This document shows positions 1-64,000 of a stretch of DNA of 64,000 nucleotides, piece by piece. Source of the DNA: Bryocella elongata (lineage in GTDB: Bacteria; Acidobacteriota; Terriglobia; Terriglobales; Acidobacteriaceae); assembly GCF_900108185.1 (NCBI RefSeq), contig NZ_FNVA01000001.1:1426001-1490000 (forward strand), given 5' to 3'. The translations under genes were made by a program, and so were the position numbers. Below the pieces are notes generated by a model, which worked only from the letters and a program-made list of their open reading frames with translations, did no database searches and was not told the DNA's origin. Each line of letters begins with the position of its first letter. The stretch's first letter is position 1.

Positions 1-1
1 C

Positions 2-2242
2 AGTCTCTCCGGGGCCTCGGAAGATCGGCTCCTTCTCGTCATCGCAGAGGTGTCTCAGGTTGATCAGTTGCTTCCAGTGACACTACGGGATGCGTGGGCC
101 CGCGAGTCACCCTCCCCTGCCTTCCGGACCCGGACCGAGGGTTTCACCGTTCGCACGTTTCGAGACGGCGGCAGGGTCGTGTTGATCGTAGCCGGAAATG
201 ATTCACGCGGCGTGCTGTACGGCGTGGGATATCTATTGCGGCATATGGAGCTTTCGGAGGGGCGTACGGTGCTCGCTCAACCGCTTTCGCTGACCAGTGC
301 ACCCGAATACCCCATACGCAGCCACCAGATTGGATATCGCTACAAGAACAACACGTACGACGCCTGGACGTTGCCTATGTTTGAGCAACACATTCGCGAT
401 CTCGCGGTCTTTGGCATCAGCGGGTTGCAAGTGATCGCGCCTGTCTCGGATGATCGCGCGACGAGCCCGCTCTATCCGGCTCCCGCGCTCGAGACCGTTG
501 TGGGCATCTCCCGGCTGCTCGACAAATACGGCCTCGATTGCGAACTGTATTACCCGGAGATGCGAAAGGACTACACAGACCCCGCGCTGGTCGAAGCGGA
601 GCTCAAGGACTTCGAGTCCCTGGTCAAGGCGATGCCGCGCATCGATGCACTCTATGTTCCAGGTGGTGATCCGGGCCACACAGCTCCTGGCCCCTTGCTG
701 AATCTTGTCGAACGAGAGAGCGAAGTGCTGCACCGATACCATCCAAAGGCGACCATCTGGATCTCAGCACAAGGGTTCGATCGCAGTTCCTTCGAGGAGT
801 TCTATGCGCTTCTGAAGGAAGGCCAGCCTTCATGGTTGACGGGTGTGTTCTTCGGACCGCAATCGCGTGACAGCTTCGAAACGCAACGAGCGAAGATCCC
901 AGCCCGTTATCGCATGCTCTTCTACCCGGACATCGGGCACACGATGCACGCGCAGTTCCCTGTACCGGAGTGGGACCCCGTCTTCGCGCTCACCGAAGGC
1001 CGCGAGCCGATCGATCCCCGGCCTGTCGACGAGACGAAGATCTACCGTCACTTCGCGCATCTGCACACGGGTTTCGTCACGTACTCGGAAGGTGTGAACG
1101 ACGACGTGAACAAGTTTCTATGGACACGCCTCGGTTGGTCAGGACACACCGATCCACACGAGACACTTGAGGATTATAGCCGCTACTTCCTCGGACCACG
1201 CATCGGCCGGGATCCCTCGACACGGTTCGCGGATGCGGTGTTTACACTCGAGCAGGGCTGGCGAGGACCGCTGGCGACGAACCGACAAATTCCTCGTACG
1301 CTCTCTTTACTCCAGCAATTGGAATCGGAGGCAAGTCCGAAGCAGCGCAACAACTGGCGTTTCGAGTCCGCCTTGTACCGGGCGACCTACGATGCCCTGC
1401 TCCAGCAACGACTGCTTGTCGAGAGCCAGCAGGAGCGCAGCGCTATCGCAATGCTCTCTAGTGCCGCCGAGACAGGCAGCACTGCCGCAATGGACGCAGC
1501 TTCAGCGGCCCTTCAGTCTCCTCCCGCCGACAGTGAACTTCGCGGACAGCTTGAGGACCTCGCCAACCGGCTCTTTGCCCATGCGCGTCTGCAGCTGAGT
1601 GTGTCCAAGTTTGGAGCCTCCGGCGTCGAGAGGGGAGCAAACCTCGATCATGCCGACATTCCGTTGAACGATCGCGTGTGGCTGGAACGCCGCTTCGCAG
1701 AGATCCGCAGGCTGTCTGGCGAGAAGCAGCGGCTTGAGGCAATCGCAGAGATCGTGAACTGGGAGCACCCTGCCAACGGTGCGATCTATGACGACCTCGG
1801 CATGCCAGGCAAGGAGCCGCACCTCGTGCGCGGCCAAGGCTTCGACGCGGATCCCGAGATGTACGAGACCGCCATTGATGGCATAGCGGATCGCACGACC
1901 GAAGATGGATGGCGGCTTTCGGAACTCGACTACGCCGAGACGCTCTATGAGTATCCGCTGGAGATGCGATACACAGGTCTTAACCCGCACAAGCGATACC
2001 GTCTGCGAATTACCTACGCAGGCGAAGATTACACGTTGCCCTTGAAGCTGGTCGCCAACGGCACCCTCGTAGTTCATCCAGCGCGGCTGCGCAAATCCAA
2101 TCCCGAGACAGTTGAGTTTGAGCTGCCTTCCGCCGCGACGCTCAACGGAACACTCGATCTGCGCTGGGATCGGCCCGACGGAGTAGGCGGAGGCGGGCGA
2201 GGACGTCAGGTAGCTGAGGTCTGGCTGATTCCCTCGCGCTGA
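2..2242 (+). CDS. Putative secreted glycoside hydrolase, GH20/GH67-like fold (5' truncated by window edge)
   Basis: The reading frame is open to the left edge, so the gene starts outside the window; the GTG at 50 is only the first possible start inside it. The visible N-terminal part (VVLIVAGNDSRGVLYG, then YLLRHME) is the alpha/beta non-catalytic domain that precedes the barrel in GH20 and GH67-like glycosidases. The middle (tyrosine/proline-rich YYPEMRKDY, VPGGDPGHT, ATIWISAQGF) fits a TIM barrel. The C-terminal ~130 residues look like a beta-sandwich (MRYTGLNPHKRYRLRITYAGEDY). I cannot assign the substrate or place the catalytic acid pair. The 3' end overlaps the convergent MFS gene by 37 bp. 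Beside GH20, GH29 and a fucose-isomerase-like gene, a role in oligosaccharide breakdown is likely. Confidence 0.7.
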   Translation, partial: SLSGASEDRLLLVIAEVSQVDQLLPVTLRDAWARESPSPAFRTRTEGFTVRTFRDGGRVVLIVAGNDSRGVLYGVGYLLRHMELSEGRTVLAQPLSLTSAPEYPIRSHQIGYRYKNNTYDAWTLPMFEQHIRDLAVFGISGLQVIAPVSDDRATSPLYPAPALETVVGISRLLDKYGLDCELYYPEMRKDYTDPALVEAELKDFESLVKAMPRIDALYVPGGDPGHTAPGPLLNLVERESEVLHRYHPKATIWISAQGFDRSSFEEFYALLKEGQPSWLTGVFFGPQSRDSFETQRAKIPARYRMLFYPDIGHTMHAQFPVPEWDPVFALTEGREPIDPRPVDETKIYRHFAHLHTGFVTYSEGVNDDVNKFLWTRLGWSGHTDPHETLEDYSRYFLGPRIGRDPSTRFADAVFTLEQGWRGPLATNRQIPRTLSLLQQLESEASPKQRNNWRFESALYRATYDALLQQRLLVESQQERSAIAMLSSAAETGSTAAMDAASAALQSPPADSELRGQLEDLANRLFAHARLQLSVSKFGASGVERGANLDHADIPLNDRVWLERRFAEIRRLSGEKQRLEAIAEIVNWEHPANGAIYDDLGMPGKEPHLVRGQGFDADPEMYETAIDGIADRTTEDGWRLSELDYAETLYEYPLEMRYTGLNPHKRYRLRITYAGEDYTLPLKLVANGTLVVHPARLRKSNPETVEFELPSAATLNGTLDLRWDRPDGVGGGGRGRQVAEVWLIPSR

Positions 2243-3453
2243 GTCAAGCGTGCGCTGTAGAGCAGCGTGACCGCGATGCAGAAGTAAATGATCGCGGTCG
2301 CGCTGAGGCAGGCGCCCATGCTGAAGCGCTCCGAGGCATATCCCACCAGCAGCTGTGCCCCCGCGGCCCCAAGCCAGCCCAGTGAGTTCATCAGCCCCAC
2401 GGAAGAGCCACGTTGCTCGATCGGCACGACGTCATGGAGAGACGCCCAAAGACTTGCCTCGTAGACACCCTTGCATAGACCGAAGCCAACCATGGCCGCA
2501 AGCACATAGGCCACGCGTGTTGCCCAGCCGCTGAGACACAGTGCCGGAACTGCGCAAAGCAGCCCCATCGCCTGCACTCGCATCCGAGTGGCCCCTGGTC
2601 CGCTGCCATGCCGGACACCCGAATCCGCAGCGATGCCTCCAAGGATCACGCCCAGGATCGAAGCGATCTGCATATAGGCCGTACCGCTGAGCCCGGCAAC
2701 GCTCAAGCTCAGATGGAATCGGGTGAAAAGATAGGTGGGCATCCAGACGGTGAAGACCATCGCGACGAAGTTCGCACCTATGAACACGACAACTAACAGG
2801 CGAGCGATCCGATTCGCGGCAAGATCGCAGAGCGACTGCCAAAAGCCGCCGCCACGCGGAATGGGCCCGACGTTCGGATCCGACAGGCCACGTGGAGGCT
2901 CGCGGAGTAGAAGGTAGAGTAAGAGGCCTAGGAGAATCCCCGCGCCCCCAAAGCCGCGGAAGCCAATCCTCCAGCCAATGCGTTGCCCTAGGACTCCTGC
3001 CAGCCATCCGCCAATAATGCTGCCCGCGTACACACCTGACTGATGAAAGGCCATCGCTCGCGAACGCGTGTCGACCGCGTGGTAATCGCTGATCAGTGAC
3101 ATCGCGGACGGAAAGTAAAACGCCTCCCCTACACCAGCCATCGCTATGCCGAGCAGGAGTTGCGTATAGGTGTGTGCCAGGGAGCTCAGTGCGGTCATCG
3201 CAGACCAGAGGACCAATGCCCCGATAACCAGGTTTCGCCGCGGCAAGCGATCGCAAGCCCAACCCGCCAACGGGCCGGTGATGGCGTACGTCCCCATGAA
3301 TGAGGCGCTGAGGACACCCAGATAGAAGTTATTCAGCGAGAACTCTCGCTCAAACAGAGGAAACACCACAAAGATGGCTTGACGATCCGCGTAATTGAGG
3401 AAGCAGACCGTCCACAGCATGAAGACAACAAGCCACCGGTTGTTGAGCTTCAT
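2206..3453 (-). CDS. MFS transporter (sugar/sugar-acid type)
   Basis: A 415-residue integral inner-membrane protein with about 12 hydrophobic segments. The first helix begins near residue 7 (WLVVFMLWTVCFLNYADRQ), with the NYADRQ signature of the hexuronate/anion-symporter and spinster-like MFS branch. The loop after helix 2 (GWACDRLPRRN) is the conserved MFS motif A position (GxxxDRxxRR). It is last in a minus-strand operon, 15 bp after the GntR-type regulator and behind the fucose-isomerase-like and aldolase genes, so it most likely imports the monosaccharide or sugar acid that those enzymes use. Its end overlaps the convergent upstream glycosidase gene. The substrate cannot be read from sequence. 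Confidence 0.85.
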   Translation of the reverse strand: MKLNNRWLVVFMLWTVCFLNYADRQAIFVVFPLFEREFSLNNFYLGVLSASFMGTYAITGPLAGWACDRLPRRNLVIGALVLWSAMTALSSLAHTYTQLLLGIAMAGVGEAFYFPSAMSLISDYHAVDTRSRAMAFHQSGVYAGSIIGGWLAGVLGQRIGWRIGFRGFGGAGILLGLLLYLLLREPPRGLSDPNVGPIPRGGGFWQSLCDLAANRIARLLVVVFIGANFVAMVFTVWMPTYLFTRFHLSLSVAGLSGTAYMQIASILGVILGGIAADSGVRHGSGPGATRMRVQAMGLLCAVPALCLSGWATRVAYVLAAMVGFGLCKGVYEASLWASLHDVVPIEQRGSSVGLMNSLGWLGAAGAQLLVGYASERFSMGACLSATAIIYFCIAVTLLYSARLTQREGISQTSAT

Positions 3454-3468
3454 CGCTGGTAGTTCACC

Positions 3469-4266
3469 TTAGCTAATGTCTCCCAAAGCCATGCGCTGCA
3501 GATCGAAAATGCCAGGCATATTCTCACGCATCGCCATCTCGCGGTTCCAATGATCGAAGTCGTTGATGCGCTCGCGCTGACTTACTTGAATGTGTTCGGC
3601 AAGGGCCTGCATCGCGCCTGGAGCATCCTGACTGTCGACGCAATCGAGAATTCGCTGATGATACTTCTGGATGCTCTCCAACTGGCTGGCATCGTGCCCA
3701 CTTCTCTGGATAGCGAAGATACGGATCAGCAGACGAGTCTCGTTAATCATCTTCTGAATTCTCGTATTTCCCGTTAGGCTTACAAGCAGTGCGTGAAAGC
3801 CGAGATCGCAGCCGAGGAACCGCTTCATCTGCTCGCGGTCAAGTTCCCTGGCACCGCTCTTCGCAAGTTCCTCGCGAAGTCTGCCAATCTCATCGATCAT
3901 GAACTGCAAGCGGTCTTTGTCGGCAGGGCGCAGAGGAATCTTCGCAACCTTGCCGACGCTGTACACCTCTAAGGCTTCACGCAACTCATAGAGTTCAACG
4001 ATATCGTCGCGTTGAATCTGCGCCACGACCATGCCGCCGTTAGCGCCCGGGCGCAGCAGTCCCTCCGCCGCAAGCTGGTTCATCGCCTCACGAATCGGAG
4101 TGCGGCTACTGCCGAGTTCCTTCGCAAGGCTCAACTCGGATACCCCGCTGCCAGCCTCCAGTACTCCATCCGCGATGGCCCGCTGGATGTACTGGTAAGC
4201 CCTGTCTCGCACCGAAAGGCTCTTCGGTTTACCGGATTGGGACCGTCGCTTCATGCGCTCCAGCAT
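3469..4266 (-). CDS. GntR-family regulator, FadR/FCD subfamily
   Basis: An N-terminal winged helix (about residues 20-80 of the longest frame: DRAYQYIQRAIADGVL, then LAKELGSSRTPIREAMNQLAAEGLL) is followed by an all-helical FCD ligand-binding domain (DIVELYELREALEV, then FHALLVSLTGN and the paired histidines typical of metal/ligand coordination). The frame can be opened from a GTG at 4308, but ATGs at 4266 and 4254 have better ribosome-binding spacing. A TGTCGACA palindrome at 4275-4282 would lie just upstream of those starts, so I prefer 4266. It sits between the isomerase and transporter genes and is expected to be the local repressor, induced by a sugar or sugar-acid intermediate. Confidence 0.85.
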   Translation of the reverse strand: MLERMKRRSQSGKPKSLSVRDRAYQYIQRAIADGVLEAGSGVSELSLAKELGSSRTPIREAMNQLAAEGLLRPGANGGMVVAQIQRDDIVELYELREALEVYSVGKVAKIPLRPADKDRLQFMIDEIGRLREELAKSGARELDREQMKRFLGCDLGFHALLVSLTGNTRIQKMINETRLLIRIFAIQRSGHDASQLESIQKYHQRILDCVDSQDAPGAMQALAEHIQVSQRERINDFDHWNREMAMRENMPGIFDLQRMALGDIS

Positions 4267-4347
4267 ACATGACCTGTCGACATCGTTTGTGGGAGCACGC
4301 TTCGCCACATTGCGTCACAACACCTGGGAACTTTCGCTGGATCGGAT

Positions 4348-5958
4348 CTACGAAACAGCCGGCACGCCACAAAGATGGACCTTTACCCCAAGGGCATTGA
4401 AGACCGCGGCCTTGAGCAAGAGTGCCTGACGGCCGTCTTCGGCGTTCGGAGCGTACACGATGCTGAGATGGTTCGCGCGGTGCCGCGCCATAAAGGAGTC
4501 GCGAGTCATACCTCTCAGGCGTGCGTGCACGATGGGCCACTCATAGGTGACCTGACGCCAACGGCGCTCTGTCTCCTCCGGAGGGAGCTCAACAACGGAA
4601 CCGAGCCCTATGTCGACATGAAGAGTACCCTCTTCCTGAAAGACTCTGCTCCAGACGATTTCGCCCGGTCGGCCCACTCCTTTGAGACTTCCGCCGCCCA
4701 GGGGAAAGTACATGGCGGGCTGTCTGTCGCTGGTGGCGCCCCGATATCCTCCCACGAAGTGCGACGCGGGAGCGGCACCAGAGATCTGCAGCAGCCAAAG
4801 GAACTCCGGTTCAGATTCGGGCGACCACGAGTAGGCTTCTCCCCAGCGCACATCGTGCAGTGTCGTGGAAGGATCCCACCCAAGGTACGTCCAAACGCGA
4901 TTGGTAATCAGCGCATCCACACCGGCGCACTCATCCACCTCATTGAAATGAGGAAGCGCCTTGCCCTCGTACAGCACACGGCCGTCACGGCTGTACGCCG
5001 GCGGGCGATCCGGGTTGTTGAGCAATCCCTCGACCAGGTCCGAGGCAGGAGTCATGTCCTTCAACCCCTGCTGATACTGAATGCCAATCGCATCGCAACC
5101 GAAATCGTCCGCGATCCGCAACGCGGCGATGTACATTCGGCATTGATCAATGACCTGCGAATCGAGAAGATCAACCTTGCTATCGACACCGATATTGAAA
5201 GTAACGCCTTCGGAGTCCAGCCACGAGCGCACCGCCTGTGCCTCGGCATCAGTCACGGTCCTCATCTCTGCGACAAGAGCTGACTGGCTCATGCGCTCCT
5301 TGTAGATGCCCATGGGATTCAATAGTTCGTCATCAAGGATGGCGTTATACATTCCCATGCATCCCTCATCGAAGATCCCAAGGATTGCCTTCCTGTCCTG
5401 CAGGTCGCTTGCAAGCGCCTGAGCAGCTACGGCAGTCGCTGCCGGGATGGCGTGGGGATCGAATCCTCGCACGTGAGAAAGATCATGCTGTATGCGTCCC
5501 TCACGGATCCACTGATCGATCCCTCGAAGGAAAAAGTCATCGTCAAAGCTCTCGCTCCAAAGGGTCGAAAACTTGACCGAGGCCTTTACAAGAGATCCAT
5601 TGAGATTGAGCAGGCCGACAAGTCCTGGCCACTGACCGGACCAGTTCGCAACCGTAAGGATAGGACCTGCATGGCTTCGCAAGCCTGGAAGCACATGGTG
5701 CGAGTATTGCCATGCGGCAGTCGCAAACACTACCGGAGCTTCCTTCGGGATGTGGCGGAATACGTTCATCCCTTCGCGCTGCCCTGCCACGAACCCATGC
5801 CCACGGATGGGATCCACCTCCGCCGCACGGACCAGGAGGACGCCGCTGTGGGCAAAGCAAGCCGTCAGGCGCTCTTCCAGCTCACGTTGTGCAGGCCAGC
5901 AAAGACGATTGGCTTCTTCACGTAGATCGCCGCTGGTAATGAGATATGCAGTCTTCAC
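4348..5958 (-). CDS. L-fucose isomerase-like protein (FucI/AraA superfamily)
   Basis: A 536-residue cytoplasmic protein resembling the fucose/arabinose isomerase superfamily, which interconverts aldoses and ketoses with a divalent metal. The N-terminal Rossmann-like half (VVFATAAWQYSHHVLPG, then ILTVANWSGQWPGLVGLLN) and a C-terminal beta-barrel half (HFVGGYRGATSDRQ, then HVDIGLGSVVELP) are both present. It is shorter than typical FucI (about 590 residues), so I call it isomerase-like. Translation starts at GTG 5958 behind GGAGAGG. It is 9 bp downstream of the aldolase gene and precedes the GntR gene. The GH29 alpha-L-fucosidase nearby makes fucose or a related 6-deoxysugar the likeliest substrate. 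Confidence 0.75.
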   Translation of the reverse strand: MKTAYLITSGDLREEANRLCWPAQRELEERLTACFAHSGVLLVRAAEVDPIRGHGFVAGQREGMNVFRHIPKEAPVVFATAAWQYSHHVLPGLRSHAGPILTVANWSGQWPGLVGLLNLNGSLVKASVKFSTLWSESFDDDFFLRGIDQWIREGRIQHDLSHVRGFDPHAIPAATAVAAQALASDLQDRKAILGIFDEGCMGMYNAILDDELLNPMGIYKERMSQSALVAEMRTVTDAEAQAVRSWLDSEGVTFNIGVDSKVDLLDSQVIDQCRMYIAALRIADDFGCDAIGIQYQQGLKDMTPASDLVEGLLNNPDRPPAYSRDGRVLYEGKALPHFNEVDECAGVDALITNRVWTYLGWDPSTTLHDVRWGEAYSWSPESEPEFLWLLQISGAAPASHFVGGYRGATSDRQPAMYFPLGGGSLKGVGRPGEIVWSRVFQEEGTLHVDIGLGSVVELPPEETERRWRQVTYEWPIVHARLRGMTRDSFMARHRANHLSIVYAPNAEDGRQALLLKAAVFNALGVKVHLCGVPAVS

Positions 5959-5967
5959 GGCCTCTCC

Positions 5968-6921
5968 TTATACCGAAACGTTGTCATCGACCGCATGCAG
6001 CGCAGCACGGTTGACCTCAAACCAGGTCACGAACTCTGCCCGCACCGCTTGCTTCTCGTGAGACAAGGGCAACGGGAAATAAGCCTCCCCCAAACCGCGG
6101 GCTTCGGCAATGATCTTCAATCCCCAGGGGACGGGAAACTTGTTCAGCCAGGAGATGAACTCGTCCAACGTGGCCTTCAGAGCAAGGGCGGTGACGCTAT
6201 TGGGGCGAGCCGAGGCCTCTTCGTAGAGCCTTAGCATCAATTCCGGAAGGACACAGGAGACCCCCGAGACCACACCATCACAGACCCCCTGTGCCAGCGC
6301 CTCATAAAGGGAGCCATCGTTTCCGAGAATGCAAGCTGCGCCGGGAACACGGTTCCTGAGAAGCGTTACGGTCTCGAGCGATCCACTCGAGTCTTTGATT
6401 CCGACGACAGCCGGTAAACGCTCCACCAATTCCAACGAGGTCGCCGGCTCAAGCGGCGTTGTAAACGATGGAAGGTTGTAGAGGTAAACAGGGACGCCGA
6501 GTCCTCGTGTCGCAGCCGCAACGTATTCCATCAGGTCGTCCTGCCCATAAGGAAAGAAATACGGCATCGGCAGGAGGCAACCGTCAGCACCTTCGTCGAG
6601 TGCGATCTCGCAGAGAGCACGAGTCTGCTCCACGCTTGCACCTCCGACGCCCGCAATGAGCCTCCTGCCGAGGCCGATTTCCCGCCTTGTGGTCCGCAGG
6701 AGGCATCGAAATTCTTCCGCTGTCGTCAGGGTGTATTCACCTGTTGCCCCATTGACGGCGAAGCATTGAATGCCTCGGCTCAACAAAAAGTGGAGCTGCC
6801 GCTCATAGACCACGGGGTGGAGATCCCCCGTTCCACTGCGCGGAATCAATAATGCGGAAGCAACACCGGAGATCGGGAGCGCCTGCTGCAGCGATGTTCG
6901 CGAAACTGCTTCACTTGCCAT
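5968..6921 (-). CDS. DapA/NanA-superfamily aldolase (dihydrodipicolinate-synthase family)
   Basis: A 317-residue class I aldolase/dehydratase of the (beta/alpha)8 DHDPS/N-acetylneuraminate lyase superfamily. The substrate-carboxylate loop (VNGATGEYTLTTAEE), the catalytic tyrosine (VPVYLYNLPSF) and the Schiff-base lysine (VVGIKDSSGS) are all present. It is the first gene of a four-gene operon with a fucose-isomerase-like enzyme, an FCD regulator and an MFS carrier, so a 2-keto-3-deoxy sugar-acid aldolase or dehydratase role in sugar catabolism is far likelier than lysine biosynthesis. The N-terminus has a 15-20 residue extension but no clear signal peptide. The start is ATG at 6921. Confidence 0.85.
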   Translation of the reverse strand: MASEAVSRTSLQQALPISGVASALLIPRSGTGDLHPVVYERQLHFLLSRGIQCFAVNGATGEYTLTTAEEFRCLLRTTRREIGLGRRLIAGVGGASVEQTRALCEIALDEGADGCLLPMPYFFPYGQDDLMEYVAAATRGLGVPVYLYNLPSFTTPLEPATSLELVERLPAVVGIKDSSGSLETVTLLRNRVPGAACILGNDGSLYEALAQGVCDGVVSGVSCVLPELMLRLYEEASARPNSVTALALKATLDEFISWLNKFPVPWGLKIIAEARGLGEAYFPLPLSHEKQAVRAEFVTWFEVNRAALHAVDDNVSV

Positions 6922-6974
6922 CTGTTATGAATCCTTGAGCGCGAGATCACCATCAATATACAATTGTCGCCATT

Positions 6975-6984
6975 ATGTCGACAA
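6975..6984. promoter_or_regulatory. Candidate FCD/GntR operator (TGTCGACA)
   Basis: ATGTCGACAA contains the perfect palindrome TGTCGACA (6976-6983), which fits the y-GT-M-K-AC-y pattern known for FadR-type regulators. It lies 55 bp upstream of the aldolase start that heads the regulator's own operon. The same ATGTCGACA string occurs just upstream of the preferred gntR start (4275-4283). A third TGTCGACA occurs inside the GH54 coding region, so the octamer alone is not specific. Confidence 0.4.
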
Positions 6985-7028
6985 CATGATTGCCCGGCAA
7001 TTCTCCTCCCGCTCCCAGCTCTACACCC

Positions 7029-7053
7029 AGATTTTCCGCCCGGCGGAAAATCT
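7029..7053. promoter_or_regulatory. 25-bp perfect inverted repeat between divergent operons
   Basis: AGATTTTCCGCC and its exact reverse complement GGCGGAAAATCT flank a single central C at 7041. It lies in the 198-bp region between the aldolase operon (start 6921, minus) and the GH20 gene (start 7120, plus), 67 bp before the latter. There is no T-run after it and no gene ends here, so a terminator is unlikely. A dimeric-repressor operator controlling both transcripts is the best reading. Confidence 0.6.
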
Positions 7054-7119
7054 CGCATCTCCGCCTCTCCAAAGTAGAGTCACGCCGCATGGGTCGGCGG
7101 CGTCATGAGGTCCCGATAG

Positions 7120-9216
7120 ATGAAGAAGCCATCGCGTACTCCCCGTTGCCTCTGGCTCGTGATCGCCGCCTCGTTGGTCTGCGGCCCACGAATCGATGCC
7201 CAGCCCGCGGATGCGCCGCAGTTCCTGCCTGCGCCCCGCGAGTGGCATGCAAACGGCACCCTTGCTCTGCCCGAGGCGAGGATCACTGTCCCAGGGCACA
7301 ACCCCGAGGACGAATTCGCCGCCAGCGAGCTCCGAGCGGCTTTCCTCAGAGATGAAGTCCGCGTATCTGAAGGCCGCGGCTACACCATCACTCTTCTTCG
7401 AGAAGGCACTCCTGAAGCGACCGCTGCTCTGCGCCGAGCCGGGACGACCTTCGATTCCGCGATGAAGGATGAGGGCTATGTCATCGTCGCAGACGGGACG
7501 GGCGCGGCAATCGTCGCGCACACTGCCAACGGCATCTTTTATGGTGTGCAGACACTCGCGCAGATGGTGCTGCCTTCTCATCAGCTGGCATTAGGCGTCG
7601 TGCGTGACTGGCCGGCGATGCGTTGGCGTGGTGTCGATGACGATCTCTCACGTGGCCCAGTACCGACGATCGCCTTTCAGAAGCGCCAACTGGATCTCCT
7701 GGCCTCCTACAAGGTGAACATCTATTCGCCGTATCTGGAGAGCACGCTGGCATACAAGGGCCACTTGATGGTGCCTCCTCCGGGCAGCGCGCTGACGCCT
7801 GCTGACGCTGCAGAACTCGTCTCTTATGCAGCGGAGCGGCACATTCTCATCGTTCCCGAGCAGGAGGCCTTCGGGCACCTGCATCATGTGCTGCAGTTCG
7901 ACCGCTACGCTGAGCTGGCAGAGAGCCCACACGGGCACGTGCTCGCACCAGGACAACCGGGGACGCTCCCTTTGATCAAAGACTGGTTCAGCCAGGCTGC
8001 CGCCGAGTTCCCGGGACCCTTCCTGCACATCGGCGCCGACGAGACCTTCGACCTCGGGATCGGCCGCACGAAGGACGCCGTGACAAAGCGCGGGCTGGGC
8101 CCCGTGTACGCAGACTTCCTCACGCAGATTCATGCCGAACTCGCCCCGCTTAACCGGCGGCTGCTCTTCTGGGGCGACCTTGCCTGGAGCGACACGAAGG
8201 CAATCGGCAGCCTGCCCAAGGACATGATCGCGGTCCCCTGGATCTACTGGCACCAGGACAACTACGACAGCAACATTACTCCGTTCCGCGATGCAGGAAT
8301 CGAGACGTGGGTCGCTCCTGGCGACGCGAATTGGAACGTCGTCTATCCTATCGGCGCAACCGTGCTCGATAACGTGAGTGGCTTTGTAGAAGCTGGTCAG
8401 CGTCTGGGTTCCACCGGCGAGCTGATGACTGTGTGGAATGACGACGGCGAAGGACTCTTCAATGAGGACTGGTTTGGCGTCCTCTTTGGCGCCGCTGCCT
8501 CTTGGCAACCTGCGCGCATCCAGCCAGAGCCCTATCAACGCGCCTTTGGCCTGCGGTTTTACAACGATGCTTCGGGACGCATCAACCAGGCCCAGCTCGA
8601 ACTGATGGCTGCACAAAAACTCATCGATACCTCCGACGCGGTCTTTTGGATGGATCCGTGGAGCGAAGAAGGTGAGGCCTTCCTTGCCAGGAACCGGACG
8701 AAGCTGCAGTCCGCGCGTGTGCATGCCGAGAGGGCCTTAGAACTGCTACTGGAGGTCGCACAGGATACTCCAGCCCTGCGCGAGCCGGACGCCTTGCAGG
8801 CCATGGAACTGGGGGCACGTCGCATCGACTTCCTCGCGCAGAAGTTTGAATGGAGCGACGACATCGCAGCGGCGTATGCAAGGGCCTATGCCCTTCGCAA
8901 CGATAAGGAACATGCCACCGAGGCGCGTGAGGCTCTGTACTCCATCTCGAGCATGAACGGGCGATGCCAGGATCTGCGCGATGGCTACTCCCTGCTGAAG
9001 ACGCTGTACACGCAGAGCTGGCTGGCGGAGAACCGGCCTTACTGGCTGGAGAACGTGACCGTGCGTTACGATCTCCGCATCCAGCTTTGGCAGCAGCGCG
9101 GTGAACGCATCGATGCAGTCATCAACAAGTGGCAGAAGACGCATCAGCTGCCGGCTCCAGCGGACCTTGGTCTGCCGGCGAACTCGAGTGACGAAGTCCC
9201 TGTCTCAGTGAATTAA
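7120..9216 (+). CDS. GH20 family beta-N-acetylhexosaminidase-like enzyme, secreted
   Basis: A 698-residue exported protein with a Sec signal peptide (residues 1-28, CLWLVIAASLV, cleavage near IDAQ). Residues about 30-165 form the GH20b alpha/beta domain (GYVIVADGTGAAIVAHTANG). The barrel follows, with the GH20 signature HIGADE at 303-308: Asp307 and Glu308 are the substrate-polarising Asp and the acid/base Glu of substrate-assisted catalysis. The C-terminal ~200 residues are helical and unlike classical hexosaminidases, so the sugar specificity is uncertain; GH20 members also include lacto-N-biosidases. The start is ATG 7120. It is followed 29 bp later by a GH29 fucosidase, so the two may be co-transcribed and act on fucosylated aminosugar glycans. 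Confidence 0.85.
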   Translation: MKKPSRTPRCLWLVIAASLVCGPRIDAQPADAPQFLPAPREWHANGTLALPEARITVPGHNPEDEFAASELRAAFLRDEVRVSEGRGYTITLLREGTPEATAALRRAGTTFDSAMKDEGYVIVADGTGAAIVAHTANGIFYGVQTLAQMVLPSHQLALGVVRDWPAMRWRGVDDDLSRGPVPTIAFQKRQLDLLASYKVNIYSPYLESTLAYKGHLMVPPPGSALTPADAAELVSYAAERHILIVPEQEAFGHLHHVLQFDRYAELAESPHGHVLAPGQPGTLPLIKDWFSQAAAEFPGPFLHIGADETFDLGIGRTKDAVTKRGLGPVYADFLTQIHAELAPLNRRLLFWGDLAWSDTKAIGSLPKDMIAVPWIYWHQDNYDSNITPFRDAGIETWVAPGDANWNVVYPIGATVLDNVSGFVEAGQRLGSTGELMTVWNDDGEGLFNEDWFGVLFGAAASWQPARIQPEPYQRAFGLRFYNDASGRINQAQLELMAAQKLIDTSDAVFWMDPWSEEGEAFLARNRTKLQSARVHAERALELLLEVAQDTPALREPDALQAMELGARRIDFLAQKFEWSDDIAAAYARAYALRNDKEHATEAREALYSISSMNGRCQDLRDGYSLLKTLYTQSWLAENRPYWLENVTVRYDLRIQLWQQRGERIDAVINKWQKTHQLPAPADLGLPANSSDEVPVSVN

Positions 9217-9245
9217 GCTATGCCAGCGCCGAAGGAGGCCCGAGA

Positions 9246-10610
9246 ATGCAATATGCAACAAAGACCGCCCAGGCTCTCGCTTTATGCCTGTGTCTGATGA
9301 GTGCGTGCTCGACGCCCGCACAGAACTTCGTAGACCTGAAGCCGACGCCGCAACAGAGTGCGTGGCAGGATCGCGAGTTTGGCGTCATCCTGCACTTCGG
9401 TACCAACACCTTCCTCGATCGAGAGTGGGGCGATGGAACTGCTGACCCAAAGGTCTTCAACCCGACCGAGTTCAACCCCGATCAGTGGATGCAGGCCATC
9501 AAGGCTTCGGGAGCAACGTATGTCGTCTTCGTCGCCAAGCACCATGACGGCTTTGCCCTGTGGCCCACGGCAGAGAGCGACTACAGCGTGAAGGCCAGCC
9601 CGTGGCGGAATGGCAAGGGCGATGTCGTCGGCGATGTCGCGCGCGCAGCTCGCCGCGCAGGGCTTGGCTTCGGCATCTACGTCTCGCCGTGGGACAGGCA
9701 CGAACCGCGATACAAGGACCAGGCCGCGTATGACACGTACTACCGCGCGCAGATTACGGAGCTGGCTTCGCGCTATGGCGAACTCACCGAATGGTGGCTC
9801 GACGGCGCGGGAAGCGCGGGACACACCTACGACTTCTCGAAGTACCTTGAGACTCTTCGCACCTACCAGCCCAATACCATCGTCTTCGCGGACACAGGTC
9901 TCTTCGAGTTTGGCGACGCACGCTGGGGCGGCGACGAGTCCGGCAAGATCGACTACGAAAACTGGAATGTCATCGACCGTCATGGACAGCTTCGCTGGCG
10001 GCCTATCGAGGTGGATACACCTCTTCGCAAACTCCACTGGTTTTGGCATCCGCACGATGAGTCCTCACTCAAGAGCATCCCCGAACTCATGGACAGCTAT
10101 GAGCACTCTGTGGGCCATGGAGGACAGTGGATGATAGGCGTGGCTCCGGACAACCGCGGCCTGCTGCCGGACTCCGACGTTCGGCGGCTGCAAGAACTCG
10201 GCGCTGCGATCAGCGCGCGTTACGGAGCCCAGGGAAACCTCGCAGCACACGCTGTGAATGCGGACTCCAATGCAATGCGAGCCTTCGACAATGACGGCGC
10301 TACGTTCTGGAGCGCTCCCGAAGGCTCGCACGCCGCCACCCTGGAACTGCGGCTGCCAAGACCTGCTACAGTGGATCGCGCTCTCACCATGGAGTGGCTC
10401 GCCGAAGGCCAGAACGTCCAGCGCTACCGTATCGAAGCTATGATCGATGGCCGTTGGAAGACCCTCACCGAGGCGCAGGCTATCGGCCACAAGAAGATCG
10501 ACATCTTCACCCCGGTCACCTCGAGCCGCTTCCGCCTACACATCCTCACCAGCACAGGTGTAGCTCGCATCCGCGAGTTCCAGATCTTCGAGGAACGGGA
10601 AAAATCATAG
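9246..10610 (+). CDS. GH29 alpha-L-fucosidase, lipoprotein
   Basis: A 454-residue protein with a lipoprotein signal (lipobox LMSAC, Cys21), so it is probably anchored in the periplasm or outer membrane. The GH29 barrel starts HFGTNTFLDREWGDG, continues with the conserved YVVFVAKHHDGFALWP segment, and carries the nucleophile in TEWWLDGAG (Asp186). The C-terminal ~110 residues (AFDNDGATFWSAPEGSHAATLELRL) match a discoidin/F5-8-C-like carbohydrate-binding domain. A GGAG-like ribosome site (GAAGGAGG) lies shortly before ATG 9246. It removes terminal alpha-L-fucose; the fucose-isomerase-like, aldolase and MFS genes across the divergent promoter could take up and catabolise the product. Confidence 0.9.
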   Translation: MQYATKTAQALALCLCLMSACSTPAQNFVDLKPTPQQSAWQDREFGVILHFGTNTFLDREWGDGTADPKVFNPTEFNPDQWMQAIKASGATYVVFVAKHHDGFALWPTAESDYSVKASPWRNGKGDVVGDVARAARRAGLGFGIYVSPWDRHEPRYKDQAAYDTYYRAQITELASRYGELTEWWLDGAGSAGHTYDFSKYLETLRTYQPNTIVFADTGLFEFGDARWGGDESGKIDYENWNVIDRHGQLRWRPIEVDTPLRKLHWFWHPHDESSLKSIPELMDSYEHSVGHGGQWMIGVAPDNRGLLPDSDVRRLQELGAAISARYGAQGNLAAHAVNADSNAMRAFDNDGATFWSAPEGSHAATLELRLPRPATVDRALTMEWLAEGQNVQRYRIEAMIDGRWKTLTEAQAIGHKKIDIFTPVTSSRFRLHILTSTGVARIREFQIFEEREKS

Positions 10611-11549
10611 TCATCCTCGTAGGCATCCTCTGCGCCGAAAGTCCTCCTCGGCAATGACCGCGTTCGCTCGGGCCTTCCATGCCGTGGAAAGCTTGAGCGA
10701 TGTAGGCATCCGAGCCTGGAGCGTGCCATGGTCGATCGCACACTCACGATCATAGGATGGCTCGTCACTGCAGCCGACCCGGCCCCGCGAAGCGGTGTTG
10801 GAACAATACGATATTCATAGGCAGCAGCAGGTCCAACCCTTGGGTGGAACTCTACGGACATCAGCAGGCTTACCTCTTCAAAGAAGCGCGGGACGGTATG
10901 GAACTTCCACACTTCTTTGCCGGCCCTGGGCTATACGGGAGCGGGAAGACCTCACCGGTCGAAGCGGTCACAGGCGATCAGCTAATTGGCTATCGCCCCG
11001 AGGTGGCCCGCGCCACTGCGGCTCTGGACTTCATCAGCGTCGTCGGCAGCGCGGGCGCGTCGGAGCTTGAACTCATTCCGACCGCAATCAATTCCGGAAC
11101 GGAAAGCGATGATCGAAAGACCGGATTGACTCGTGCAGAGCTGAACGTATTCTTGATGCAAAGCTGCTCATGTTTGCCCCTCACATGAGGTCGCGGCGTG
11201 GCTCGTGAGCCCCGTACGATCTGGTACTAATGCAGCCCTCTTTCCCAAGTGCAACAACGGTCGAGCTTCCGGCCGGGTGCATTCTCAACGTCGATGACGA
11301 GAAGGTGATCGCCGATTGAACCGACAAGCGGACATCAGGCATCGAGTCCGGCAGCCGTCCCGGCAAACGGGTACGCCAAGAAGTAACGCGGCGGTCAAAC
11401 CGACGCCCCAACTTGTTCTAGCGAAACAGCGGCCACGAATCACCGGGACACTTAGCTGGAGTGCCCCGGTATGGTTAACAAAGCGCGTTAGTGGCATCTC
11501 CACAGTGCATCAGGATCACTCCTCATGGGATGGAGATTCGCGCCCTTCG
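10611..11549. other. Degenerate intergenic region between GH29 and TBDR1
   Basis: About 940 bp with no intact gene. It holds the regulator fragment described separately at 10796-10912. Beyond it, short protein-like stretches (for example VTGDQLIGYRPEVARATAAL near 10970, and VELPAGCILNVDDEKVIAD ending at a stop near 11318) look like eroded coding sequence whose family I cannot name. Confidence 0.5.
10796..10912 (+). pseudogene. Fragment of a membrane-anchored TBDR-linked regulator (relic)
   Basis: About 39 codons (WNNTIFIGSSRSNPWVELYG, then AYLFKEA) closely match the periplasmic part of the regulator at 43140-44522 (WNNTIFVGSSRSNPWVELYE, then AYHFKEA) and, more weakly, the one at 15848-17323. 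No DNA-binding domain, membrane helix or C-terminus remains, and the flanking sequence in all frames does not continue the match. This is the decayed third copy of the family in this window. Confidence 0.75.
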
Positions 11550-14500
11550 CTACCAGATCAAGCGACCCGTCAGCTGCACCTGTCGGTTCAAGTAATTGCC
11601 TCCACCGGCTGTGCCCATCTGGTAGGTGCCGAAATTGGAGTCTCCCGAGGAGGTATCGAAACCTGTGGTGCTCTGGATGACGTGATTCAGAGCGTTGAAG
11701 GCATCCATACGCAGTTGAAAGCCCAGTCGGTCATAAATTTTGAAGTTCTTACTGATGTTCGCGTCCAGCGTGACGATGCGTTGAAGACGAATTCCGGTAT
11801 AGATGACGTTCGGTGTGACACCGTAGCCGCTGATCACGGGAATGAAGTTGGCGCTCCCGCACCCCGCAGCCACTGCATACGCAGTCAGGGTTACGACTCC
11901 AGTGTTCGGATCGCGAGTTCCTACGCACGGCTTGAATGCCTGAATATAAGAGTTCGTTGGCGCGTATTTGCCCGCATGGTATGGGTCTGTCTGCCCCGGA
12001 TAGAACCGCTTGCGCGGCAGAATGTAGCCACCGTTTGCGGTGGGATTGATCTCATAGCCGCTGATCGTGGCCGGGAAGCCGGATTGATAGGTAAAGATGG
12101 AAGCCACCTGCCAGCCACCAACCAGCAGATCTGCGAGTCGATTCATCGCCGGGAAAAATCCATATCCACGGCCAAACGGCAGCTTGTAGATATCCGATAC
12201 GGTAATGCGATGCGGGTTGTCGCTCGAGGAGATCGTTCGCAGTGGCACGCGGTTGACCGTGTCTGCATATCCGCCGGACTGCATGGCCTTCGAGTAGGTA
12301 TAGGTAGCGTGAAGCGTTAAGCCTCTAGACACTCGGTGATTGAATGAAGCTTCCAGGCCGTTGTACCAATACTTGCCGCCGTTCAGGCTGCTCTCGGTGA
12401 TGGCGGTGAAAATCGGGAAGGGGCGAGTGAAGTTGATGCGTTGGATTGTGGCGGCCGTGTAGTAGCTGCCTGACGCCGCAAACGGTGCGAGCCCTTTGAA
12501 GGGGTTTGTGACATAGCCTCCAGTTCCAGTGCTTGCTCCGCTGGTGCAGTTTGTCTGCATGCCGCCACGCTCAGGATCGCAAGCGGCCTGAGCTGATGAG
12601 CTGATGTGGTTGATGTCATCCGAGTACTGGGTGTCGTAGCCTCGTGAACCCGTATATGAAACCTCGAGAGTGTCATTGGCGGTGAATTGGCGCTCGACAC
12701 CCAGAGAAAACTGAGTAAATGGTGGCGGGTAGAATTTCGGGTTAATGAACGTCAACGTCTGGCCGGCATTCGTGGTGAGGCACTGGGTCTCGTTGCCTCC
12801 GCAGTTGCCGAGCGGCGTTTGCAAGACCGGGAACGGATTGCTGAAGTTCACGAGGGGCGTCTGTCCATTGTCATTGGTGCCACTATAAGTAGTGGTGGAG
12901 GCATAGCCTGTCTGCGGTGATGCGAAAGAACCGCCTGATCCTCCGTTGGCATCGTCGATGTAATAGAGACCCATACCTCCGCGGACGACAGTCTTCGTGT
13001 TCAGTACATAAGCAAATCCAGCTCTCGGACCAAACTGCCAAAAGACGGAACGGAAGGGTGCACGCAGGTTTCCATTGACTCCGGCGAAGGTGATGCCACC
13101 AAGCAACTGGCCATTGATAGGCAGAGTCGACGCATTGATGAGGGAACTGATTGGGTTGACGTCGCTCGTATCAAACCCCGAAATCTGTCGATTCTGGCGA
13201 TCGACGTAGCCCCCCATCTGATCCCAGCGCACGCCAAGATTCATGGTTAGCTTCGGGTTCACTTTCCAGTCATCCTGGAGAAAGCCTGCGTAGTAGTGAA
13301 TCGAATAATAGTTGGCCGGTTGGCTGACCGCAGAGCCCGAGTCTGACGTGCCGAGCAGCAACGAAGCGGCTGCATTTCCACTGTAGCCAGAAGGTGTCGA
13401 AATACCCGTCGCACCGCCCGTCACCACCGTGTCCCATTGCTGCGTCCATCCTTTCCCGACGGTGAACTGTGCGCCGTACCCACCCCCGGACCGCTGCGAG
13501 TACTGAGACGGGCGAAGATCGAAACCGGCGCGCAGACTGTGGTTCTTGTGGGTAAAACTAAGCACATCCAGGATGGAGAGTTCATTGTCGCCACGTTCGA
13601 GACCGGTCAGCGATCCAAGAGTCTGGAAGCTGTTGATGTTGAACAAGGGAAAGCGATCGAAGTAGGTCGGATTCGCTGCTGCTAAGGATGCTGGCAGACC
13701 GAGGTTAGATGGATTGAACCCATTCGCTGGGCCAGTGAAGTCGGTTTGATCCGTCACCAGGATCGAACCCTTGAACGAATTCACGAGGTTGGCGTTGAAG
13801 GTATGCGTCCACCCCACAAGTAAACTGGGATCTCGATATCGACTCGTATAGTGGGCGCCGTATCCAGACCAGTTATCCCCCGGATGTGCAGCATTGACAT
13901 TCGTTCGTGGTGTTCCCTGCTCATTCGTTCCGAATTCCGTCCACAGACGCCCTGCCACATAGATCGTGTCGTTCTCATCGATGTTCTGATCGAACTTCAC
14001 AATGTAGTTGCGTTCCAGGTTTGTCGATACGTTGTTATGAAAAAAATTGTTATTGAGATCATTAGCCGTAGTTGGCGTCGCAGGCTGGTTAGGGTAGGCG
14101 TACCAAGAGAGGACGGCCATAGCAGCCGGGTTCATTCGGTTGGCCGGAATAACATTGGGCGATCCAATGAGAACAGGATTGCCCTGCGGTCCCGGTGTTG
14201 ATCCCGGTCCATAGCCAAACTGGTAGCGGCAAACGTGAGGATTCTTAGTTGCGTACGATCCATTATCCGTGTTGTTGGCAGTGCAGGCGGTCTCCGAAGA
14301 GGGGTCGTAGATGGGTTGGTTAAAGGCCGCGCCGTTTGCGGTCAGCAATGCGCTGAAATCACCCTGTCCAGGATATTGGGTACCGTTGCCAATCATCGCC
14401 TGTGTCGGAACCGAGCTACTGCCAGGGGTTCCGGCGAGGTTCTTGATCTCTCGGTAGGCGATCATGAAGAAGGTCTGCCGCTGCTTTGCCCAGATTTTCG

Positions 14501-15437
14501 GAAGTACCACCGGCCCATCTGCCTCGAAGCCGAAATAGTCCTGGGTGTGTTGCGGCTTGTTGTACTGCGGAAGTGGTCCATTGAGTGCACGGCTGGCATT
14601 GTTGACGGAGGAGTTGGCGTCTAAAAATCCGCGCCTCATCGTCTCGTAGGCGTCCCCATGGATCTGTTGTCCACCGGACTTGAGAGTGAGATCTATCGCG
14701 CCCCCAGGAGAACGCCCCGCGACCGCATCATAGGCGTTCGTCGTGATCTTGAACTCCTTGACCGCATCGTTTGGAGGATCGTAGGCGTAGTTCTGCGCGC
14801 CTGTCATACTCAGGTCGCTCGCCCCATCTACGTTCAGCTCAATGCCGGCGCCATGAATGCTGATCGACTGCGCGGTCTGGTTGTAGGAGTTGTAGTTGGC
14901 TGGACCAATGGTGTTTACCACACCGGCACTCAGGCCGGCGAGGTTGAAGGCATCGCCCGCGAGAACAGGCAACTGCGAGATTCGCTGCTGTTCCACTACG
15001 TCGCCGCGGTCTGCTTTAACGTAGTCGAGTACGTCTCCCGACGCATCGACCGTGATCGATTGCGATATGTCGCCAACCTGCAGTGAGAAGTTGACGGCCA
15101 CGGTTTGGTCAGTCGTCAGCGTAATCTTTGTCTTGGTGAGGCTTTTAAAACCAGGAGCCTCCACCTTGATGTCATACACGCCTGGGTCAAGAAACGGGAC
15201 GGCATAGTTTCCTGAGCTCGTCGTCGTTGCCCTCTTCTCAACGCCTGTGCCTTCATTGTGGATCGTCACTTTCGCTGAAGGAATGACAGCGTTTGTTGGA
15301 TCCGCCACCTGACCGGTAAATCCCTGCGAAGTCTGCGCAGAAGCAAAGATGGTGTATCCCAGCATCGCCACAAACAGCAGCAGGGACAGTTTCGTTATTC
15401 TTGACATCCTTAGGACGCTTTGGACGATCCTGCGCAT
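11550..15437 (-). CDS. TonB-dependent receptor, Oar-type with carboxypeptidase-regulatory-like domain (TBDR1)
   Basis: A very large outer-membrane transporter (about 1,295 residues). After a Sec signal (LSLLLFVAMLGYTIFASAQ) comes the CarboxypepD_reg-like domain (GFTGQVADPTNAVIPSAKV, YDIKVEAPGFKSL; about residues 35-120). A plug domain follows (RISQLPVLAGDAFNLAGL, NVDGASDLSM), then a long beta-barrel ending in an aromatic C-terminus (RQVQLTGRLIW) as the BAM machinery expects. This is the acidobacterial/myxobacterial Oar architecture, used here without a SusD partner. The GTG at 15440 is in frame, but ATG 15437 has GGAGGG eight bases upstream and is preferred. It is divergent from a membrane-bound regulator, with a palindromic operator between them; GH127 and GH54 lie beyond the regulator, suggesting an arabinofuranosyl glycan as cargo. 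Confidence 0.93.
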   Translation of the reverse strand: MRRIVQSVLRMSRITKLSLLLFVAMLGYTIFASAQTSQGFTGQVADPTNAVIPSAKVTIHNEGTGVEKRATTTSSGNYAVPFLDPGVYDIKVEAPGFKSLTKTKITLTTDQTVAVNFSLQVGDISQSITVDASGDVLDYVKADRGDVVEQQRISQLPVLAGDAFNLAGLSAGVVNTIGPANYNSYNQTAQSISIHGAGIELNVDGASDLSMTGAQNYAYDPPNDAVKEFKITTNAYDAVAGRSPGGAIDLTLKSGGQQIHGDAYETMRRGFLDANSSVNNASRALNGPLPQYNKPQHTQDYFGFEADGPVVLPKIWAKQRQTFFMIAYREIKNLAGTPGSSSVPTQAMIGNGTQYPGQGDFSALLTANGAAFNQPIYDPSSETACTANNTDNGSYATKNPHVCRYQFGYGPGSTPGPQGNPVLIGSPNVIPANRMNPAAMAVLSWYAYPNQPATPTTANDLNNNFFHNNVSTNLERNYIVKFDQNIDENDTIYVAGRLWTEFGTNEQGTPRTNVNAAHPGDNWSGYGAHYTSRYRDPSLLVGWTHTFNANLVNSFKGSILVTDQTDFTGPANGFNPSNLGLPASLAAANPTYFDRFPLFNINSFQTLGSLTGLERGDNELSILDVLSFTHKNHSLRAGFDLRPSQYSQRSGGGYGAQFTVGKGWTQQWDTVVTGGATGISTPSGYSGNAAASLLLGTSDSGSAVSQPANYYSIHYYAGFLQDDWKVNPKLTMNLGVRWDQMGGYVDRQNRQISGFDTSDVNPISSLINASTLPINGQLLGGITFAGVNGNLRAPFRSVFWQFGPRAGFAYVLNTKTVVRGGMGLYYIDDANGGSGGSFASPQTGYASTTTYSGTNDNGQTPLVNFSNPFPVLQTPLGNCGGNETQCLTTNAGQTLTFINPKFYPPPFTQFSLGVERQFTANDTLEVSYTGSRGYDTQYSDDINHISSSAQAACDPERGGMQTNCTSGASTGTGGYVTNPFKGLAPFAASGSYYTAATIQRINFTRPFPIFTAITESSLNGGKYWYNGLEASFNHRVSRGLTLHATYTYSKAMQSGGYADTVNRVPLRTISSSDNPHRITVSDIYKLPFGRGYGFFPAMNRLADLLVGGWQVASIFTYQSGFPATISGYEINPTANGGYILPRKRFYPGQTDPYHAGKYAPTNSYIQAFKPCVGTRDPNTGVVTLTAYAVAAGCGSANFIPVISGYGVTPNVIYTGIRLQRIVTLDANISKNFKIYDRLGFQLRMDAFNALNHVIQSTTGFDTSSGDSNFGTYQMGTAGGGNYLNRQVQLTGRLIW

Positions 15438-15560
15438 CACTTCAACCCTCCGAATACACTTTCTTCATCAGTCCGCGAGCAGTTCGTTTTCGACCAAGGC
15501 CGCTCGGCAACTACCACGGCAATGCAGATCTCGCTCCACGCTAGAACTTGAGGCCAATAT

Positions 15561-15575
15561 GTGAAAACGTTTTCC
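15561..15575. promoter_or_regulatory. Palindromic operator GTGAAAACGTTTTCC upstream of TBDR1
   Basis: Contains the perfect 12-bp palindrome GAAAACGTTTTC (15563-15574), typical of LacI/GalR-type operators (central CG). It lies about 125 bp upstream of TBDR1 and about 270 bp upstream of the divergent regulator. The same 15-mer, with one change, occurs at 42674-42688 in the equivalent position before TBDR2. The rest of the 15438-15847 gap shows no gene and no other motif I can name. Confidence 0.65.
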
Positions 15576-15847
15576 TACGTGGACCCTTTGCCTGGATCAA
15601 CTCGCTGCATGGAACGTTTCCCAATTCCTTACTGCAGTTTCATTCCATCGAGTGGTCATCGTTCGACACCACTTGTTCCCATGGCTGAAATCGGCCACAA
15701 GTGTCGGCGGCGGTATCGGGATTGTCGCCGTTCAGTGGGGTTCCGGAGGGTTCGGAACGATCGGCGGCATTTCGTTTCAATGGGTTGCAGACCACGTTAC
15801 GAGGGGGTTAAGGCAGTTGCTACAATTCAAGCGCTGGAGAGGGCTCC

Positions 15848-17323
15848 ATGACGATAGAACACTCCACCGGACGGATCGCGCTCAGCGCGGACGAAACAGA
15901 GACCGTGCGTCTGGAACTGCAGCGCGTCCTGGCAAGTCCGCTGTTTCAGGCGAGCAAGCGATGCCACGACTTCCTCAAGTACATCGTGATCAACACCCTC
16001 GATGGCGAACTCAACAGTCTGAGTGAGCGGTTTCTTGGTGCGGAGCTGTTTGGCCGGCGCATTGATTACGACACCAAATCCGACTCGATCGTTCGGGTGC
16101 GCGCCAACGACGTTCGCCGCAGACTCACGGAATACTATGCAGACCAGCGCTCCAGCCCCGCGGTGGTCATCAACCTTTGTTCTGGGAGCTACATCCCTGA
16201 ATTTCACTGGCCGCAACAGGAGGATTCACAACAGAACGAAGCGTCTTCGCTGGCATCGGGGTCGTCGAGCTCACTGACGAACGCTCCTAATGGAAGTGCC
16301 CTCCACCTCTCCAACGACCGCGACGTAGATCCTCCCGCGTCTGGGGTGCAAGAGCCGTCGGAAGGATATTCTCGCGGGGGCGACAACTCCGTTCCTGGCT
16401 TCATCAACGAGGCGGCTTCGAGCGCCCTCGTGAAGAGCGCGCACGTGGGAATCTCGCGTCGAGCTGTCGCAGCCGGTTCCATCGTCGCCGGTCTCTTGAT
16501 TCTTGCGTTTGCGGTTTCCTGCTTTACTCTGTGGCAGGAACTTCGCGTAACACGTCAGTCGCTCTATCCATGGCGAAATTCGCCCGCGGTCGCTGGTCTG
16601 TGGGGGACGTTTCTCGGCGATCAGAGAGACACAGATCTGGTACTGACCGACTCTTCCTTCTCGCTGGTTGAAGCTCTGACGAACAAGTCATTCAACTTGA
16701 ATGACTATCTCGGCCACTCCTATATGGGCCATTTCCAGGATCACGACCCAGAGATGGCTGCGGCACTGAGCAGAATTTCAAATTGGGGGCTAGGAAGCTC
16801 TGGGGAATTTGAAGTGGCTCAGCGCATGCTGGCGCTGGACCCGACTCGACAGAAGCTCCACTTCTTCCTGGCGCGCAAGTATCAGCCTGACCTCATTCGT
16901 CGGGACAATGTCATCCTGATGGGCAGTCCCTACGGCAATCCATGGTCTGAGCTGTTCGAGAGCCGGATGAACTTCACGTTTGATCCGAAGGATCCCGCTC
17001 GAATCTTGAATCGTTCACCCAAAGCTGGCGAGTCTGCCACGTATGCCTTCGATGTCTCGGGCTCTTTCGGCTTCTGCATCATTGCCTATCTGCCCACCCC
17101 CGACCACAGCGGGAGCGCTCTTCTGATCCAAGGGACAAGCGGCGAGCCTACCGAAGCGGGTGTGGACTTCCTGCTATCGGAAGCGAAGCTTGCTGCGTTT
17201 CAACAATCGCTTGGCGTATCGAAACTGCCATACTTCGAGCTTCTACTTAAGACTTCTTGGATCAAAGGCACCCCGATCGCCTCGAATATCGTGGCGTATC
17301 GCACCTACCCCGAAAAGCAGTAG
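15848..17323 (+). CDS. Membrane-anchored one-component regulator (N-terminal wHTH-like domain, TM helix, extracytoplasmic domain), copy 1
   Basis: 491 residues. Residues about 18-120 (FLKYIVINTLDGE, ERFLGAELFGRRIDYDTKSD, IVRVRANDVRRRLTEYYA, GSYIPEFHW) match a winged-helix-like domain common in acidobacterial signalling proteins, where it usually precedes TPR or WD-type modules. A low-complexity linker rich in Ser and charged residues leads to one TM helix (about 207-228, AGSIVAGLLILAFAVSCF). The C-terminal ~260 residues would then be periplasmic (alternating beta/alpha: DLVLTDSSFSLVEAL, VILMGSPYGNPWSELFE, FGFCIIAYLPTP). This layout recalls ToxR/CadC. It is divergent from TBDR1 and 282 bp of operator-bearing DNA away from the receptor's likely promoter. 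Its paralogue at 43140 has the same relation to TBDR2. That it regulates the receptor is inference. The start is ATG 15848 after GAGAGGG. Confidence 0.75.
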   Translation: MTIEHSTGRIALSADETETVRLELQRVLASPLFQASKRCHDFLKYIVINTLDGELNSLSERFLGAELFGRRIDYDTKSDSIVRVRANDVRRRLTEYYADQRSSPAVVINLCSGSYIPEFHWPQQEDSQQNEASSLASGSSSSLTNAPNGSALHLSNDRDVDPPASGVQEPSEGYSRGGDNSVPGFINEAASSALVKSAHVGISRRAVAAGSIVAGLLILAFAVSCFTLWQELRVTRQSLYPWRNSPAVAGLWGTFLGDQRDTDLVLTDSSFSLVEALTNKSFNLNDYLGHSYMGHFQDHDPEMAAALSRISNWGLGSSGEFEVAQRMLALDPTRQKLHFFLARKYQPDLIRRDNVILMGSPYGNPWSELFESRMNFTFDPKDPARILNRSPKAGESATYAFDVSGSFGFCIIAYLPTPDHSGSALLIQGTSGEPTEAGVDFLLSEAKLAAFQQSLGVSKLPYFELLLKTSWIKGTPIASNIVAYRTYPEKQ

Positions 17324-17741
17324 TCCATGGAAATGCTATCCGTCCGGGAGGAAGCCGTGGAACAAAGTCGTACTTGCGACCTCGACGGCGGACGGCGATT
17401 CGCCTTCGTGGGATTATGCCTGCCTTAACCTCGCCGTAACCTCCCAACGAAGCCTCTTTCAATCAATCACATAACAGATCAAACCCTCCCGAACCCCTCG
17501 GAACGGCGACAGACGCATTGAAAGTGAAGACACTTGGCATCGGCTTCCAGCGCTGCCAGGTGCGGCTGCGCGATCGTGGAAGCAGCCGATCCAAAGGGGT
17601 AGCGCTTGAGACATTCAAGAATGCGTTTGTCCACCCACACTTACGGTGACGAACGCCATATCCGAGAGATTCGAGTCGAGTCAACTGGCCTCAAGTGGAA
17701 TCGGAACCATGCCGCATGACCCACCATCGGAAAGAAGGCAG
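17324..17741. other. Intergenic region before the GH127 gene
   Basis: About 420 bp with no convincing gene. A minus-strand frame at 17463-17684 is open, but I recognise no family in it. In-frame starts for GH127 at 17646 and 17709 lie here but would bury the Tat signal behind an extra leader. Confidence 0.5.
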
Positions 17742-19766
17742 ATGAAGCCAATCCCTTTCACTCGCAGAGCCTTCACCAAGGGACTCGCCCTCACACCACT
17801 CGGCCTGGCTTCGAGTTCGACCGCATTTTCAGAGTCTCACGCGCCTGCAGCTCACGAACAACTGACAACGGCGCAACCGCTGAGGAGAGTCCCCAAGACC
17901 GCGGCCGAGTACAACCGCCATCCGCCTATCCGCGAGGCTGATCCATTCGCCGAACCGCTCACCTTCAACTTTCGGCGCGCCACCCCTCGACTCCGTCCCT
18001 TCGCATTGAACGAGATCACCCTCGCTGCGGGTCCGCTGCAGCACGCCCGCGACTGGAACCGCGGATACATGCTTCGTCTCTCCAATGACCGTTTGCTTCA
18101 CAACTTTCGATTGACCGCCGGTCTCCCGTCGAAGGCTGAACCGTTGGGAGGCTGGGAGGCCCCAAGCGCTGAACTCCGTGGCCACTTCGTCGGCCATTAT
18201 CTCTCAGCCTGCGCGTTGCTGTACGCCACCACAAAGGACTCGGAGATCAAAATAAGAGCTGACGGCCTGGTTGCTGGGATCGCTGAGTGTCAGACGGCGC
18301 TCAACGCCAATGGCTATGTCAGCGCATTCCCCGCAGAGCTCTTTGTCCGGCTCGATAAGCGCGAGAAGGTCTGGGCGCCCTTCTACACCCTGCATAAGAT
18401 CATGGCCGGCTTGCTGGACATGAAGCAGTTTGGCGATAACGAGCAGGCGCTCGTTATCCTTTTGCAACTCGCCGCGTGGGTCGATGCGTGGACCGCCCTT
18501 CGCACAGAAGAACATATGCAGGACATCCTGGAGACGGAGTACGGCGGGATGAGTGAGGTCCTCTACAGCCTAAGTGGCCTGACTGGCGACCCCCGTTGGG
18601 CCACCGCTGGCGACCGCTTCGTCAAGAAGGCCTTTTTCACGCCCTTGGCCAAGCGCCAGGATGAACTCAAAGGTCTGCACTGCAATACCCACATGCCGCA
18701 GGTGGTCGGCGCCGCCAGGCGGTATGAGCTGTCCTCAGATCATCGCTTCGCGGATGTGAGCGAGTTCTTCTTCGAAACAGTCGCGGGGGCACGCACCTAT
18801 GCGGCCGGAGGCTCCGGCAATACCGAAGGTTGGCTCACCAACGCCAATCGCCTGGCGCTCGAGATGACCCCGAGTTCGCATCATCAAGAATGCTGCTGTG
18901 CGTACAACATGATGAAGCTGGCGCGACACCTCTATCAATGGTCTGGTGACACGCGGCTCATCGACTACTACGAGCGAAACCTCCTCAACCATCGCCTCGG
19001 AGCCATCGCCCCTGGAACGGGCCTGACAACCTATTTTCTCTCCATGTCCCCTGGAGCGTGGAAGACAACCTGCACCGAAGATCAGACATTCTGGTGCTGC
19101 ACTGGCACGGCGCTCGAAGAGTATTCGAAGCTGAATGACTCAATCTACTTCCACGATGAGGAAGCCATCTACGTCAACCTCTATGCGGCATCGCGGCTTC
19201 ACTGGCAAGAGCGCGACATCGCCCTTGAGCAGGAGACCCAATTCCCTGATTCCGATCGCACCAAGCTGACAGTGCGTGCGACCACCTCCAAGCCATGGAG
19301 TTTGAAGCTCCGCATCCCCTCGTGGACAACGAACGAAAACGTAGTGACCTTAAACGACCGCAAGTTTGAGGTTTCCGGAGCCCCAGGCAGCTACTTCACC
19401 ATCACCCGAATCTGGCATCCTGGCGACCGCGTCGAGTTGACCATGCCAATGCGCCTCACCGTTGAACCGCTGCACGATGACCCGAGCCAACTCGCATTTC
19501 TGTATGGTCCGCTGGTGCTCGCAGGACAATTGGGCGAAGCCCCCAGCGACTTCGATCTGCGACACCATCAGGGACCGGAGATTCAGGAGGCGCCTCCCAT
19601 AAGAGTGCCAACCTTATCGGCGCGAGGAAGGCCGGCTGAGACGTTACTCGAACCCATCCCTGGCCACACTTTAGCTTTTCAAGCGAGGGATCAGTCTGAG
19701 CCCATCAGCTTGATCCCTTTGAATAGAAGCTGGGGCCGGTTCGCCGTATATTGGACCGTCACCTAA
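17742..19766 (+). CDS. GH127 beta-L-arabinofuranosidase family protein (DUF1680), Tat-exported
   Basis: 674 residues from ATG 17742, which has AAGAAGG just upstream and puts the twin-arginine signal at the extreme N-terminus (FTRRAFTKGLALTPLGLA). The upstream in-frame starts 17646 and 17709 give a longer leader. The (alpha/alpha)6-barrel family motifs are clear: GGWEAPSAELRGHFVGHYL, VWAPFYTLHKIMAGLLD, and the Zn/cysteine site HHQECCCAYNMMKL plus FWCCTGT. In the characterised member HypBA1 the Glu-x-Cys and the Cys-Cys pair bind zinc and supply the thiolate nucleophile, and all are conserved. A C-terminal beta-sandwich completes the fold. It probably releases beta-L-arabinofuranose; together with the following GH54 it forms an arabinose-glycan pair beside TBDR1. 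Confidence 0.9.
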   Translation: MKPIPFTRRAFTKGLALTPLGLASSSTAFSESHAPAAHEQLTTAQPLRRVPKTAAEYNRHPPIREADPFAEPLTFNFRRATPRLRPFALNEITLAAGPLQHARDWNRGYMLRLSNDRLLHNFRLTAGLPSKAEPLGGWEAPSAELRGHFVGHYLSACALLYATTKDSEIKIRADGLVAGIAECQTALNANGYVSAFPAELFVRLDKREKVWAPFYTLHKIMAGLLDMKQFGDNEQALVILLQLAAWVDAWTALRTEEHMQDILETEYGGMSEVLYSLSGLTGDPRWATAGDRFVKKAFFTPLAKRQDELKGLHCNTHMPQVVGAARRYELSSDHRFADVSEFFFETVAGARTYAAGGSGNTEGWLTNANRLALEMTPSSHHQECCCAYNMMKLARHLYQWSGDTRLIDYYERNLLNHRLGAIAPGTGLTTYFLSMSPGAWKTTCTEDQTFWCCTGTALEEYSKLNDSIYFHDEEAIYVNLYAASRLHWQERDIALEQETQFPDSDRTKLTVRATTSKPWSLKLRIPSWTTNENVVTLNDRKFEVSGAPGSYFTITRIWHPGDRVELTMPMRLTVEPLHDDPSQLAFLYGPLVLAGQLGEAPSDFDLRHHQGPEIQEAPPIRVPTLSARGRPAETLLEPIPGHTLAFQARDQSEPISLIPLNRSWGRFAVYWTVT

Positions 19767-20027
19767 CCCAGTCCAATCTCCGTCGGCCGGATCCCTCTCG
19801 GTGTGGTGATCAACGAAGAGTCGAAACATACCCCGTCGCCATGCTCGACCATCCTCGCCCGGAGCCTCGCCGTCTTGTAAGATTTCGCCGAGCGATAAGC
19901 TCCATATGCGCGCAGCACTCCTTCCTGCTTGAGCTCCGGTGACGCCCGAGCGCTATGACGCCACCGGAATCTGGTGCGGCGAACGCCGATGAATTGGCCC
20001 CGGCACGTACCACAGATTCGTAATCGG

Positions 20028-23000
20028 ATGAACATGACAACGAGAACCCAGATCGCCTTGAAGCTCGCCCTGCCGCTCGCGCTCCTTGCCGCTACGTTGA
20101 CCTCGTTGGCGCAAACAGGGACGGCACACAGTGTTCCCCCAGGACGACCGCAAGGGCCTTGTGATATCTACGCGGCCGCCGCAGATCCTTGCGTAGCCGC
20201 CTATAGCACCACCCGCGCGCTGTTCGCTTCCTACAACGGCCCGCTCTACCAGATCCTGCGTCAGTCAGACGGCAAGACGCTCGACATCGGCGTCGTCGAG
20301 CCTGTCGCGGCGCCTTGGCCGGATGCGGGCGGTTACGCTAACGCGCCCGCACAGGACGCTTTCTGCGCCAACACCTATTGTTGGATCACCACCCTCTTCG
20401 ATCAGTCGCCGAAGCACAACGACCTCGTCCAGGCACCCCGCGGCCATTTCAGCGGACCAGCCATGGGAGGCAACAACAACCTGCCGATCGCAGACGCGGC
20501 CCCGATCACCGTCATGGGGCACAAAGCGTACGGCGTCTTCATCACGCCAGGCATGGGTCTCCGCCTCAACGACGCGAAGGGCACCGCAGTCGACGACCAG
20601 GCGGAAGGACAATACTGGGTCATCAATGGCCGCCACTTCAATAGCGGATGCTGCTTCGACTTCGGCAATGCCGAGATTGACAGTGCCGACGATGGAAACG
20701 GCACGATGGAAACCACCTACTTCGGCGACGGTACGGGTTGGTACCACGGGCCACCTCCAGGACCGTGGGTGATGACTGACCAGGAAAACAATCTGGTCGG
20801 TTGCGCTAACCCGGATGGATCGAAGCTCTGCGGTGAACTGCCGAACATCCCGTGGCGATTCGTGACTGCCATGGCCAAGGGCGAACCGCACCATTGGACC
20901 AGCCTGGGCGGCGACGCGCAGAAGGGCGGTCTTTCAGTCATGTTCGATGGACCGCGCATCAATCCAAGCTATGACCCGATGCGCAAGCAAGGCGCCATCC
21001 TGCTCGGAAACGGCGGCGACAACAGCAATGGCTCCCAGGGCACGTTCTACGAAGGTGCAATGACTGCCGCCGGCACCTTCCCGGCCGACGCCACCGACAG
21101 GCTCGTTCAGGCAAACGTGGTGGCTGCCAAGTACGACGTGCAGCAGCTGAGTCTGACGCCGTCGTCCTCAACTTCCAATGCACCGGGACTCCAGACCTTC
21201 TCACCCGGCTCCGCGCAAGACACCACCATCACATTCACGAATACGTCAGACACGCCAGCGATCGATGTTCGGTTGAGCATCTCTGTGCCCGACGAGCGGT
21301 GGACCTCCGTCGTTCCGGAAACCCACTCGACCTCCGCGACGCCGCGCGGCCCAGTCGCGCCGGGTGCAAGCATCAGCGCGACCTTCAAAATTACTTCAGG
21401 GACGAAGGCCTTCAACGGCGACCTCGTAGGCCGAGCCCAGTGGAAAGCTTCAACGAGCCGAGGTAGAAAACTCGAGACATCGACCTTCGAGAAGGTGCGC
21501 AACGTCAGCCCAATCAAGATTAACGAGTTTCGGGTCGGTACCGGGTCTCCCATCAATCCGACAAATTCGTTTATCGAGCTATACAACGCTGGCGCGAGTC
21601 AAGTCGATCTGTCCAACTGGACCCTCACCGAGCATGCTGCACAGCGGGCCATCTTCTCGACCGTCATGATACCGTCCGGTCGCAAGCTTGCGCCGCACAG
21701 CTTCTACCTCCTGGGACTCTCTAACTCCGGCTTGGCGGTTCCCGCGCACAATGGCGACACTTCCATCTACGTCAGGAGCACGGCAGGGATGCAGGTCGGC
21801 GACACGATCGGAATCGACACTGGTTCCAGCGTGGAGACCCGCAGAATCGTAAGCCTCGGAAAGGCAGCCGGCGCAGCCACAACGCTTTGGCAGCCAATGC
21901 CTGACGGTCCGATAATCAGCGTTCCCGCTGGTTCGAACAATGTGCCCGTCGCCAACGTTACTGGCTTTGTGGTCGGCGAGAAAATCGCCCTCGGCTATGG
22001 CGCGTCCTTCCCGTACGCCGCAAATACCATCGAGCATGACGAGATCGCGACGGTCACCGCGATCGGCAAGCCGGGTACTGCGGAAGCCTACATAGCAACC
22101 GATGCTCCCGCGGGCTCTACGAATATCAAGGTGACTTCAGTAGCCAAGCTCTCCGTCGGCGACAAGATCAGGCTGGACATCGACAGCATGGGCCATGGGA
22201 TCGAGTCCGTCACCGTGGCACACATCGGCACAGAAGCAACCCGCACAGTTCTTGCAGCCACTGCAGGCGCAGGAGCGACCAACATCAAAGTCCGAAGTGT
22301 GAAAGGCTTCGCTGTTGGCGACAAAATCGTTCTTGGCACTCCCGCAAATCTGGCAACGGCTACGATCGCCACCGTCGGCGCTCCGGGGCCATCAGGAACC
22401 GGCATCGACTTCACGCCGGCCCTGGCTAACGCCCACGTCAAAGACGAGGACATCATCAGTCCGGGGACGGGGATAGACCTAGCCGCCCCCCTGAAGTTCA
22501 ACCACGCAGCCAACCTTCCCTTCAATGATCGTGGAACCGGGATCAGCTTTGAGCCGGTAACGGCCTTTGCGCACTTGAGCGGCGAGCCGGTCCAGCCACT
22601 CGGCACCGGCATCATGCTCGATGGTCCACTCACGAAGGACCATGCGATCGACGCGGTCGTCCTGGACGCGGCAGTCACAACTGCCGGCTATCAGGGAACG
22701 CCGGCACCCGACCAGCGGTTCGGCGGACCGGCTCTCTCCACGACTGCCGGAACTATGGTGCTGCGCGATGCTGATGGCCTGGTTGTCGACAGCCTCAACT
22801 ACGGTTTGGTCGTCGACCCGTGGGCTGCCGAGGGTTACCAAGCCAACTCTGGGGCGAGGCGAAATGGCTGCCGCGTGAATGCACCCAGCGCCGCGGGCAG
22901 CGGTATCGGTGTCAGCGCCGGTCGATTCCCCGACGGCGCCGACACAGACAGCAACTGCACCGACTTCATCGTCGAGCCCGCCACGTCCCTTGCCGTGGCA

Positions 23001-23249
23001 GCCGATGCAGGCGCGAAGACGATCAAGGTCTTGAGTGTTGCAGGCTTTGCCGCCGGCCAAGTCATTTCCATCGATACGAACGCCCACCTGGAAACCATCG
23101 TCATCGCCGCCATTGGCACGGCAGGTTCCGCTGGCAGCGGCATCACACTCGGTGCCGCCTTGAAACAGGCACATGCTCCGGCCGCGCAGGTTTCTGGCAA
23201 CAGTTCCACGCCAGGTGCGCGTAATCATTACGACAGGGGCCAGAGATAA
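20028..23249 (+). CDS. GH54 alpha-L-arabinofuranosidase fused to a lamin-tail domain split by repeats, secreted
   Basis: About 1,073 residues; residue numbers below are for the longest frame (M at 19974). A Sec signal follows the likely start at 20028 (LALPLALLAATLTSLAQ). Residues 61-388 are a GH54 (AbfB-type) catalytic domain: GPCDIYAAAADPCVAAYSTT, the vicinal Cys226-Cys227 (GCCFDFGNAE), Glu271 in TDQENNLVG and Asp349 in LLGNGGDNSNGSQGTFYEG. These correspond to the nucleophile and acid/base of Aspergillus AbfB. The fungal CBM42 is absent. Instead there is a beta-sandwich (about 405-510) and a lamin-tail domain whose first half is at 513-590 (IKINEFRVG, SFIELYNAGASQVDLSNWTL) and whose second half resumes at about 920-1000 (MVLRDADGLVVDSLNYG). 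About 330 residues of repeats are inserted between them. The GH54 call is strong; the roles of the repeats are unknown. Confidence 0.88.
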   Translation: MNMTTRTQIALKLALPLALLAATLTSLAQTGTAHSVPPGRPQGPCDIYAAAADPCVAAYSTTRALFASYNGPLYQILRQSDGKTLDIGVVEPVAAPWPDAGGYANAPAQDAFCANTYCWITTLFDQSPKHNDLVQAPRGHFSGPAMGGNNNLPIADAAPITVMGHKAYGVFITPGMGLRLNDAKGTAVDDQAEGQYWVINGRHFNSGCCFDFGNAEIDSADDGNGTMETTYFGDGTGWYHGPPPGPWVMTDQENNLVGCANPDGSKLCGELPNIPWRFVTAMAKGEPHHWTSLGGDAQKGGLSVMFDGPRINPSYDPMRKQGAILLGNGGDNSNGSQGTFYEGAMTAAGTFPADATDRLVQANVVAAKYDVQQLSLTPSSSTSNAPGLQTFSPGSAQDTTITFTNTSDTPAIDVRLSISVPDERWTSVVPETHSTSATPRGPVAPGASISATFKITSGTKAFNGDLVGRAQWKASTSRGRKLETSTFEKVRNVSPIKINEFRVGTGSPINPTNSFIELYNAGASQVDLSNWTLTEHAAQRAIFSTVMIPSGRKLAPHSFYLLGLSNSGLAVPAHNGDTSIYVRSTAGMQVGDTIGIDTGSSVETRRIVSLGKAAGAATTLWQPMPDGPIISVPAGSNNVPVANVTGFVVGEKIALGYGASFPYAANTIEHDEIATVTAIGKPGTAEAYIATDAPAGSTNIKVTSVAKLSVGDKIRLDIDSMGHGIESVTVAHIGTEATRTVLAATAGAGATNIKVRSVKGFAVGDKIVLGTPANLATATIATVGAPGPSGTGIDFTPALANAHVKDEDIISPGTGIDLAAPLKFNHAANLPFNDRGTGISFEPVTAFAHLSGEPVQPLGTGIMLDGPLTKDHAIDAVVLDAAVTTAGYQGTPAPDQRFGGPALSTTAGTMVLRDADGLVVDSLNYGLVVDPWAAEGYQANSGARRNGCRVNAPSAAGSGIGVSAGRFPDGADTDSNCTDFIVEPATSLAVAADAGAKTIKVLSVAGFAAGQVISIDTNAHLETIVIAAIGTAGSAGSGITLGAALKQAHAPAAQVSGNSSTPGARNHYDRGQR
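21753..22500 (+). repeat. Protein-level tandem repeats inserted in the lamin-tail domain of the GH54 protein
   Basis: Four degenerate units of roughly 40-60 residues share the pattern (A)GxTxIxVxSxxGFxVGDxIxLG, then ETxxIxxIG: TSIYVRSTAGMQVGDTIGID, NVPVANVTGFVVGEKIALG, NIKVTSVAKLSVGDKIRLD and NIKVRSVKGFAVGDKIVLG. A fifth unit (TIKVLSVAGFAAGQVISID) lies after the lamin-tail second half, near 23015-23170. A looser GTGI-containing motif fills the stretch after 22400. Confidence 0.75.
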
Positions 23250-23404
23250 AAATGCATGAGACTCGTGGACCACGGTAACTTCTTGTCGTTGAAGAGCGCA
23301 CAGGATACATTCCCCGGCTTTCACGCGCACTCTGGGAAACGCCCCGAACCAACTTGACGATCTCGTACTAGCCGTTCTACTACGGGGTGCCACGCCCGAT
23401 GTGC

Positions 23405-23575
23405 ATGGTCTTTGCTCGTGTAGGCCAAGACCCGCGTCAACTCTGCCACCGCAAATGCGGATAGAAGCGGAACATAATGCGCGTGCCTCCAGTGCTCGCG
23501 CAGCCACGCAAGGCGACCCTTCCCAAAAAGCAGAGCCGACTCGACCGTCATCGTTTCGAATACGACGCGCGCCCC
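23405..23575 (-). pseudogene. Broken PIN-domain toxin (VapC-like, COG1569 type)
   Basis: The translated strand reads RVVFETMTVESALLFGKGRL, then AWLREHW and VAELTRVLAY, which is the N-terminal third of a PIN-family toxin (normal opening VVFDTN, SALLFxxGRLAWLR). The first catalytic Asp is replaced by Glu (FETM for FDTN). There is no usable start codon in frame after the antitoxin stop, and the match ends after LAY with unrelated sequence. The gene would have directly followed or overlapped the antitoxin stop at 23580. It is very likely inactive. Confidence 0.7.
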
Positions 23576-23579
23576 ACGC

Positions 23580-23798
23580 CTACTCTCGCGCCCGTCGGAC
23601 GGCAGCAGCGACGTCGCCTTCGGTGACGCCGAGTTTCGCGAGACGCTCTCGCACTTCATCGGTGCGACTCTCGCGCAACGGCCGTAGCAAGATCGTCTCT
23701 CCATCCGTGCTCACGTCGAAGTACTCGACATTGCCGAAGCGCGACACGACCGTCTTGGGGAGAGTGATCTGGTTTTTGACAGTCTTCTTGGCGAGCAT
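23580..23798 (-). CDS. AbrB/MazE-type antitoxin, partner of a dead PIN toxin
   Basis: A 72-residue protein starting at ATG 23798 (MLAKKTVKNQITLPKTVVSR). The KNQITLPK string is the swapped-hairpin DNA-binding signature of AbrB/MazE/SpoVT antitoxins. The C-terminal half (EVRERLAKLGVTEGDVAAAV) is the toxin-wrapping helical tail typical of PIN partners. The open frame extends upstream to 23996 but with no family resemblance, so I start at 23798. The toxin gene immediately downstream is broken, leaving an apparently solitary antitoxin. Confidence 0.75.
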   Translation of the reverse strand: MLAKKTVKNQITLPKTVVSRFGNVEYFDVSTDGETILLRPLRESRTDEVRERLAKLGVTEGDVAAAVRRARE

Positions 23799-24119
23799 GG
23801 AATAGATATGACGACTGGCCAGCAGCAAGGCGCAGCGGTGAGATTGGCATCCATCAAAATATTGGCCAGGATCGCCATTGTGGCTACCCTGGCCAAGGAG
23901 ACCAAAATGCTGGCTTCTACCGCTGCTGAAGTCCAGAATCGACTCGGTGAGTTGTTCGGCGTTGCACAACGAGAGACCGTGCCAATCACGCGGCATAGCT
24001 GTCCCGCCGAGTTCCTCAACTCGCCACGAGAAATGCCTGAACTACTGCACTCACGCGAGCGATGCAGCAAAGCCGCTACTCAGCTTGAGCAGTGGGGCAG
24101 GCAGCCTCAGAGCAGAGCC
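23799..24119. other. Intergenic region with no recognised feature
   Basis: About 320 bp between the antitoxin start and the end of the TIGR03118 gene. It contains open frames on both strands (for example 23808-24500 plus, which runs antisense into the next gene), but none resembles a protein family. Confidence 0.5.
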
Positions 24120-25796
24120 CTACTGAACAGTCAGGTTCACCGTCGATGTGTGGCTCACAGCTCCAGAGGTTGCAGTGATGGTGATAGCTGTGGTCCCCGC
24201 TGGAGTTGTGGGATTGGTGTAGGAACAACCCGTAAGCGTTGCCGCTCCGACCGCGCCGATCAGGACAAGCATCAGCTTTGGGCGGATCCTAAATTTCCTG
24301 CGGCCGGCGAAGAGCGAGAGAGAAGCAAAGGGCATAAAAGCCAGGACCGTGTAGCCGCCGCTACCGAAGTGACGGAATGGGGTAGCTTCATTGCTGGCCT
24401 TATAACCACCGGTGGAGATAGTAAGAGTCTCTGTGGCGCTAGCGCTGGGCGTAACGGTCAGAGTTGGCGAGCTGAAGGTGCAGGCCGAATTCGCGGGTAG
24501 TCCGCTGCAGATGAAGGTGACGGGACCGCTGAAACCATTGATGGGGGCAACCGCGAGAGTAAGCGAGACGCTGGCATCATTCGCAACCGTGGCAACAGGA
24601 CTTGAAGTACTGAAGCCAAAGTTGGTGGTGCCTCCCGTAGCTGCATTCTGGCTGATCGCGCCGAAGACACCGTGCGTCTCTGCATCGAGGCCGGCTGCGA
24701 AGTACAACGTGTTGGGGTCGCCAGCGTTCGTCGTGGAGGGTGTGCCATTGACGACGCCGTTGCCAAAGACAATCTCCCAAAGACCTACGTAGCTGCTGGA
24801 TACGCCTGCACCCGGATACTTGGAGAGGATAGGCGCGCCGGTAGCATCGGTGACCTGTCCGAGATAGGCATAGCTGCTGGGATCGTAGACGTTAATGACT
24901 CCATCGCCGAGATTGCCGACAAGTAGGTCGCCGCCGTAGATGCCGAAGCCAGTAGGAGCGAGGGCCATGCCCCAGGGCGCATTCAGGTTGCCTCCCGTGA
25001 TGGCGCGTTTGAGGAAGTTGCCATTCACATCGAACACACTGACGAAGCCCGTGTTGGGGCCAAGCGTCTCGCTATACGTGCTGGTGGAGCGCAGCATGTA
25101 GGTAACGTAGACCTGGTTGGAGATGACGTGGATGGCGTAAGGAGCATATCCGGCAGGGACGTTCGGATCGGTGAACGAACCGGTCAGAGTGGTGGACGCA
25201 AAGCTCTGGCTGTAAACCTCCACTTTCGCACCAGCGCCGAAGTTTGCGGCCAGCAGCACGGTGCCCCCGGCGCTCGGGTCAAGTGCGATGTCCGTGTAGA
25301 CGGCCTTCGTTGCGGAGTTATCAATCGCCTTCAGCGAGATGCTGCCGTTGGTCCCGAGCTTGCCATTCCATCCCCAGATCGATCCGTCGAGGGAGGCAAA
25401 CAGGAAGCTGGCTTTCGATCCATTGGAGAGCATGAAGCCGGTCGTGCTGTTGAAGACCGTGCCAGTGGGCTGACCGGTGCCAGTGCCGCTGGCTGCGGGA
25501 ATGGTCGTCTTGAACTGGATGGCTCCGTTTGCGAAGTTCACATAGGAGTAGCCGGTAACGGCGGTGTCGATCCAGAAGTCACTGGGGCCGGAGATGCCCC
25601 ACGGGTCGACGAAACCGGGGTCGGTCACCGTTGCGGGAACGTAGCCGTCGGAGATGATGTTGGTGATGCTGTAGCTGCCGGCTGTCTGGGCCACGCTTGC
25701 GGCCGTGGCCAGAGTCAGAGTAAGAGCCGCTGCACCTTTCAGAAGCAAAGCGGCAACGTGGCGGGATTTCGCAGGCACGCTGGATTGGGTGGTCAT
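24120..25796 (-). CDS. TIGR03118 family secreted beta-propeller-like protein
   Basis: 558 residues with a Sec signal (LLLKGAAALTLTLATAASVAQ). Residues about 45-385 (ITNIISDGYVPATVTDPGFVDPWGIS, LNAPWGMALAPTGFGIYGGDLLVGNLGDGVINVYD is the family core) match TIGR03118, a family of unknown function with propeller-like repeats. Residues about 395-465 form an Ig-like domain. The C-terminal tail is unusual: a hydrophobic segment (YTVLAFMPFASLSLFAG), a basic cluster (RRKFRIRPK), a second hydrophobic stretch ending LTGCSYTN, and a short Ig-like strand region (TAITITATSG). That tail resembles those of other acidobacterial exported proteins and may be a surface-sorting signal. It lies 124 bp downstream of the cupredoxin gene and could be the last gene of that transcript. 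Confidence 0.8.
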   Translation of the reverse strand: MTTQSSVPAKSRHVAALLLKGAAALTLTLATAASVAQTAGSYSITNIISDGYVPATVTDPGFVDPWGISGPSDFWIDTAVTGYSYVNFANGAIQFKTTIPAASGTGTGQPTGTVFNSTTGFMLSNGSKASFLFASLDGSIWGWNGKLGTNGSISLKAIDNSATKAVYTDIALDPSAGGTVLLAANFGAGAKVEVYSQSFASTTLTGSFTDPNVPAGYAPYAIHVISNQVYVTYMLRSTSTYSETLGPNTGFVSVFDVNGNFLKRAITGGNLNAPWGMALAPTGFGIYGGDLLVGNLGDGVINVYDPSSYAYLGQVTDATGAPILSKYPGAGVSSSYVGLWEIVFGNGVVNGTPSTTNAGDPNTLYFAAGLDAETHGVFGAISQNAATGGTTNFGFSTSSPVATVANDASVSLTLAVAPINGFSGPVTFICSGLPANSACTFSSPTLTVTPSASATETLTISTGGYKASNEATPFRHFGSGGYTVLAFMPFASLSLFAGRRKFRIRPKLMLVLIGAVGAATLTGCSYTNPTTPAGTTAITITATSGAVSHTSTVNLTVQ

Positions 25797-25919
25797 TGAG
25801 AGTCCTCCGCGAGCAACGTGCCAGCCTGGTTGCTGCTGACTTTGGCTCGACTCTCAACGTAAAACTGCCACTACCCGGAGTTGTCAGGAAGATGTCTCCA
25901 GGTTGTCATTTGTTTCGCT

Positions 25920-26675
25920 TCAGTAAGGCGAACCTTCCGGGTGCCGCGCATAAGGCTTGCCGAACTTATCGGTGTGTTGCTGTGGCGGCTGCAGCGCGAT
26001 GTCCACCGCGCCAGCATCGGTGTTCCCTTGACCCACTTTGATACGGCGCGATGCTTTCTCAAGACTCGCTTCCGCGGCGTCTTCAGCCCACACCTTGAGC
26101 AGATACGTCCCCGGCGGAACGTGGTGCAATTGTGCGGAGGCTTGTGCTGCTACCGCGAAGTAGGGTGTCGCTACCGATAAGATGACGGCCCCCATCTCGG
26201 GGTGAATATTGCAGAAGATGTACGAGACGCCCTCACGGTTGAAAGGGACAGAGTGTGTCGCGCCTGTTTCGTAGAGGCCGAGATCGAACCGGCGCCCGTT
26301 GAAGAGAGAAAAGACGTTGTGGAAGAACGGGTCGCGGTTGGGGAAGCCCACCAGGCTGCCCGTTGGGACTACGAGCAGATGTGGTTGGAACATCTTGTCC
26401 TTCTGCACCATCTGGAAGCTCCTGCCCGTTCCCGGCTTGACGGTCAGATCGGTCTCTCCGTCCGCACCGAGGGGAGAGAGCCAGACTACAACCGGAGCGT
26501 TCGCTGAAGGGATGCGCGACTTGCCGTCAGCCGCGCGCACCGTCAGGTGGATGGTGACATCGGCGTTCATTTGAGCGGACGCGGAGCGCACAAGAGAGTT
26601 GCCCATAAGAAGACCGGTGAACAGAACCTGTAGGCTGCGACGAGAGATCTTTACTGTCCTGCAACGGGGTGACAT
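25920..26675 (-). CDS. Periplasmic cupredoxin-domain protein
   Basis: 251 residues with a Sec signal (LFTGLLMGNSLVRSASAQ). Residues about 50-85 form an Ig-like or transthyretin-like strand region. The cupredoxin domain (about 95-175) carries the expected type 1 copper ligands: His in DPFFHNVFS, and Cys, His and Met in FCNIHPEMG. A second beta-sandwich (HHVPPGTYLLKVWAEDA) follows. It lies 18 bp after the porin-like gene, in an operon with a two-component system, so electron transfer or metal handling under that system's control is plausible. Similar proteins are sometimes annotated as methylamine utilisation proteins; nothing here supports that pathway. Confidence 0.8.
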   Translation of the reverse strand: MSPRCRTVKISRRSLQVLFTGLLMGNSLVRSASAQMNADVTIHLTVRAADGKSRIPSANAPVVVWLSPLGADGETDLTVKPGTGRSFQMVQKDKMFQPHLLVVPTGSLVGFPNRDPFFHNVFSLFNGRRFDLGLYETGATHSVPFNREGVSYIFCNIHPEMGAVILSVATPYFAVAAQASAQLHHVPPGTYLLKVWAEDAAEASLEKASRRIKVGQGNTDAGAVDIALQPPQQHTDKFGKPYARHPEGSPY

Positions 26676-26693
26676 GAACGGTCTACTCCAGGA

Positions 26694-28253
26694 CTAGAAC
26701 TGGTAGCCAAACGTAAGCGTATAGATGTTGGCCGTGTTGACGCCGCCGAGGATGGGCCAGCTCTGCAGGCGACGGTACTCGGGCGAAAGGATGATGGACG
26801 ACCACGGACGGAAGATCAGGTTGCCAACGATGCTTCGATTGCGGGTGTAGAAAAAGATGGGGCTGGCGCCGGACAACGGTACCGAGTTACGCAGCTCGTT
26901 GCCCGAGGCCGAATCCTGGCCAATGGAAGCATTCGCGTTGAGCGTGGAAGAGAGCTTGTAGCTCCACTCCAGCCAGCCTCCCTCTGCGTTCAGCGCACGG
27001 AGATAGGTCGCCGTGCTGTTCGGAAAGTTGTACGTCACGGTATTCCGATAGGCCCCACCACCAAGATCGCCCAGGCCACGGCCACGGTATAGTTCTCCCG
27101 AAAGGTGAAGCCGGTGGCCAAAGGGAACGCGCCAATCCGCCGTCGTGGCCCAGGTATCGACCCGCTGATTCCCCTTATAGTTCTGCCTGCCGTACAGACC
27201 GCCGATGCCCAGTTCAAAATGATGCTCATTCTTGCTGGAACTGTAAGCCAACCTTGTTTCATAGCTTGGCTGGCCGGAGGCTTCCCCCGCGCCCGTGGCT
27301 CGTAAGGTAACGTTGCTGGCTGCATTCAGGGTTTGCGTATCAAGCAGGCCTAGCTGGAACGAGAGTGCGCGGTTCGTGTTTTCTAAACCAAAGGAGTGCT
27401 TCCACATGAACTGAGGAGCCCATGTCCAGAGGTTGCCGGACCATGCCAACGAAGGCTGCGCCACCGTAGCAAAGGAGTCTGGGGAAAGAGGCGAGATCAG
27501 CGGCGTATCATAGTTGGCTTCCAGCGTGTCACGCGCCCATGAAGCAGTAATGGCTGCCGTGCGCAGACGGACTGTTCCCGCTGGTCCGCTGGTTGCCGAT
27601 CCCGTAACGCCCCCGAAGAAGTCCATGCTGACCCGCGCGCTGGTCTGTGCGCCGCCCAGCACCGGGCCCGTCCCTTCCAGGCCGAGGATCGTCTGCCGCA
27701 GGCTTGCCCCCGTGCTGGTATTGCTGCTGGTCGTGCTGGGGAGCAGCGCGCTGCTGGGCAAATCGATCTGGTCGACCGTGCCTTGGTTGACGAAGGAGTT
27801 GAACAGCACCAAACCTGTGAGACGCACCGGGAACCTTGACGAGCTTTCGACTTTGGTCTGTTGCTGCTGGGCCGATGCGGACTTGAGAATGTCGATGTCT
27901 TCTGCGTCTGCCGACTTCGCAGCGCTGTCCTCAACGCCTCCCGCCGCAGCCGCGGGGACTACCGGCGTCACAGCCACGGTGCCCTGTTGCGGCGGCGTCT
28001 CTTTGGCCGCCAGGAGCTCACGTAGACGATCAATCTCTGCTTGCATCTGCTGAATCTGTTGCTGCGACTGCTCTACCCGCTGCTGCGTTGCGCGCAGTGC
28101 AGCAGCCAGCTTTTCTAACTGCTGCGATACCGACCCATCCGGATGGCTCTCCGTTTGTGCTTTCACAGGGAGCGCCGCCATAGTGCAGAGTACCCAAGCC
28201 ACGACAAGCGATGACAACTGATGGCGGCAGATCTTCATTGGGATGCGACTCAT
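26694..28253 (-). CDS. Porin-like outer-membrane protein with N-terminal coiled coil
   Basis: 519 residues: a Sec signal (LVVAWVLCTMAALPVKAQ), then a Gln-rich coiled coil at about residues 43-87 (LEKLAAALRATQQRVEQSQQ, QIQQMQAEIDRLRELL). The rest is a barrel-like region with alternating amphipathic strands and a C-terminal Phe (YTLTFGYQF), as in OprO/P or carbohydrate-type porins. The start overlaps the kinase stop by ATGA (28250-28253), indicating translational coupling. No substrate can be read. The cupredoxin gene follows directly, and the pair may form one envelope function. Confidence 0.75.
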   Translation of the reverse strand: MSRIPMKICRHQLSSLVVAWVLCTMAALPVKAQTESHPDGSVSQQLEKLAAALRATQQRVEQSQQQIQQMQAEIDRLRELLAAKETPPQQGTVAVTPVVPAAAAGGVEDSAAKSADAEDIDILKSASAQQQQTKVESSSRFPVRLTGLVLFNSFVNQGTVDQIDLPSSALLPSTTSSNTSTGASLRQTILGLEGTGPVLGGAQTSARVSMDFFGGVTGSATSGPAGTVRLRTAAITASWARDTLEANYDTPLISPLSPDSFATVAQPSLAWSGNLWTWAPQFMWKHSFGLENTNRALSFQLGLLDTQTLNAASNVTLRATGAGEASGQPSYETRLAYSSSKNEHHFELGIGGLYGRQNYKGNQRVDTWATTADWRVPFGHRLHLSGELYRGRGLGDLGGGAYRNTVTYNFPNSTATYLRALNAEGGWLEWSYKLSSTLNANASIGQDSASGNELRNSVPLSGASPIFFYTRNRSIVGNLIFRPWSSIILSPEYRRLQSWPILGGVNTANIYTLTFGYQF

Positions 28254-30070
28254 GGCGTTACTCCCAAGGAGGCTTCACGTTCAACGACAGCGGCCAGGGA
28301 GGGGTCAGATGGAATGAGCAGGAAAAACTCCGTTTGCCAGCCTGAAGCACCGTCTTCGATACGCCGCATTCCGGCTGCTCCCCCATGCGCTTCAACGATG
28401 CGCTTGACGATGGCCAGACCGAGGCCAATGCCGCTCTCTTTGCCTGCGCTGACAAACGGCTCGAACAGACGAAGAGCTATCTCCTCGCGAACACCTTCGC
28501 CGTTATCGCGTATTCGGATGGCAGCGACCGCGTTACCGTTCTCGTCGACTTCCTGCTGGAGCACGACGCCTATCGCCGGCGGGAATGAGGAGCGCCGTGC
28601 AGCCTGGCACGCATTCAGGAGCAAGTTATAGACCGCCCGCTGCAGCTCTTTGCCATCGATTACCCCTGTCAACTCGCAAAACTCGCCGGCTTCAACGGCA
28701 ACGCCGCGCGCATCGGGGTGCGGTTGAATCATTGCCAGGGCCCGCTGTACCGCCGCCGTGATCGAATCTGGTGCAAGCTGCACCGCGATGCCCGTCCGGC
28801 CGAAGGTGAGGATGGCATCGAGCAGCTCCGTCATGCCTCGCGCCGATTCTGTAATCTCGCCAAGCAACTCTGTGCGCTCCTCGAGAGACAGCGTGCTCGA
28901 GGAAAGAAACTCGGCATTCGCGTAGATGGGCGAGAGATAGTGACGCAGATCATGCGAAATGGAGCTCGCCAGGCGACCAATCGTGGCCTGCCGCTCGCCC
29001 TCGATCAGTTTGGCTTGGCTGGACAGCACCGCGGCGTGCATCTTCTCAAACGACTCGCGAAGCTCACGCAACTCCTGGGGTCCAGTTGCCGGCACCGGAG
29101 CGATCGTTTCTCCGCGCCCCATCTGCCGCGTACTTTGCAGCAATGCGTCCAGCGGTCGTGTAACAGTCCCCGCGAGCGCGAGCGCCATGCCACCGCCAAC
29201 CAGCAGAAGCGACAAACCGATGGCTAGAATGCCGACGTTGAGTTGCCGCAGCAGGGCGGTCTGCTCTTTGTCCGATTGCAATAAGACAAGATAGATCGAC
29301 GGCGTCGTGTCCGTCGCGCCCTGAAGTAGAAGCGAAGAGGTCATGTAACTGTCGTTCCCGAGCTTCACGGGATTCGTACGCTCACCCCGCGTCAGGCCTG
29401 CCATAACGGCGCGGGAAAGCCTTCGCGCCTCGGCCTCATCCAGCGTCGACGCGATCACCCTCTCCGAAGTTGCGAAAACAACCTGTCCAGCCGGCGATCG
29501 CTCGATCATCCGTGCCAGATGATCGTTCAACTCATACCCACTGCTGACATACCCCAGCACACGGCGCTCTTCTCCCGCAGCAAAGGAGATAGGTTCGGTG
29601 GCGACCTCAAACAGATGCCCCGAGCTGAAGATGAGCGTAGTCTGGTAAGGAATATCGCGGGAGCGGCCCAAAGCCGCCGCGCAATCGTCAAGCGCGATGG
29701 AATGACCATGGGAGTAGACTGCCAGGAGTGTCCCATCCGGACGCATCAGCGCAAAGATGTCGCTGCCGCTCGTCTCCCAGAACGTCTTGCCCGCATCGAC
29801 GATCGTGGGCTGATCGTGGGTGGTCATCAAGGCCTTCAGGCTAGGCATCTCGGACAACAGGGCTGTCTGGCGAAGGAGCAGGTCCTGCCTTTGCTGTTCG
29901 ATTGCCTGAAAGGTGTCTCGTGAATGGGCCATCTCGGCCAAAGAGGTGCGCGCCACCTGCCGGTTTACCGTGAAGCCAGCCAACACCAGAAACAACGAAG
30001 TCATCGCAACAACGATAGCCAGCAGCACGAAGAACAGACTTTGCCGGATACCCAGTCGTCCTCGACTCAT
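28250..30070 (-). CDS. Sensor histidine kinase
   Basis: 606 residues. TM1 is at about 12-33; a ~240-residue extracytoplasmic sensor region (double-Cache-like: FWETSGSDIFALMRPDG, VLGYVSSGYELNDHLARMI) follows; TM2 is at about 275-300, then HAMP (TRPLDALLQSTRQMGRGE). The phosphoacceptor is His373 in SISHDLRHYLSPI, and the ATPase domain shows the N-box (YNLLLNACQAARR), DNGEGV and GIGLGLAIVKRIVEAHGG. It is co-transcribed with the OmpR-type response regulator (37 bp upstream) and overlaps the porin gene by 4 bp. The stimulus is unknown. Confidence 0.92.
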   Translation of the reverse strand: MSRGRLGIRQSLFFVLLAIVVAMTSLFLVLAGFTVNRQVARTSLAEMAHSRDTFQAIEQQRQDLLLRQTALLSEMPSLKALMTTHDQPTIVDAGKTFWETSGSDIFALMRPDGTLLAVYSHGHSIALDDCAAALGRSRDIPYQTTLIFSSGHLFEVATEPISFAAGEERRVLGYVSSGYELNDHLARMIERSPAGQVVFATSERVIASTLDEAEARRLSRAVMAGLTRGERTNPVKLGNDSYMTSSLLLQGATDTTPSIYLVLLQSDKEQTALLRQLNVGILAIGLSLLLVGGGMALALAGTVTRPLDALLQSTRQMGRGETIAPVPATGPQELRELRESFEKMHAAVLSSQAKLIEGERQATIGRLASSISHDLRHYLSPIYANAEFLSSSTLSLEERTELLGEITESARGMTELLDAILTFGRTGIAVQLAPDSITAAVQRALAMIQPHPDARGVAVEAGEFCELTGVIDGKELQRAVYNLLLNACQAARRSSFPPAIGVVLQQEVDENGNAVAAIRIRDNGEGVREEIALRLFEPFVSAGKESGIGLGLAIVKRIVEAHGGAAGMRRIEDGASGWQTEFFLLIPSDPSLAAVVEREASLGVTP

Positions 30071-30106
30071 CTTGCTCCTGTCTGCGGTCGCCAGAGGCCC
30101 CGGGGC

Positions 30107-30796
30107 TCAGCCTTCCGGAACGAACTTGTAGCCAGCGCCGTGTATCGTTCTCAGATATCGAGGTTCCGTGGGATTCGGTTCGAGCTTTTGCCGCAACTTC
30201 AGGATTTGATTATCCACAGTTCTTGTCGTCGGGTAGGACTCGTATCCCCACACTTCGGTCAGGAGCTGCTGGCGGGAGATAACCCGCGTGGGGTTCTCGA
30301 AGAAATATCGCAGCAGCTTAAACTCCTGGGCTGTCAGGCTTACCAGCCGTCCCGCCCGCACGACTTCCATCTGCTCCAAATCGACGATGACATCTCCAAA
30401 TCCCTTGGGGGCCGAAGGCTTCACACCCATTCGATTGCATCGCCGTATCGCGGCCTGCACCCTTGCCAGCAGCTCCCGCGGGCTGAACGGCTTCGTCATG
30501 TAGTCGTCTGCGCCCAGTTCCAATAGCAGGACTTTGTCCGCGACCTCGCTCACCGCGCTCAGAATGACAACCGGCAGATTCGGCTGCCGGTCTTTGATGC
30601 TTCGGCACACCTCACGCCCTGAGATCTTCGGCAGCATCAGGTCAAGCACAACAGCCTCCACCCCGACGGCGCTCGTTGCCTCTTTCGCATTCACACCGTC
30701 ATTGAGGACTTGGACTTCATAGTTCTCCCCTTCAAACAGACGGCGCAACGCCCTTTGAATGCGGGTGTCATCTTCAATCAACACAATGATGCCCAT
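30107..30796 (-). CDS. OmpR/PhoB-family response regulator
   Basis: 229 residues from ATG 30796 (a TTG six bases earlier is also in frame). The receiver domain has the acidic pocket IEDD, the phosphoacceptor Asp in VVLDLMLPK (about residue 52) and Lys in YMTKPFSPRE (about 102). The C-terminal winged helix (SLTAQEFKLLRYFFENP, ISRQQLLTEVWGY, TRTVDNQILKLRQKLE, IHGAGYKF) is textbook OmpR. It heads the operon of kinase, porin-like protein and cupredoxin, which it probably controls. Its start is about 60 bp from the IS-element end at 30860. Confidence 0.95.
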   Translation of the reverse strand: MGIIVLIEDDTRIQRALRRLFEGENYEVQVLNDGVNAKEATSAVGVEAVVLDLMLPKISGREVCRSIKDRQPNLPVVILSAVSEVADKVLLLELGADDYMTKPFSPRELLARVQAAIRRCNRMGVKPSAPKGFGDVIVDLEQMEVVRAGRLVSLTAQEFKLLRYFFENPTRVISRQQLLTEVWGYESYPTTRTVDNQILKLRQKLEPNPTEPRYLRTIHGAGYKFVPEG

Positions 30797-30923
30797 AGGC
30801 AACCATTATCAGGCAGATCGGGAAAGAATCAACACCGGCCATTCTTGAAGAGCTGACAATGAGTTGGCGTGCCCGGCGTGAACTGTGCCAGTGGAGAAGA
30901 GAGACCCTGGACAAGGAGAGCGT

Positions 30924-31205
30924 ATGGGACGGGGCAAGAAGTATCAGCCAGAGCAGGTGGTAAATTTGTTGCGGCAGATCGAAGTGGCCGTGGCGAATGG
31001 GAAGACGACTGCGCAGGCATCGAAGGAAGCCGGGATCGTGGAGCAGACGTACTTCCGTTGGCGTAAGGAGTACGGCGGGCTGCAGGTGGACCAGGCGAAG
31101 CGGCTGAAGGAGCTTGAGCAGGAGAACTCGAAGCTGAAGCGTCTGGTGGCGAACCTGAGCCTGGACAACCTTGTGTTGAAGGACTTCGCCTCGGGAAACT
31201 TCTGA
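30924..31205 (+). CDS. IS3-family transposase OrfA (helix-turn-helix)
   Basis: 93 residues from ATG 30924 (AAGGAG seven bases upstream). The N-terminal helix-turn-helix (YQPEQVVNLLRQIEVAVANG, SKEAGIVEQTYFRWRKEYGG) is followed by a leucine-zipper region (AKRLKELEQENSKLKRLVAN). It appears intact. In IS3 elements OrfA binds the ends and is fused to OrfB by frameshifting; here the partner is catalytically dead. Confidence 0.88.
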   Translation: MGRGKKYQPEQVVNLLRQIEVAVANGKTTAQASKEAGIVEQTYFRWRKEYGGLQVDQAKRLKELEQENSKLKRLVANLSLDNLVLKDFASGNF

Positions 31206-31987
31206 GCCCTGAGCGACGACGGATCGCAGCAGATCATGCGCAGCAGCAGCATGGGATGACGGAGCGCAGGGCGTGCCGGTTGGCCAACCAGCCTCGCGGC
31301 ACACAGCGCTATCGTGCGATCCGGCGTGAAGACGAAGATGCACTCACGCAGGCGATCATCCAGCTTGCCAGCCAGTACGGCCGTTATGGCTATCCCCGGA
31401 TCACGGCGTTGCTGCAGCGAGCTGGTTGGCGAGTGGGCAAGGACCGTGTAGAGCGTATCTGGCGTCGCGAAGGGCTGAAGGTTCCACAGAAGCAGAAGCC
31501 ACGAGGACGTCTGTGGCTCAACGATGGTTCGTACGTGCGACTAAGGCCGGAGCGGCGGAACCATGTGTGGAGTTACGACTTCGTCAGCGCACGGACGCAT
31601 GATGGCCGCAGAGTACGGCTTCTCAACCTGATCGACGAGCACACGCGCAAGAGCCTGCTGGTGCGTGCAGAACGCCGCTGGTCCAGCGAGCCAGGATCGC
31701 CGTGGGAGAACGGCTACTGCGAGAGCTTCAACTCCAAGATCAGAGACGAGTTCCTGAACGGCGAGATCTTCTACTCGGTCAAAGAACTGCGCGTGCTGGC
31801 CGAACGCTGGCGCGTGCACTACAACACAGTCAGACCGCACTCCTCGCTGGGTTACAGGTCACCAGCACCGGAGGCATGGCTGACAAAGAACATGGGGCAT
31901 GGAGAAGTAGAAACCGCTATGCGCTTCCCATGTCTCCACACCCCCGACGGCGGCTATCTGAACTCAGAAATAGCTGCGCTACACTAA
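31202..31987 (+). pseudogene. IS3-family transposase OrfB with in-frame deletion of the catalytic core
   Basis: The rve-type integrase domain is recognisable at both ends: the first catalytic Asp in HVWSYDFVSARTHDG and the Glu in PWENGYCESFNSKIRDEF. Between them, KSLLVRAERRWSSEPGSPW joins two positions normally about 60 residues apart. The missing segment would contain the second catalytic Asp (SDNGPEF in intact relatives). The frame is preserved across the deletion, but the DDE triad is incomplete, so the protein cannot transpose. Confidence 0.88.
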
Positions 31988-32047
31988 CTCTTCCAACGGC
32001 ACAAAAGATCGGGCATGCCAAGTCAGTGTGATGGTGACTGACGATGA

Positions 32048-34624
32048 CCCCAGGTGAATACCGAGGCGGGTGGGAACGCAAGCGCGATCGTGTTGAAGGG
32101 CGATGATCTAGACGCGCTGGTCGACGATCCCGACGAACTGGCAAACGAGGTTTCCGCATTGTCGGGACCATCCACTGGCCCCAATAGCGGCGAAGTTTTT
32201 GTCGACGGCTTCAGCGGAGGCGAACTTCCTCCCAAGTCATCCATCCTGGCCATCCGCGTCAACAAAAACCCCTTCTCTGCCCAATTCGATCGACTTGGCT
32301 ACGGACGCATCGAGATCCTCACCAAGCCCGGGACCGAAAAGCTCCACGGACAGGCTCTTCTGCAAGGCAATGATAAGTCCTTCAACACAGGTGACCCTTT
32401 TACCACCAGCATTCCCGACTATTACAGCTACCAATTCAGCGGTTCGCTCAGCGGTGCCCTCTCGAAAGGCGCGTCTTTCGCCTTGAACGTCGATGCTCGC
32501 GAGCAGCAAAGCGTCAACACCTGGGTCATTCCCGATGCAGTGCTGCCTAACAGCGCCGGCGTTTACGTGGACAACGTCAACTCTCCCGTAAGCTGCTGAG
32601 CCCGCATATTCGCGACAATGCCTCGCTGCGCTTCGATTGGCAACTCGCAAAGAAGACCACCATGACCGCTCGCTACGGTTTCTGGTATGAGAACGAAAAG
32701 GGCAATCTCGACTCCGGCCCCGGCACCCTCTCCAGCGGCTCAACCCACGAATCAAACTCCGACCACACGATACAGCTCTCAAGCACTTCCGTCGTCAACG
32801 ACCACTTCATCAACGAAAGTCGTTTCCAGTTCGAACGTCATGACGAGAACCACTACGCCGACTCCACGGCCCGCACCATCGGGGTTGCAGGCGATTTCGT
32901 CGGAGGAGGCTTCACAGGCCAGACCAGCCAGGACCACCGCCTTGCGCTCGAGTTCCAAGACTTCAGCACGCTCAGCATGAAGAGACACTCCATCATTGTC
33001 GGCACGCGCCTCCGCGACAACCGCGACGCGAATAAGAGCACCTCCAACTTCAATGGCCGCTTCGATTTCTCACCCCGCACCATCGGTGCGATGACTTACT
33101 CCTCTAGTACGGTCTACGAGCAGGTAGCCAACGGCCTCGCCAGCGGACAGACCTTCAATAGCCTCGCCGCGCAGGGCTTCGCTCCCTCCTCCGCAAGCTA
33201 TACCAGTGGCAACCCCTCCGCTGTCGCCAACGTCTTCGACGCCGCCCTCTTCCTCCAGGACGACCTCCGCGTCAACCAGCGCGTCACCCTCTCAGCAGGC
33301 ATCCGTTGGGAAGCCCAGAACCACATCGCCGACCACAACGACTGGGCTCCACGCGTTGCCATCGTTTACGCTCTCGACGGACGCAATGGCCGAAAAATCA
33401 AAACGGTACTTCGCGCGGGCTACGGGATCTCTTACGACCGGCTCCCCACCACCAACCTGTTAACTGTCAACCGCTCCAACGGTGTTCGTCAGATCGTCCT
33501 CACCAATCCGACGTGCAAGTCCATCGCAACTTCGCTCGAAGCGATCGACATGACCACCTGCACCAGCGGCACATCCACCACCGCACCGCCCATCCGCTAT
33601 CGCATCGCACCCCAACTACCATGCCTCCTACACCGAGCAGTCAGGAGCGGGCATCGACCGCCAGTTGCTCGCGGAAACCAGCGTCACCGTCACCTATCTC
33701 CATTCCTTCGGAGTCCACCAACATGTCATTCGCAACGCCGATCAGGCCATCGGAGGCCCGGCACAAACAACTTCGCCAGGCTATCTCTACGAGTATTTTC
33801 CGGAGGCCATGTTCAAACAGAATCAGATCATTACCAGCGTCAAAACCCGCCTGAGCCAAAAGCTTGCACTCAGCGGCTTCTACACCTACTCCAAAGCCAC
33901 CAGCAACGGCGCAGGAGCCTCTGGCAGCAACTTCGTCTCCAACGCCTACAACCTCGACCAGGATCTCGGCCCCGCCGGCTTCGTCTTCAAGCACGTAGCC
34001 TTCCTCACCGGAACCTACGATGGCCCATGGGGGCTCTCCTTCAACCCCTTCGTCATTGCCCAGTCAGGACGCCCCTTTAACATCACTCTCGCCGCCGACC
34101 CGCTCAATAACCTCTTCAATCAGCGGCCCACCTACGCGACCGCAGCCACGCCCGCAGCCAATCAGGTCGCCACTCCATTCGGTCTCCTTGATAGCGCCGC
34201 ACTGCCCGGCGAACAACTCATCCCAGTGAACCTCGGAACCAGCCCCTCATCGTTCGCCGTAAATCTGCGCATGAGCCGGGGGTTCACGTTTGGGGGCAAG
34301 ACCGCGTCAAACGGAGCCGCCGATGATGCCTCCGTGACGACCGCTCCAACGAGCACAACCACCCGAGGAGATCGCGGGCCCGGTGGAGGAAGCTTGGCCG
34401 GCAACGTACCCTCTACCTCCTCCGGGGCTAAAGAGCCGGGTGGAAAATATGGCCTGCGTTTCAGCGTCCAGGCGCTCAACCTCTTCAACAACATCAACTA
34501 CGGCGTCCCCATCGGTGTCCTCGGTTCACCCTACTTCGACCGCCCTACCTCGCTCATCGGAGGCGCTTACAGCACTGGCTCAGCGGCTCGCCGTGTCTAT
34601 ATTCAGGCGGCATTCTCTTTCTGA
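32048..34624 (+). pseudogene. TonB-dependent receptor remnant (5' truncated, two frameshifts)
   Basis: An Oar-type receptor without signal peptide, carboxypeptidase-like domain or the start of the plug. It opens at PQVNTEAGGNASAIVLKGDD and then shows the plug motif (FVDGFSGGELPPKSSI, GYGRIEILTKPGTEKLHG) and the full barrel, ending in the aromatic C-terminus YIQAAFSF. Frame changes occur near 32590 (after VDNVNSPV; the sequence resumes as SPHIRDNASLRFDWQL) and near 33605 (resumes as NYHASYTEQSGAGIDRQLL). The first ~57 bp after the IS end carry no family sequence. Reading frames are otherwise long and the protein motifs well kept, so the inactivation is fairly recent. Confidence 0.9.
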
Positions 34625-34864
34625 CATGTGCGGATCCAGTTACTGGACAAGGCGAGTGCAGCCCCTTCCCCACGGACCGGGTACCTTCATTGAAGCCCAT
34701 GGGCTTGCGTATGAGGAAAACGTTCAGACTCTGCCACAGGCCGGGACTGGCGCGTCACATGGGGAAATGAGAAGGAGCATGGCGCATGCAGTGTCGAGAG
34801 TAACGCCCCATAGACGGCATCCTCCAAATCAACCTCGTAGGAATATGGTGTTGCACGCTCGGTG

Positions 34865-35080
34865 GTGCGATCGAAACGAAGCTCGGTCGACGGCCGAAGT
34901 CTTCATCGCTCCCACGGACGTCATCAATGTAACGCTGCCGTAATCAGGCACACAGCTGCCGCTGAGAAAGTGAGAGCCGCGAAAGCCCTGAATACTGGTA
35001 TCCGAGAAGTAGTGCGGAACGAAGCATTTCATCTCTCCGGCGCGCGTCTGCGGCGTCCAGTGCGTCATCGCTGGTAATCG
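34865..35080 (-). pseudogene. GH92 alpha-mannosidase fragment
   Basis: About 70 codons read THWTPQTRAGEMKC, HYFSDTSIQGFRGSHFLSG, SCVPDYGSVTLM, which is the conserved early segment of GH92 exo-alpha-mannosidases (GFxxxHxSGxxxPDYGxxxLMP). Neither the N-terminal start nor the remaining ~650 residues are present. The fragment lies 50 bp downstream of the amber-mutated GH27 gene on the same strand, so it was once the next gene of the TBDR2 operon. The 240 bp between it and the TBDR remnant hold nothing else I recognise. Confidence 0.75.
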
Positions 35081-35129
35081 CTCGCGTTTCGATGCGCTCT
35101 CATACGGCCGCGACCTTGCCATCGCAGAA

Positions 35130-36338
35130 CTACTTCGACAAGCGCAAGAGGATCGAGCCGTGCCGTGGGATCGTGAAGGCGTTCGAGTCGGAGATCTGTC
35201 CCAAGTCCTTCGCCATCCAAATATCTCGTGCATGCCAGCTAGCCGCAGCGCCAGCCTCTTCGAGATGCAGCGAGATTCCTCGAAGATACGAACGTTGTTC
35301 GCCGAAGTTGAAGATCGCAAGAGCCTTGCTTCCATCAGCCAGCGGGCGAGCCCAGATTTCGACGGGCCCTTCCGCGTAGATCCGATCGGCCTGCTTCCCG
35401 AGCGAGTCTTGATCGATCGCGACAACTTCGCGATTGGTTAGGATCGATGTCAATTCCGGAGTGAGCTGCGAGAGGTTGTTTCCAGCGAGCAATGGCGCAG
35501 CGAGCATCGCCCACATGCCCATGTGAGTGCGGTTCTCATCCAGCGTCAATTTACCGTTGCCCACCTCAAGCATGTCCGGATCGTTCCAGTGGCCGGGTCC
35601 TGCGTATCGCGCTAGCCCGGCTTGCTCGCGGCCGATCAGCGAGATGCGATCGAAGTTGGGAGAGATGTCTCCGGTAGTACGCCATAAGTTCGCGCCGACC
35701 TCTGGGCCCCACTGCCACACCGAATCAAAACCATACTGGCAAAGGCTATAAACGATCGGCCTGCCGGTCTTGAGGAGAGCCTGGTGCATTCTCTCGTAGG
35801 CGTCGCGCATCATTGCGAACTGCTTGCGTTGCGACTCAGCATCATCGCCCGGATAAGTCTTGCGCATAACACCGTTGTGATAACTGCACAGGTCATACTT
35901 CAGATAATCGATGCCCCAGGAAGCATAGAGCTCCGCGTCCTGAGTTTCATGCCCCATGCTTCCGTCGAAGCGCGCACAGGTATTCGGGCCGGGTGAGCTG
36001 TAGATGCCCAGCTTCAGTCCCTTGCTGTGGACGTAGTCCGCCAGCGCCTTCATGTCCGGAAATTTATCGTTGCTGTGCAGCACGCCGTCCTTGTCGCGAG
36101 TGCCCTCCCACGTGTCGTCGATATTGACGTAGACATACCCCGCGTCGCGCATGCCAGAGGACACAAGCAGGTCCGCAGCCCGACGAACATCCTTGTCGGT
36201 AACCTTCTCCGCGAACCAGTTCCACGAGTTCTAGCCCATGGGAGGCGTAGCAGCAAGCGAAACCTCGCCGTGGCTCTGCGGTCGTGCAGATGTGGGGAGC
36301 AGGACGAGAGCGAGAAGTACAGTGAGACCGTTTCGCAT
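35130..36338 (-). pseudogene. GH27 alpha-galactosidase, interrupted by a single amber codon at the conserved Trp
   Basis: Reading from ATG 36338 gives a signal peptide (GLTVLLALVLLPTSARPQS) and then TPPMG, stop, NSWNWFAEKVTD. The stop (TAG, 36231-36233) replaces the Trp of the near-invariant GH27 opening PPMGWNSWN. The remaining ~366 codons are intact: NIDDTWEG, the nucleophile in YLKYDLCSYH, the acid/base region WRTTGDI, NDPDMLEVGN and the C-terminal beta-sandwich. A downstream in-frame GTG at 36164 opens a 344-codon frame but without signal peptide or the first barrel strand. It belongs to the TBDR2 operon, 10 bp behind the GH28 gene. It would be a 402-residue enzyme if the stop were a Trp or were read through. 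Confidence 0.88.
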
Positions 36339-36348
36339 TGATACCTTT

Positions 36349-37764
36349 CTAGTGAATGGACGTAGCCGGCATGCCAGGACGCGCCGACTTGCCCTTGAAG
36401 TTTTCAAGCTTCAGACCGGATACGTTCTGTGCCTCCAGGGCATAACTGAAAGCGTCGCTCTGATGAAGTCCCCATTCGGCGATGCAGTTTCGCACGACGG
36501 CCCCCTGCACGTTGCGCAGAAAATACGATGGCGTATCGTGCTTCTCGAGGCCGCCAGGCTCACGCATCGGGTCATCCGGTCGCGTGGGACGATTGTCGAA
36601 TCTCCCGCCCGGATACTGCGTCCATCGGTCGATCTTGACCGAGCAGTTCTCAAGCAGCACGTTCCTGACGGGCATCTCCGGATGGGCATCGATTCGGAAG
36701 CTGTTCTCTGCAACGCCGCGCACGTTCTTGAATCGGATGTTGCTCAACGATCCTGTCTTGCCATTCAGCGTGCGTGGCCACACCGTCACCGATGCAGCTT
36801 CACCCCAGCCCCACCAGCGGGCCGCGTGATGCTGTGCGAGGAAGTCGATGTCGCGGAACTCGACGTCCTGAATATTGCCGGGCTGGCGATGCGTGATCGT
36901 TGGCCCGCGGCCGCCGGAGACGATGCGGCAACGCTCAAAGAGAATCTTCGAGATATCTCCGAAGGTCTCCGTCCCGATCTTGATACCGCTGTCCCGGCAG
37001 GTGACCGAGCAGTCCCGCACCGTGATGTTGTGCGCCGGGCCGTAGTCTTCGTCCTTCTGCTCACTCGTCTTGATGACGATGCCATCATCGGCACAGACCA
37101 AGTCGCAGTTTTTGATCTCCATATCGCGGCAACGATCGGGATCGATGCCATCGCAGTTCGGGACATCGAGATAATTACGGATCCGGATGCCGTCGACCAA
37201 CACGTGCTCACACCCCAGCGTGTGGAGTCCCCACTCTGGCGAGTGTCCGAAAGAGATGCCCGAGATCTCAAGGCCGGTGCATCCACGGAGATGAAACATC
37301 CTCGGACGGAATGGAAGCGGCTCCCATCTCTCATCGAAGGGCGAGTACTTGCCCATGAACTTCATGCCCTGGCCATCCACGTGCCCTGTGCCGCTGATGT
37401 GCACGTTGCTGGCCCCATCCGCATTGATGACGCCGGAATTCCTCTTATATGGATAGTGAGCCGCGTCCGGACTAGCGAGCAGCGCCCCGTCGTCTGCAAG
37501 ATGAAGGTCCACGTTGCTCTTCAACATCAGTGCGCCGGTGAGGAACTGCTTGCCGCCAGGCACAACGACCCGACCACCACCTGACGCAGCTGTCGTATCG
37601 ATCGCGCGCTGGATGGCGGCGGTATCGAGCATAACGCCGTCCCCCACGGCACCAAACGAGAGCACATTCACCTCGTGACTCAACATGGACTGCGCGAACG
37701 AAGGCATACCAGCTACCGCGCCGAGGGACAGTGAGCTGAACAGAAACGATCTACGTGTGGCCAT
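36349..37764 (-). CDS. GH28 family polygalacturonase-like enzyme, Tat-exported
   Basis: 471 residues. The N-terminus MATRRSFLFSSLSLGAVAG is a twin-arginine signal. The right-handed beta-helix begins VNVLSFGAVGDGVMLDTAAI. Of the four GH28 motifs, NTD appears as PNCDGIDPD (Asn203, Asp205) and DD as CADDGIVIK (Asp226, Asp227). The GHG histidine is replaced by CRDSGIKIGTET, and the RIK motif is not clear. This places it in a divergent GH28 subgroup whose linkage preference I cannot predict; a pectic galacturonan or rhamnogalacturonan is likely. AGGAGG lies just before ATG 37764. It sits between two GH27 genes and downstream of TBDR2. Confidence 0.85.
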   Translation of the reverse strand: MATRRSFLFSSLSLGAVAGMPSFAQSMLSHEVNVLSFGAVGDGVMLDTAAIQRAIDTTAASGGGRVVVPGGKQFLTGALMLKSNVDLHLADDGALLASPDAAHYPYKRNSGVINADGASNVHISGTGHVDGQGMKFMGKYSPFDERWEPLPFRPRMFHLRGCTGLEISGISFGHSPEWGLHTLGCEHVLVDGIRIRNYLDVPNCDGIDPDRCRDMEIKNCDLVCADDGIVIKTSEQKDEDYGPAHNITVRDCSVTCRDSGIKIGTETFGDISKILFERCRIVSGGRGPTITHRQPGNIQDVEFRDIDFLAQHHAARWWGWGEAASVTVWPRTLNGKTGSLSNIRFKNVRGVAENSFRIDAHPEMPVRNVLLENCSVKIDRWTQYPGGRFDNRPTRPDDPMREPGGLEKHDTPSYFLRNVQGAVVRNCIAEWGLHQSDAFSYALEAQNVSGLKLENFKGKSARPGMPATSIH

Positions 37765-37791
37765 AGGCCTCCTGAGATTCCCTTCAAACGG

Positions 37792-39150
37792 CTAACGCTT
37801 CAGCTCGAGAAGGATGCAGCCGTGTGCTGGCAATGTCACGTTGATGGAGTCACTTCGCACGCGAGCTTCATTGGACCATAGCTCGCGGCTACTGTAGCTT
37901 CCCGGGGGAAGATTATAAAATCCGTAACTCCGGGCGATCGTCTTGTTCCCGTCATTCAGGTTGAACAACGCGAGGTACCGAACGCCATTCCTGCCAAGTG
38001 CAGTCCATGCGACCGTGTCCCCTTCCCGCGCTACCTGGCGTTGATCGTGGGCGTACTGATCGACCGCAATGACGTCTGCATTTGTCAGGAGGCCTGTCGT
38101 CCATTCATCCAGCCTGGTCAGGTTCGCGCCGATGATGAGGGGAGAACGCATCATGGCCCATAGTGTGACCATCGATCTCTGCTCGCCCGGTGTCAGACGC
38201 GTAGGTCGAGCCTCACCATCGCCCGGCTCAGGACCGAGATAGCCCACTGGAAGCATGTCCGCATCAGGCCATGCTCCTGCATGAGCATAGGGCGCCCACG
38301 CCGCCGCAAGCTCGAACTGATCGTGGACGCTGCGTGGTGCATGGCGCAGATTCTTCCAGAAGTCCCACACATCATCTGAGATCCGCCACATCTGCGCGTA
38401 CGGAATCAGCTCGTTCACGATTCCCGGAGAGGTCGGCCCAGGCGACAGACTAAGAATGATCGGACGGCCAGTCTTCACGATCGCATTGTGAATCATGTGA
38501 ATCTCGGCAGGCTTGTAAGGGTGATCGGAGATGCAGTCGACCTTGAGAAAATCGACGCCCCAATCGGCATACTGTGCAAGGAGCGCGTCGTACCAAGCCT
38601 GGCCCGCCGGTGTATCGCGAACTCCCCAGTTGGTCGGGTCCCAGGGGCAGGCGTCGGTTGTATCCGCAACATCCCTCGCGTGGAATCGACTGCCTGCCAC
38701 GGGAAGGTCCTGCCGCACAGCCTCTCTTGGGATCCCGCGGACAATGTGGATGCCAAACTTCAGTCCCTGCGCATGCACATAGTCCCCCAATGCGCGAAAG
38801 CCCTGATTCTTTCCATCGACAACGGCCGAAGGAAAGCGCTCAGGCACCGGGTTATAGCGGCCGTTCGCGTCGATCTCATAGATCGCTTTGCCAGGCGGTT
38901 TGAGATCGTGAGGATTCTTCAGGAACCAACCTTCATCGATAACCGCGTACTGCCAGCCGAAGGGTTTCAGCTTCGCTGCGAGCACGTTGACGTTCTCGCG
39001 AAATTGCGCCTCGGTGATGGTGAGTCCGTACGCATCCCAGCTATTCCAGCCCATCGGGGGGCGCGGCGCCAGGACGGATGGAGCCTGTGCCGGCGAGATG
39101 CCGGTCCCCCCAAAGAACATCATGAAGACAGCGACATACCAGAACCGCAA
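37792..39150 (-). CDS. GH27 alpha-galactosidase family protein, secreted
   Basis: About 452 residues. The frame opens at ATG 39180, but a TTG at 39150 sits five bases after GGAGGT and starts directly on a clean Sec signal (RFWYVAVFMMFFGGTGISPAQA), so I prefer it. Barrel motifs: RPPMGWNSWDAYG, WQYAVIDEGWF, the nucleophile in VDFLKVDCISD, the acid/base region MWRISDDVWDFW, and PDADMLPVG. A C-terminal beta-sandwich (LALFNLNDGNKTI) follows. It hydrolyses alpha-D-galactosides (some GH27 members act on alpha-N-acetylgalactosaminides or beta-L-arabinopyranosides). It is the first enzyme gene after TBDR2 and, unlike its downstream relative, is intact. Confidence 0.88.
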   Translation of the reverse strand: MRFWYVAVFMMFFGGTGISPAQAPSVLAPRPPMGWNSWDAYGLTITEAQFRENVNVLAAKLKPFGWQYAVIDEGWFLKNPHDLKPPGKAIYEIDANGRYNPVPERFPSAVVDGKNQGFRALGDYVHAQGLKFGIHIVRGIPREAVRQDLPVAGSRFHARDVADTTDACPWDPTNWGVRDTPAGQAWYDALLAQYADWGVDFLKVDCISDHPYKPAEIHMIHNAIVKTGRPIILSLSPGPTSPGIVNELIPYAQMWRISDDVWDFWKNLRHAPRSVHDQFELAAAWAPYAHAGAWPDADMLPVGYLGPEPGDGEARPTRLTPGEQRSMVTLWAMMRSPLIIGANLTRLDEWTTGLLTNADVIAVDQYAHDQRQVAREGDTVAWTALGRNGVRYLALFNLNDGNKTIARSYGFYNLPPGSYSSRELWSNEARVRSDSINVTLPAHGCILLELKR

Positions 39151-39234
39151 CCGGACCTCCGGAAGTCTTATAAGCAGCATCAATCGGAAAAAGTTCCCAG
39201 CGCGCGAGCCTCACGCGCTGGGATCGGAGAGATG

Positions 39235-42200
39235 CTAGAACGTGACCTTTGCTGCAATCTGCAGTAAGCGAGCATCGTTCGCGGTCGCGGTAATGCGGCC
39301 GAAGGTTGAGCTCGAACTGATAGCCGTATTTGGGTTCGCGTAGTTCGGATGGTTGAGAACGTTGAATGCTTCGCCGCGAAGCTCAAGCTGCGCGCGCTCC
39401 AGAATCGGAAAGCGCTTGCTGATCGCAAGATCCACGTTGGCGAAGCCCGGCCCACGCGCCTGCAGTGGCCGCTCATTGCCAAACGTTCCCAGTGTCTGCA
39501 GTGAGTACGCAGAAGCATTGATCCACAGCGGCTTCACGCCCGCTGCCGGGAACAAGTTCTTCGCATACAAACTCTGCCCAGCAACAAGGTTTGGCCGATC
39601 CTGGCCAATAGCCGTTAGCGAACGATCTGTACCATCCGTCACGGTGTAGGGCATTCCTGTGCGATAGGTGACCAGTGGGCTTAGCTGCCATGCGCCAAGT
39701 GCAGTGTTCAGTAGATGTGCGTGAAGCTTTGGCGTGGACGCAACTCCGGAGATGGTCAGGTTATGAGTCGTGTCAAAGTTGCAGCTGCCATACTCTGCAG
39801 CGTGATTGGTCGGATCCTGCGCCGGAGGCGTGTTGTCTCCGGTGTAGTTCATATTCGAAAGGCAATGCGACCAGGTGTAGTTCAGCAGCACCGAGTAGTT
39901 ATGTGTGAATCGCCGGTTGATCGTAGCGACGACCCCGTTGAAGTTCGCCATGCCATAGTCCGCTGTTCCACTGAATGCGCCATAGCGAGTTCCGGCCGTC
40001 GTGCCGTTCGCGATTGCGGCACGATACAGGATGTAGCGCTGGGAGGTGTTGTTCGTCGTCGCAGCAGCTCCGGTGGGCGTCGCCGCGGGCGTTGCGTAGT
40101 TGTACGGCTGAAAGCCCCAGAGATGGATCGTGCTGGTACCGATGTAGCTCAACGATGCCAGCCAGTTCGTCGAGACCTGATTCTGGTAGCTGAAGTTGTA
40201 CTGGTGCATATACGTGCGGCGAAGGTTGCTGGGGTAGTAGCCGGTGGATACGTTCGTGGCAGGAAATGCAGCGGTGCTGGGTGCGGGATACTGCGTGGGA
40301 TAAGGATTGCCACCCGTAATCTTCTTCCACGGATTGTCGAAGGACTTCACGGAATCTGTCTCATTTGTTGAGTTGTCCACCGTGAAGGACTGGGCCGAAG
40401 CATTCGGAGAATTGCCCGGGAATCCCGAATCGTAATAGAGCTCGGGCGCCTCGAACGTCAGCGTGTACGAACCGCGGATACTCGACATCCCATTCCCCTT
40501 CGGATCGAAGGCAAATCCTGCCCTTGGCGAGAAGTTGGTGAAGCGAGAGTTAATAAAGCCCGGCTTCACACCCTTGTCACCGTAGAAGACGATGCCTGCA
40601 GGAGCGTTCGTGTAGACCGACGAGACGGTATTGGAGGCGAATGCCGCGGGGCTAAACTCTCCGCCGATATTGTTCTTCTCATACTCCGGGAACCAAGGCT
40701 CCCAGCGCAGACCTGCATTGATGGTCAGCTTCTTCGAAGCATGCCAGGTGTCCAGAACGTAGTAGCCGAAGTAGTTGTAGCGCAGGTGCGCGGCAGCTCC
40801 CGGGCCATAGCCTTGCGAGAACGTGTTGGGCGCGCCGAGAAGCAGGTCAGCCAATCCAAGTCCTGAGTAGGATCCGTTGAACGTGAACTGACCATTCTCG
40901 GTATTCAGGCCCGCAAGGTTGAGCTCTTCATGGATATAGTCGAAGCCCAACTGGATAAAGTGGCTTCCCTTCTGAATGGAGAGGTCGTCTGCTGCCTGGT
41001 AGTGGTTGGTAACGTAGTGCGTTGGAGCGCAGCTTCCGCAGGATGCAGTAAAGGCCCCACTCACGTTCAGATAGATATAGTTCGGCACCGACGAGAAGAC
41101 ATTCGTGCCCAGCGTTGCGGGCGAGATCAGATCACCAGGGGCGCCGCGAGCGATGGCCAGCCGGGTCACAGCAGCGCGGAGTGCGTTCGTCATGCGCGGG
41201 CTGATGACGTATGTATCGCCCAGCGTAAGGTACTTACCCCGGTCCTTGAGGCCTGGATTGACGGCATTCAGCAGGTTCCCGTTGAAGATCGCCTTCTGGT
41301 AGTAGTTCGTCATGAAGTAGCGAGCAAACACGCTATGACGCGAGTTCAGGTTGTAGTCGAGACGCCCGATCCACTGGTTCTCATCCTGAGGAGCGGGGAC
41401 GGAGTAAGACACCAGACCTGCAGCATTCTGCGTGGACGCCGTAGGCAGGTACTTCATCAATGCGACAGCCGCAGGGCTGAAGAGGGTTGTGCTTATCGTG
41501 GCGGTGCAGGTTGTGGCGTTGTAGGTAAATCCGGCGGAAGCAAGTAGGGCGGGGCAGGTGTTCGTCGCGCTCAGACTCTGCTGATACTGCAGATAGGGAG
41601 TGAAGTTTCCGGCGAGCATTGCCGCGGTCGGAACGAAGGACGATGTCGTGGCAGGAGCGATGCGCAAAGCGGTGTGCTGGTATCCACCGAAAAAGAAGAG
41701 CTTGTCGCGGAGGATTGGCCCGCCAAAGTATCCGCCGAACTGGTTCCGCTTCAGATCCGTGTAACCGTTGATACGGTTGTTGGCATTTGCATAGCTGTTG
41801 CGGAGAAACTCAAACGCCCCGCCGTGCCACTGGTTGCTGCCGGACTTGGTCACGATGTTCACCGCCGCGCTGGGGTGCACACCATATTGGGCGGACATAC
41901 CCGTCGTCTGGACGCTGAACTCCTGGAGGGCGTCGGGAAACGGGAACGGCATGTTCACGTTCGAGAAGGAGTCGTTGTGATCACCACCATCCAGAAGGTA
42001 GTTGATCTGGTTGCCCTGCCCACCTGCTACCGCGATATTGAGAGAACCTCCGATCGCGCTGGTCCCGGTGCTGCCGTAGCTCTTCGTGCTGGTCATATTG
42101 CCATTGACCGTTGGTGCGGAGGCGCCCGAAAGCAGCACCAGGTTTGCCGCATTCCGCCCGTTCAGTGGAAGGTCGACAACACGGTTCTGATCGACCACGG

Positions 42201-42651
42201 TGGAGATCGACGTGTCCTCGGTCTGCACCTGGGCTGCCGTCGCGTCGACTGTGACAGTAATCTGCGTGGAGCCTACCGTGAGAGGAGCATCCACCTCTGC
42301 GTCGTTGGATACCTCGAGGACGAGGCCGGTCCGGCTGTACACCTGAAATCCGGCAGCCACCACCTTGACGGTGTAGGCCCCAACCGGCAGATTGGACAGG
42401 ACGTAGCTCCCGTCGTCACCCGTCACCGCAGTGACGGTCGCGCCTGAGGCGGTCTGGGTGGCGGTAACCGATGCTCCGCTAACCACCGCACCGGTATTGT
42501 CTGTGATCGTGCCATGCATTTTTGCCGAGGAAACGGCCTGCGCGACGATCTGCCGCATTGGCATGAGGACTAACGCGTACAGGATTGCGATGCTCGCCTT
42601 CCAGAGAGTTGGCGCGGGGCGCCTTCGAGAATGCCGATGTTTCGTGGTCAT
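39235..42651 (-). CDS. TonB-dependent receptor, Oar-type with carboxypeptidase-regulatory-like domain (TBDR2)
   Basis: 1,138 residues from ATG 42651, which has TTGGAGG just upstream. The frame is open back to 42813, but that extension runs through the operator and has no signal peptide. After a signal (ASIAILYALVLMPMRQIVAQA) come the CarboxypepD_reg domain (MHGTITDNTGAVVSGASV, YTVKVVAAGFQVY), the plug (VVDLPLNGRNAANLVLLSG, QINYLLDGGDHND, GVHPSAAVNIVTKSGSNQWHG) and a barrel ending LLQIAAKVTF. It heads an operon with GH27, GH28 and a second (mutated) GH27, so its ligand is probably a galactose- and uronic-acid-containing pectic oligosaccharide. A membrane-bound regulator is divergent. Confidence 0.95.
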   Translation of the reverse strand: MTTKHRHSRRRPAPTLWKASIAILYALVLMPMRQIVAQAVSSAKMHGTITDNTGAVVSGASVTATQTASGATVTAVTGDDGSYVLSNLPVGAYTVKVVAAGFQVYSRTGLVLEVSNDAEVDAPLTVGSTQITVTVDATAAQVQTEDTSISTVVDQNRVVDLPLNGRNAANLVLLSGASAPTVNGNMTSTKSYGSTGTSAIGGSLNIAVAGGQGNQINYLLDGGDHNDSFSNVNMPFPFPDALQEFSVQTTGMSAQYGVHPSAAVNIVTKSGSNQWHGGAFEFLRNSYANANNRINGYTDLKRNQFGGYFGGPILRDKLFFFGGYQHTALRIAPATTSSFVPTAAMLAGNFTPYLQYQQSLSATNTCPALLASAGFTYNATTCTATISTTLFSPAAVALMKYLPTASTQNAAGLVSYSVPAPQDENQWIGRLDYNLNSRHSVFARYFMTNYYQKAIFNGNLLNAVNPGLKDRGKYLTLGDTYVISPRMTNALRAAVTRLAIARGAPGDLISPATLGTNVFSSVPNYIYLNVSGAFTASCGSCAPTHYVTNHYQAADDLSIQKGSHFIQLGFDYIHEELNLAGLNTENGQFTFNGSYSGLGLADLLLGAPNTFSQGYGPGAAAHLRYNYFGYYVLDTWHASKKLTINAGLRWEPWFPEYEKNNIGGEFSPAAFASNTVSSVYTNAPAGIVFYGDKGVKPGFINSRFTNFSPRAGFAFDPKGNGMSSIRGSYTLTFEAPELYYDSGFPGNSPNASAQSFTVDNSTNETDSVKSFDNPWKKITGGNPYPTQYPAPSTAAFPATNVSTGYYPSNLRRTYMHQYNFSYQNQVSTNWLASLSYIGTSTIHLWGFQPYNYATPAATPTGAAATTNNTSQRYILYRAAIANGTTAGTRYGAFSGTADYGMANFNGVVATINRRFTHNYSVLLNYTWSHCLSNMNYTGDNTPPAQDPTNHAAEYGSCNFDTTHNLTISGVASTPKLHAHLLNTALGAWQLSPLVTYRTGMPYTVTDGTDRSLTAIGQDRPNLVAGQSLYAKNLFPAAGVKPLWINASAYSLQTLGTFGNERPLQARGPGFANVDLAISKRFPILERAQLELRGEAFNVLNHPNYANPNTAISSSSTFGRITATANDARLLQIAAKVTF

Positions 42652-42673
42652 GAGTGCCTCCAAATTTTTGCCT

Positions 42674-42688
42674 GTGGAAACGTTTTCC
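42674..42688. promoter_or_regulatory. Palindromic operator GTGGAAACGTTTTCC upstream of TBDR2
   Basis: Matches the 15-mer upstream of TBDR1 (15561-15575) at 14 of 15 positions, with AAACGTTT as the perfect core. It lies 23 bp upstream of the TBDR2 start, where a bound repressor would block transcription or initiation. The rest of the 42652-43139 gap (about 490 bp, shared with the divergent regulator) shows no gene and no second copy. Confidence 0.65.
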
Positions 42689-43139
42689 CGTTGAGCGGAG
42701 GAACCCGTTCCAATCAGCTGATTACCCAACCTGATTCCCATCGCTTGTTTCCGCCCCTCCCCCTGCGCTCGCGGAGACTCGCCGACGAGAGAATCGTTGT
42801 TTTTCCAGCCCACGCAGCGTCCTGCCTGGACGACACAGGTAGCAAGTGAATTTACGGTGAGGCGGCGGCCGATTCACTCACCACACGCTGTCCTTCGGGC
42901 ATCGCCGGCTGTCTCTCACGAAGCAAAGCGAGACGCGCAGGGGGTCTAGCGCCTCTTCCAGCCAGCAATTCTCCGTCCCTTGACCTCCAGCGACGCGAGC
43001 GAACGCCTCCTCCGCCCATCAACGACGAAGGCTTAGAAAGCTGGGAATTCGAGCCAGTGAGGAGCAAGTTCTCACGGTGAAAGGGCTGGCACTTCAAGGC
43101 CAACTTCGCGAGTGCTATGCTTTTTGTGCCTGAATCCGG

Positions 43140-44522
43140 ATGCTGACCAGCCCCATCAATCCGCCCGAGACCTCCTTCCGCCCCTCCAGATCTGAGTGGG
43201 AGAGGCTGTTGCACAGGGTGGTTGACAGCACGCCGTTTCGACGCTCCATGCGTCTCCGCGAGTTCCTCATCTATGTCGGAAACGAGGTCGTCCTCCATGG
43301 AGCCGAGGACCTGCCCGAACAGCAGATCGGCATCGCCGTCTTCGGGCGTCCGCCCTCGTACGACACCTCGCAGGACAACATTGTTCGCGTCAACGCGATG
43401 GAGCTACGGAAACGGATCGATCTGTACTTCACAAGCGAAGGCGTTGAGGAGCCACTCGTCTTCGAAATTCCCCGCGGTAGCTACATCCCCGTATTTCGGA
43501 TACGCCAAGCAAATCCACCCGAACCTTCCGTAGACCAGACAGCGCCCTCCGAGGAGTTCCTGCCGGATTCGAGGCCATCTACCCTGGAACCGCCAGCCGC
43601 TGTTCCGGTGACAGTCGTGCCGCGGCTTCAGGTACTTCGGCACCCGCTGACACTGTCTCTCCTGATCCTCAGCGTTTGCCTCGCAATTTGGGCCGGCATC
43701 GGCGAGCGGCGCAATCACCAGGCCCAGGCATCACTCCACAAATGGCAGAGTCAGCCAGCCCTTCGCGCCTTCTGGGGAAACTTCTTCGGAAGGGGGCTCG
43801 CCCCCGAAATCGTCATTGCGGACAACTCCTTCCTGTTTGCTCAGGACATACTCCATCGCAAGCTGTCATTGGCCGAGTACCTCGACTACAGCTACCGGTC
43901 GGCCCAGTCTCCAGACCCCCTGTCCATTGACGCGCGCAGCCAGCAGCAAAAGGATCTCACCGCGATCTTCAAGCACAGCTCCGGCAGCGTTGGAGACTTT
44001 CGCGTTGCGCGGAGGATCACCGAACTCGAGACTGGCGATGAAGGCACCCGCCTTCTGTTTGCCCGTGAATACGCTGGTCACCGGCTGCGCTGGAACAATA
44101 CGATCTTCGTCGGCAGTAGCCGGTCCAATCCCTGGGTGGAGCTCTATGAGGATCGGCTGGCGTACCACTTCAAAGAAGCCCAGGACTCCTCGCCCTCCCT
44201 CGTGATCGTGGATAACCCGCATGGCAATGAGCAACCCCAATACGAACTTTCGTCAATTCCTGGTGCAAGGACGGCATACTGCATCATCGTGTTCGTCCCA
44301 AACCCGACAAATACCGGCAACGCGCTCATTCTGGCAGGAAGCGATTCACAGGCAACCGAAGCCGGCGGAGACTTCCTGACAAGTGAAGACAACCTAGAAA
44401 AGCTGCAGGCGATCTTCCGTCAGAAGACCTTCCCACATTTCCAGTTGCTGCTGCGAATTTCAAGTTTCAACGGAACTCCGCTCGGATCCGAGATCATCTC
44501 CTATCGAATTGTGAAGGGTTAG
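43140..44522 (+). CDS. Membrane-anchored one-component regulator (N-terminal wHTH-like domain, TM helix, extracytoplasmic domain), copy 2
   Basis: 460 residues, a paralogue of 15848-17323. The N-terminal domain (FLIYVGNEVVLHGAE, EQQIGIAVFGRPPSYDTSQD, IVRVNAMELRKRIDLYFT, RGSYIPVFRI) aligns with it motif for motif. A Pro-rich linker leads to one TM helix (about 169-187, LTLSLLILSVCLAIWAGIG). The outer domain follows the same order of motifs (VIADNSFLFAQDIL, TIFVGSSRSNPWVELYE, AYCIIVFVPNP, then EAGGDFLTSEDNLEKL near the C-terminus). The start is ATG 43140; no strong ribosome site is seen. Divergent from TBDR2, it is the likely sensor for this glycan locus. Regulation by ligand in the periplasm is inferred from layout only. 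Confidence 0.75.
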   Translation: MLTSPINPPETSFRPSRSEWERLLHRVVDSTPFRRSMRLREFLIYVGNEVVLHGAEDLPEQQIGIAVFGRPPSYDTSQDNIVRVNAMELRKRIDLYFTSEGVEEPLVFEIPRGSYIPVFRIRQANPPEPSVDQTAPSEEFLPDSRPSTLEPPAAVPVTVVPRLQVLRHPLTLSLLILSVCLAIWAGIGERRNHQAQASLHKWQSQPALRAFWGNFFGRGLAPEIVIADNSFLFAQDILHRKLSLAEYLDYSYRSAQSPDPLSIDARSQQQKDLTAIFKHSSGSVGDFRVARRITELETGDEGTRLLFAREYAGHRLRWNNTIFVGSSRSNPWVELYEDRLAYHFKEAQDSSPSLVIVDNPHGNEQPQYELSSIPGARTAYCIIVFVPNPTNTGNALILAGSDSQATEAGGDFLTSEDNLEKLQAIFRQKTFPHFQLLLRISSFNGTPLGSEIISYRIVKG

Positions 44523-44831
44523 TGGGACAACAAATTCAATTCGGACGCGTCCGTGGGATGAAGTGCAATGACCTTAGGGCGTCACCGGCACGCCGATAGC
44601 GGCGTTGAGGAACCAAACTATGGCGATCGGACTCCCGCAGGCACTCGTTGCTGCGCAGAAAGCTCTCCACTCCAATGGGTTCGGTAAAAGACCCACCACT
44701 CAGTTCGACGGCTTCCTGTTAGCGGGTATAAACCCAACGTGCCGTGACCCAAAACCCGAAAACTAATCGAAGTTGAAGTTGAGGATTTGGTGTGTTGTGG
44801 TTCTCTGGAAGCAGGAGAGGAGAGCTGGGAT
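44523..44831. other. Intergenic region between regulator copy 2 and an IS remnant
   Basis: About 310 bp. I see no gene family, RNA or repeat here. It may include the lost left end of the IS remnant. Confidence 0.5.
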
Positions 44832-45101
44832 ATGGGCAAGAAGGGGCACCGCGAAGAGGATATTCTGCGGGTATCGCGGGAGGCGGAGTCTGGCGACACG
44901 GTGGTGGAGATCTGCCGGAAGCTCGGGATCAGCCAACAGACGTTCTATCTCTGGAAGAAGAAGTATGCAGGGCCGGGTTTGAGCGAGTTGCATGAGCTTC
45001 GGCAGCTGCGCGACGAGAACGCGAAGCTCAAGAGGCTGGTGGCCGATCTGAGCCTGGACCGTCCGCTACCATCTGGTCCCGACACCGTCACTTTTATCGG
45101 C
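44832..45101 (+). mobile_element. IS3-family OrfA remnant
   Basis: The frame from ATG 44832 encodes a helix-turn-helix OrfA (REEDILRVSREAESGDTVVE, CRKLGISQQTFYLWKKKY, DENAKLKRLVADLSLD). The normal end is lost: after LSLDR the sequence becomes unrelated (PLPSGPDTV) and stops, and no OrfB follows. It is a different IS3 member from the one at 30860. Only this 5' portion of the element survives. Confidence 0.8.
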
Positions 45102-45251
45102 TGATTGAAGCGAATTGAGGCGTGAGAGATTGGACGAGACCAGTCAAATATTGTCTATATGTATCAACAATCTGCACTATTAGACCAATTACTTCCCTCT
45201 CCTGATGCGGTAACTGCTGAAGGGAAGTTTGGGTGGGGCAGGCAGCATCCG

Positions 45252-45848
45252 CTAACGAGGTTGCGCGTGCTCGCGGAGTTGAAGAAAAAGCCAGGCGCGG
45301 GCCATGGTCCACTCGCGCTCAACGGTTCGGGGGGAGACACCGAGGACCTGGGCGGTCTCCTCGACGGTGAGTCCGCCGAAGAAGCGCATGGTGACAATCT
45401 GTTCCTGGCGAGGGTCGAGGGTGCGGAGTTTCTCGAGAGCGTCGTCGACAGCGGTGAGAGTAGCAGGGCGCTCGGGGTGGAAGACGAAGACCTCGTCGAG
45501 GGGGACGAGGTCGTATTCGCCGCCACGCTTGGAGGCGAGCCGGGCGCGGGCGTGATCGACGAGGATTCGGCGCATGAGCTCGCTGGCGATGGCAAAGAAG
45601 TGGGCGCGATTGGCGAAGTGGGGTTCACGCTGCTCGACGAGCTTGAGATATGCCTCGTGGACAAGGGCGGTGGGCTGGAGGGTATGGCCGGTGCGCTCCT
45701 CGCGCATGGAGCGCACCGCGCGACGCCGCAGCTCGTCGTAGACGAGAGGCATGAGGCGCTCGATGACAGTCCTGTCACCGTGCGAGAGACGATCTAAGAG
45801 GGCCGTAACTTCCGAACCAGTGGGGTTCACACCCGTTGAGGTCTCCAA
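45252..45848 (-). CDS. ECF-like RNA polymerase sigma factor, TIGR02999 type
   Basis: 198 residues. Sigma region 2 (VYDELRRRAVRSMREERTGH, LQPTALVHEAYLKLVE, RAHFFAIASELMRRILVDHA) and region 4 (DPRQEQIVTMRFFGGLTVEE, VLGVSPRTVEREWTMARAWL) are clear. The LQPTALVHEAYLKL string marks the TIGR02999 group of Acidobacteria and Planctomycetes, which lies next to Ser/Thr kinases. The longest frame starts at TTG 45848, and a GTG at 45830 is possible. It lies 105 bp downstream of the kinase-TPR gene on the same strand. No anti-sigma factor is adjacent, so kinase phosphorylation may control it. Confidence 0.9.
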   Translation of the reverse strand: METSTGVNPTGSEVTALLDRLSHGDRTVIERLMPLVYDELRRRAVRSMREERTGHTLQPTALVHEAYLKLVEQREPHFANRAHFFAIASELMRRILVDHARARLASKRGGEYDLVPLDEVFVFHPERPATLTAVDDALEKLRTLDPRQEQIVTMRFFGGLTVEETAQVLGVSPRTVEREWTMARAWLFLQLREHAQPR

Positions 45849-45953
45849 GAGGATGCCCTTGATCTTAGGGCATGCGGTTCGTGATTGTCTGGCAGGGATC
45901 TCAAGGCGGAGAGCACGAAGTTTCGGGACCGGGTGCGATGAGACGCGCGCGGC

Positions 45954-48900
45954 TCATCGCAGGGCACGATATTCCGCCTGGGCCGACGCGGCAAGTGGGG
46001 CCCGGGGGTCGGCGTCCTTCCAGAGGGCGAAGAGATCCTGATACGCCGCGCGGCTGCTGGACATATCTCCGGACTGGGAGAGGGCGCGGGCGAGACCGAG
46101 CGTGGCTAGCGCGCTGGTGGGGCAGTTGAGGACGAAGCCCCGGTGGGCGAGGATGTTTCCGAACTCGGCGGCGGCTGCGTTGCCGCGATGCTGGTCGAGG
46201 AGCGCGAGCGCGCGGAGGTAGGCGGCGTCCATGCACTGGCCGGGGGAGAAGATGCCCATGTCATAGTGGCGGGCGGGCTCGAGGAGCTGGAGGGTCTGCT
46301 CAGGATGGCCTTCGGTAAGCGCGAGCCGGGCACGGATCACAGGGATCCAGTAGGACTGGACCAAGGAGTCGAGGGGATGATCGTGGGCGAGTGAGGCGAG
46401 CAGCGCCTCGGCCTGATGCGTTTCGCCAGTCTGGGCATCGGTGAAGGCCACGAGAACCTGGACGTCCGAACCGGCCGCGGCCTTGGGCGTGGCGAGGGCC
46501 CGAGCGGCGAGCTCTCGGGCCACATGGGTATTGCCGAGTTCCGCTTGGCGGAGGGCTTCGCCAGCGATCCAGTTGGCGCTGACCTCGGGGTTTCCCTGCT
46601 GCTGCGCGAGCGCGGCAGCGCGGAGGGCGAAGTCGCGTCCAGCGTTGAGGTCGCCCATGCGGTCCTCGGTGGCGGCCTGCTGGGCCAGCAGCATGTCGCC
46701 GATGCCAGCCTCCTGCTCCGCGCTTGCGACGAGCTGGCGCATGGCTGGCGCGTCGCCGCGATAGAAGAGGAGACTGTACTGTATGAGGCGCGTGTTGGCG
46801 TCCTGCAGGTGCAGCTGTTTGGCCTCGTCGAGGACGGCGAGGGCTTCGTCGGGGCGATCAACGGCGAGGTAGAGCTGAGCGAGATCGCCGTAGCTGGGCG
46901 CGTTGCCGGGAGCGTCGCGGATGGCCTTCTGCTGAAGCTCGATGGCCTTGTCGAATTGTCCGGTCATGGCGTAGTCGACGCTGAGGTTGATCGTCCAGGC
47001 CATGTCGACGGGATAGGCCCTGGCCCACTCCTCGTAGGTGGCCATCTCCCTGTCGATCTCGCCGGTGACGAACGCGTAGAAGTGGGAGACGATATAGAAC
47101 CGTTCGCGCTCGGTGACGCGGTCGCGGAGGTCGTAGGCCTTGCGGATGGCGTCGTGCGATCGCTGCGTCTCGCCCATGTTGCCGTAGACGGTGCCGAGAC
47201 GGGCATACGCCATGGCAAAGTTGGGATCGAGGGCGATGGCGTGCTCGAAGTATGGCAGCGCAGCAGCCTCGCCGGAGGTGTTCCAGGCGCGATGGCCGTC
47301 GCTGAAGGCCATGAGGGCGTCGAGCGAGGGGGTAGTGGCCTCCCAGGCGGGGACATCGTACTTGTGGATGGAGGCGGCGGACTCACCTAGCGCGGGACGG
47401 ATGGCGTCGGCGACCTGGTTTAGGGCTTGCACGACCTGGCTGCGCTGGGTGACTTGGGCCTGGCGAACGGCGAAGGCGTCTCCGGCAGCGCACGGCAACG
47501 CTCGGAGGATGACGGTGTACCCGGATGCAGTGCTGGCGATGGAGCCCTGCAGCACGGCCTGCGCTCCCATGCGGCGGCAGACCTGGCCTGCGACGGACTG
47601 GGTAAGGCGCTCCGTGTCGGGCATGCCCATGTAGCGGAGGCCGAGGCGGATGCGAGCGTCGGACATGAGGTTGAGGAACGGCGTCTGCTGGAGCTTCTCC
47701 GAGAGCGCGATGTTCATGGTGCGGTCGAAGACGGGCTCGCCGGTGGTGTTGACGAAATCCGCAAGGACGGCGGTAAGGCCCGTAACGGGATGGGCGCGCA
47801 GATGGTGGCGGTAGAGGACAATGGCGCCCCAGCCGACGAGCAACAGGAGCGCAGCAGTGGCGGTGAGGCTCTTCCAGCCGAACCAGGCGCTCCAGCGGTG
47901 CGCGGGTACGAGGATCACGGTCTCAACGGCTGGAACGAGAGCGACGGCGGTGGGTTGCGGCGTTGCGGCCGGGGACGGGGCTGGTAGCGCGGACAGAACC
48001 GCAAGAGCGTTCGAGAAGCGCCGCGCGGGGTCGGGATCGAGGCAACGCAGGACGAGGTCGTCCCATGAATGGCCGAGTTCCGGGACGAGGAGGCTGGGCG
48101 GCGGTGGGACCTCATGCAGCCGGCGCAGCGCGGCGAGCAGAGGGGTGTCCCCGGCGAAGACGTTAACGCCGGTGATCATGCGATGGATGACAAGGCCGAG
48201 GGAGTAGAGATCGGAGGCGGGGGTGAGGGTGCGGCCTTCTATCTGCTCGGGCGACATGAACTCGGGTGTGCCGATCACCATCGGACCTGTACCGGAGGCC
48301 AGGGAGTCGCCGCTGGAGTTCAGGTTCCAGGCGAGGCCGAAGTCCGAAATGGCGGCTCGGAGGGAGCCGTCTCGGGCGAGCTCGAGGAGGATGTTGGCCG
48401 GCTTCAGGTCGCGGTGCAGGACGCCGACCTGGTGCGCGGCGTCGACTCCCGCCAGGATCTGGCGCAGGAGCGGAAGGGCTTCGGCGGGCTCCAGCAGCCC
48501 ACGCTCCTTGAGATAGGCGGCGAGGGTGTTGCCATGCACAAGCTCCATGCTGACGAAGAGGACGTCGCCACCCCCGCTGATGTTGCGGTGCCGGAAGAGA
48601 TCGAAGATGCGGCAAACATTCGGATGGGTGACGCGACGGGCGAGGTGGACCTCTCGCTTGAAGCGGGCCAGGGCCTCGGGGTTATCGGCGATCTCAGGAC
48701 GAATCGTCTTGATGGCAACGGCGGCATTGAACTCGAGGTCGAGAGCCTCATAGACCTCGCCCATGCCGCCGCGGGCCAGGAAGCGGACGACCCGGAAGCG
48801 TTCGGCGAGGATGGTTCCCGCGGCAAGATGGCCCAGTTCGGCAGCCGAAGGGTGATCGAGCGCGCCATCGAGCCGGAAGAGGATGTCAGCCTCCTCGTGG

Positions 48901-49049
48901 GCGTCGAGGAGGCGCTCCACGGCTTCGCGAACGCTGGGGCTGGGCTCTTCGCGCCTGAGCCACGCGATGCGGTCGCCCGGCTGCTCATGCACGAGAGCCG
49001 CCAGGAACAACTCCTTAACCCGGTTCCACTCCTCCGCCTTGAACTCCAT
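45954..49049 (-). CDS. Ser/Thr protein kinase with membrane helix and C-terminal TPR domain
   Basis: About 1,031 residues from ATG 49049 (a GTG at 49064 lacks a ribosome site). Numbering is for the longer form. The kinase domain (about 90-355) has the glycine loop LARGGMGEVYEA, Lys119 in VAIKTI, HRDLKPANILL (217-227), DFG (241-243) and the activation segment GTPEFMSPEQ, all intact. A TM helix lies at about 400-417 (ATAALLLLVGWGAIVLY). The outer region resembles TolB/adenylate-cyclase-associated sequence (VLADFVNTTGEPVFDRTM) and is followed by about ten TPR-like helical pairs (for example NFAMAYARLGTVYGNMGETQ, APSYGDLAQLYLAVDRPDEA). It is followed by the sigma factor gene. The topology suggests a surface-sensing kinase that signals to that sigma factor. 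Confidence 0.9.
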   Translation of the reverse strand: MEFKAEEWNRVKELFLAALVHEQPGDRIAWLRREEPSPSVREAVERLLDAHEEADILFRLDGALDHPSAAELGHLAAGTILAERFRVVRFLARGGMGEVYEALDLEFNAAVAIKTIRPEIADNPEALARFKREVHLARRVTHPNVCRIFDLFRHRNISGGGDVLFVSMELVHGNTLAAYLKERGLLEPAEALPLLRQILAGVDAAHQVGVLHRDLKPANILLELARDGSLRAAISDFGLAWNLNSSGDSLASGTGPMVIGTPEFMSPEQIEGRTLTPASDLYSLGLVIHRMITGVNVFAGDTPLLAALRRLHEVPPPPSLLVPELGHSWDDLVLRCLDPDPARRFSNALAVLSALPAPSPAATPQPTAVALVPAVETVILVPAHRWSAWFGWKSLTATAALLLLVGWGAIVLYRHHLRAHPVTGLTAVLADFVNTTGEPVFDRTMNIALSEKLQQTPFLNLMSDARIRLGLRYMGMPDTERLTQSVAGQVCRRMGAQAVLQGSIASTASGYTVILRALPCAAGDAFAVRQAQVTQRSQVVQALNQVADAIRPALGESAASIHKYDVPAWEATTPSLDALMAFSDGHRAWNTSGEAAALPYFEHAIALDPNFAMAYARLGTVYGNMGETQRSHDAIRKAYDLRDRVTERERFYIVSHFYAFVTGEIDREMATYEEWARAYPVDMAWTINLSVDYAMTGQFDKAIELQQKAIRDAPGNAPSYGDLAQLYLAVDRPDEALAVLDEAKQLHLQDANTRLIQYSLLFYRGDAPAMRQLVASAEQEAGIGDMLLAQQAATEDRMGDLNAGRDFALRAAALAQQQGNPEVSANWIAGEALRQAELGNTHVARELAARALATPKAAAGSDVQVLVAFTDAQTGETHQAEALLASLAHDHPLDSLVQSYWIPVIRARLALTEGHPEQTLQLLEPARHYDMGIFSPGQCMDAAYLRALALLDQHRGNAAAAEFGNILAHRGFVLNCPTSALATLGLARALSQSGDMSSSRAAYQDLFALWKDADPRAPLAASAQAEYRALR

Positions 49050-49261
49050 GGGAATTTCCGTCACCGCTAGAAGGGTGCCTCCACTTCAACCCAATGCGGA
49101 CGCAGTGTCAATTTCCTTCCAGCCGTGGGTCCGGTCAACGTGCATCTGGAAAAATCTTGCGAAGGATGGCGGGTTTGGCGGCGGGATCTCGCGTAAAGAG
49201 ACAGAACCCGGTGTGCTGATGGGAGGCATGACACAGCCCCGGTGTTCCGGAGGCATGTCCC

Positions 49262-52200
49262 ATGCGTCGTGGATCAATTCGTCAAGCGGTGTGGTCTGTC
49301 CTGACTTCGTTCATTGTGGCGCTCAGCATCGCACTCTCCGGGTGCAGCGGAGGCGGAGCTGTGGCGACGGTAAGCGTCAGCGCCACGGCATCGGCGACGA
49401 CCGTGGATGGCGGCGATGCGATCACGATCTCGGCGACAGTGACAAACGACAAGAACAGCGCGGGCGTGACGTGGACGACGAGCGCAGGCACGCTCTCGGG
49501 GACGACGACCAGCTCGGCAACGCTCACGGCTCCGGCGGCGACGAGCTCAGCGCAGACTGTCACCGTGACGGCAACCTCCATGACCGACACGACGAAGTCG
49601 GCGACGGTTACGCTGACCGTTCCGGCGGCGCCTTCGATCACAACGAGCACGCTAGCCTCGGGCACGGTGGGATCGGCGTACTCGGCAGCGCTGGCGGGCT
49701 CGGGTGGCCTCTCGCCGTACACGTGGGCGCTGACATCGGGCACGCTGCCGTCAGGGCTGAGCTTCACGGCATCGACCGGCACGATTACCGGAACGCCGAC
49801 GGCCACGGGCGCGGGGACAGCGAGCCTCTCGTTCAAGATGACGGATTCGGGCACGGCGACGGCGCTGACGGCGACCAAGACGCTGAGCCTGACGATCGCG
49901 CCGGCCGCAGCGATTACGTTCACCACGACGACGCTGGCAAATGCGACCTACAACACGGCCTATAGCGCAACGATTGCCACGGCGGGCGGCGCGGGGACGC
50001 TGACCTACTCGCTGGCTTCAGGATCGCTGCCGACGGGCTTGAGTCTTTCGACCGGCGGCGCACTGACGGGCACCCCGACGGCGGGTGGGAGCTTCAGCTT
50101 CTCGGTGAAAGCGGCGGACGCCTATGGCGATTCGGCGACACAGAGCTTCACGGTGACGGTGGTGTACCCGGCGCTGACGCTTAACCCGTCGACGACGGCG
50201 CTGGCGGCAACGGTGGGCAAGTCCTACAGCCAGAGCTTCACGGCCTCGGGCGGGGCGGGCACGGGCTTCACCTTCTCCATCACATCCGGAGCGTCGGCGC
50301 TGACGGCCGCCGGACTGAGCTTCTCCGGCAGCACGCTCTCGGGCACGCCGACCTCTGCGGCGACGATTCCCTTCACCATGCAAGTACTGGATTCGGCCTC
50401 GAACACGGCGTCGGTAGGCTACACGCTGACGATCAGCTACGCGGCGCTAACGATCTCACCGGCGACCCTGCCGAGCGCGGTGGTGAACTCGGCATACTCG
50501 CAGACGCTGACGGCCTCGGGCGGATCGGGCACAGGGTATACGTGGTCCGTAACAACGGGAGCGACGAGCCTGACAGCGGTGGGGCTCAGCTTGTCGGGCG
50601 GGGTCATCTCTGGAACGCCTACAAGTTCCGGCTCGGCAAGCTTCACGGCGCAGGTGAAGGACTCGGCATCGAATACGGCGTCGCAGAGCTACACGCTGAC
50701 GGTAAATGCGAGCCTGAGCGTAACCTCCGCGACGCTGCCGAGCGCGGTGGTGGGATCGGCGTATTCGACGACCCTGACGGCCACAGGCGGGTCGGGTTCA
50801 TACACCTGGGCGATTGCGAGCGGGAGCAGCGCACCGGCGGGGCTATCGTTGAGCACGGCGGGGGTGCTCAGCGGCACGCCGACGGTGGCTTCGGGCGGCG
50901 CAGCGACAACGTTCCAGGTGCAGGCGACGGACACGACCTCGCACACGGCGACGGGCACGCTGTCGATCACGATTAATCCTTCGTTAGGAATTGCGACTTC
51001 GACGACGCTGGCGAGCGGCTACGTGGGCACGGCATACTCGCAAACACTGGCGGCGAGCGGCGGGACCGGTGCGGGCTACAGCTGGTCGGTGGCGAGCGGT
51101 TCGTCACTGCCCTCCTGGGCGACCCTAACGAGCGGGGGCGCGCTCTCCGGCACACCGACAACAGCCGGCACGTACACGTTCACTCTGACAGTGACGGACT
51201 CCGGCTCGGACACGAACGCGGCACAATTCACACTGACGGTGAACGGCACGCTGGCGATTTCGACGACGTCGCTCTCGGCTGCCACCGTGGGGACGGCGTA
51301 CTCGCAGTCGATCGGCGCCTCAGGCGGAACGGGATCGGACGTCTTCAGCATCTCTTCGGGTTCGCTGCCCTCATGGGCGACCCTGAATACCTCGACAGGC
51401 AAGATCACGGGCACGCCGGGGAGCACGAATACGGGCTCCACGACGTTCACGGTGATGGTCGAGGACTCGGCTTCGCACACGGCGACGCAGAACTACACGC
51501 TGACGGTGTATGCGATCTTGGGAACGAATGACTCCTACCTCTCCGGGCACTATGCGTTCTACGCGACGGGCTGGGTGGACGGAACGAATGACGGGAATAC
51601 GTACAAGTCAGCGCTGGCGGGGAGCTTTGTCGCAGACGGCGCGGGCAACATCACCTCCGGCACGCTGGACTACAACGACGCTTCGGGCGGGCTGGCGGAG
51701 AGTGTGAGCCTGACCGGAACCTATGCCCTGCCCTCGACGAACCTTGGGCAAATGACGCTTTCGCTTAGCACCGGCAAGACGGTGGTGATCGCGTTCAACG
51801 CAGGCAACATCAACTCCGGCGTGGCGACAGCGGGCGACCTGATTCGCTTCGACGATACGTCGGGCATCGGCATAACGGGAGGCTCGCGGTTCTCGGGCGA
51901 GTTCGCGCAGCAGACGCTCACGGACTTCACGACCGCGAAGCTGGCCGGAGGTTATGTCTTCGGGCTGACGGGCGAGAGCTGCCCGCTGGGAGTCTCTGCG
52001 TGCAACAGTGCAACGGACCACGGACCACTGGCGACGGCGGGCGTGATGTCGCTCTCCGGTGCGGGGCTCGTTTCGAGCGGACAGCAGGACATCGCCAGCG
52101 GGACGAACGTGTATACGCTGGCCTCGTTCAGCGGGACCTATGGGACGCCGGACGCCTCCAACGGACGCGCCACGCTGACGCTGAGTGCAGGCAGCACGCT

Positions 52201-52999
52201 GCCGAGCTCGGATGCGAACATCTGGCCGCATGACTTCGTGATCTACATGGTGAACGCGACGAAGTTCTATGTGGTCTCGGTAGATTCGCACGCGAACTAC
52301 TCCCTGCTTGCGGGCAAGGCGGCGCAGCAGACGACGAGCTCGTTCACGACGTCCAACTTCAGCGGCAGCGCGGTGTTCTGGGGAGCGGCACCTTCGGACA
52401 ACTACATTGCAGCTTGGGGAACGTCAGCGGCGGTGTCGGGGTCGAACGCGATCGTGGGACGGACGGTGGCAACGACCTCCGGCACCACGCTCAGCGTGGT
52501 CTTCTACCAGAACCAGCAGGGGACGGTCTCTTCGCAGACGGGCTCGGGAACATATAGCGTGGCCTCGAACGGGCGCATGACGTTCACGGGTGTCGGTAGC
52601 AATCCTCCGATCTTCTATCTCTCCGGCACGAACACGGCGTATGCAGTAGAGACTGGACAGGAGCCGGGGGTACTTTACGTAGAGCCACAGACGGCGACGA
52701 CCCCGGGAAGCGGGACTTATGTCTTCGGGAACCTTAACGTGGTCCCGGAGGGTGGCGGATCGTTAGGTGCAGGCACGATCGGATCAGGGACGTTCGGCCT
52801 GACGACGGCGAACAGCGACTCGGGCGGCACGCTGCAGTGGAACCAGTCGGCCGCAGGCACGTATACGGTGGACGCGACCGGACTGCTCACGTTTAGCGAT
52901 GGTGGAACGGGCTACGTGATCTCAGCAACGAAGCTGATTCACATGGACGGCCCCGGGGCGAGCGGGGCTTCGCCTTCGGTGAGCGTAGTGCAGCAGTAG
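49262..52999 (+). CDS. Large Ig-repeat surface lipoprotein
   Basis: 1,245 residues from ATG 49262. The lipobox is LSIALSGC (Cys about 28). An Ig-like domain (VATVSVSATASATTVDGGDA) is followed by seven He_PIG-type putative Ig repeats of about 85-90 residues (residues ~115-760), each with the pattern VGSAYSxxLxASGGxGxYTWSxxSGxLPxGLSLSxxGxLSGTPT cut into sub-motifs. The last ~490 residues contain about four degenerate ~110-residue beta-rich units (YLSGHYAFYATGWVDGTND, GAGNITSGTLDYND, KLAGGYVFGLTG). No enzymatic motif is seen. An adhesin or matrix role is inferred from architecture. The gene is strongly GC- and Thr/Ser/Gly-biased, which creates long antisense frames. Confidence 0.85.
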   Translation: MRRGSIRQAVWSVLTSFIVALSIALSGCSGGGAVATVSVSATASATTVDGGDAITISATVTNDKNSAGVTWTTSAGTLSGTTTSSATLTAPAATSSAQTVTVTATSMTDTTKSATVTLTVPAAPSITTSTLASGTVGSAYSAALAGSGGLSPYTWALTSGTLPSGLSFTASTGTITGTPTATGAGTASLSFKMTDSGTATALTATKTLSLTIAPAAAITFTTTTLANATYNTAYSATIATAGGAGTLTYSLASGSLPTGLSLSTGGALTGTPTAGGSFSFSVKAADAYGDSATQSFTVTVVYPALTLNPSTTALAATVGKSYSQSFTASGGAGTGFTFSITSGASALTAAGLSFSGSTLSGTPTSAATIPFTMQVLDSASNTASVGYTLTISYAALTISPATLPSAVVNSAYSQTLTASGGSGTGYTWSVTTGATSLTAVGLSLSGGVISGTPTSSGSASFTAQVKDSASNTASQSYTLTVNASLSVTSATLPSAVVGSAYSTTLTATGGSGSYTWAIASGSSAPAGLSLSTAGVLSGTPTVASGGAATTFQVQATDTTSHTATGTLSITINPSLGIATSTTLASGYVGTAYSQTLAASGGTGAGYSWSVASGSSLPSWATLTSGGALSGTPTTAGTYTFTLTVTDSGSDTNAAQFTLTVNGTLAISTTSLSAATVGTAYSQSIGASGGTGSDVFSISSGSLPSWATLNTSTGKITGTPGSTNTGSTTFTVMVEDSASHTATQNYTLTVYAILGTNDSYLSGHYAFYATGWVDGTNDGNTYKSALAGSFVADGAGNITSGTLDYNDASGGLAESVSLTGTYALPSTNLGQMTLSLSTGKTVVIAFNAGNINSGVATAGDLIRFDDTSGIGITGGSRFSGEFAQQTLTDFTTAKLAGGYVFGLTGESCPLGVSACNSATDHGPLATAGVMSLSGAGLVSSGQQDIASGTNVYTLASFSGTYGTPDASNGRATLTLSAGSTLPSSDANIWPHDFVIYMVNATKFYVVSVDSHANYSLLAGKAAQQTTSSFTTSNFSGSAVFWGAAPSDNYIAAWGTSAAVSGSNAIVGRTVATTSGTTLSVVFYQNQQGTVSSQTGSGTYSVASNGRMTFTGVGSNPPIFYLSGTNTAYAVETGQEPGVLYVEPQTATTPGSGTYVFGNLNVVPEGGGSLGAGTIGSGTFGLTTANSDSGGTLQWNQSAAGTYTVDATGLLTFSDGGTGYVISATKLIHMDGPGASGASPSVSVVQQ
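49610..51510 (+). repeat. Seven tandem He_PIG-type Ig repeats (coding)
   Basis: Seven imperfect units of about 260-270 bp each encode a strand-rich domain with the recurring words YSQTLTASGG, TYTW and SGTPT. Similarity between neighbouring units is visible in the DNA (recurring gcgtactcgcag and ggcacgccgac words), suggesting past duplication. Confidence 0.75.
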
Positions 53000-53126
53000 C
53001 GAAAATCTCCGAGGCGGGAAGGGAGGACGGGTACCCGGGCTCGATGGTGATTCGGCACCGTCAACTCCGGACCCCACCGCTCGTGCGGCCGAGAACGCTC
53101 TCGCACAGCACGGCGCGGCCCTCAGC

Positions 53127-53800
53127 GAACATATCGCCGACTCCAGCGGAGCTGCGGTGACCGGAGTTCACTGCAGCTATCGATGGGAGGCAACCCGCCC
53201 ATAGCCCAGACGCAATCCGATGCGAGGGGTAATTTCGCATTCGAGAAAGTTTCGACAGGCACCTACGACCTGACCATCCTTGCGTATCTTGGCTTCGCCA
53301 CCAGGACCGTGTCAGTGAAGCTGAACGGCGACACCGTTGGCCTGAACATCGTTCTGGCCAACGACACGGTGAGCCAGAACGGACTGTAGGCACAGAAGAG
53401 ACTCTATCGACGGATCCCCCCTCCAACCGCGATGCGGTTACGGTTCGTAGTGACGAACTGCGCTAACTGTCCGTATTCGATCAAGACATCATCGCGCCTC
53501 TCACGCCATTCCTCGATGCGTCTTCCGGTGCATCAGGAGGCGTCACGCATATTGTCGACGGCATAAAGATGAAGGTGTCGCAGTCTCGGCATCGGCCACT
53601 CAAGAGGTCCGAACTAATAACGCCCCATACTCCTCTGAGTTCTCGCGGCCCGGACGCGGAAGGATCGACATGATCACGAAGCCCAGCTCATTGGAGTTTC
53701 ATAGCGAAGCCAACTTCACCTTTCGCGATGCAATCCTAAACGCCAGGAACCACTTCGCATTGATGCGCCAGGAAACAAGGTTCCCTCCTCGACTGTGAAA
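53127..53800 (+). pseudogene. TonB-dependent receptor relic, N-terminal part in three frames
   Basis: Successive frames give HIADSSGAAVTGV (carboxypeptidase-like domain start, 53130), SDARGNFAFEKVSTGTYDLT and ILAYLGFATRTVSVKL (53183-53389), then [20 protein letters not shown] and [12 protein letters not shown] (plug, from about 53475), then [29 protein letters not shown] and [12 protein letters not shown] (53616 on). That is the correct domain order for an Oar-type receptor, with at least three frameshifts. The barrel is absent. A short open frame at 53183-53389 is therefore not a real small gene. Confidence 0.82.
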
Positions 53801-53865
53801 CTGCTGCATTGTGAGAAGCGATCAGTGCCGAATACCTATATAGAACTCCAACCACGAACTCTTGC

Positions 53866-54978
53866 CTAAGAGGACCTATCACGGTGCTCACCCTCGTGCC
53901 ATTCAGCGAGCTCGGCAGCCGTGAGAGGGAGCGGAAGAACCTGCCCGCGCGCGGCTGACTCAAATGACGCCTCGAGGATCGCCATCACAGCGATTGCATT
54001 CCCCACCGAAATGGGCGGCACTTGTCCCTTCAAGATCGCATCGCGAATTTGAATGTAATACCTGCGCTGTTCGCCGCGGGGCACAGGAATCGTGGTTCTA
54101 GTTCCCGTAGCGCCATCGACGAGAATCCCGGCATCGGGATCCACACCAAATCGAGGATCGTCAGGCAGCATCCCCTCCTTCAACTGCTGCTCCTGCACAT
54201 CGGCGCCATACTTCATCCAGCTGGCTCGCGTGCCATGAAGCATCGAACGCGGCCCGCCACCAGCCGCAAGCAACGTGCAATGCAGGACAACGCGCAGGTG
54301 ATCTTTGCCGTTACGTGTGTAATTCAACTGCACATGTGCCCAGTCGTCCGTCTGCCCGGCTGAACGAAGTGTCGCGATGCCCGCATTCACGGACTGCGGA
54401 AGGCCAAACAGGTGCAACGCCTGGTCGATCAAGTGTGGTCCGAGATCGAACCATAACCCCGCACCAGGCCCCGCCGATTCCCGCCAGCGCTCGCGAACGA
54501 CGGGGCGATAGCGGTCCATGTGGCACTCGTAGTGTGAGACCTCCCCAAGCGCCCCTGATTCCAGCATGGCCTTGGCGGCGAGCACCTCACTTTCCCATCG
54601 GCGATTATGAAACACCGAAAGAATGCGGCCATGCTGCCTGGCAATCTCCGCAAGGGAGCGCGCTTCCGCGAGAGTGATGGTGAAAGGTTTATCGACGACG
54701 ACATCTTTGTCCGCGCGGAGCGCCGTGGCCGCCAGCGCAAAATGACTCTCATTGGGTGTAGCAATTACAACCAGATCGACCGAGGGATGCGTCGCTGCGT
54801 CTTCCGCCGTACAAACGAGCGTGTCCGGGATGTCGGCATGCACAGCCTCGCTGCGGCTTGACCCCACTACCGCGAGCGCTAGCCCGGGAACCGACCGGAT
54901 CAGGGGAGCGTGATACACCTTTCCGGCAAAGCCATAACCAATCAACGCGACTCGGACTATTCGTTCTGTTGCGCTCAT
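53866..54978 (-). CDS. Gfo/Idh/MocA family NAD(P)-dependent oxidoreductase
   Basis: 370 residues. The Rossmann domain opens RVALIGYGFAGKVYHAPLI, with the cofactor-contact motif VIATPNESH and the catalytic-lysine segment VVDKPFTITLAEA (the EKP position reads DKP). The C-terminal alpha/beta domain contains WFDLGPHLIDQALHLFG, with the usual Asp/His pair. These enzymes oxidise or reduce sugars and cyclitols in the cytoplasm; no signal peptide is present. It is monocistronic, divergent from the flavin oxidase gene. Substrate unknown. Confidence 0.9.
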   Translation of the reverse strand: MSATERIVRVALIGYGFAGKVYHAPLIRSVPGLALAVVGSSRSEAVHADIPDTLVCTAEDAATHPSVDLVVIATPNESHFALAATALRADKDVVVDKPFTITLAEARSLAEIARQHGRILSVFHNRRWESEVLAAKAMLESGALGEVSHYECHMDRYRPVVRERWRESAGPGAGLWFDLGPHLIDQALHLFGLPQSVNAGIATLRSAGQTDDWAHVQLNYTRNGKDHLRVVLHCTLLAAGGGPRSMLHGTRASWMKYGADVQEQQLKEGMLPDDPRFGVDPDAGILVDGATGTRTTIPVPRGEQRRYYIQIRDAILKGQVPPISVGNAIAVMAILEASFESAARGQVLPLPLTAAELAEWHEGEHRDRSS

Positions 54979-55283
54979 CCTACCCTCAATCCAGCGGTAT
55001 CGTTTCTGTTTCGACTGTACCCTGCCCTACGAGGCTACGCCGCAAGGTGAAATTCAATGTCGACCAGACTAAGTCAAATGACCTAGTGGGCCGTCGGGCA
55101 ATGGCCCCATGACATCAAAGGCCCGCGTTCTATCCAATGAGATCAGGCTCCCTCAGCAGGAGATGCCGGCGGCTGAAGGTTTGACTTTCTTGATGACAGA
55201 AGCCTCAATCGATAACTCCTTCCGCGTGGTAGCGTGTCTCTCCTCGTCCGCTCACTGGCGAAGACTCTATGGGATAGGACCCG
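54979..55283. other. Divergent intergenic region, oxidoreductase / flavin oxidase
   Basis: About 305 bp with no gene recognised. It must hold both promoters. I could not identify clear -35/-10 boxes or an operator. Confidence 0.5.
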
Positions 55284-56834
55284 ATGGCGATCGTAGTTTC
55301 CAGGCACGACTCCCGGTATCAGACGCTCAAACAAGGCCAGAACCTCCGCTGGCCCTCAGTCGAGGCCAACGCAGCTGCACGTATTGTCTTGTGTGAAAAC
55401 GCTGCCGACGCTGCGGACGCACTGCAGGCCATAGTAAGCGAGGGCGTACGCCCTACTGTGCGCAGCGGAGGACATTGCTACGAGGACTTCGTTGTAAATA
55501 ACCCTGCCGGTGCCATACTTGACCTGAGCCTCATGTCGACGGTGGGAAAACGCAGCGGCGAGTCTGTCTATAGGATCGGTCCCGGGGCGCAGCTTTGGAA
55601 CGCTTACTCCGAACTCTACAAGCGCTATGGGGCAACGTTGCCCGCAGGCACCTGCGGCACTGTAGGAGCTGGCGGCCACATCACAGGCGGCGGCTATGGT
55701 CTGCTGTCGCGGCTGCATGGCTTGTCCTGCGACTGGCTCTCAGCGGTCGACATTCTCACCGTCGACGCGAAAGGCACGGTAGTTCCACGAACAGCCAGCG
55801 CACACCGCGATGCCGACCTGTTTCGCGCCTGCCGTGGCGGTGGTGGTGGCAACTTTGGAGTAATCACAAGTTATGTCTTCGATGAGCTGCCGCAGGCTCC
55901 TGCTGAGGTGATCGAGGCGCATGTCCGCTTCATCTGGAGCGACACGACGGTCGAGCGATTCGTGCGAATCATGAAGACCTTTGGTGACTACTGGGAGACC
56001 CGAGGGCAGGCCCCCGATACCTGGGGTATGTTTGCTGTACTCACCGTTGCCCATCACTCGAACCCGGGCTTCGGCATGTCGGTGCAGTTCTGTAATCCAG
56101 ACGGCACATGCAATGATCTGACCGTCTTGAATGACTATCTTGATCTCTTCGCGCAATGCGGCGGTGTGACGACGACCACCGCACCGAAGACAACACATGG
56201 CCAGCCCTCAGGCGGCAAAGCAGCGACACCGCGGGACCCCACAGAAGCCGTCTGCCTCGGCGTGCATACCGTCAGACGGACCAGCTGGCTCTATGCAACG
56301 GCAACCGAAGCCGGAGGACCAGGAAGGTTGCGGGGTAAGTACAAATCGGTCTACATGAAGCGCGGGTTCACCGAAGCCGAGGCACGATGCATCTACAAGC
56401 ACATGCATCGAACGGCAGGCAGCATCGATCTGAAAGCTTCTATGGTGGAGATCGATTCCTATGGTGGCGCGATCAATCGCCCAGGCTTCGCAAACACCAC
56501 GGCAATGGCGCAACGTTCGTCGGTCATTAAGATGCAACCTATGACTTTCTGGAGCGATGCCGAGGACGATGCGGCCCACAGCACATGGCTCAATGACTTC
56601 TACACCGAACTCTACTCAGGACCGGACTCCGACCCCCTGCATCCTGGGACGCCCTTTCCAGGACCACGCTACGAAGGCTGTTACATCAACTACCCGGACA
56701 AGGAGATGTTGGCCTATCCCTACTGGCCGCAGCTTTACTACGGCGTCGAAGGACTCTATCCATTCCTGCAGGCTGTCAAGCGGAAGTACGACCCCAACAA
56801 CATCTTTCACCATGCGATGTCGATACGAAACTAG
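55284..56834 (+). CDS. FAD-linked oxidase, BBE type, bicovalent flavin (oligosaccharide oxidase-like)
   Basis: 516 residues. The PCMH-type FAD domain shows [17 protein letters not shown] with His64 and [20 protein letters not shown] with Cys124. His and Cys at these sites form the 8-alpha-histidyl, 6-S-cysteinyl bicovalent FAD of glucooligosaccharide oxidases and other berberine-bridge-like enzymes. The C-terminus has the BBE signature ([23 protein letters not shown]). A stop codon three codons upstream fixes the start near 55284, and no signal peptide is visible. It is followed after 11 bp by a Tat-type lactonase-like gene. Oxidation of a sugar to a lactone that the neighbour then opens is the simplest joint role (inference). 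Confidence 0.85.
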
Positions 56835-56845
56835 GCGAGGCGGAT

Positions 56846-58021
56846 ATGTTCGAGCATGAGCCGTGGAACCGCCGAAGGTTTTTGCAAGCATCTCTCACTC
56901 TGCCGGCAAGCAGGTACACGCGCCTCTTACATGGGGCCCTTCTCTCACAAGACATGACAGCAGTCCTTCCACACGTTGCGTTCCTCGGTACTACGGGAGA
57001 ATCCCCGGGCATTCATGTATATCGCGCGGATGGCCAACGATGGATTTTGCAACAGGCAATCGCAACCAAAGCACCCGTTTCGCTTGCCCTACACCCCGAT
57101 GGACGCATGCTCTACGTCCTCCAGGAGTTGAGCGAGTGGGAAGGGCTGCCTCGTGGTGCTGTTGAAACCTTCCAAGTCGAGACTTCGACGGGCAAACTGA
57201 GGTCTTTGGGATGTCAAGGGCTATCGCTCTCGGCCATCATGCCGCGACACCTCGCAGTCTCTCCCGATGGAACGGCCCTTGTGGTTGCCGTGCAAGGAGG
57301 GGGAGCCTACAACCTCCTTCCCATCGGCGTTGACGGTCAACTAGGTACAGTACGCAGCATTGTGAAGGAGACCGGGTGCGGGCCGGACGCGCAACATCAG
57401 GGAAGTGCCCGCCCTCAAACAGTTCTATTTGACCGGAATGGACACGTGATTACCGCAGACATGGGTAGCGATCGTCTGACGGTCTTTGGATACGATGCCG
57501 GGCTACGAACGCTGTCCAGGCATCTTCTTCCAGCTGGCAGCGGGCCTCGGCATCTCGCGTTGCATCCCTCCTCGCGCCGGCTCTATGTCGCCAACGTACT
57601 TAGCAGTTCGATCATTGGGTTGCACTACGACGCCCACGCTGGTGTGATTCGGGATCAATTCGTGCAATCCTGCGAAGGCTACGGCGAGACATTGGCGATT
57701 CATCCCAGCAGCGACACTCTTTACTCGTCAAGGGGAGATGAGATCGCCGCGTGGAGGATCGCCCCAGCGACAGGCATGCTTTCCGTGAAGCAGAGGACGA
57801 GAATGGCAGCGACGGTGGTGCATGAATTGATTGCGTCTGCGGAAGGACAAGCACTGATTGCCGTAACCTCCTGCGGCGTGGCGCGGATCCGCGTCGACAG
57901 TACGACAGGCGCTCTCGGCAATCTTGTCAGCATTACACCCATGGCGGCCACGCGTTGCTTCACGATGAAGCCTTTGGATACGATCGGAGCACCTCAGCTT
58001 CCAAGCATGCAGCATCGCTGA
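56846..58021 (+). CDS. 6-phosphogluconolactonase-like seven-bladed propeller lactonase, Tat-exported
   Basis: 391 residues. The N-terminus has a twin-arginine motif (WNRRRFLQASLTLPAS) shortly after ATG 56846. The body consists of propeller blades of the YkgB/Pgl type (VSLALHPDGRMLYVLQELSE, RHLAVSPDGTALVVAVQGGG, GPRHLALHPSSRRLYVANVL), where the blade-end residues form the active site of bacterial 6-phosphogluconolactonase. A secreted member probably acts on unphosphorylated aldonolactones. It directly follows the flavin oxidase gene, which could generate such lactones. Confidence 0.82.
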   Translation: MFEHEPWNRRRFLQASLTLPASRYTRLLHGALLSQDMTAVLPHVAFLGTTGESPGIHVYRADGQRWILQQAIATKAPVSLALHPDGRMLYVLQELSEWEGLPRGAVETFQVETSTGKLRSLGCQGLSLSAIMPRHLAVSPDGTALVVAVQGGGAYNLLPIGVDGQLGTVRSIVKETGCGPDAQHQGSARPQTVLFDRNGHVITADMGSDRLTVFGYDAGLRTLSRHLLPAGSGPRHLALHPSSRRLYVANVLSSSIIGLHYDAHAGVIRDQFVQSCEGYGETLAIHPSSDTLYSSRGDEIAAWRIAPATGMLSVKQRTRMAATVVHELIASAEGQALIAVTSCGVARIRVDSTTGALGNLVSITPMAATRCFTMKPLDTIGAPQLPSMQHR

Positions 58022-58104
58022 CTCTGGTGGCCACCCGCTGGTTACACTCGCCACAAACGTAGAAGCCGGGCAACTCGAACCGCTATTGTCTGCCCGATCC
58101 TAAG

Positions 58105-59481
58105 CTAGTGTTCTGTGGAGCCCGCCTTCCCTGTCGGCGCTGCATGTGGCGCGAATGTCGTCCAGCGTGACGCCACACTATCATGCGGTCCAGCCGGCTG
58201 ATTCCATAACGAGGTACCCAGACCGTTCAGGTTATAGACAATCTTGCCGTCCTTCAACGTAAGTTCACAAACCAGCCTCTTCGTGCCATTGAGCCGTTTG
58301 TTGTCCATGTCAGTGAACCCGAACTTCCCGTTCTCCATACGCAATACTGCGATGTCGGCAATGGAGCCCTCCGAGAGATTGCCGAGCTCCTCATGTTTGA
58401 TCTCTCGGGCCGGATGCGAAGTCATCTCCGCAACGACTTCTTTGAGCGGCACACCCAATGCAAGGATCTTGTCTGCTACATTCAACTCGTCCTTCATCGC
58501 AGCGTTCATGCTCGTCACATGAATATCGGTCGAGATCGAGTCCGGGATGAAGCCGTCCTTGATCATCGGCTCCGCAAGCGCCCAACGGAAGCTCCCGCCA
58601 CCATGGCCCACGTCAAAGTAGATGCCCCGCTTGCGGCCTGCGATCATTCCACGGCTCGGACCGAGCGTCGTCAGGTCTTGTTCGTGCCTCAATCCCGAAT
58701 ACATATGCGTGTAGATATCACCAGGCCGCAACTTTTCGGTCATTAGATCGTAGATGGGTCGGCTAGGCCAATCGACGCCAAAGTCCACCATCACCGGAAT
58801 GTTTGCGTGGGTGCCTGCGATAACGGCCTGCTCCACGGGAGTCCATTGCGGACCGGCGAAATGCGCCGTCTTGATCCCAACGATTATCTGTGGATACTTC
58901 AGCGCCATGGTCGCGGTCGCCTCTCCATCCATATCAGCCATGTTCTGCTCGTAGGCATCGCCGCGCATACCGGAACCCACGATATTCAGCATCGCAAAGA
59001 CACGTGTCTTCGAACGGTCGATAATGCGCTGTTTGAAATCCTCAAAATTGCGCCATCCGGAGCATCCCGCATCGACAACCGTCGTCACGCCGACTCGGAA
59101 GGTGAATCCATCTGGAGGCACACTGTTATCGCCTGCATAGGAGTTTCGTTCTCCCGTCCCCGCATATACATGGACATGGATATCGATCAGTCCCGGAGTC
59201 ACATAGAGTCCCTTCACATCGATCGTCTTGAGTGCATCGGCGGGGGAAATGTGCGGTGCAACTCTTGCGATCTTGCCATCCTTGACCGCAACATCCATCA
59301 AGGAGTCGATATGGTTTTTATCATCGAGCACATGCCCTCCTCGCAATAACAAGTCATAGACCGGTTGCGGTACCGCTCGTGTCTGGGCGATTCCATTTGT
59401 GCCTGGTAACGTACCTAGAACCATTGCGCAAGCTGCAAAACCAGCTACACATAACTCTTTGCGAAAGAGTCCCATCATCAT
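58105..59481 (-). CDS. Amidohydrolase/deacetylase-family metallohydrolase, exported
   Basis: About 458 residues from the ATG cluster 59475-59481, directly after a GGGGG-rich site; the frame opens earlier at 59559 but without family sequence. A Sec signal (CVAGFAACAMVLGTLPGTNGIAQ) precedes the two-part beta-sandwich/TIM-barrel amidohydrolase fold. The metal site HVH is in LIDIHVHVYAG, a likely carboxylated Lys is in IVGIKTAHF, and His is in DVGHGGGSF and ISTDIHVTSM. The segment VMVDFGVDW has Asp where related enzymes often carry a metal-binding His. The closest known group (Atu3266/EF0837-type) removes acyl groups from N- or O-acylated acids. It is the last gene of a five-gene operon with two SelA-like enzymes, RidA and RraA. 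Confidence 0.82.
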   Translation of the reverse strand: MMMGLFRKELCVAGFAACAMVLGTLPGTNGIAQTRAVPQPVYDLLLRGGHVLDDKNHIDSLMDVAVKDGKIARVAPHISPADALKTIDVKGLYVTPGLIDIHVHVYAGTGERNSYAGDNSVPPDGFTFRVGVTTVVDAGCSGWRNFEDFKQRIIDRSKTRVFAMLNIVGSGMRGDAYEQNMADMDGEATATMALKYPQIIVGIKTAHFAGPQWTPVEQAVIAGTHANIPVMVDFGVDWPSRPIYDLMTEKLRPGDIYTHMYSGLRHEQDLTTLGPSRGMIAGRKRGIYFDVGHGGGSFRWALAEPMIKDGFIPDSISTDIHVTSMNAAMKDELNVADKILALGVPLKEVVAEMTSHPAREIKHEELGNLSEGSIADIAVLRMENGKFGFTDMDNKRLNGTKRLVCELTLKDGKIVYNLNGLGTSLWNQPAGPHDSVASRWTTFAPHAAPTGKAGSTEH

Positions 59482-59605
59482 CCCCCAATCCGTGCGCCGA
59501 GGCGCAGGTATGCATCGAGCGCTCGCCATCAGAAGCGGCGGCGCCCTCGTTGCAATCACTCACCGACCGCGCCCTTCACAGACAGCGCGACGGTGAACTA
59601 CTTCC

Positions 59606-61222
59606 CTAAGCTCTCGTAGCCTTCCAGGTGGCCTTCCCGTACTCACCGAGGTCGACCGCACCAGACATCGAGTTCCCTGTTACCTTCCCTTTGAAGGTCC
59701 AGTTGATCTCGTTGCCGGGGACAGCCATCTGACTTCTCAGTTCGATCTCATCGGCGTGAATAGCGCCCTTGAGTGCGGCCGTGTACATCTCTCCCGATTG
59801 TGTCCCGTGGAGTTCGTTGCCGTTCTGCTCTATCGCGAAATGCTGCTCGCCCACACCGCGCGTGTACTGAATGGAGACCGCCCACTTCCCTTGCACACGC
59901 TCCGGTGCTCCGGTTGGAATGGCAGGGTCTTCATAGTGGCCGGGGTTCGTCAGCGCCTCAAAGATTGCGTCCGCGATGATGTGCTCTTCACCGGCATCCA
60001 TCATGTACGGCATGATGGTGAGCGAGCTTGCCATGTGATCTGGTCTGGTCCCACTGCCTCCGTCAACAAGGATGCGCGGCGTTCCTGCATCGAGACGGGC
60101 AACTAACTCCGTGCCTGTAATCTTTAGCTGCGAGGCATCCCAATGCAGGCGAAGACGAGGTGACCGATTTGAGAGGTCCTCAGGCTGCAGGTACTCTGCG
60201 GTGACAGACGGCAGCCCCTTCACGCGATCTGCGATGTACTGCAGCCATGAAAGCCACATGCGCTGTTCAGCATCGTGGTCGCGTTTGTACCACTGGCGCA
60301 CTGCAGCGAGCAGCCCCATCGCCTCTTCCTTGCTGCACTTGAAGGCCCGGCCATAGTTGTGGTGCGGCGCGGCCTGGAAGTACGCTGCACGACAAAGATC
60401 CTTCTGCCCAATCAGCATTCCGGAGGACTGCGGTCCGCGCATGCACTTGCCGCCGGAGTAACCCACCAGCGTGGCACCATGTCGGAGATGGATGTTCGGA
60501 ACCAGCGGCTCCTCTGCAGCCGCGTCCACAAAGACGGGAATCTGGTGCTCTCGTGCGATCGCACAGATGTTGGGAATGCTCAACGGCCCCGTCTCCGCCG
60601 CGGGACTGGAGAGGATGTAGATCATTGCCGTACGCGTCGAGATCTTGTTCTTCAACTCCTCGGCAGAAGCTACCTCCACGACCTCCGCACCGGTCATGCG
60701 CACACCAAAATCATAAGGATTGCGTGAGTGCTTCGGAATGATGACCTGGTCACGCTCTCTGCGGTATGGCAGAGCCTGCGACCTCTCGGGGTCCGTGCCA
60801 ACGGTGCATGCCACGGTGGCCAGCGCAATCGCAGCTTCGCAACCGGTCGTCGCGATTCCCCACTCCGCCCCGGTCAGTTGCCCGAGCTCCTTGCCGATCG
60901 CGTCCATCATCTCGTCAAGATGCACAAAGTAGAAGGACGCCTCGTACATGGCCTGCTTCACCTGCGGCAACGATCGCGACCCACTGATGATTGTGAACGT
61001 GCCGTGCGCGTTGATAATGGGCCGCACGCCAATCTGCGTGAACAGATTATTCATCTCGGTGCCCTTCCGAGCTGGCAGCATTACGCCAGACGGGCCCTGA
61101 GCCTGCGACATGGCGCCTGCGGCCAACGGAGAGATGGCGGTAGCGGCGCTGGCGGCGGACAAGAGCCCCGATTGCTTGAGAACCTCGCGCCGTGACCAGC
61201 GCGCCTTACGAAAAATAGACAT
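59606..61222 (-). CDS. SelA-like PLP-dependent enzyme with extra C-terminal beta domain, Tat-exported (copy A)
   Basis: 538 residues. Twin-arginine signal (WSRREVLKQSGLLSAASAAT). The fold-type I PLP domain matches the selenocysteine-synthase-like branch, which includes D-glucosaminate-6-phosphate ammonia-lyase: TTGCEAAIALATVAC (phosphate site), PVFVDAAAEEPL (PLP-pairing Asp) and the Schiff-base Lys259 in VGYSGGKCMRGPQSSG. The last ~85 residues (EQHFAIEQNGNELHG, INWTFKGKVTGNSMSGAVDL) are an added beta-rich domain absent from copy B. It is not a selenocysteine synthase: it is exported and sits in a catabolic operon. An ammonia-eliminating reaction on a 2-amino acid or amino-sugar acid is the best guess. 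Confidence 0.82.
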   Translation of the reverse strand: MSIFRKARWSRREVLKQSGLLSAASAATAISPLAAGAMSQAQGPSGVMLPARKGTEMNNLFTQIGVRPIINAHGTFTIISGSRSLPQVKQAMYEASFYFVHLDEMMDAIGKELGQLTGAEWGIATTGCEAAIALATVACTVGTDPERSQALPYRRERDQVIIPKHSRNPYDFGVRMTGAEVVEVASAEELKNKISTRTAMIYILSSPAAETGPLSIPNICAIAREHQIPVFVDAAAEEPLVPNIHLRHGATLVGYSGGKCMRGPQSSGMLIGQKDLCRAAYFQAAPHHNYGRAFKCSKEEAMGLLAAVRQWYKRDHDAEQRMWLSWLQYIADRVKGLPSVTAEYLQPEDLSNRSPRLRLHWDASQLKITGTELVARLDAGTPRILVDGGSGTRPDHMASSLTIMPYMMDAGEEHIIADAIFEALTNPGHYEDPAIPTGAPERVQGKWAVSIQYTRGVGEQHFAIEQNGNELHGTQSGEMYTAALKGAIHADEIELRSQMAVPGNEINWTFKGKVTGNSMSGAVDLGEYGKATWKATRA

Positions 61223-61312
61223 AAACTCGTCTCTCCCAATCGTTGCGATGGGGTGATGGGTTCTTACGGATGAGGCCAGTACCGGTAGGCACTCTTACCG
61301 GCACATCGGAAG

Positions 61313-61795
61313 CTAGATGTAGGCGATCAGATCAATCTCTACGAGTGAGTTGCCTGGGATGCCCCCCGCTGGAGCGATCGTCGTTCGGACCGGAGGCACC
61401 TTCCCCCAGCGTCCCGCGTAAACAGTGTTCATCTTCTCCCAGTCGTTAATGTCGTTCAGGTAGACGTTGACCTTGAGGACCTTCTCCATAGAGGATCCGG
61501 CACCGATAAGGTTCTTCTCCAACTCGTCGAGAACATGCTTGGTGTGCTCTTCGATCGTTCCCTTGAAGTGCGCACCGACGCCTGCGAGAAAGAGCAGGTT
61601 GCCATAAGAAACGGCACTGGAAAACAGCGGTGGAGCGGCGCTAGCATTGTCAGCGTTCTTTTTCACCGGATACGATTTCTTCTCAAGCTTCCCTGTCGTC
61701 TGGGCCACAGCCGGCTCAACGACAGTCACACCAGTGACGGCCACTGCAGCGGATGCTGCGTTCATAAGAAGACTTCTTCTGGACTGCTTAGACAT
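61313..61795 (-). CDS. RidA/YjgF-family enamine/imine deaminase, Tat-exported
   Basis: 160 residues. The N-terminus MSKQSRRSLLMNAASAAVAV is a twin-arginine signal, and the Rid domain (about 40-160) follows: LFSSAVSYGNLLFLAGVGAH, VLKVNVYLNDINDWEKMNTV, PPVRTTIAPAGGIPGNSLVE, DLIAYI. The Arg in PPVRTT is the substrate-carboxylate Arg of active RidA. RidA hydrolyses enamines and imines released by PLP dehydratases; here it lies between two PLP-enzyme genes. Exported Rid proteins are unusual. AAGGGAG precedes ATG 61795. Confidence 0.88.
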   Translation of the reverse strand: MSKQSRRSLLMNAASAAVAVTGVTVVEPAVAQTTGKLEKKSYPVKKNADNASAAPPLFSSAVSYGNLLFLAGVGAHFKGTIEEHTKHVLDELEKNLIGAGSSMEKVLKVNVYLNDINDWEKMNTVYAGRWGKVPPVRTTIAPAGGIPGNSLVEIDLIAYI

Positions 61796-61848
61796 GGGAC
61801 AGACTCCCTTTCACGATCATTGAAGTACCACCGGCACCGTCCACCGGC

Positions 61849-63159
61849 TCACAGTTGAAGTTGAGGTTGAGTCAACGCAGCACGTAGCCGACGACCGACG
61901 ATCTCGTCCTCACCGGGCTGCAGCATCCAAGTGCCAATAACAATGGTGTTCTCGTTGGAGTGAGTACCGAGGCGCCCGGTGGTTCCAGTCGCGGGATTGA
62001 GCTCAATCTGTGGACGTTCTTTGCGTAAACGCTCCTGCACCTGGAGCGGAGTAATGCCAACTACCTTGGGATCGTAGGAGAGAATCAGGTGGGGCACGTG
62101 GTTAGCGATCTCAGGCATGAAAATCTCCGATCTAAGTGTCGGCACGTCCTTCACCAGCTGAAGGATCACATTGGCGCGGCGCATGTATTCGACCTGATTG
62201 GCCGCATCATCCTGCTCCAGTAGCCAGTCGACCGCCGCGACCATCCCAACTATCTGCTCCTTGGCCACCTTCATCCCTCGACCGACGGCATCAGAGTTAG
62301 GGCTATCGTTAAGCATTGCCAGCCCGATCAGGTGTTTCTTGCCTAACAGCAGACCAGCGTTCTGCGGCCCACGAATTCCCTTCCCTCCGGAGAAGCACAC
62401 AAGGTCATATCCCATACCGGTGTACTTCCACAGGTTCTCGATCGGGGGCATGTCGGCGGCGGCATCCATGTGACAGGGCACATTGTGCTTGTGGGCCACG
62501 TCGAGCCAGGTCTTTCGATCAATCCGGCCACCTTCAGCAGAGTTGAAGAAATTGGTCATGACCGTGTTCGGGGTGAATGCACGCTCATAGTCTTCAAGCG
62601 TGACAACCTCAACGATGCGCACACCACACAGCAGCATCGCGTGGTCATACTCATAGCGATGCGACTTTTGGACGATGACCTCGCTCCGTGGTAAGACCTC
62701 TGATGGAATATGCTCCGGAGCGGCGCCGGTAGAGGATGCCATGCAAGCGGCGGTCGCCAGCGTCAACGCAGCCGACGCACCTGACGTCACCAAGGCAGCC
62801 TCGCAGCGCAGCCGCTTGGCGATGTACTCTCCGGAGGCACGTTGCAAGTCCTTCAGCACCACAGGATGCAGCGCAGCCTGTGCTACCGCACGCTGCACCT
62901 GCGGCGGCATAACGGCCGCGGTGAGATAGGTGTAGGTCCCCGCCGCGTTGATAATCTTCTCGACGCCGAGCTTCTCATAGTAGTCATCTGCTGTCCCGGA
63001 AGCAGCCGGCGCATGCCCCCTCCCCATGCCCACGGGGCCCTCCGCCGATGCCTTCGTCGGCGCGGACAGCGGACTTAGTCCGAAAGCCGCAAGCATCGCC
63101 TGTGACCATCCGATAAAACGGCGACGCGTCAATATCCCCGTTGGCTCAAACTTCGACAT
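61849..63159 (-). CDS. SelA-like PLP-dependent enzyme, Tat-exported (copy B)
   Basis: 436 residues from ATG 63159 (GGAG nine bases upstream; in-frame ATGs at 63174 and 63168 are also possible). Twin-arginine signal ILTRRRFIGWSQAMLAAFG. PLP-domain motifs: INAAGTYTYLTAAVMP, LVTSGASAALTLATAAC, VPCHMDAAADMPP (PLP Asp) and Schiff-base Lys in CFSGGKGIRGPQNAG (about residue 260). It lacks the extra C-terminal domain of copy A, with which it shares the GGK-x-x-RGPQ core. It lies between RraA and RidA genes. Confidence 0.82.
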   Translation of the reverse strand: MSKFEPTGILTRRRFIGWSQAMLAAFGLSPLSAPTKASAEGPVGMGRGHAPAASGTADDYYEKLGVEKIINAAGTYTYLTAAVMPPQVQRAVAQAALHPVVLKDLQRASGEYIAKRLRCEAALVTSGASAALTLATAACMASSTGAAPEHIPSEVLPRSEVIVQKSHRYEYDHAMLLCGVRIVEVVTLEDYERAFTPNTVMTNFFNSAEGGRIDRKTWLDVAHKHNVPCHMDAAADMPPIENLWKYTGMGYDLVCFSGGKGIRGPQNAGLLLGKKHLIGLAMLNDSPNSDAVGRGMKVAKEQIVGMVAAVDWLLEQDDAANQVEYMRRANVILQLVKDVPTLRSEIFMPEIANHVPHLILSYDPKVVGITPLQVQERLRKERPQIELNPATGTTGRLGTHSNENTIVIGTWMLQPGEDEIVGRRLRAALTQPQLQL

Positions 63160-63232
63160 CCCTGCCATCTCCAATTCTGCTCTGCGAAGTGCTGGCTCAA
63201 TGCGATCACTACGGTCGATGAGCGAGCGGTAT

Positions 63233-63997
63233 CTAGATCCTTCCGAACTGCTTTACTGCGTCCACAATGGAGTGGGCTTTTTCGATGAAGGGGTACATGG
63301 CGTGCTCGCTGTAATCGAGTTGCTGCGCACGGATCAACACTTCAGCGGCGTGCTCGCGCGGTACGACAACAACACCGTCCTGATCGGCCACGACGATATC
63401 GTTGGCGTTCACCTGAACGCTTCCGCAATCGACCGGGACATTGACGCCGGCGAAGCGATAGTGCCCCACCGAAGTCGAAGGCACAGCGCCCGTCGAGTAC
63501 ACGGGAAATCCAATGCGCTTGAGTTGTGCGACATCGCGAACTCCGCCATCGACCACGGCCCCCGCAAAACCACGCGCCGACATCGCTGTTCCCATCAAGC
63601 CACCCATGCCCGCGATGTCGACGCCGTCCTCCACCTGCATGACATAGACCGCCCCAGGCCCGCCACTATCAATGGCCTGAAGCATTCCGCCGAGAGCATC
63701 GGGATCCTGGTTCTCCTGCTTGATGAGCTTGACTGTAAGTGCCACTCCAGCGAACTTCGTGGGGAAGATGGCTTCCATGCGGTGCGACATATAGTGCTTT
63801 TCGTGGAGCAATTGCTCCATCGCATCCGATACCGACGCAGCCTCCACATGGCGGTACGCCTCCAGCATCTCGGATGGATGTTCTTTGTACTCCACTGCAG
63901 TTCTCGGCGTATCAGCCAGGACAATGTGTGTTGCGACCGCAAGCGGCAGGCCCATCACGGCGATCAATACAACGTTGCGAGCTTGACGAAGTGGCAC
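63233..63997 (-). CDS. RraA-family aldolase-like protein, exported
   Basis: 254 residues visible. The GTG at 63997 is the last codon but one before the window edge, so a slightly earlier start is possible. The first ~28 residues (NVVLIAVMGLPLAVATHIVL) form a Sec signal. The RraA/HMG-aldolase fold shows ASVSDAMEQLL, the signature GLMGTAMSARGFAGAVVDGG and the Arg-Asp pair in GGVRDVAQLK, then VADQDGVVVVPREHA. Members cleave 4-hydroxy-4-methyl-2-oxo acids or decarboxylate oxaloacetate with a divalent metal; the E. coli RraA RNase E inhibitor is a different use of the fold. It heads the visible part of a five-gene exported-enzyme operon. Confidence 0.85.
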   Translation of the reverse strand: MPLRQARNVVLIAVMGLPLAVATHIVLADTPRTAVEYKEHPSEMLEAYRHVEAASVSDAMEQLLHEKHYMSHRMEAIFPTKFAGVALTVKLIKQENQDPDALGGMLQAIDSGGPGAVYVMQVEDGVDIAGMGGLMGTAMSARGFAGAVVDGGVRDVAQLKRIGFPVYSTGAVPSTSVGHYRFAGVNVPVDCGSVQVNANDIVVADQDGVVVVPREHAAEVLIRAQQLDYSEHAMYPFIEKAHSIVDAVKQFGRI

Positions 63998-64000
63998 GAG

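Follow-up and report, generated by a model that had tools for sequence, protein, structure and literature searches.

An operon with export-type leaders in Bryocella elongata, apparently for degradation of oxidised amino sugars outside the cytoplasm

PvdN is a PLP enzyme exported via Tat. Among described systems that resemble the locus analyzed here, the ong pathway of Pseudoalteromonas prydzensis (oxidative chitin use) acts on non-phosphorylated GlcNAc1A by means of a deacetylase, a PLP deaminase, a RidA protein, TonB-dependent receptors and an inner-membrane transporter; its RidA, OngD, is required for growth on GlcNAc1A, with a role stated as unknown in the available text of PMC9537276. The N-acetyl-D-hexosamine (HexNAc) oxidase of R. 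solanacearum (A3RXB7; structure 7ZZK) converts GlcNAc to the lactone by oxidation at C1, and its affinity is highest for GlcNAc and GalNAc; the accessible part of the paper reports no pathway for this enzyme (PMC9299179), whereas here a similar oxidase adjoins a lactonase and an operon of exported type. The lyase DgaE acts on a substrate phosphorylated upon uptake by the PTS, and its His-163 protonates the enamine, which goes free in the DGL H163A mutant (PMC9529869, in excerpt). Cap15 (8T7J; Streptomyces, capuramycin) is an oxygen-using alpha-amino acid monooxygenase-decarboxylase of antibiotic biosynthesis, with a beta-hydroxy-alpha-amino acid as substrate (PMC7497351, in the portions available). 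Literature on exported RidA, on DgaE with amidohydrolase or RraA, on cog3964 enzymes and on oxidised GlcNAc (mostly titles and abstract openings) contained no description of the present gene set.

The locus lies on contig NZ_FNVA01000001.1 of the soil acidobacterium Bryocella elongata, in a window (the whole stretch of DNA analyzed) of 64,000 nucleotides. The initial annotation had named five adjacent minus-strand genes (RraA-like, PLP1, RidA, PLP2 and amidohydrolase; Table 1), all with export-type leaders and three of these Tat-like, and both statements were confirmed by eye and by heuristic scoring. The genes are separated by gaps of 53-124 bases; no terminator-like sites were found in these gaps on the coding strand, and the sole nearby minus-strand site of this kind lies inside RidA. 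This layout is consistent with a single, presumably co-transcribed operon. Upstream are a TonB-dependent receptor, a response regulator and a sensor kinase (named by reading translations), as well as an MFS transporter resembling D-galactonate transporters (205 bits, below the cut-off of 395); downstream, in convergent orientation, are the oxidase and the lactonase. The set was thus not complete as first described, since the leaderless oxidase, the lactonase, the receptor, the two-component system and the MFS transporter had been missed.

Table 1. Features of the locus, with positions counted from the first base of the window.
Feature	Position	Strand	Leader and remarks
RraA-like (PF03737)	63233..64009 (63233..64000 inside window)	-	Sec-type leader; start 9 bases past window end
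PLP1, DgaE/SelA-like PLP enzyme	61849 to 63159 or 63168	-	RR leader; without long C-terminal extension
RidA	61313..61795	-	RR leader
PLP2, DgaE/SelA-like PLP enzyme	59606..61222	-	RR leader
PLP2 C-terminal 8-stranded beta-barrel domain, ~100 residues	59609..59911	-	
Amidohydrolase/deacetylase, PRK09237 type	58105 to about 59481	-	Sec-type leader
FAD oxidase, close match to N-acetyl-D-hexosamine oxidase 7ZZK	55284..56834	+	Without leader
Lactonase, 7-bladed beta-propeller	56846..58021	+	RR leader; 11 bases past oxidase
GFO/IDH/MocA oxidoreductase (PRK11579), candidate member, membership uncertain	53866..54978	-	

Oxidised amino sugars (e.g., chitin-derived) are apparently degraded outside the cytoplasm by this operon. 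More specifically, we propose, with a confidence only slightly on the favorable side, that the locus serves the catabolism of N-acetylhexosamines (GlcNAc, GalNAc) in oxidised, non-phosphorylated form, and that the acetyl group and then ammonia are, as predicted from the leaders, removed outside the cytoplasm. The closest described pathway, ong, differs in several respects. According to the available text of PMC9537276, OngB and OngC are predicted to be cytoplasmic, OngB is D-aminoacylase-like, and the pathway's single PLP enzyme is accompanied by a KDG kinase and the repressor OngR. The B. elongata locus, in contrast, has export-type leaders (heuristic), a PRK09237-type amidohydrolase, two DgaE-like proteins (set beside OngC by description only), an RraA-like protein and a HexNAc oxidase. 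Against D-aminoacylase entries, with OngB itself outside the alignment, the amidohydrolase scored only ~30 bits over some 64 residues.

PLP1 and PLP2 share with DgaE (PMC9529869, in excerpt) a SelA-like fold (fold match Z 37.4 for PLP2) and the PLP lysine, but true DgaE identity was rejected, with three defining features lacking. Both fall short of the curated cut-off of TIGR01437 'DgaE family' (155 and 161 bits, respectively, vs. 385.3) and lie far below a second DgaE cut-off (117 and 145 bits vs. 600); true SelA identity was likewise rejected (just 20-30 bits). The PLP lysine is kept in all 181 exported-type proteins (near-duplicates included; clustering at 99% identity reduces the full 196 proteins to 189, and the two locus sets overlap) and in all 15 others, while His-163 is found in 0/181. 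His-162 and His-163 are both present in 14 of the 15 Pseudomonadota DgaE-like proteins, which represent 15 of 22 matches above 300 bits (9/9 mid-scoring, 6/13 over the cut-off); in the tree, one split accounts for this contrast, which thus counts as one event. DgaE Arg-332 and Arg-346 (phosphate site) are mostly replaced in exported-type proteins, and the Arg-cluster positions read R/D/Y in PLP2 and H/N/W in PLP1, although Arg-346 is not strictly diagnostic, being Cys also in 9/15 His-bearing proteins. Thus, the exported enzymes mostly do without both the His-162/163 pair and the Arg cluster of DgaE, and an exported RidA may take the place of the His-163 step. The two enzymes differ in a C-terminal tail, which measures 98-126 residues in 115/118 PLP2-type proteins and at most 31 residues in 62/63 PLP1-type proteins; the PLP2 barrel formed only weak fold matches (best E 1.8e-3).

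The absence of His-163 from the exported group would also suit another chemistry, that of Cap15: PLP1, PLP2 or both would use oxygen together with PLP to convert a beta-hydroxy-alpha-amino acid, and RidA would remove the imines that this oxidation produces. Cap15 ties with DgaE as the top fold match of PLP2 (Z 37.6, rmsd 2.6, 349 aligned, 28% identity in the structural alignment vs. Z 37.4, rmsd 2.4, 355 aligned) and exceeds it on PLP1 sequence (93 vs. 82 bits). We nevertheless consider this decidedly improbable, as PLP2 is slightly nearer to DgaE by sequence (119 vs. 110 bits), and RraA and the aldonate-type transporter fit a 2-oxo acid product.

Leaders were called by eye and by an ad hoc heuristic scorer (threshold 2.6), which is permissive. 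The twin arginines of PLP1 (LTRRRFIGW...), PLP2 (WSRREVLKQ...) and RidA (QSRRSLLMN...) were read directly as Tat-like, and the leaders of the RraA-like protein and the amidohydrolase were likewise read as Sec-like; for the latter, a longer upstream start scored 'Tat', and the ATG cluster 59475-59481 was preferred as the start. Failed signal predictions for most members would have refuted the initial annotation; instead, most of the homologues scored were predicted to carry leaders (heuristic only): RidA 75/83, PLP1-type 46/63, PLP2-type 78/113, amidohydrolase 55/62 and RraA 36/37. Among the controls, response regulators (0/24), HexNAc-oxidase homologues (0/9), galactarate dehydratases (0/8) and glucarate dehydratases (0/4) were uniformly leader-negative, and positives appeared among SDR proteins (2/12), rhamnonate-dehydratase-like proteins (3/11, a cluster including RR-leader proteins) and all called genes in the loci (720/1677). 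Of the two groups of His-bearing DgaE-like proteins, one scored 0/7 (6 above the DgaE cut-off, 1 below) and the other 5/8; the PRK09237 amidohydrolases from loci of His-bearing DgaE also scored 0/7, unlike the exported one of the window. The conserved RR motif is stronger evidence of export than the permissive score, and the conserved export-type leaders would place the enzyme set in the periplasm. The idea that the Tat route serves PLP loading before export agrees with the Tat-type leaders of the PLP enzymes; it does not extend to RidA, which has no cofactor, so PLP loading cannot account for its Tat-type leader.

The partner enzymes are assigned at family level. RidA passes PF01042 (67.7 bits, cut-off 27.3) and misses TIGR00004 (61 vs. 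106 bits); Arg and Glu, which we take to be the Rid active-site residues, are each kept in 81/83 homologues. The amidohydrolase passes the curated PRK09237 cut-off (415 vs. 371 bits) and has the same metal ligands as PRK09237 amidohydrolases (relatives 2OGJ, 2ICS, 8WZY and 8JE0); the HxH, Lys, His and Asp that presumably constitute these ligands are kept in 63-65 of 66 homologues, and a further His, present in the window, in only 33/66. The RraA-like protein matches PF03737 (127 bits), the Arg-Asp of its GVRD motif being kept in 37/37 homologues, but belongs to the broad family only, at 103 bits (cut-off 179) and 92 bits (cut-off 304.5) against named aldolase models; identity with the RNase regulator RraA was rejected (23-58 bits against RraA models, below cut-offs, and a leader present).

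Neighborhood comparison, the other test named in the initial annotation as able to refute it, showed that these genes are conserved together. Close relatives of the window RidA occurred in 29 sampled Acidobacteriota genomes from 10 families, all 29 of which also carry DgaE-like genes, at most 5 kb away in 26; the RidA cut of 95 bits was set after inspecting the matches (gap between 97 and 80 bits), and without it the overlap with the DgaE-like set is 30/34 genomes. The draws comprised 396 genomes for the DgaE search and 392 for the RidA search, and all 46 genomes with DgaE-like matches were assumed to be in the latter; exported-type RidA is missing from 17 of these 46, three of which (G184, G310, G389) hold weak or broken matches. 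At the level of single genes, RidA lies within 3 kb of only 99/181 lyases of the exported clade. Both shortfalls weigh against the proposed route. RidA-lyase-amidohydrolase trios are also present in contigs labelled Alphaproteobacteria, and 8/9 trio loci labelled Alphaproteobacteria or Rhizobium hold a sugar-acid dehydratase cluster of rhamnonate, galactarate or glucarate type (at least one per locus within the stretch, with one representative per cluster family-searched). The stretches retrieved cover 60 places and pass over weaker or second copies (e.g., all from G008, G044, G066, G069, G080, G090, G184, G310 and G389), and 80 of 515 relatives were kept. Co-occurrence across 10 families and in second-phylum contigs speaks against chance juxtaposition and supports the earlier view of RidA as a partner of an exported-type PLP enzyme.

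The oxidase aligns with 7ZZK over its full length at 675 bits, well above other BBE-type oxidases (next-best entry 258 bits), a similarity that identifies it by sequence as a putative N-acetyl-D-hexosamine oxidase. Homologues occur in 17/396 genomes, 14 of which hold the cluster, at most 15 kb apart in 10/14 and not near it in 4/14 (distances read by eye). In L271, L272 and L289, the oxidase-lactonase pair likewise has a GFO/IDH/MocA-like ORF (recognised by eye) as its neighbor. A Pseudomonadota search found oxidases in 2/398 genomes, both ~40% identical; the one fetched (L287) adjoins galactonate genes and gives only indirect support. Taken as a separate neighbor, the oxidase-lactonase pair would leave the exported enzymes free to deacylate and deaminate substrates other than amino-sugar acids, either N-acyl (D-)amino acids or a different beta-hydroxy-alpha-amino acid. 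This accords with the presence of the oxidase in just 11/146 exported-type loci (within the stretch fetched) and its distance from the cluster in the four genomes above, with the breadth of the amidohydrolase group (best solved relatives named dihydroorotase, amidase and adenine deaminase) and with the suitability of serine- or threonine-like substrates for RidA and PLP elimination. On balance, however, we regard it as unlikely, given that the oxidase is linked in several arrangements (oxidase-lactonase-PLP2 on one strand in L131 and L132; amidohydrolase-oxidase in L282), that sugar-acid dehydratases adjoin the second-phylum trios and that the closest lyase of known reaction is DgaE. Of the two substrate classes first suggested, the amino-sugar acid is supported; the 7ZZK-like neighbor makes an N-acetyl aldonate more probable than an N-acyl amino acid.

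For the proposed N-acetylhexosamine route, the order of events would be as follows. The TonB-dependent receptor would take the substrate across the outer membrane; the HexNAc oxidase would oxidise C1 to the lactone and the lactonase open the ring (alternatively, an already oxidised sugar would be taken up). The exported amidohydrolase would then deacetylate the N-acetylhexosaminate, and the DgaE-like enzymes would eliminate water, then ammonia, from the hexosaminate toward a 2-keto-3-deoxy sugar acid. Exported RidA would hydrolyse the freed enamine/imine, a step controlled internally by His-163 in DgaE. Finally, the product would undergo aldol cleavage by RraA, be imported by the MFS transporter, or both. 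The oxidase, having no leader, should be cytoplasmic unless carried out with the Tat-type lactonase. A bolder version, in which His-less lyases and exported RidA split elimination from enamine hydrolysis and the oxidase exits folded with the lactonase to form a whole extracytoplasmic pathway, is in our estimate possible but rather doubtful. NagA is present above cut-off in the genome, and a phosphorylated GlcNAc route may coexist; NagB was not found above cut-off in this genome. Both observations would also fit the same chemistry used for detoxification or cell-envelope recycling (e.g., of peptidoglycan or of polysaccharide made by the cell itself) rather than growth, as would the reported link of R. 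solanacearum oxidase expression to exopolysaccharide and quorum sensing (PMC9299179, accessible part); we give this little credence, as the conserved block also holds a TonB-dependent receptor, a sensor kinase, a regulator and an MFS transporter.

Overall, the N-acetylhexosamine reading makes the locus a testable setting for two questions left open in the available text of the respective reports, the purpose of the N-acetyl-D-hexosamine oxidase (PMC9299179) and the essential role of Rid in oxidised-GlcNAc catabolism (PMC9537276). If true, a whole extracytoplasmic pathway would give the HexNAc oxidase its first role and explain why there are Rid proteins of the OngD type. The exported set also suggests extracytoplasmic handling of reactive enamines, as well as an oxidised, non-phosphorylated route by which some soil Acidobacteriota may exploit amino sugars of the chitin type.

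Translation and family matches recovered five open reading frames corresponding to the five adjacent minus-strand genes claimed in the initial annotation, namely an RraA-like protein, two DgaE/SelA-like PLP enzymes (PLP1 and PLP2) separated by RidA, and a PRK09237-type amidohydrolase. The source genome (5.67 Mb, 98.9% complete) has Edaphobacter, Acidicapsa and Granulicella as the named organisms among its closest relatives (80 of 515 relatives kept), which suggests that it belongs to the Acidobacteriaceae. Flanking genes, including those read from L008, a stretch reaching beyond the window, are listed in the table together with other features of the window.

Coordinates and neighbors of the five-gene set (first L008 receptor, regulator and kinase, and the last two rows, named from translations)
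Feature	Location	Strand	Remarks
RraA-PLP1-RidA-PLP2-amidohydrolase	window 58105 to 64009	minus	RraA start 9 bases past the window end
TonB-dependent receptor	L008, beyond window	same as five genes	
NarL-type response regulator	L008, beyond window	same as five genes	
Sensor kinase	L008, beyond window	same as five genes	
MFS transporter	L008, beyond window	same as five genes	D-galactonate transporter model nearest (205 bits, cut-off 395)
Second TonB-dependent receptor	L008 16408-19776		past MFS gene; 208 bits to first receptor
FAD oxidase	window 55284..56834	plus	with lactonase, convergent with amidohydrolase
RR-leader lactonase	window 56846..58021	plus	
Two GH27-like glycosidases flanking a GH28-like (pectin-type) frame	window 35130-39183		adjoining TonB-dependent receptor; putative second glycan-use block of the window
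1245-residue protein	window 49262-52999		many Ig-like (SGTPT) repeat units after lipoprotein-like leader

Export leaders, judged by eye and with our own heuristic scorer, are of a conserved RR type in the PLP enzymes and RidA and mainly of Sec type in RraA and the amidohydrolase; of the genome's other RidA copies, the two that were clearly readable (stretches L002 and L004) have no leader. Expected-cytoplasmic control groups scored nil in six cases (0/24 response regulators, 0/9 HexNAc-oxidase-like proteins, 0/8, 0/7, 0/7 and 0/4). The scorer is nevertheless permissive, since three other such groups gave positives (5/8 for one of two groups of His-bearing DgaE-like proteins, 3/11 for rhamnonate-dehydratase-like proteins, 2/12 for SDR proteins) and 720 of the 1677 genes called in the loci passed it.

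The gene order MFS-kinase-regulator-receptor-RraA-PLP1-RidA-PLP2-amidohydrolase is repeated within the same family. Among 146 loci with an exported-type DgaE, counted over the fetched stretch only, with many loci being short contigs, RidA was present in 73, the amidohydrolase in 62, a receptor relative in 43, RraA in 37 and the oxidase in 11. At the genome level, DgaE-like matches occur in 46/396 genomes and close RidA relatives (≥95 bits) in 29/392; all 29 of the latter, spanning 10 families, also carry a DgaE-like match (Fisher p ~3e-32, kinship ignored), within 5 kb of the RidA gene in 26, while 17 of the 46 have no RidA relative at that threshold. Nine of the 80 relatives kept are loci titled Alphaproteobacteria or Rhizobium, all from MAGs (L110, L111, L113, L115, L116, L118, L120, L121, L123), and each contains RidA, PLP2 and the amidohydrolase, a trio that looks like the minimal unit. 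Loci L055, L056, L119 and L129 carry, near the main cluster, an additional exported DgaE-like gene of more remote similarity (198-215 bits), flanked by an MFS copy and an amidohydrolase gene; these may represent a duplicate of the module that serves a different substrate.

The structure model of PLP2 (mean pLDDT 92.5) matches Cap15 (Z 37.6) and DgaE (DGL; Z 37.4) equally, followed by SelA at 25 to 26; of the matches to its C-terminal 8-stranded barrel (pLDDT 92.7) in the loci, 116/117 fall inside DgaE-like frames. According to the published DGL study, His-163 is the donor for enamine protonation, and the H163A variant retains activity and releases the enamine, with a reported transient near 293 nm (PMC9529869). 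Across 196 aligned DgaE-like proteins, His-163 occurs in 14/15 Pseudomonadota vs. 0/181 exported-type proteins, and a RidA gene lies within 3 kb of 1/15 His-bearing-group vs. 99/181 exported-type proteins. This His-163 difference amounts to a single contrast, because it maps to just one branch in a tree of 195 proteins, where the His-bearing group falls together (15/15, support 1.0), as do the PLP2-type proteins (118/118, support 0.995), PLP1-type proteins being split (53/62). The proton donor could be other residues, e.g., the His pair 233-234, invariant in PLP2. Phosphate-site residues Arg-332 and Arg-346 are mostly substituted in exported-type proteins, as would be expected of a route lacking a kinase or PTS step; Arg-301 is retained in 42/118 PLP2-type proteins (including that of the window), and position 113 is Arg in 179/181 exported-type proteins vs. 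0/15 others.

The initial observation proved real in its five reading frames, its conserved leaders (by heuristic) and its conserved gene set, and a substrate clue is added by the oxidase, which matches N-acetyl-D-hexosamine oxidase (PDB 7ZZK) over its full length at 675 bits (next entry 258). The R. solanacearum enzyme converts GlcNAc to the lactone, and its affinity is greatest for GlcNAc and GalNAc; its homologues of at least 50% identity are reported to belong to Acidobacteriales and Burkholderiales, and its function is described as unclear (PMC9299179). The adjoining lactonase scores 62-68 bits against 6-phosphogluconolactonase-like proteins and PpgL, a periplasmic gluconolactonase. Oxidase homologues (E ≤1e-60) occur in 17/396 genomes, 14 of which have the cluster, within 15 kb of it in 10/14 and not in genomes G036, G061, G195 and G297; G103, a genome of the same family with the cluster, has no oxidase homologue, and no PLP1-type gene was seen in it. 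In the window the oxidase-lactonase pair borders the amidohydrolase end of the block, whereas L271, L272 and L289 have it at the transporter end and L131 and L132 have it ahead of PLP2, all on one strand; in L282 an amidohydrolase homologue (PRK09237, 409 bits) immediately precedes an oxidase; this varied placement argues for a shared function. Since the oxidase has no leader, oxidation may take place inside or on sugar that has been imported, or the oxidase may be co-exported with the lactonase. The two lyases may, as a guess, serve gluco and galacto epimers. A 40% identical HexNAc-oxidase-like gene in a Pseudomonadota genome (L287 4054-10131) neighbors a galactonate dehydratase (708 bits), KDPGal aldolase (303) and D-galactonate transporter (416).

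No HexNAc-type oxidase was found in the nine alphaproteobacterial trio loci, where gene clusters were typed from one representative each. Their neighbors again point to sugar acids: genes for L-rhamnonate dehydratase-like (6), galactarate (7) and glucarate (5) dehydratases, a GMC oxidoreductase in 7/9 and, in 4/9, a gene resembling PQQ dehydrogenases (341 bits, cut-off 833), with none of these in L110. In five of the loci (L113, L118, L120, L121, L123) the trio comes after a siderophore-type TonB-dependent receptor (that of L118 reaching 311 bits against Fiu, under the cut-off), an Fe(II) dioxygenase (typed in L113) and a membrane protein that matched no family; these trios may have a connection with iron uptake.

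The source genome also encodes KDPG aldolase and NagA, with no NagB over cut-off, the sole match scoring as 6-phosphogluconolactonase. We infer every reaction assigned to the locus. Overall, the locus reads as an exported form of an already described type of pathway, with N-acetylhexosamines as a plausible substrate.
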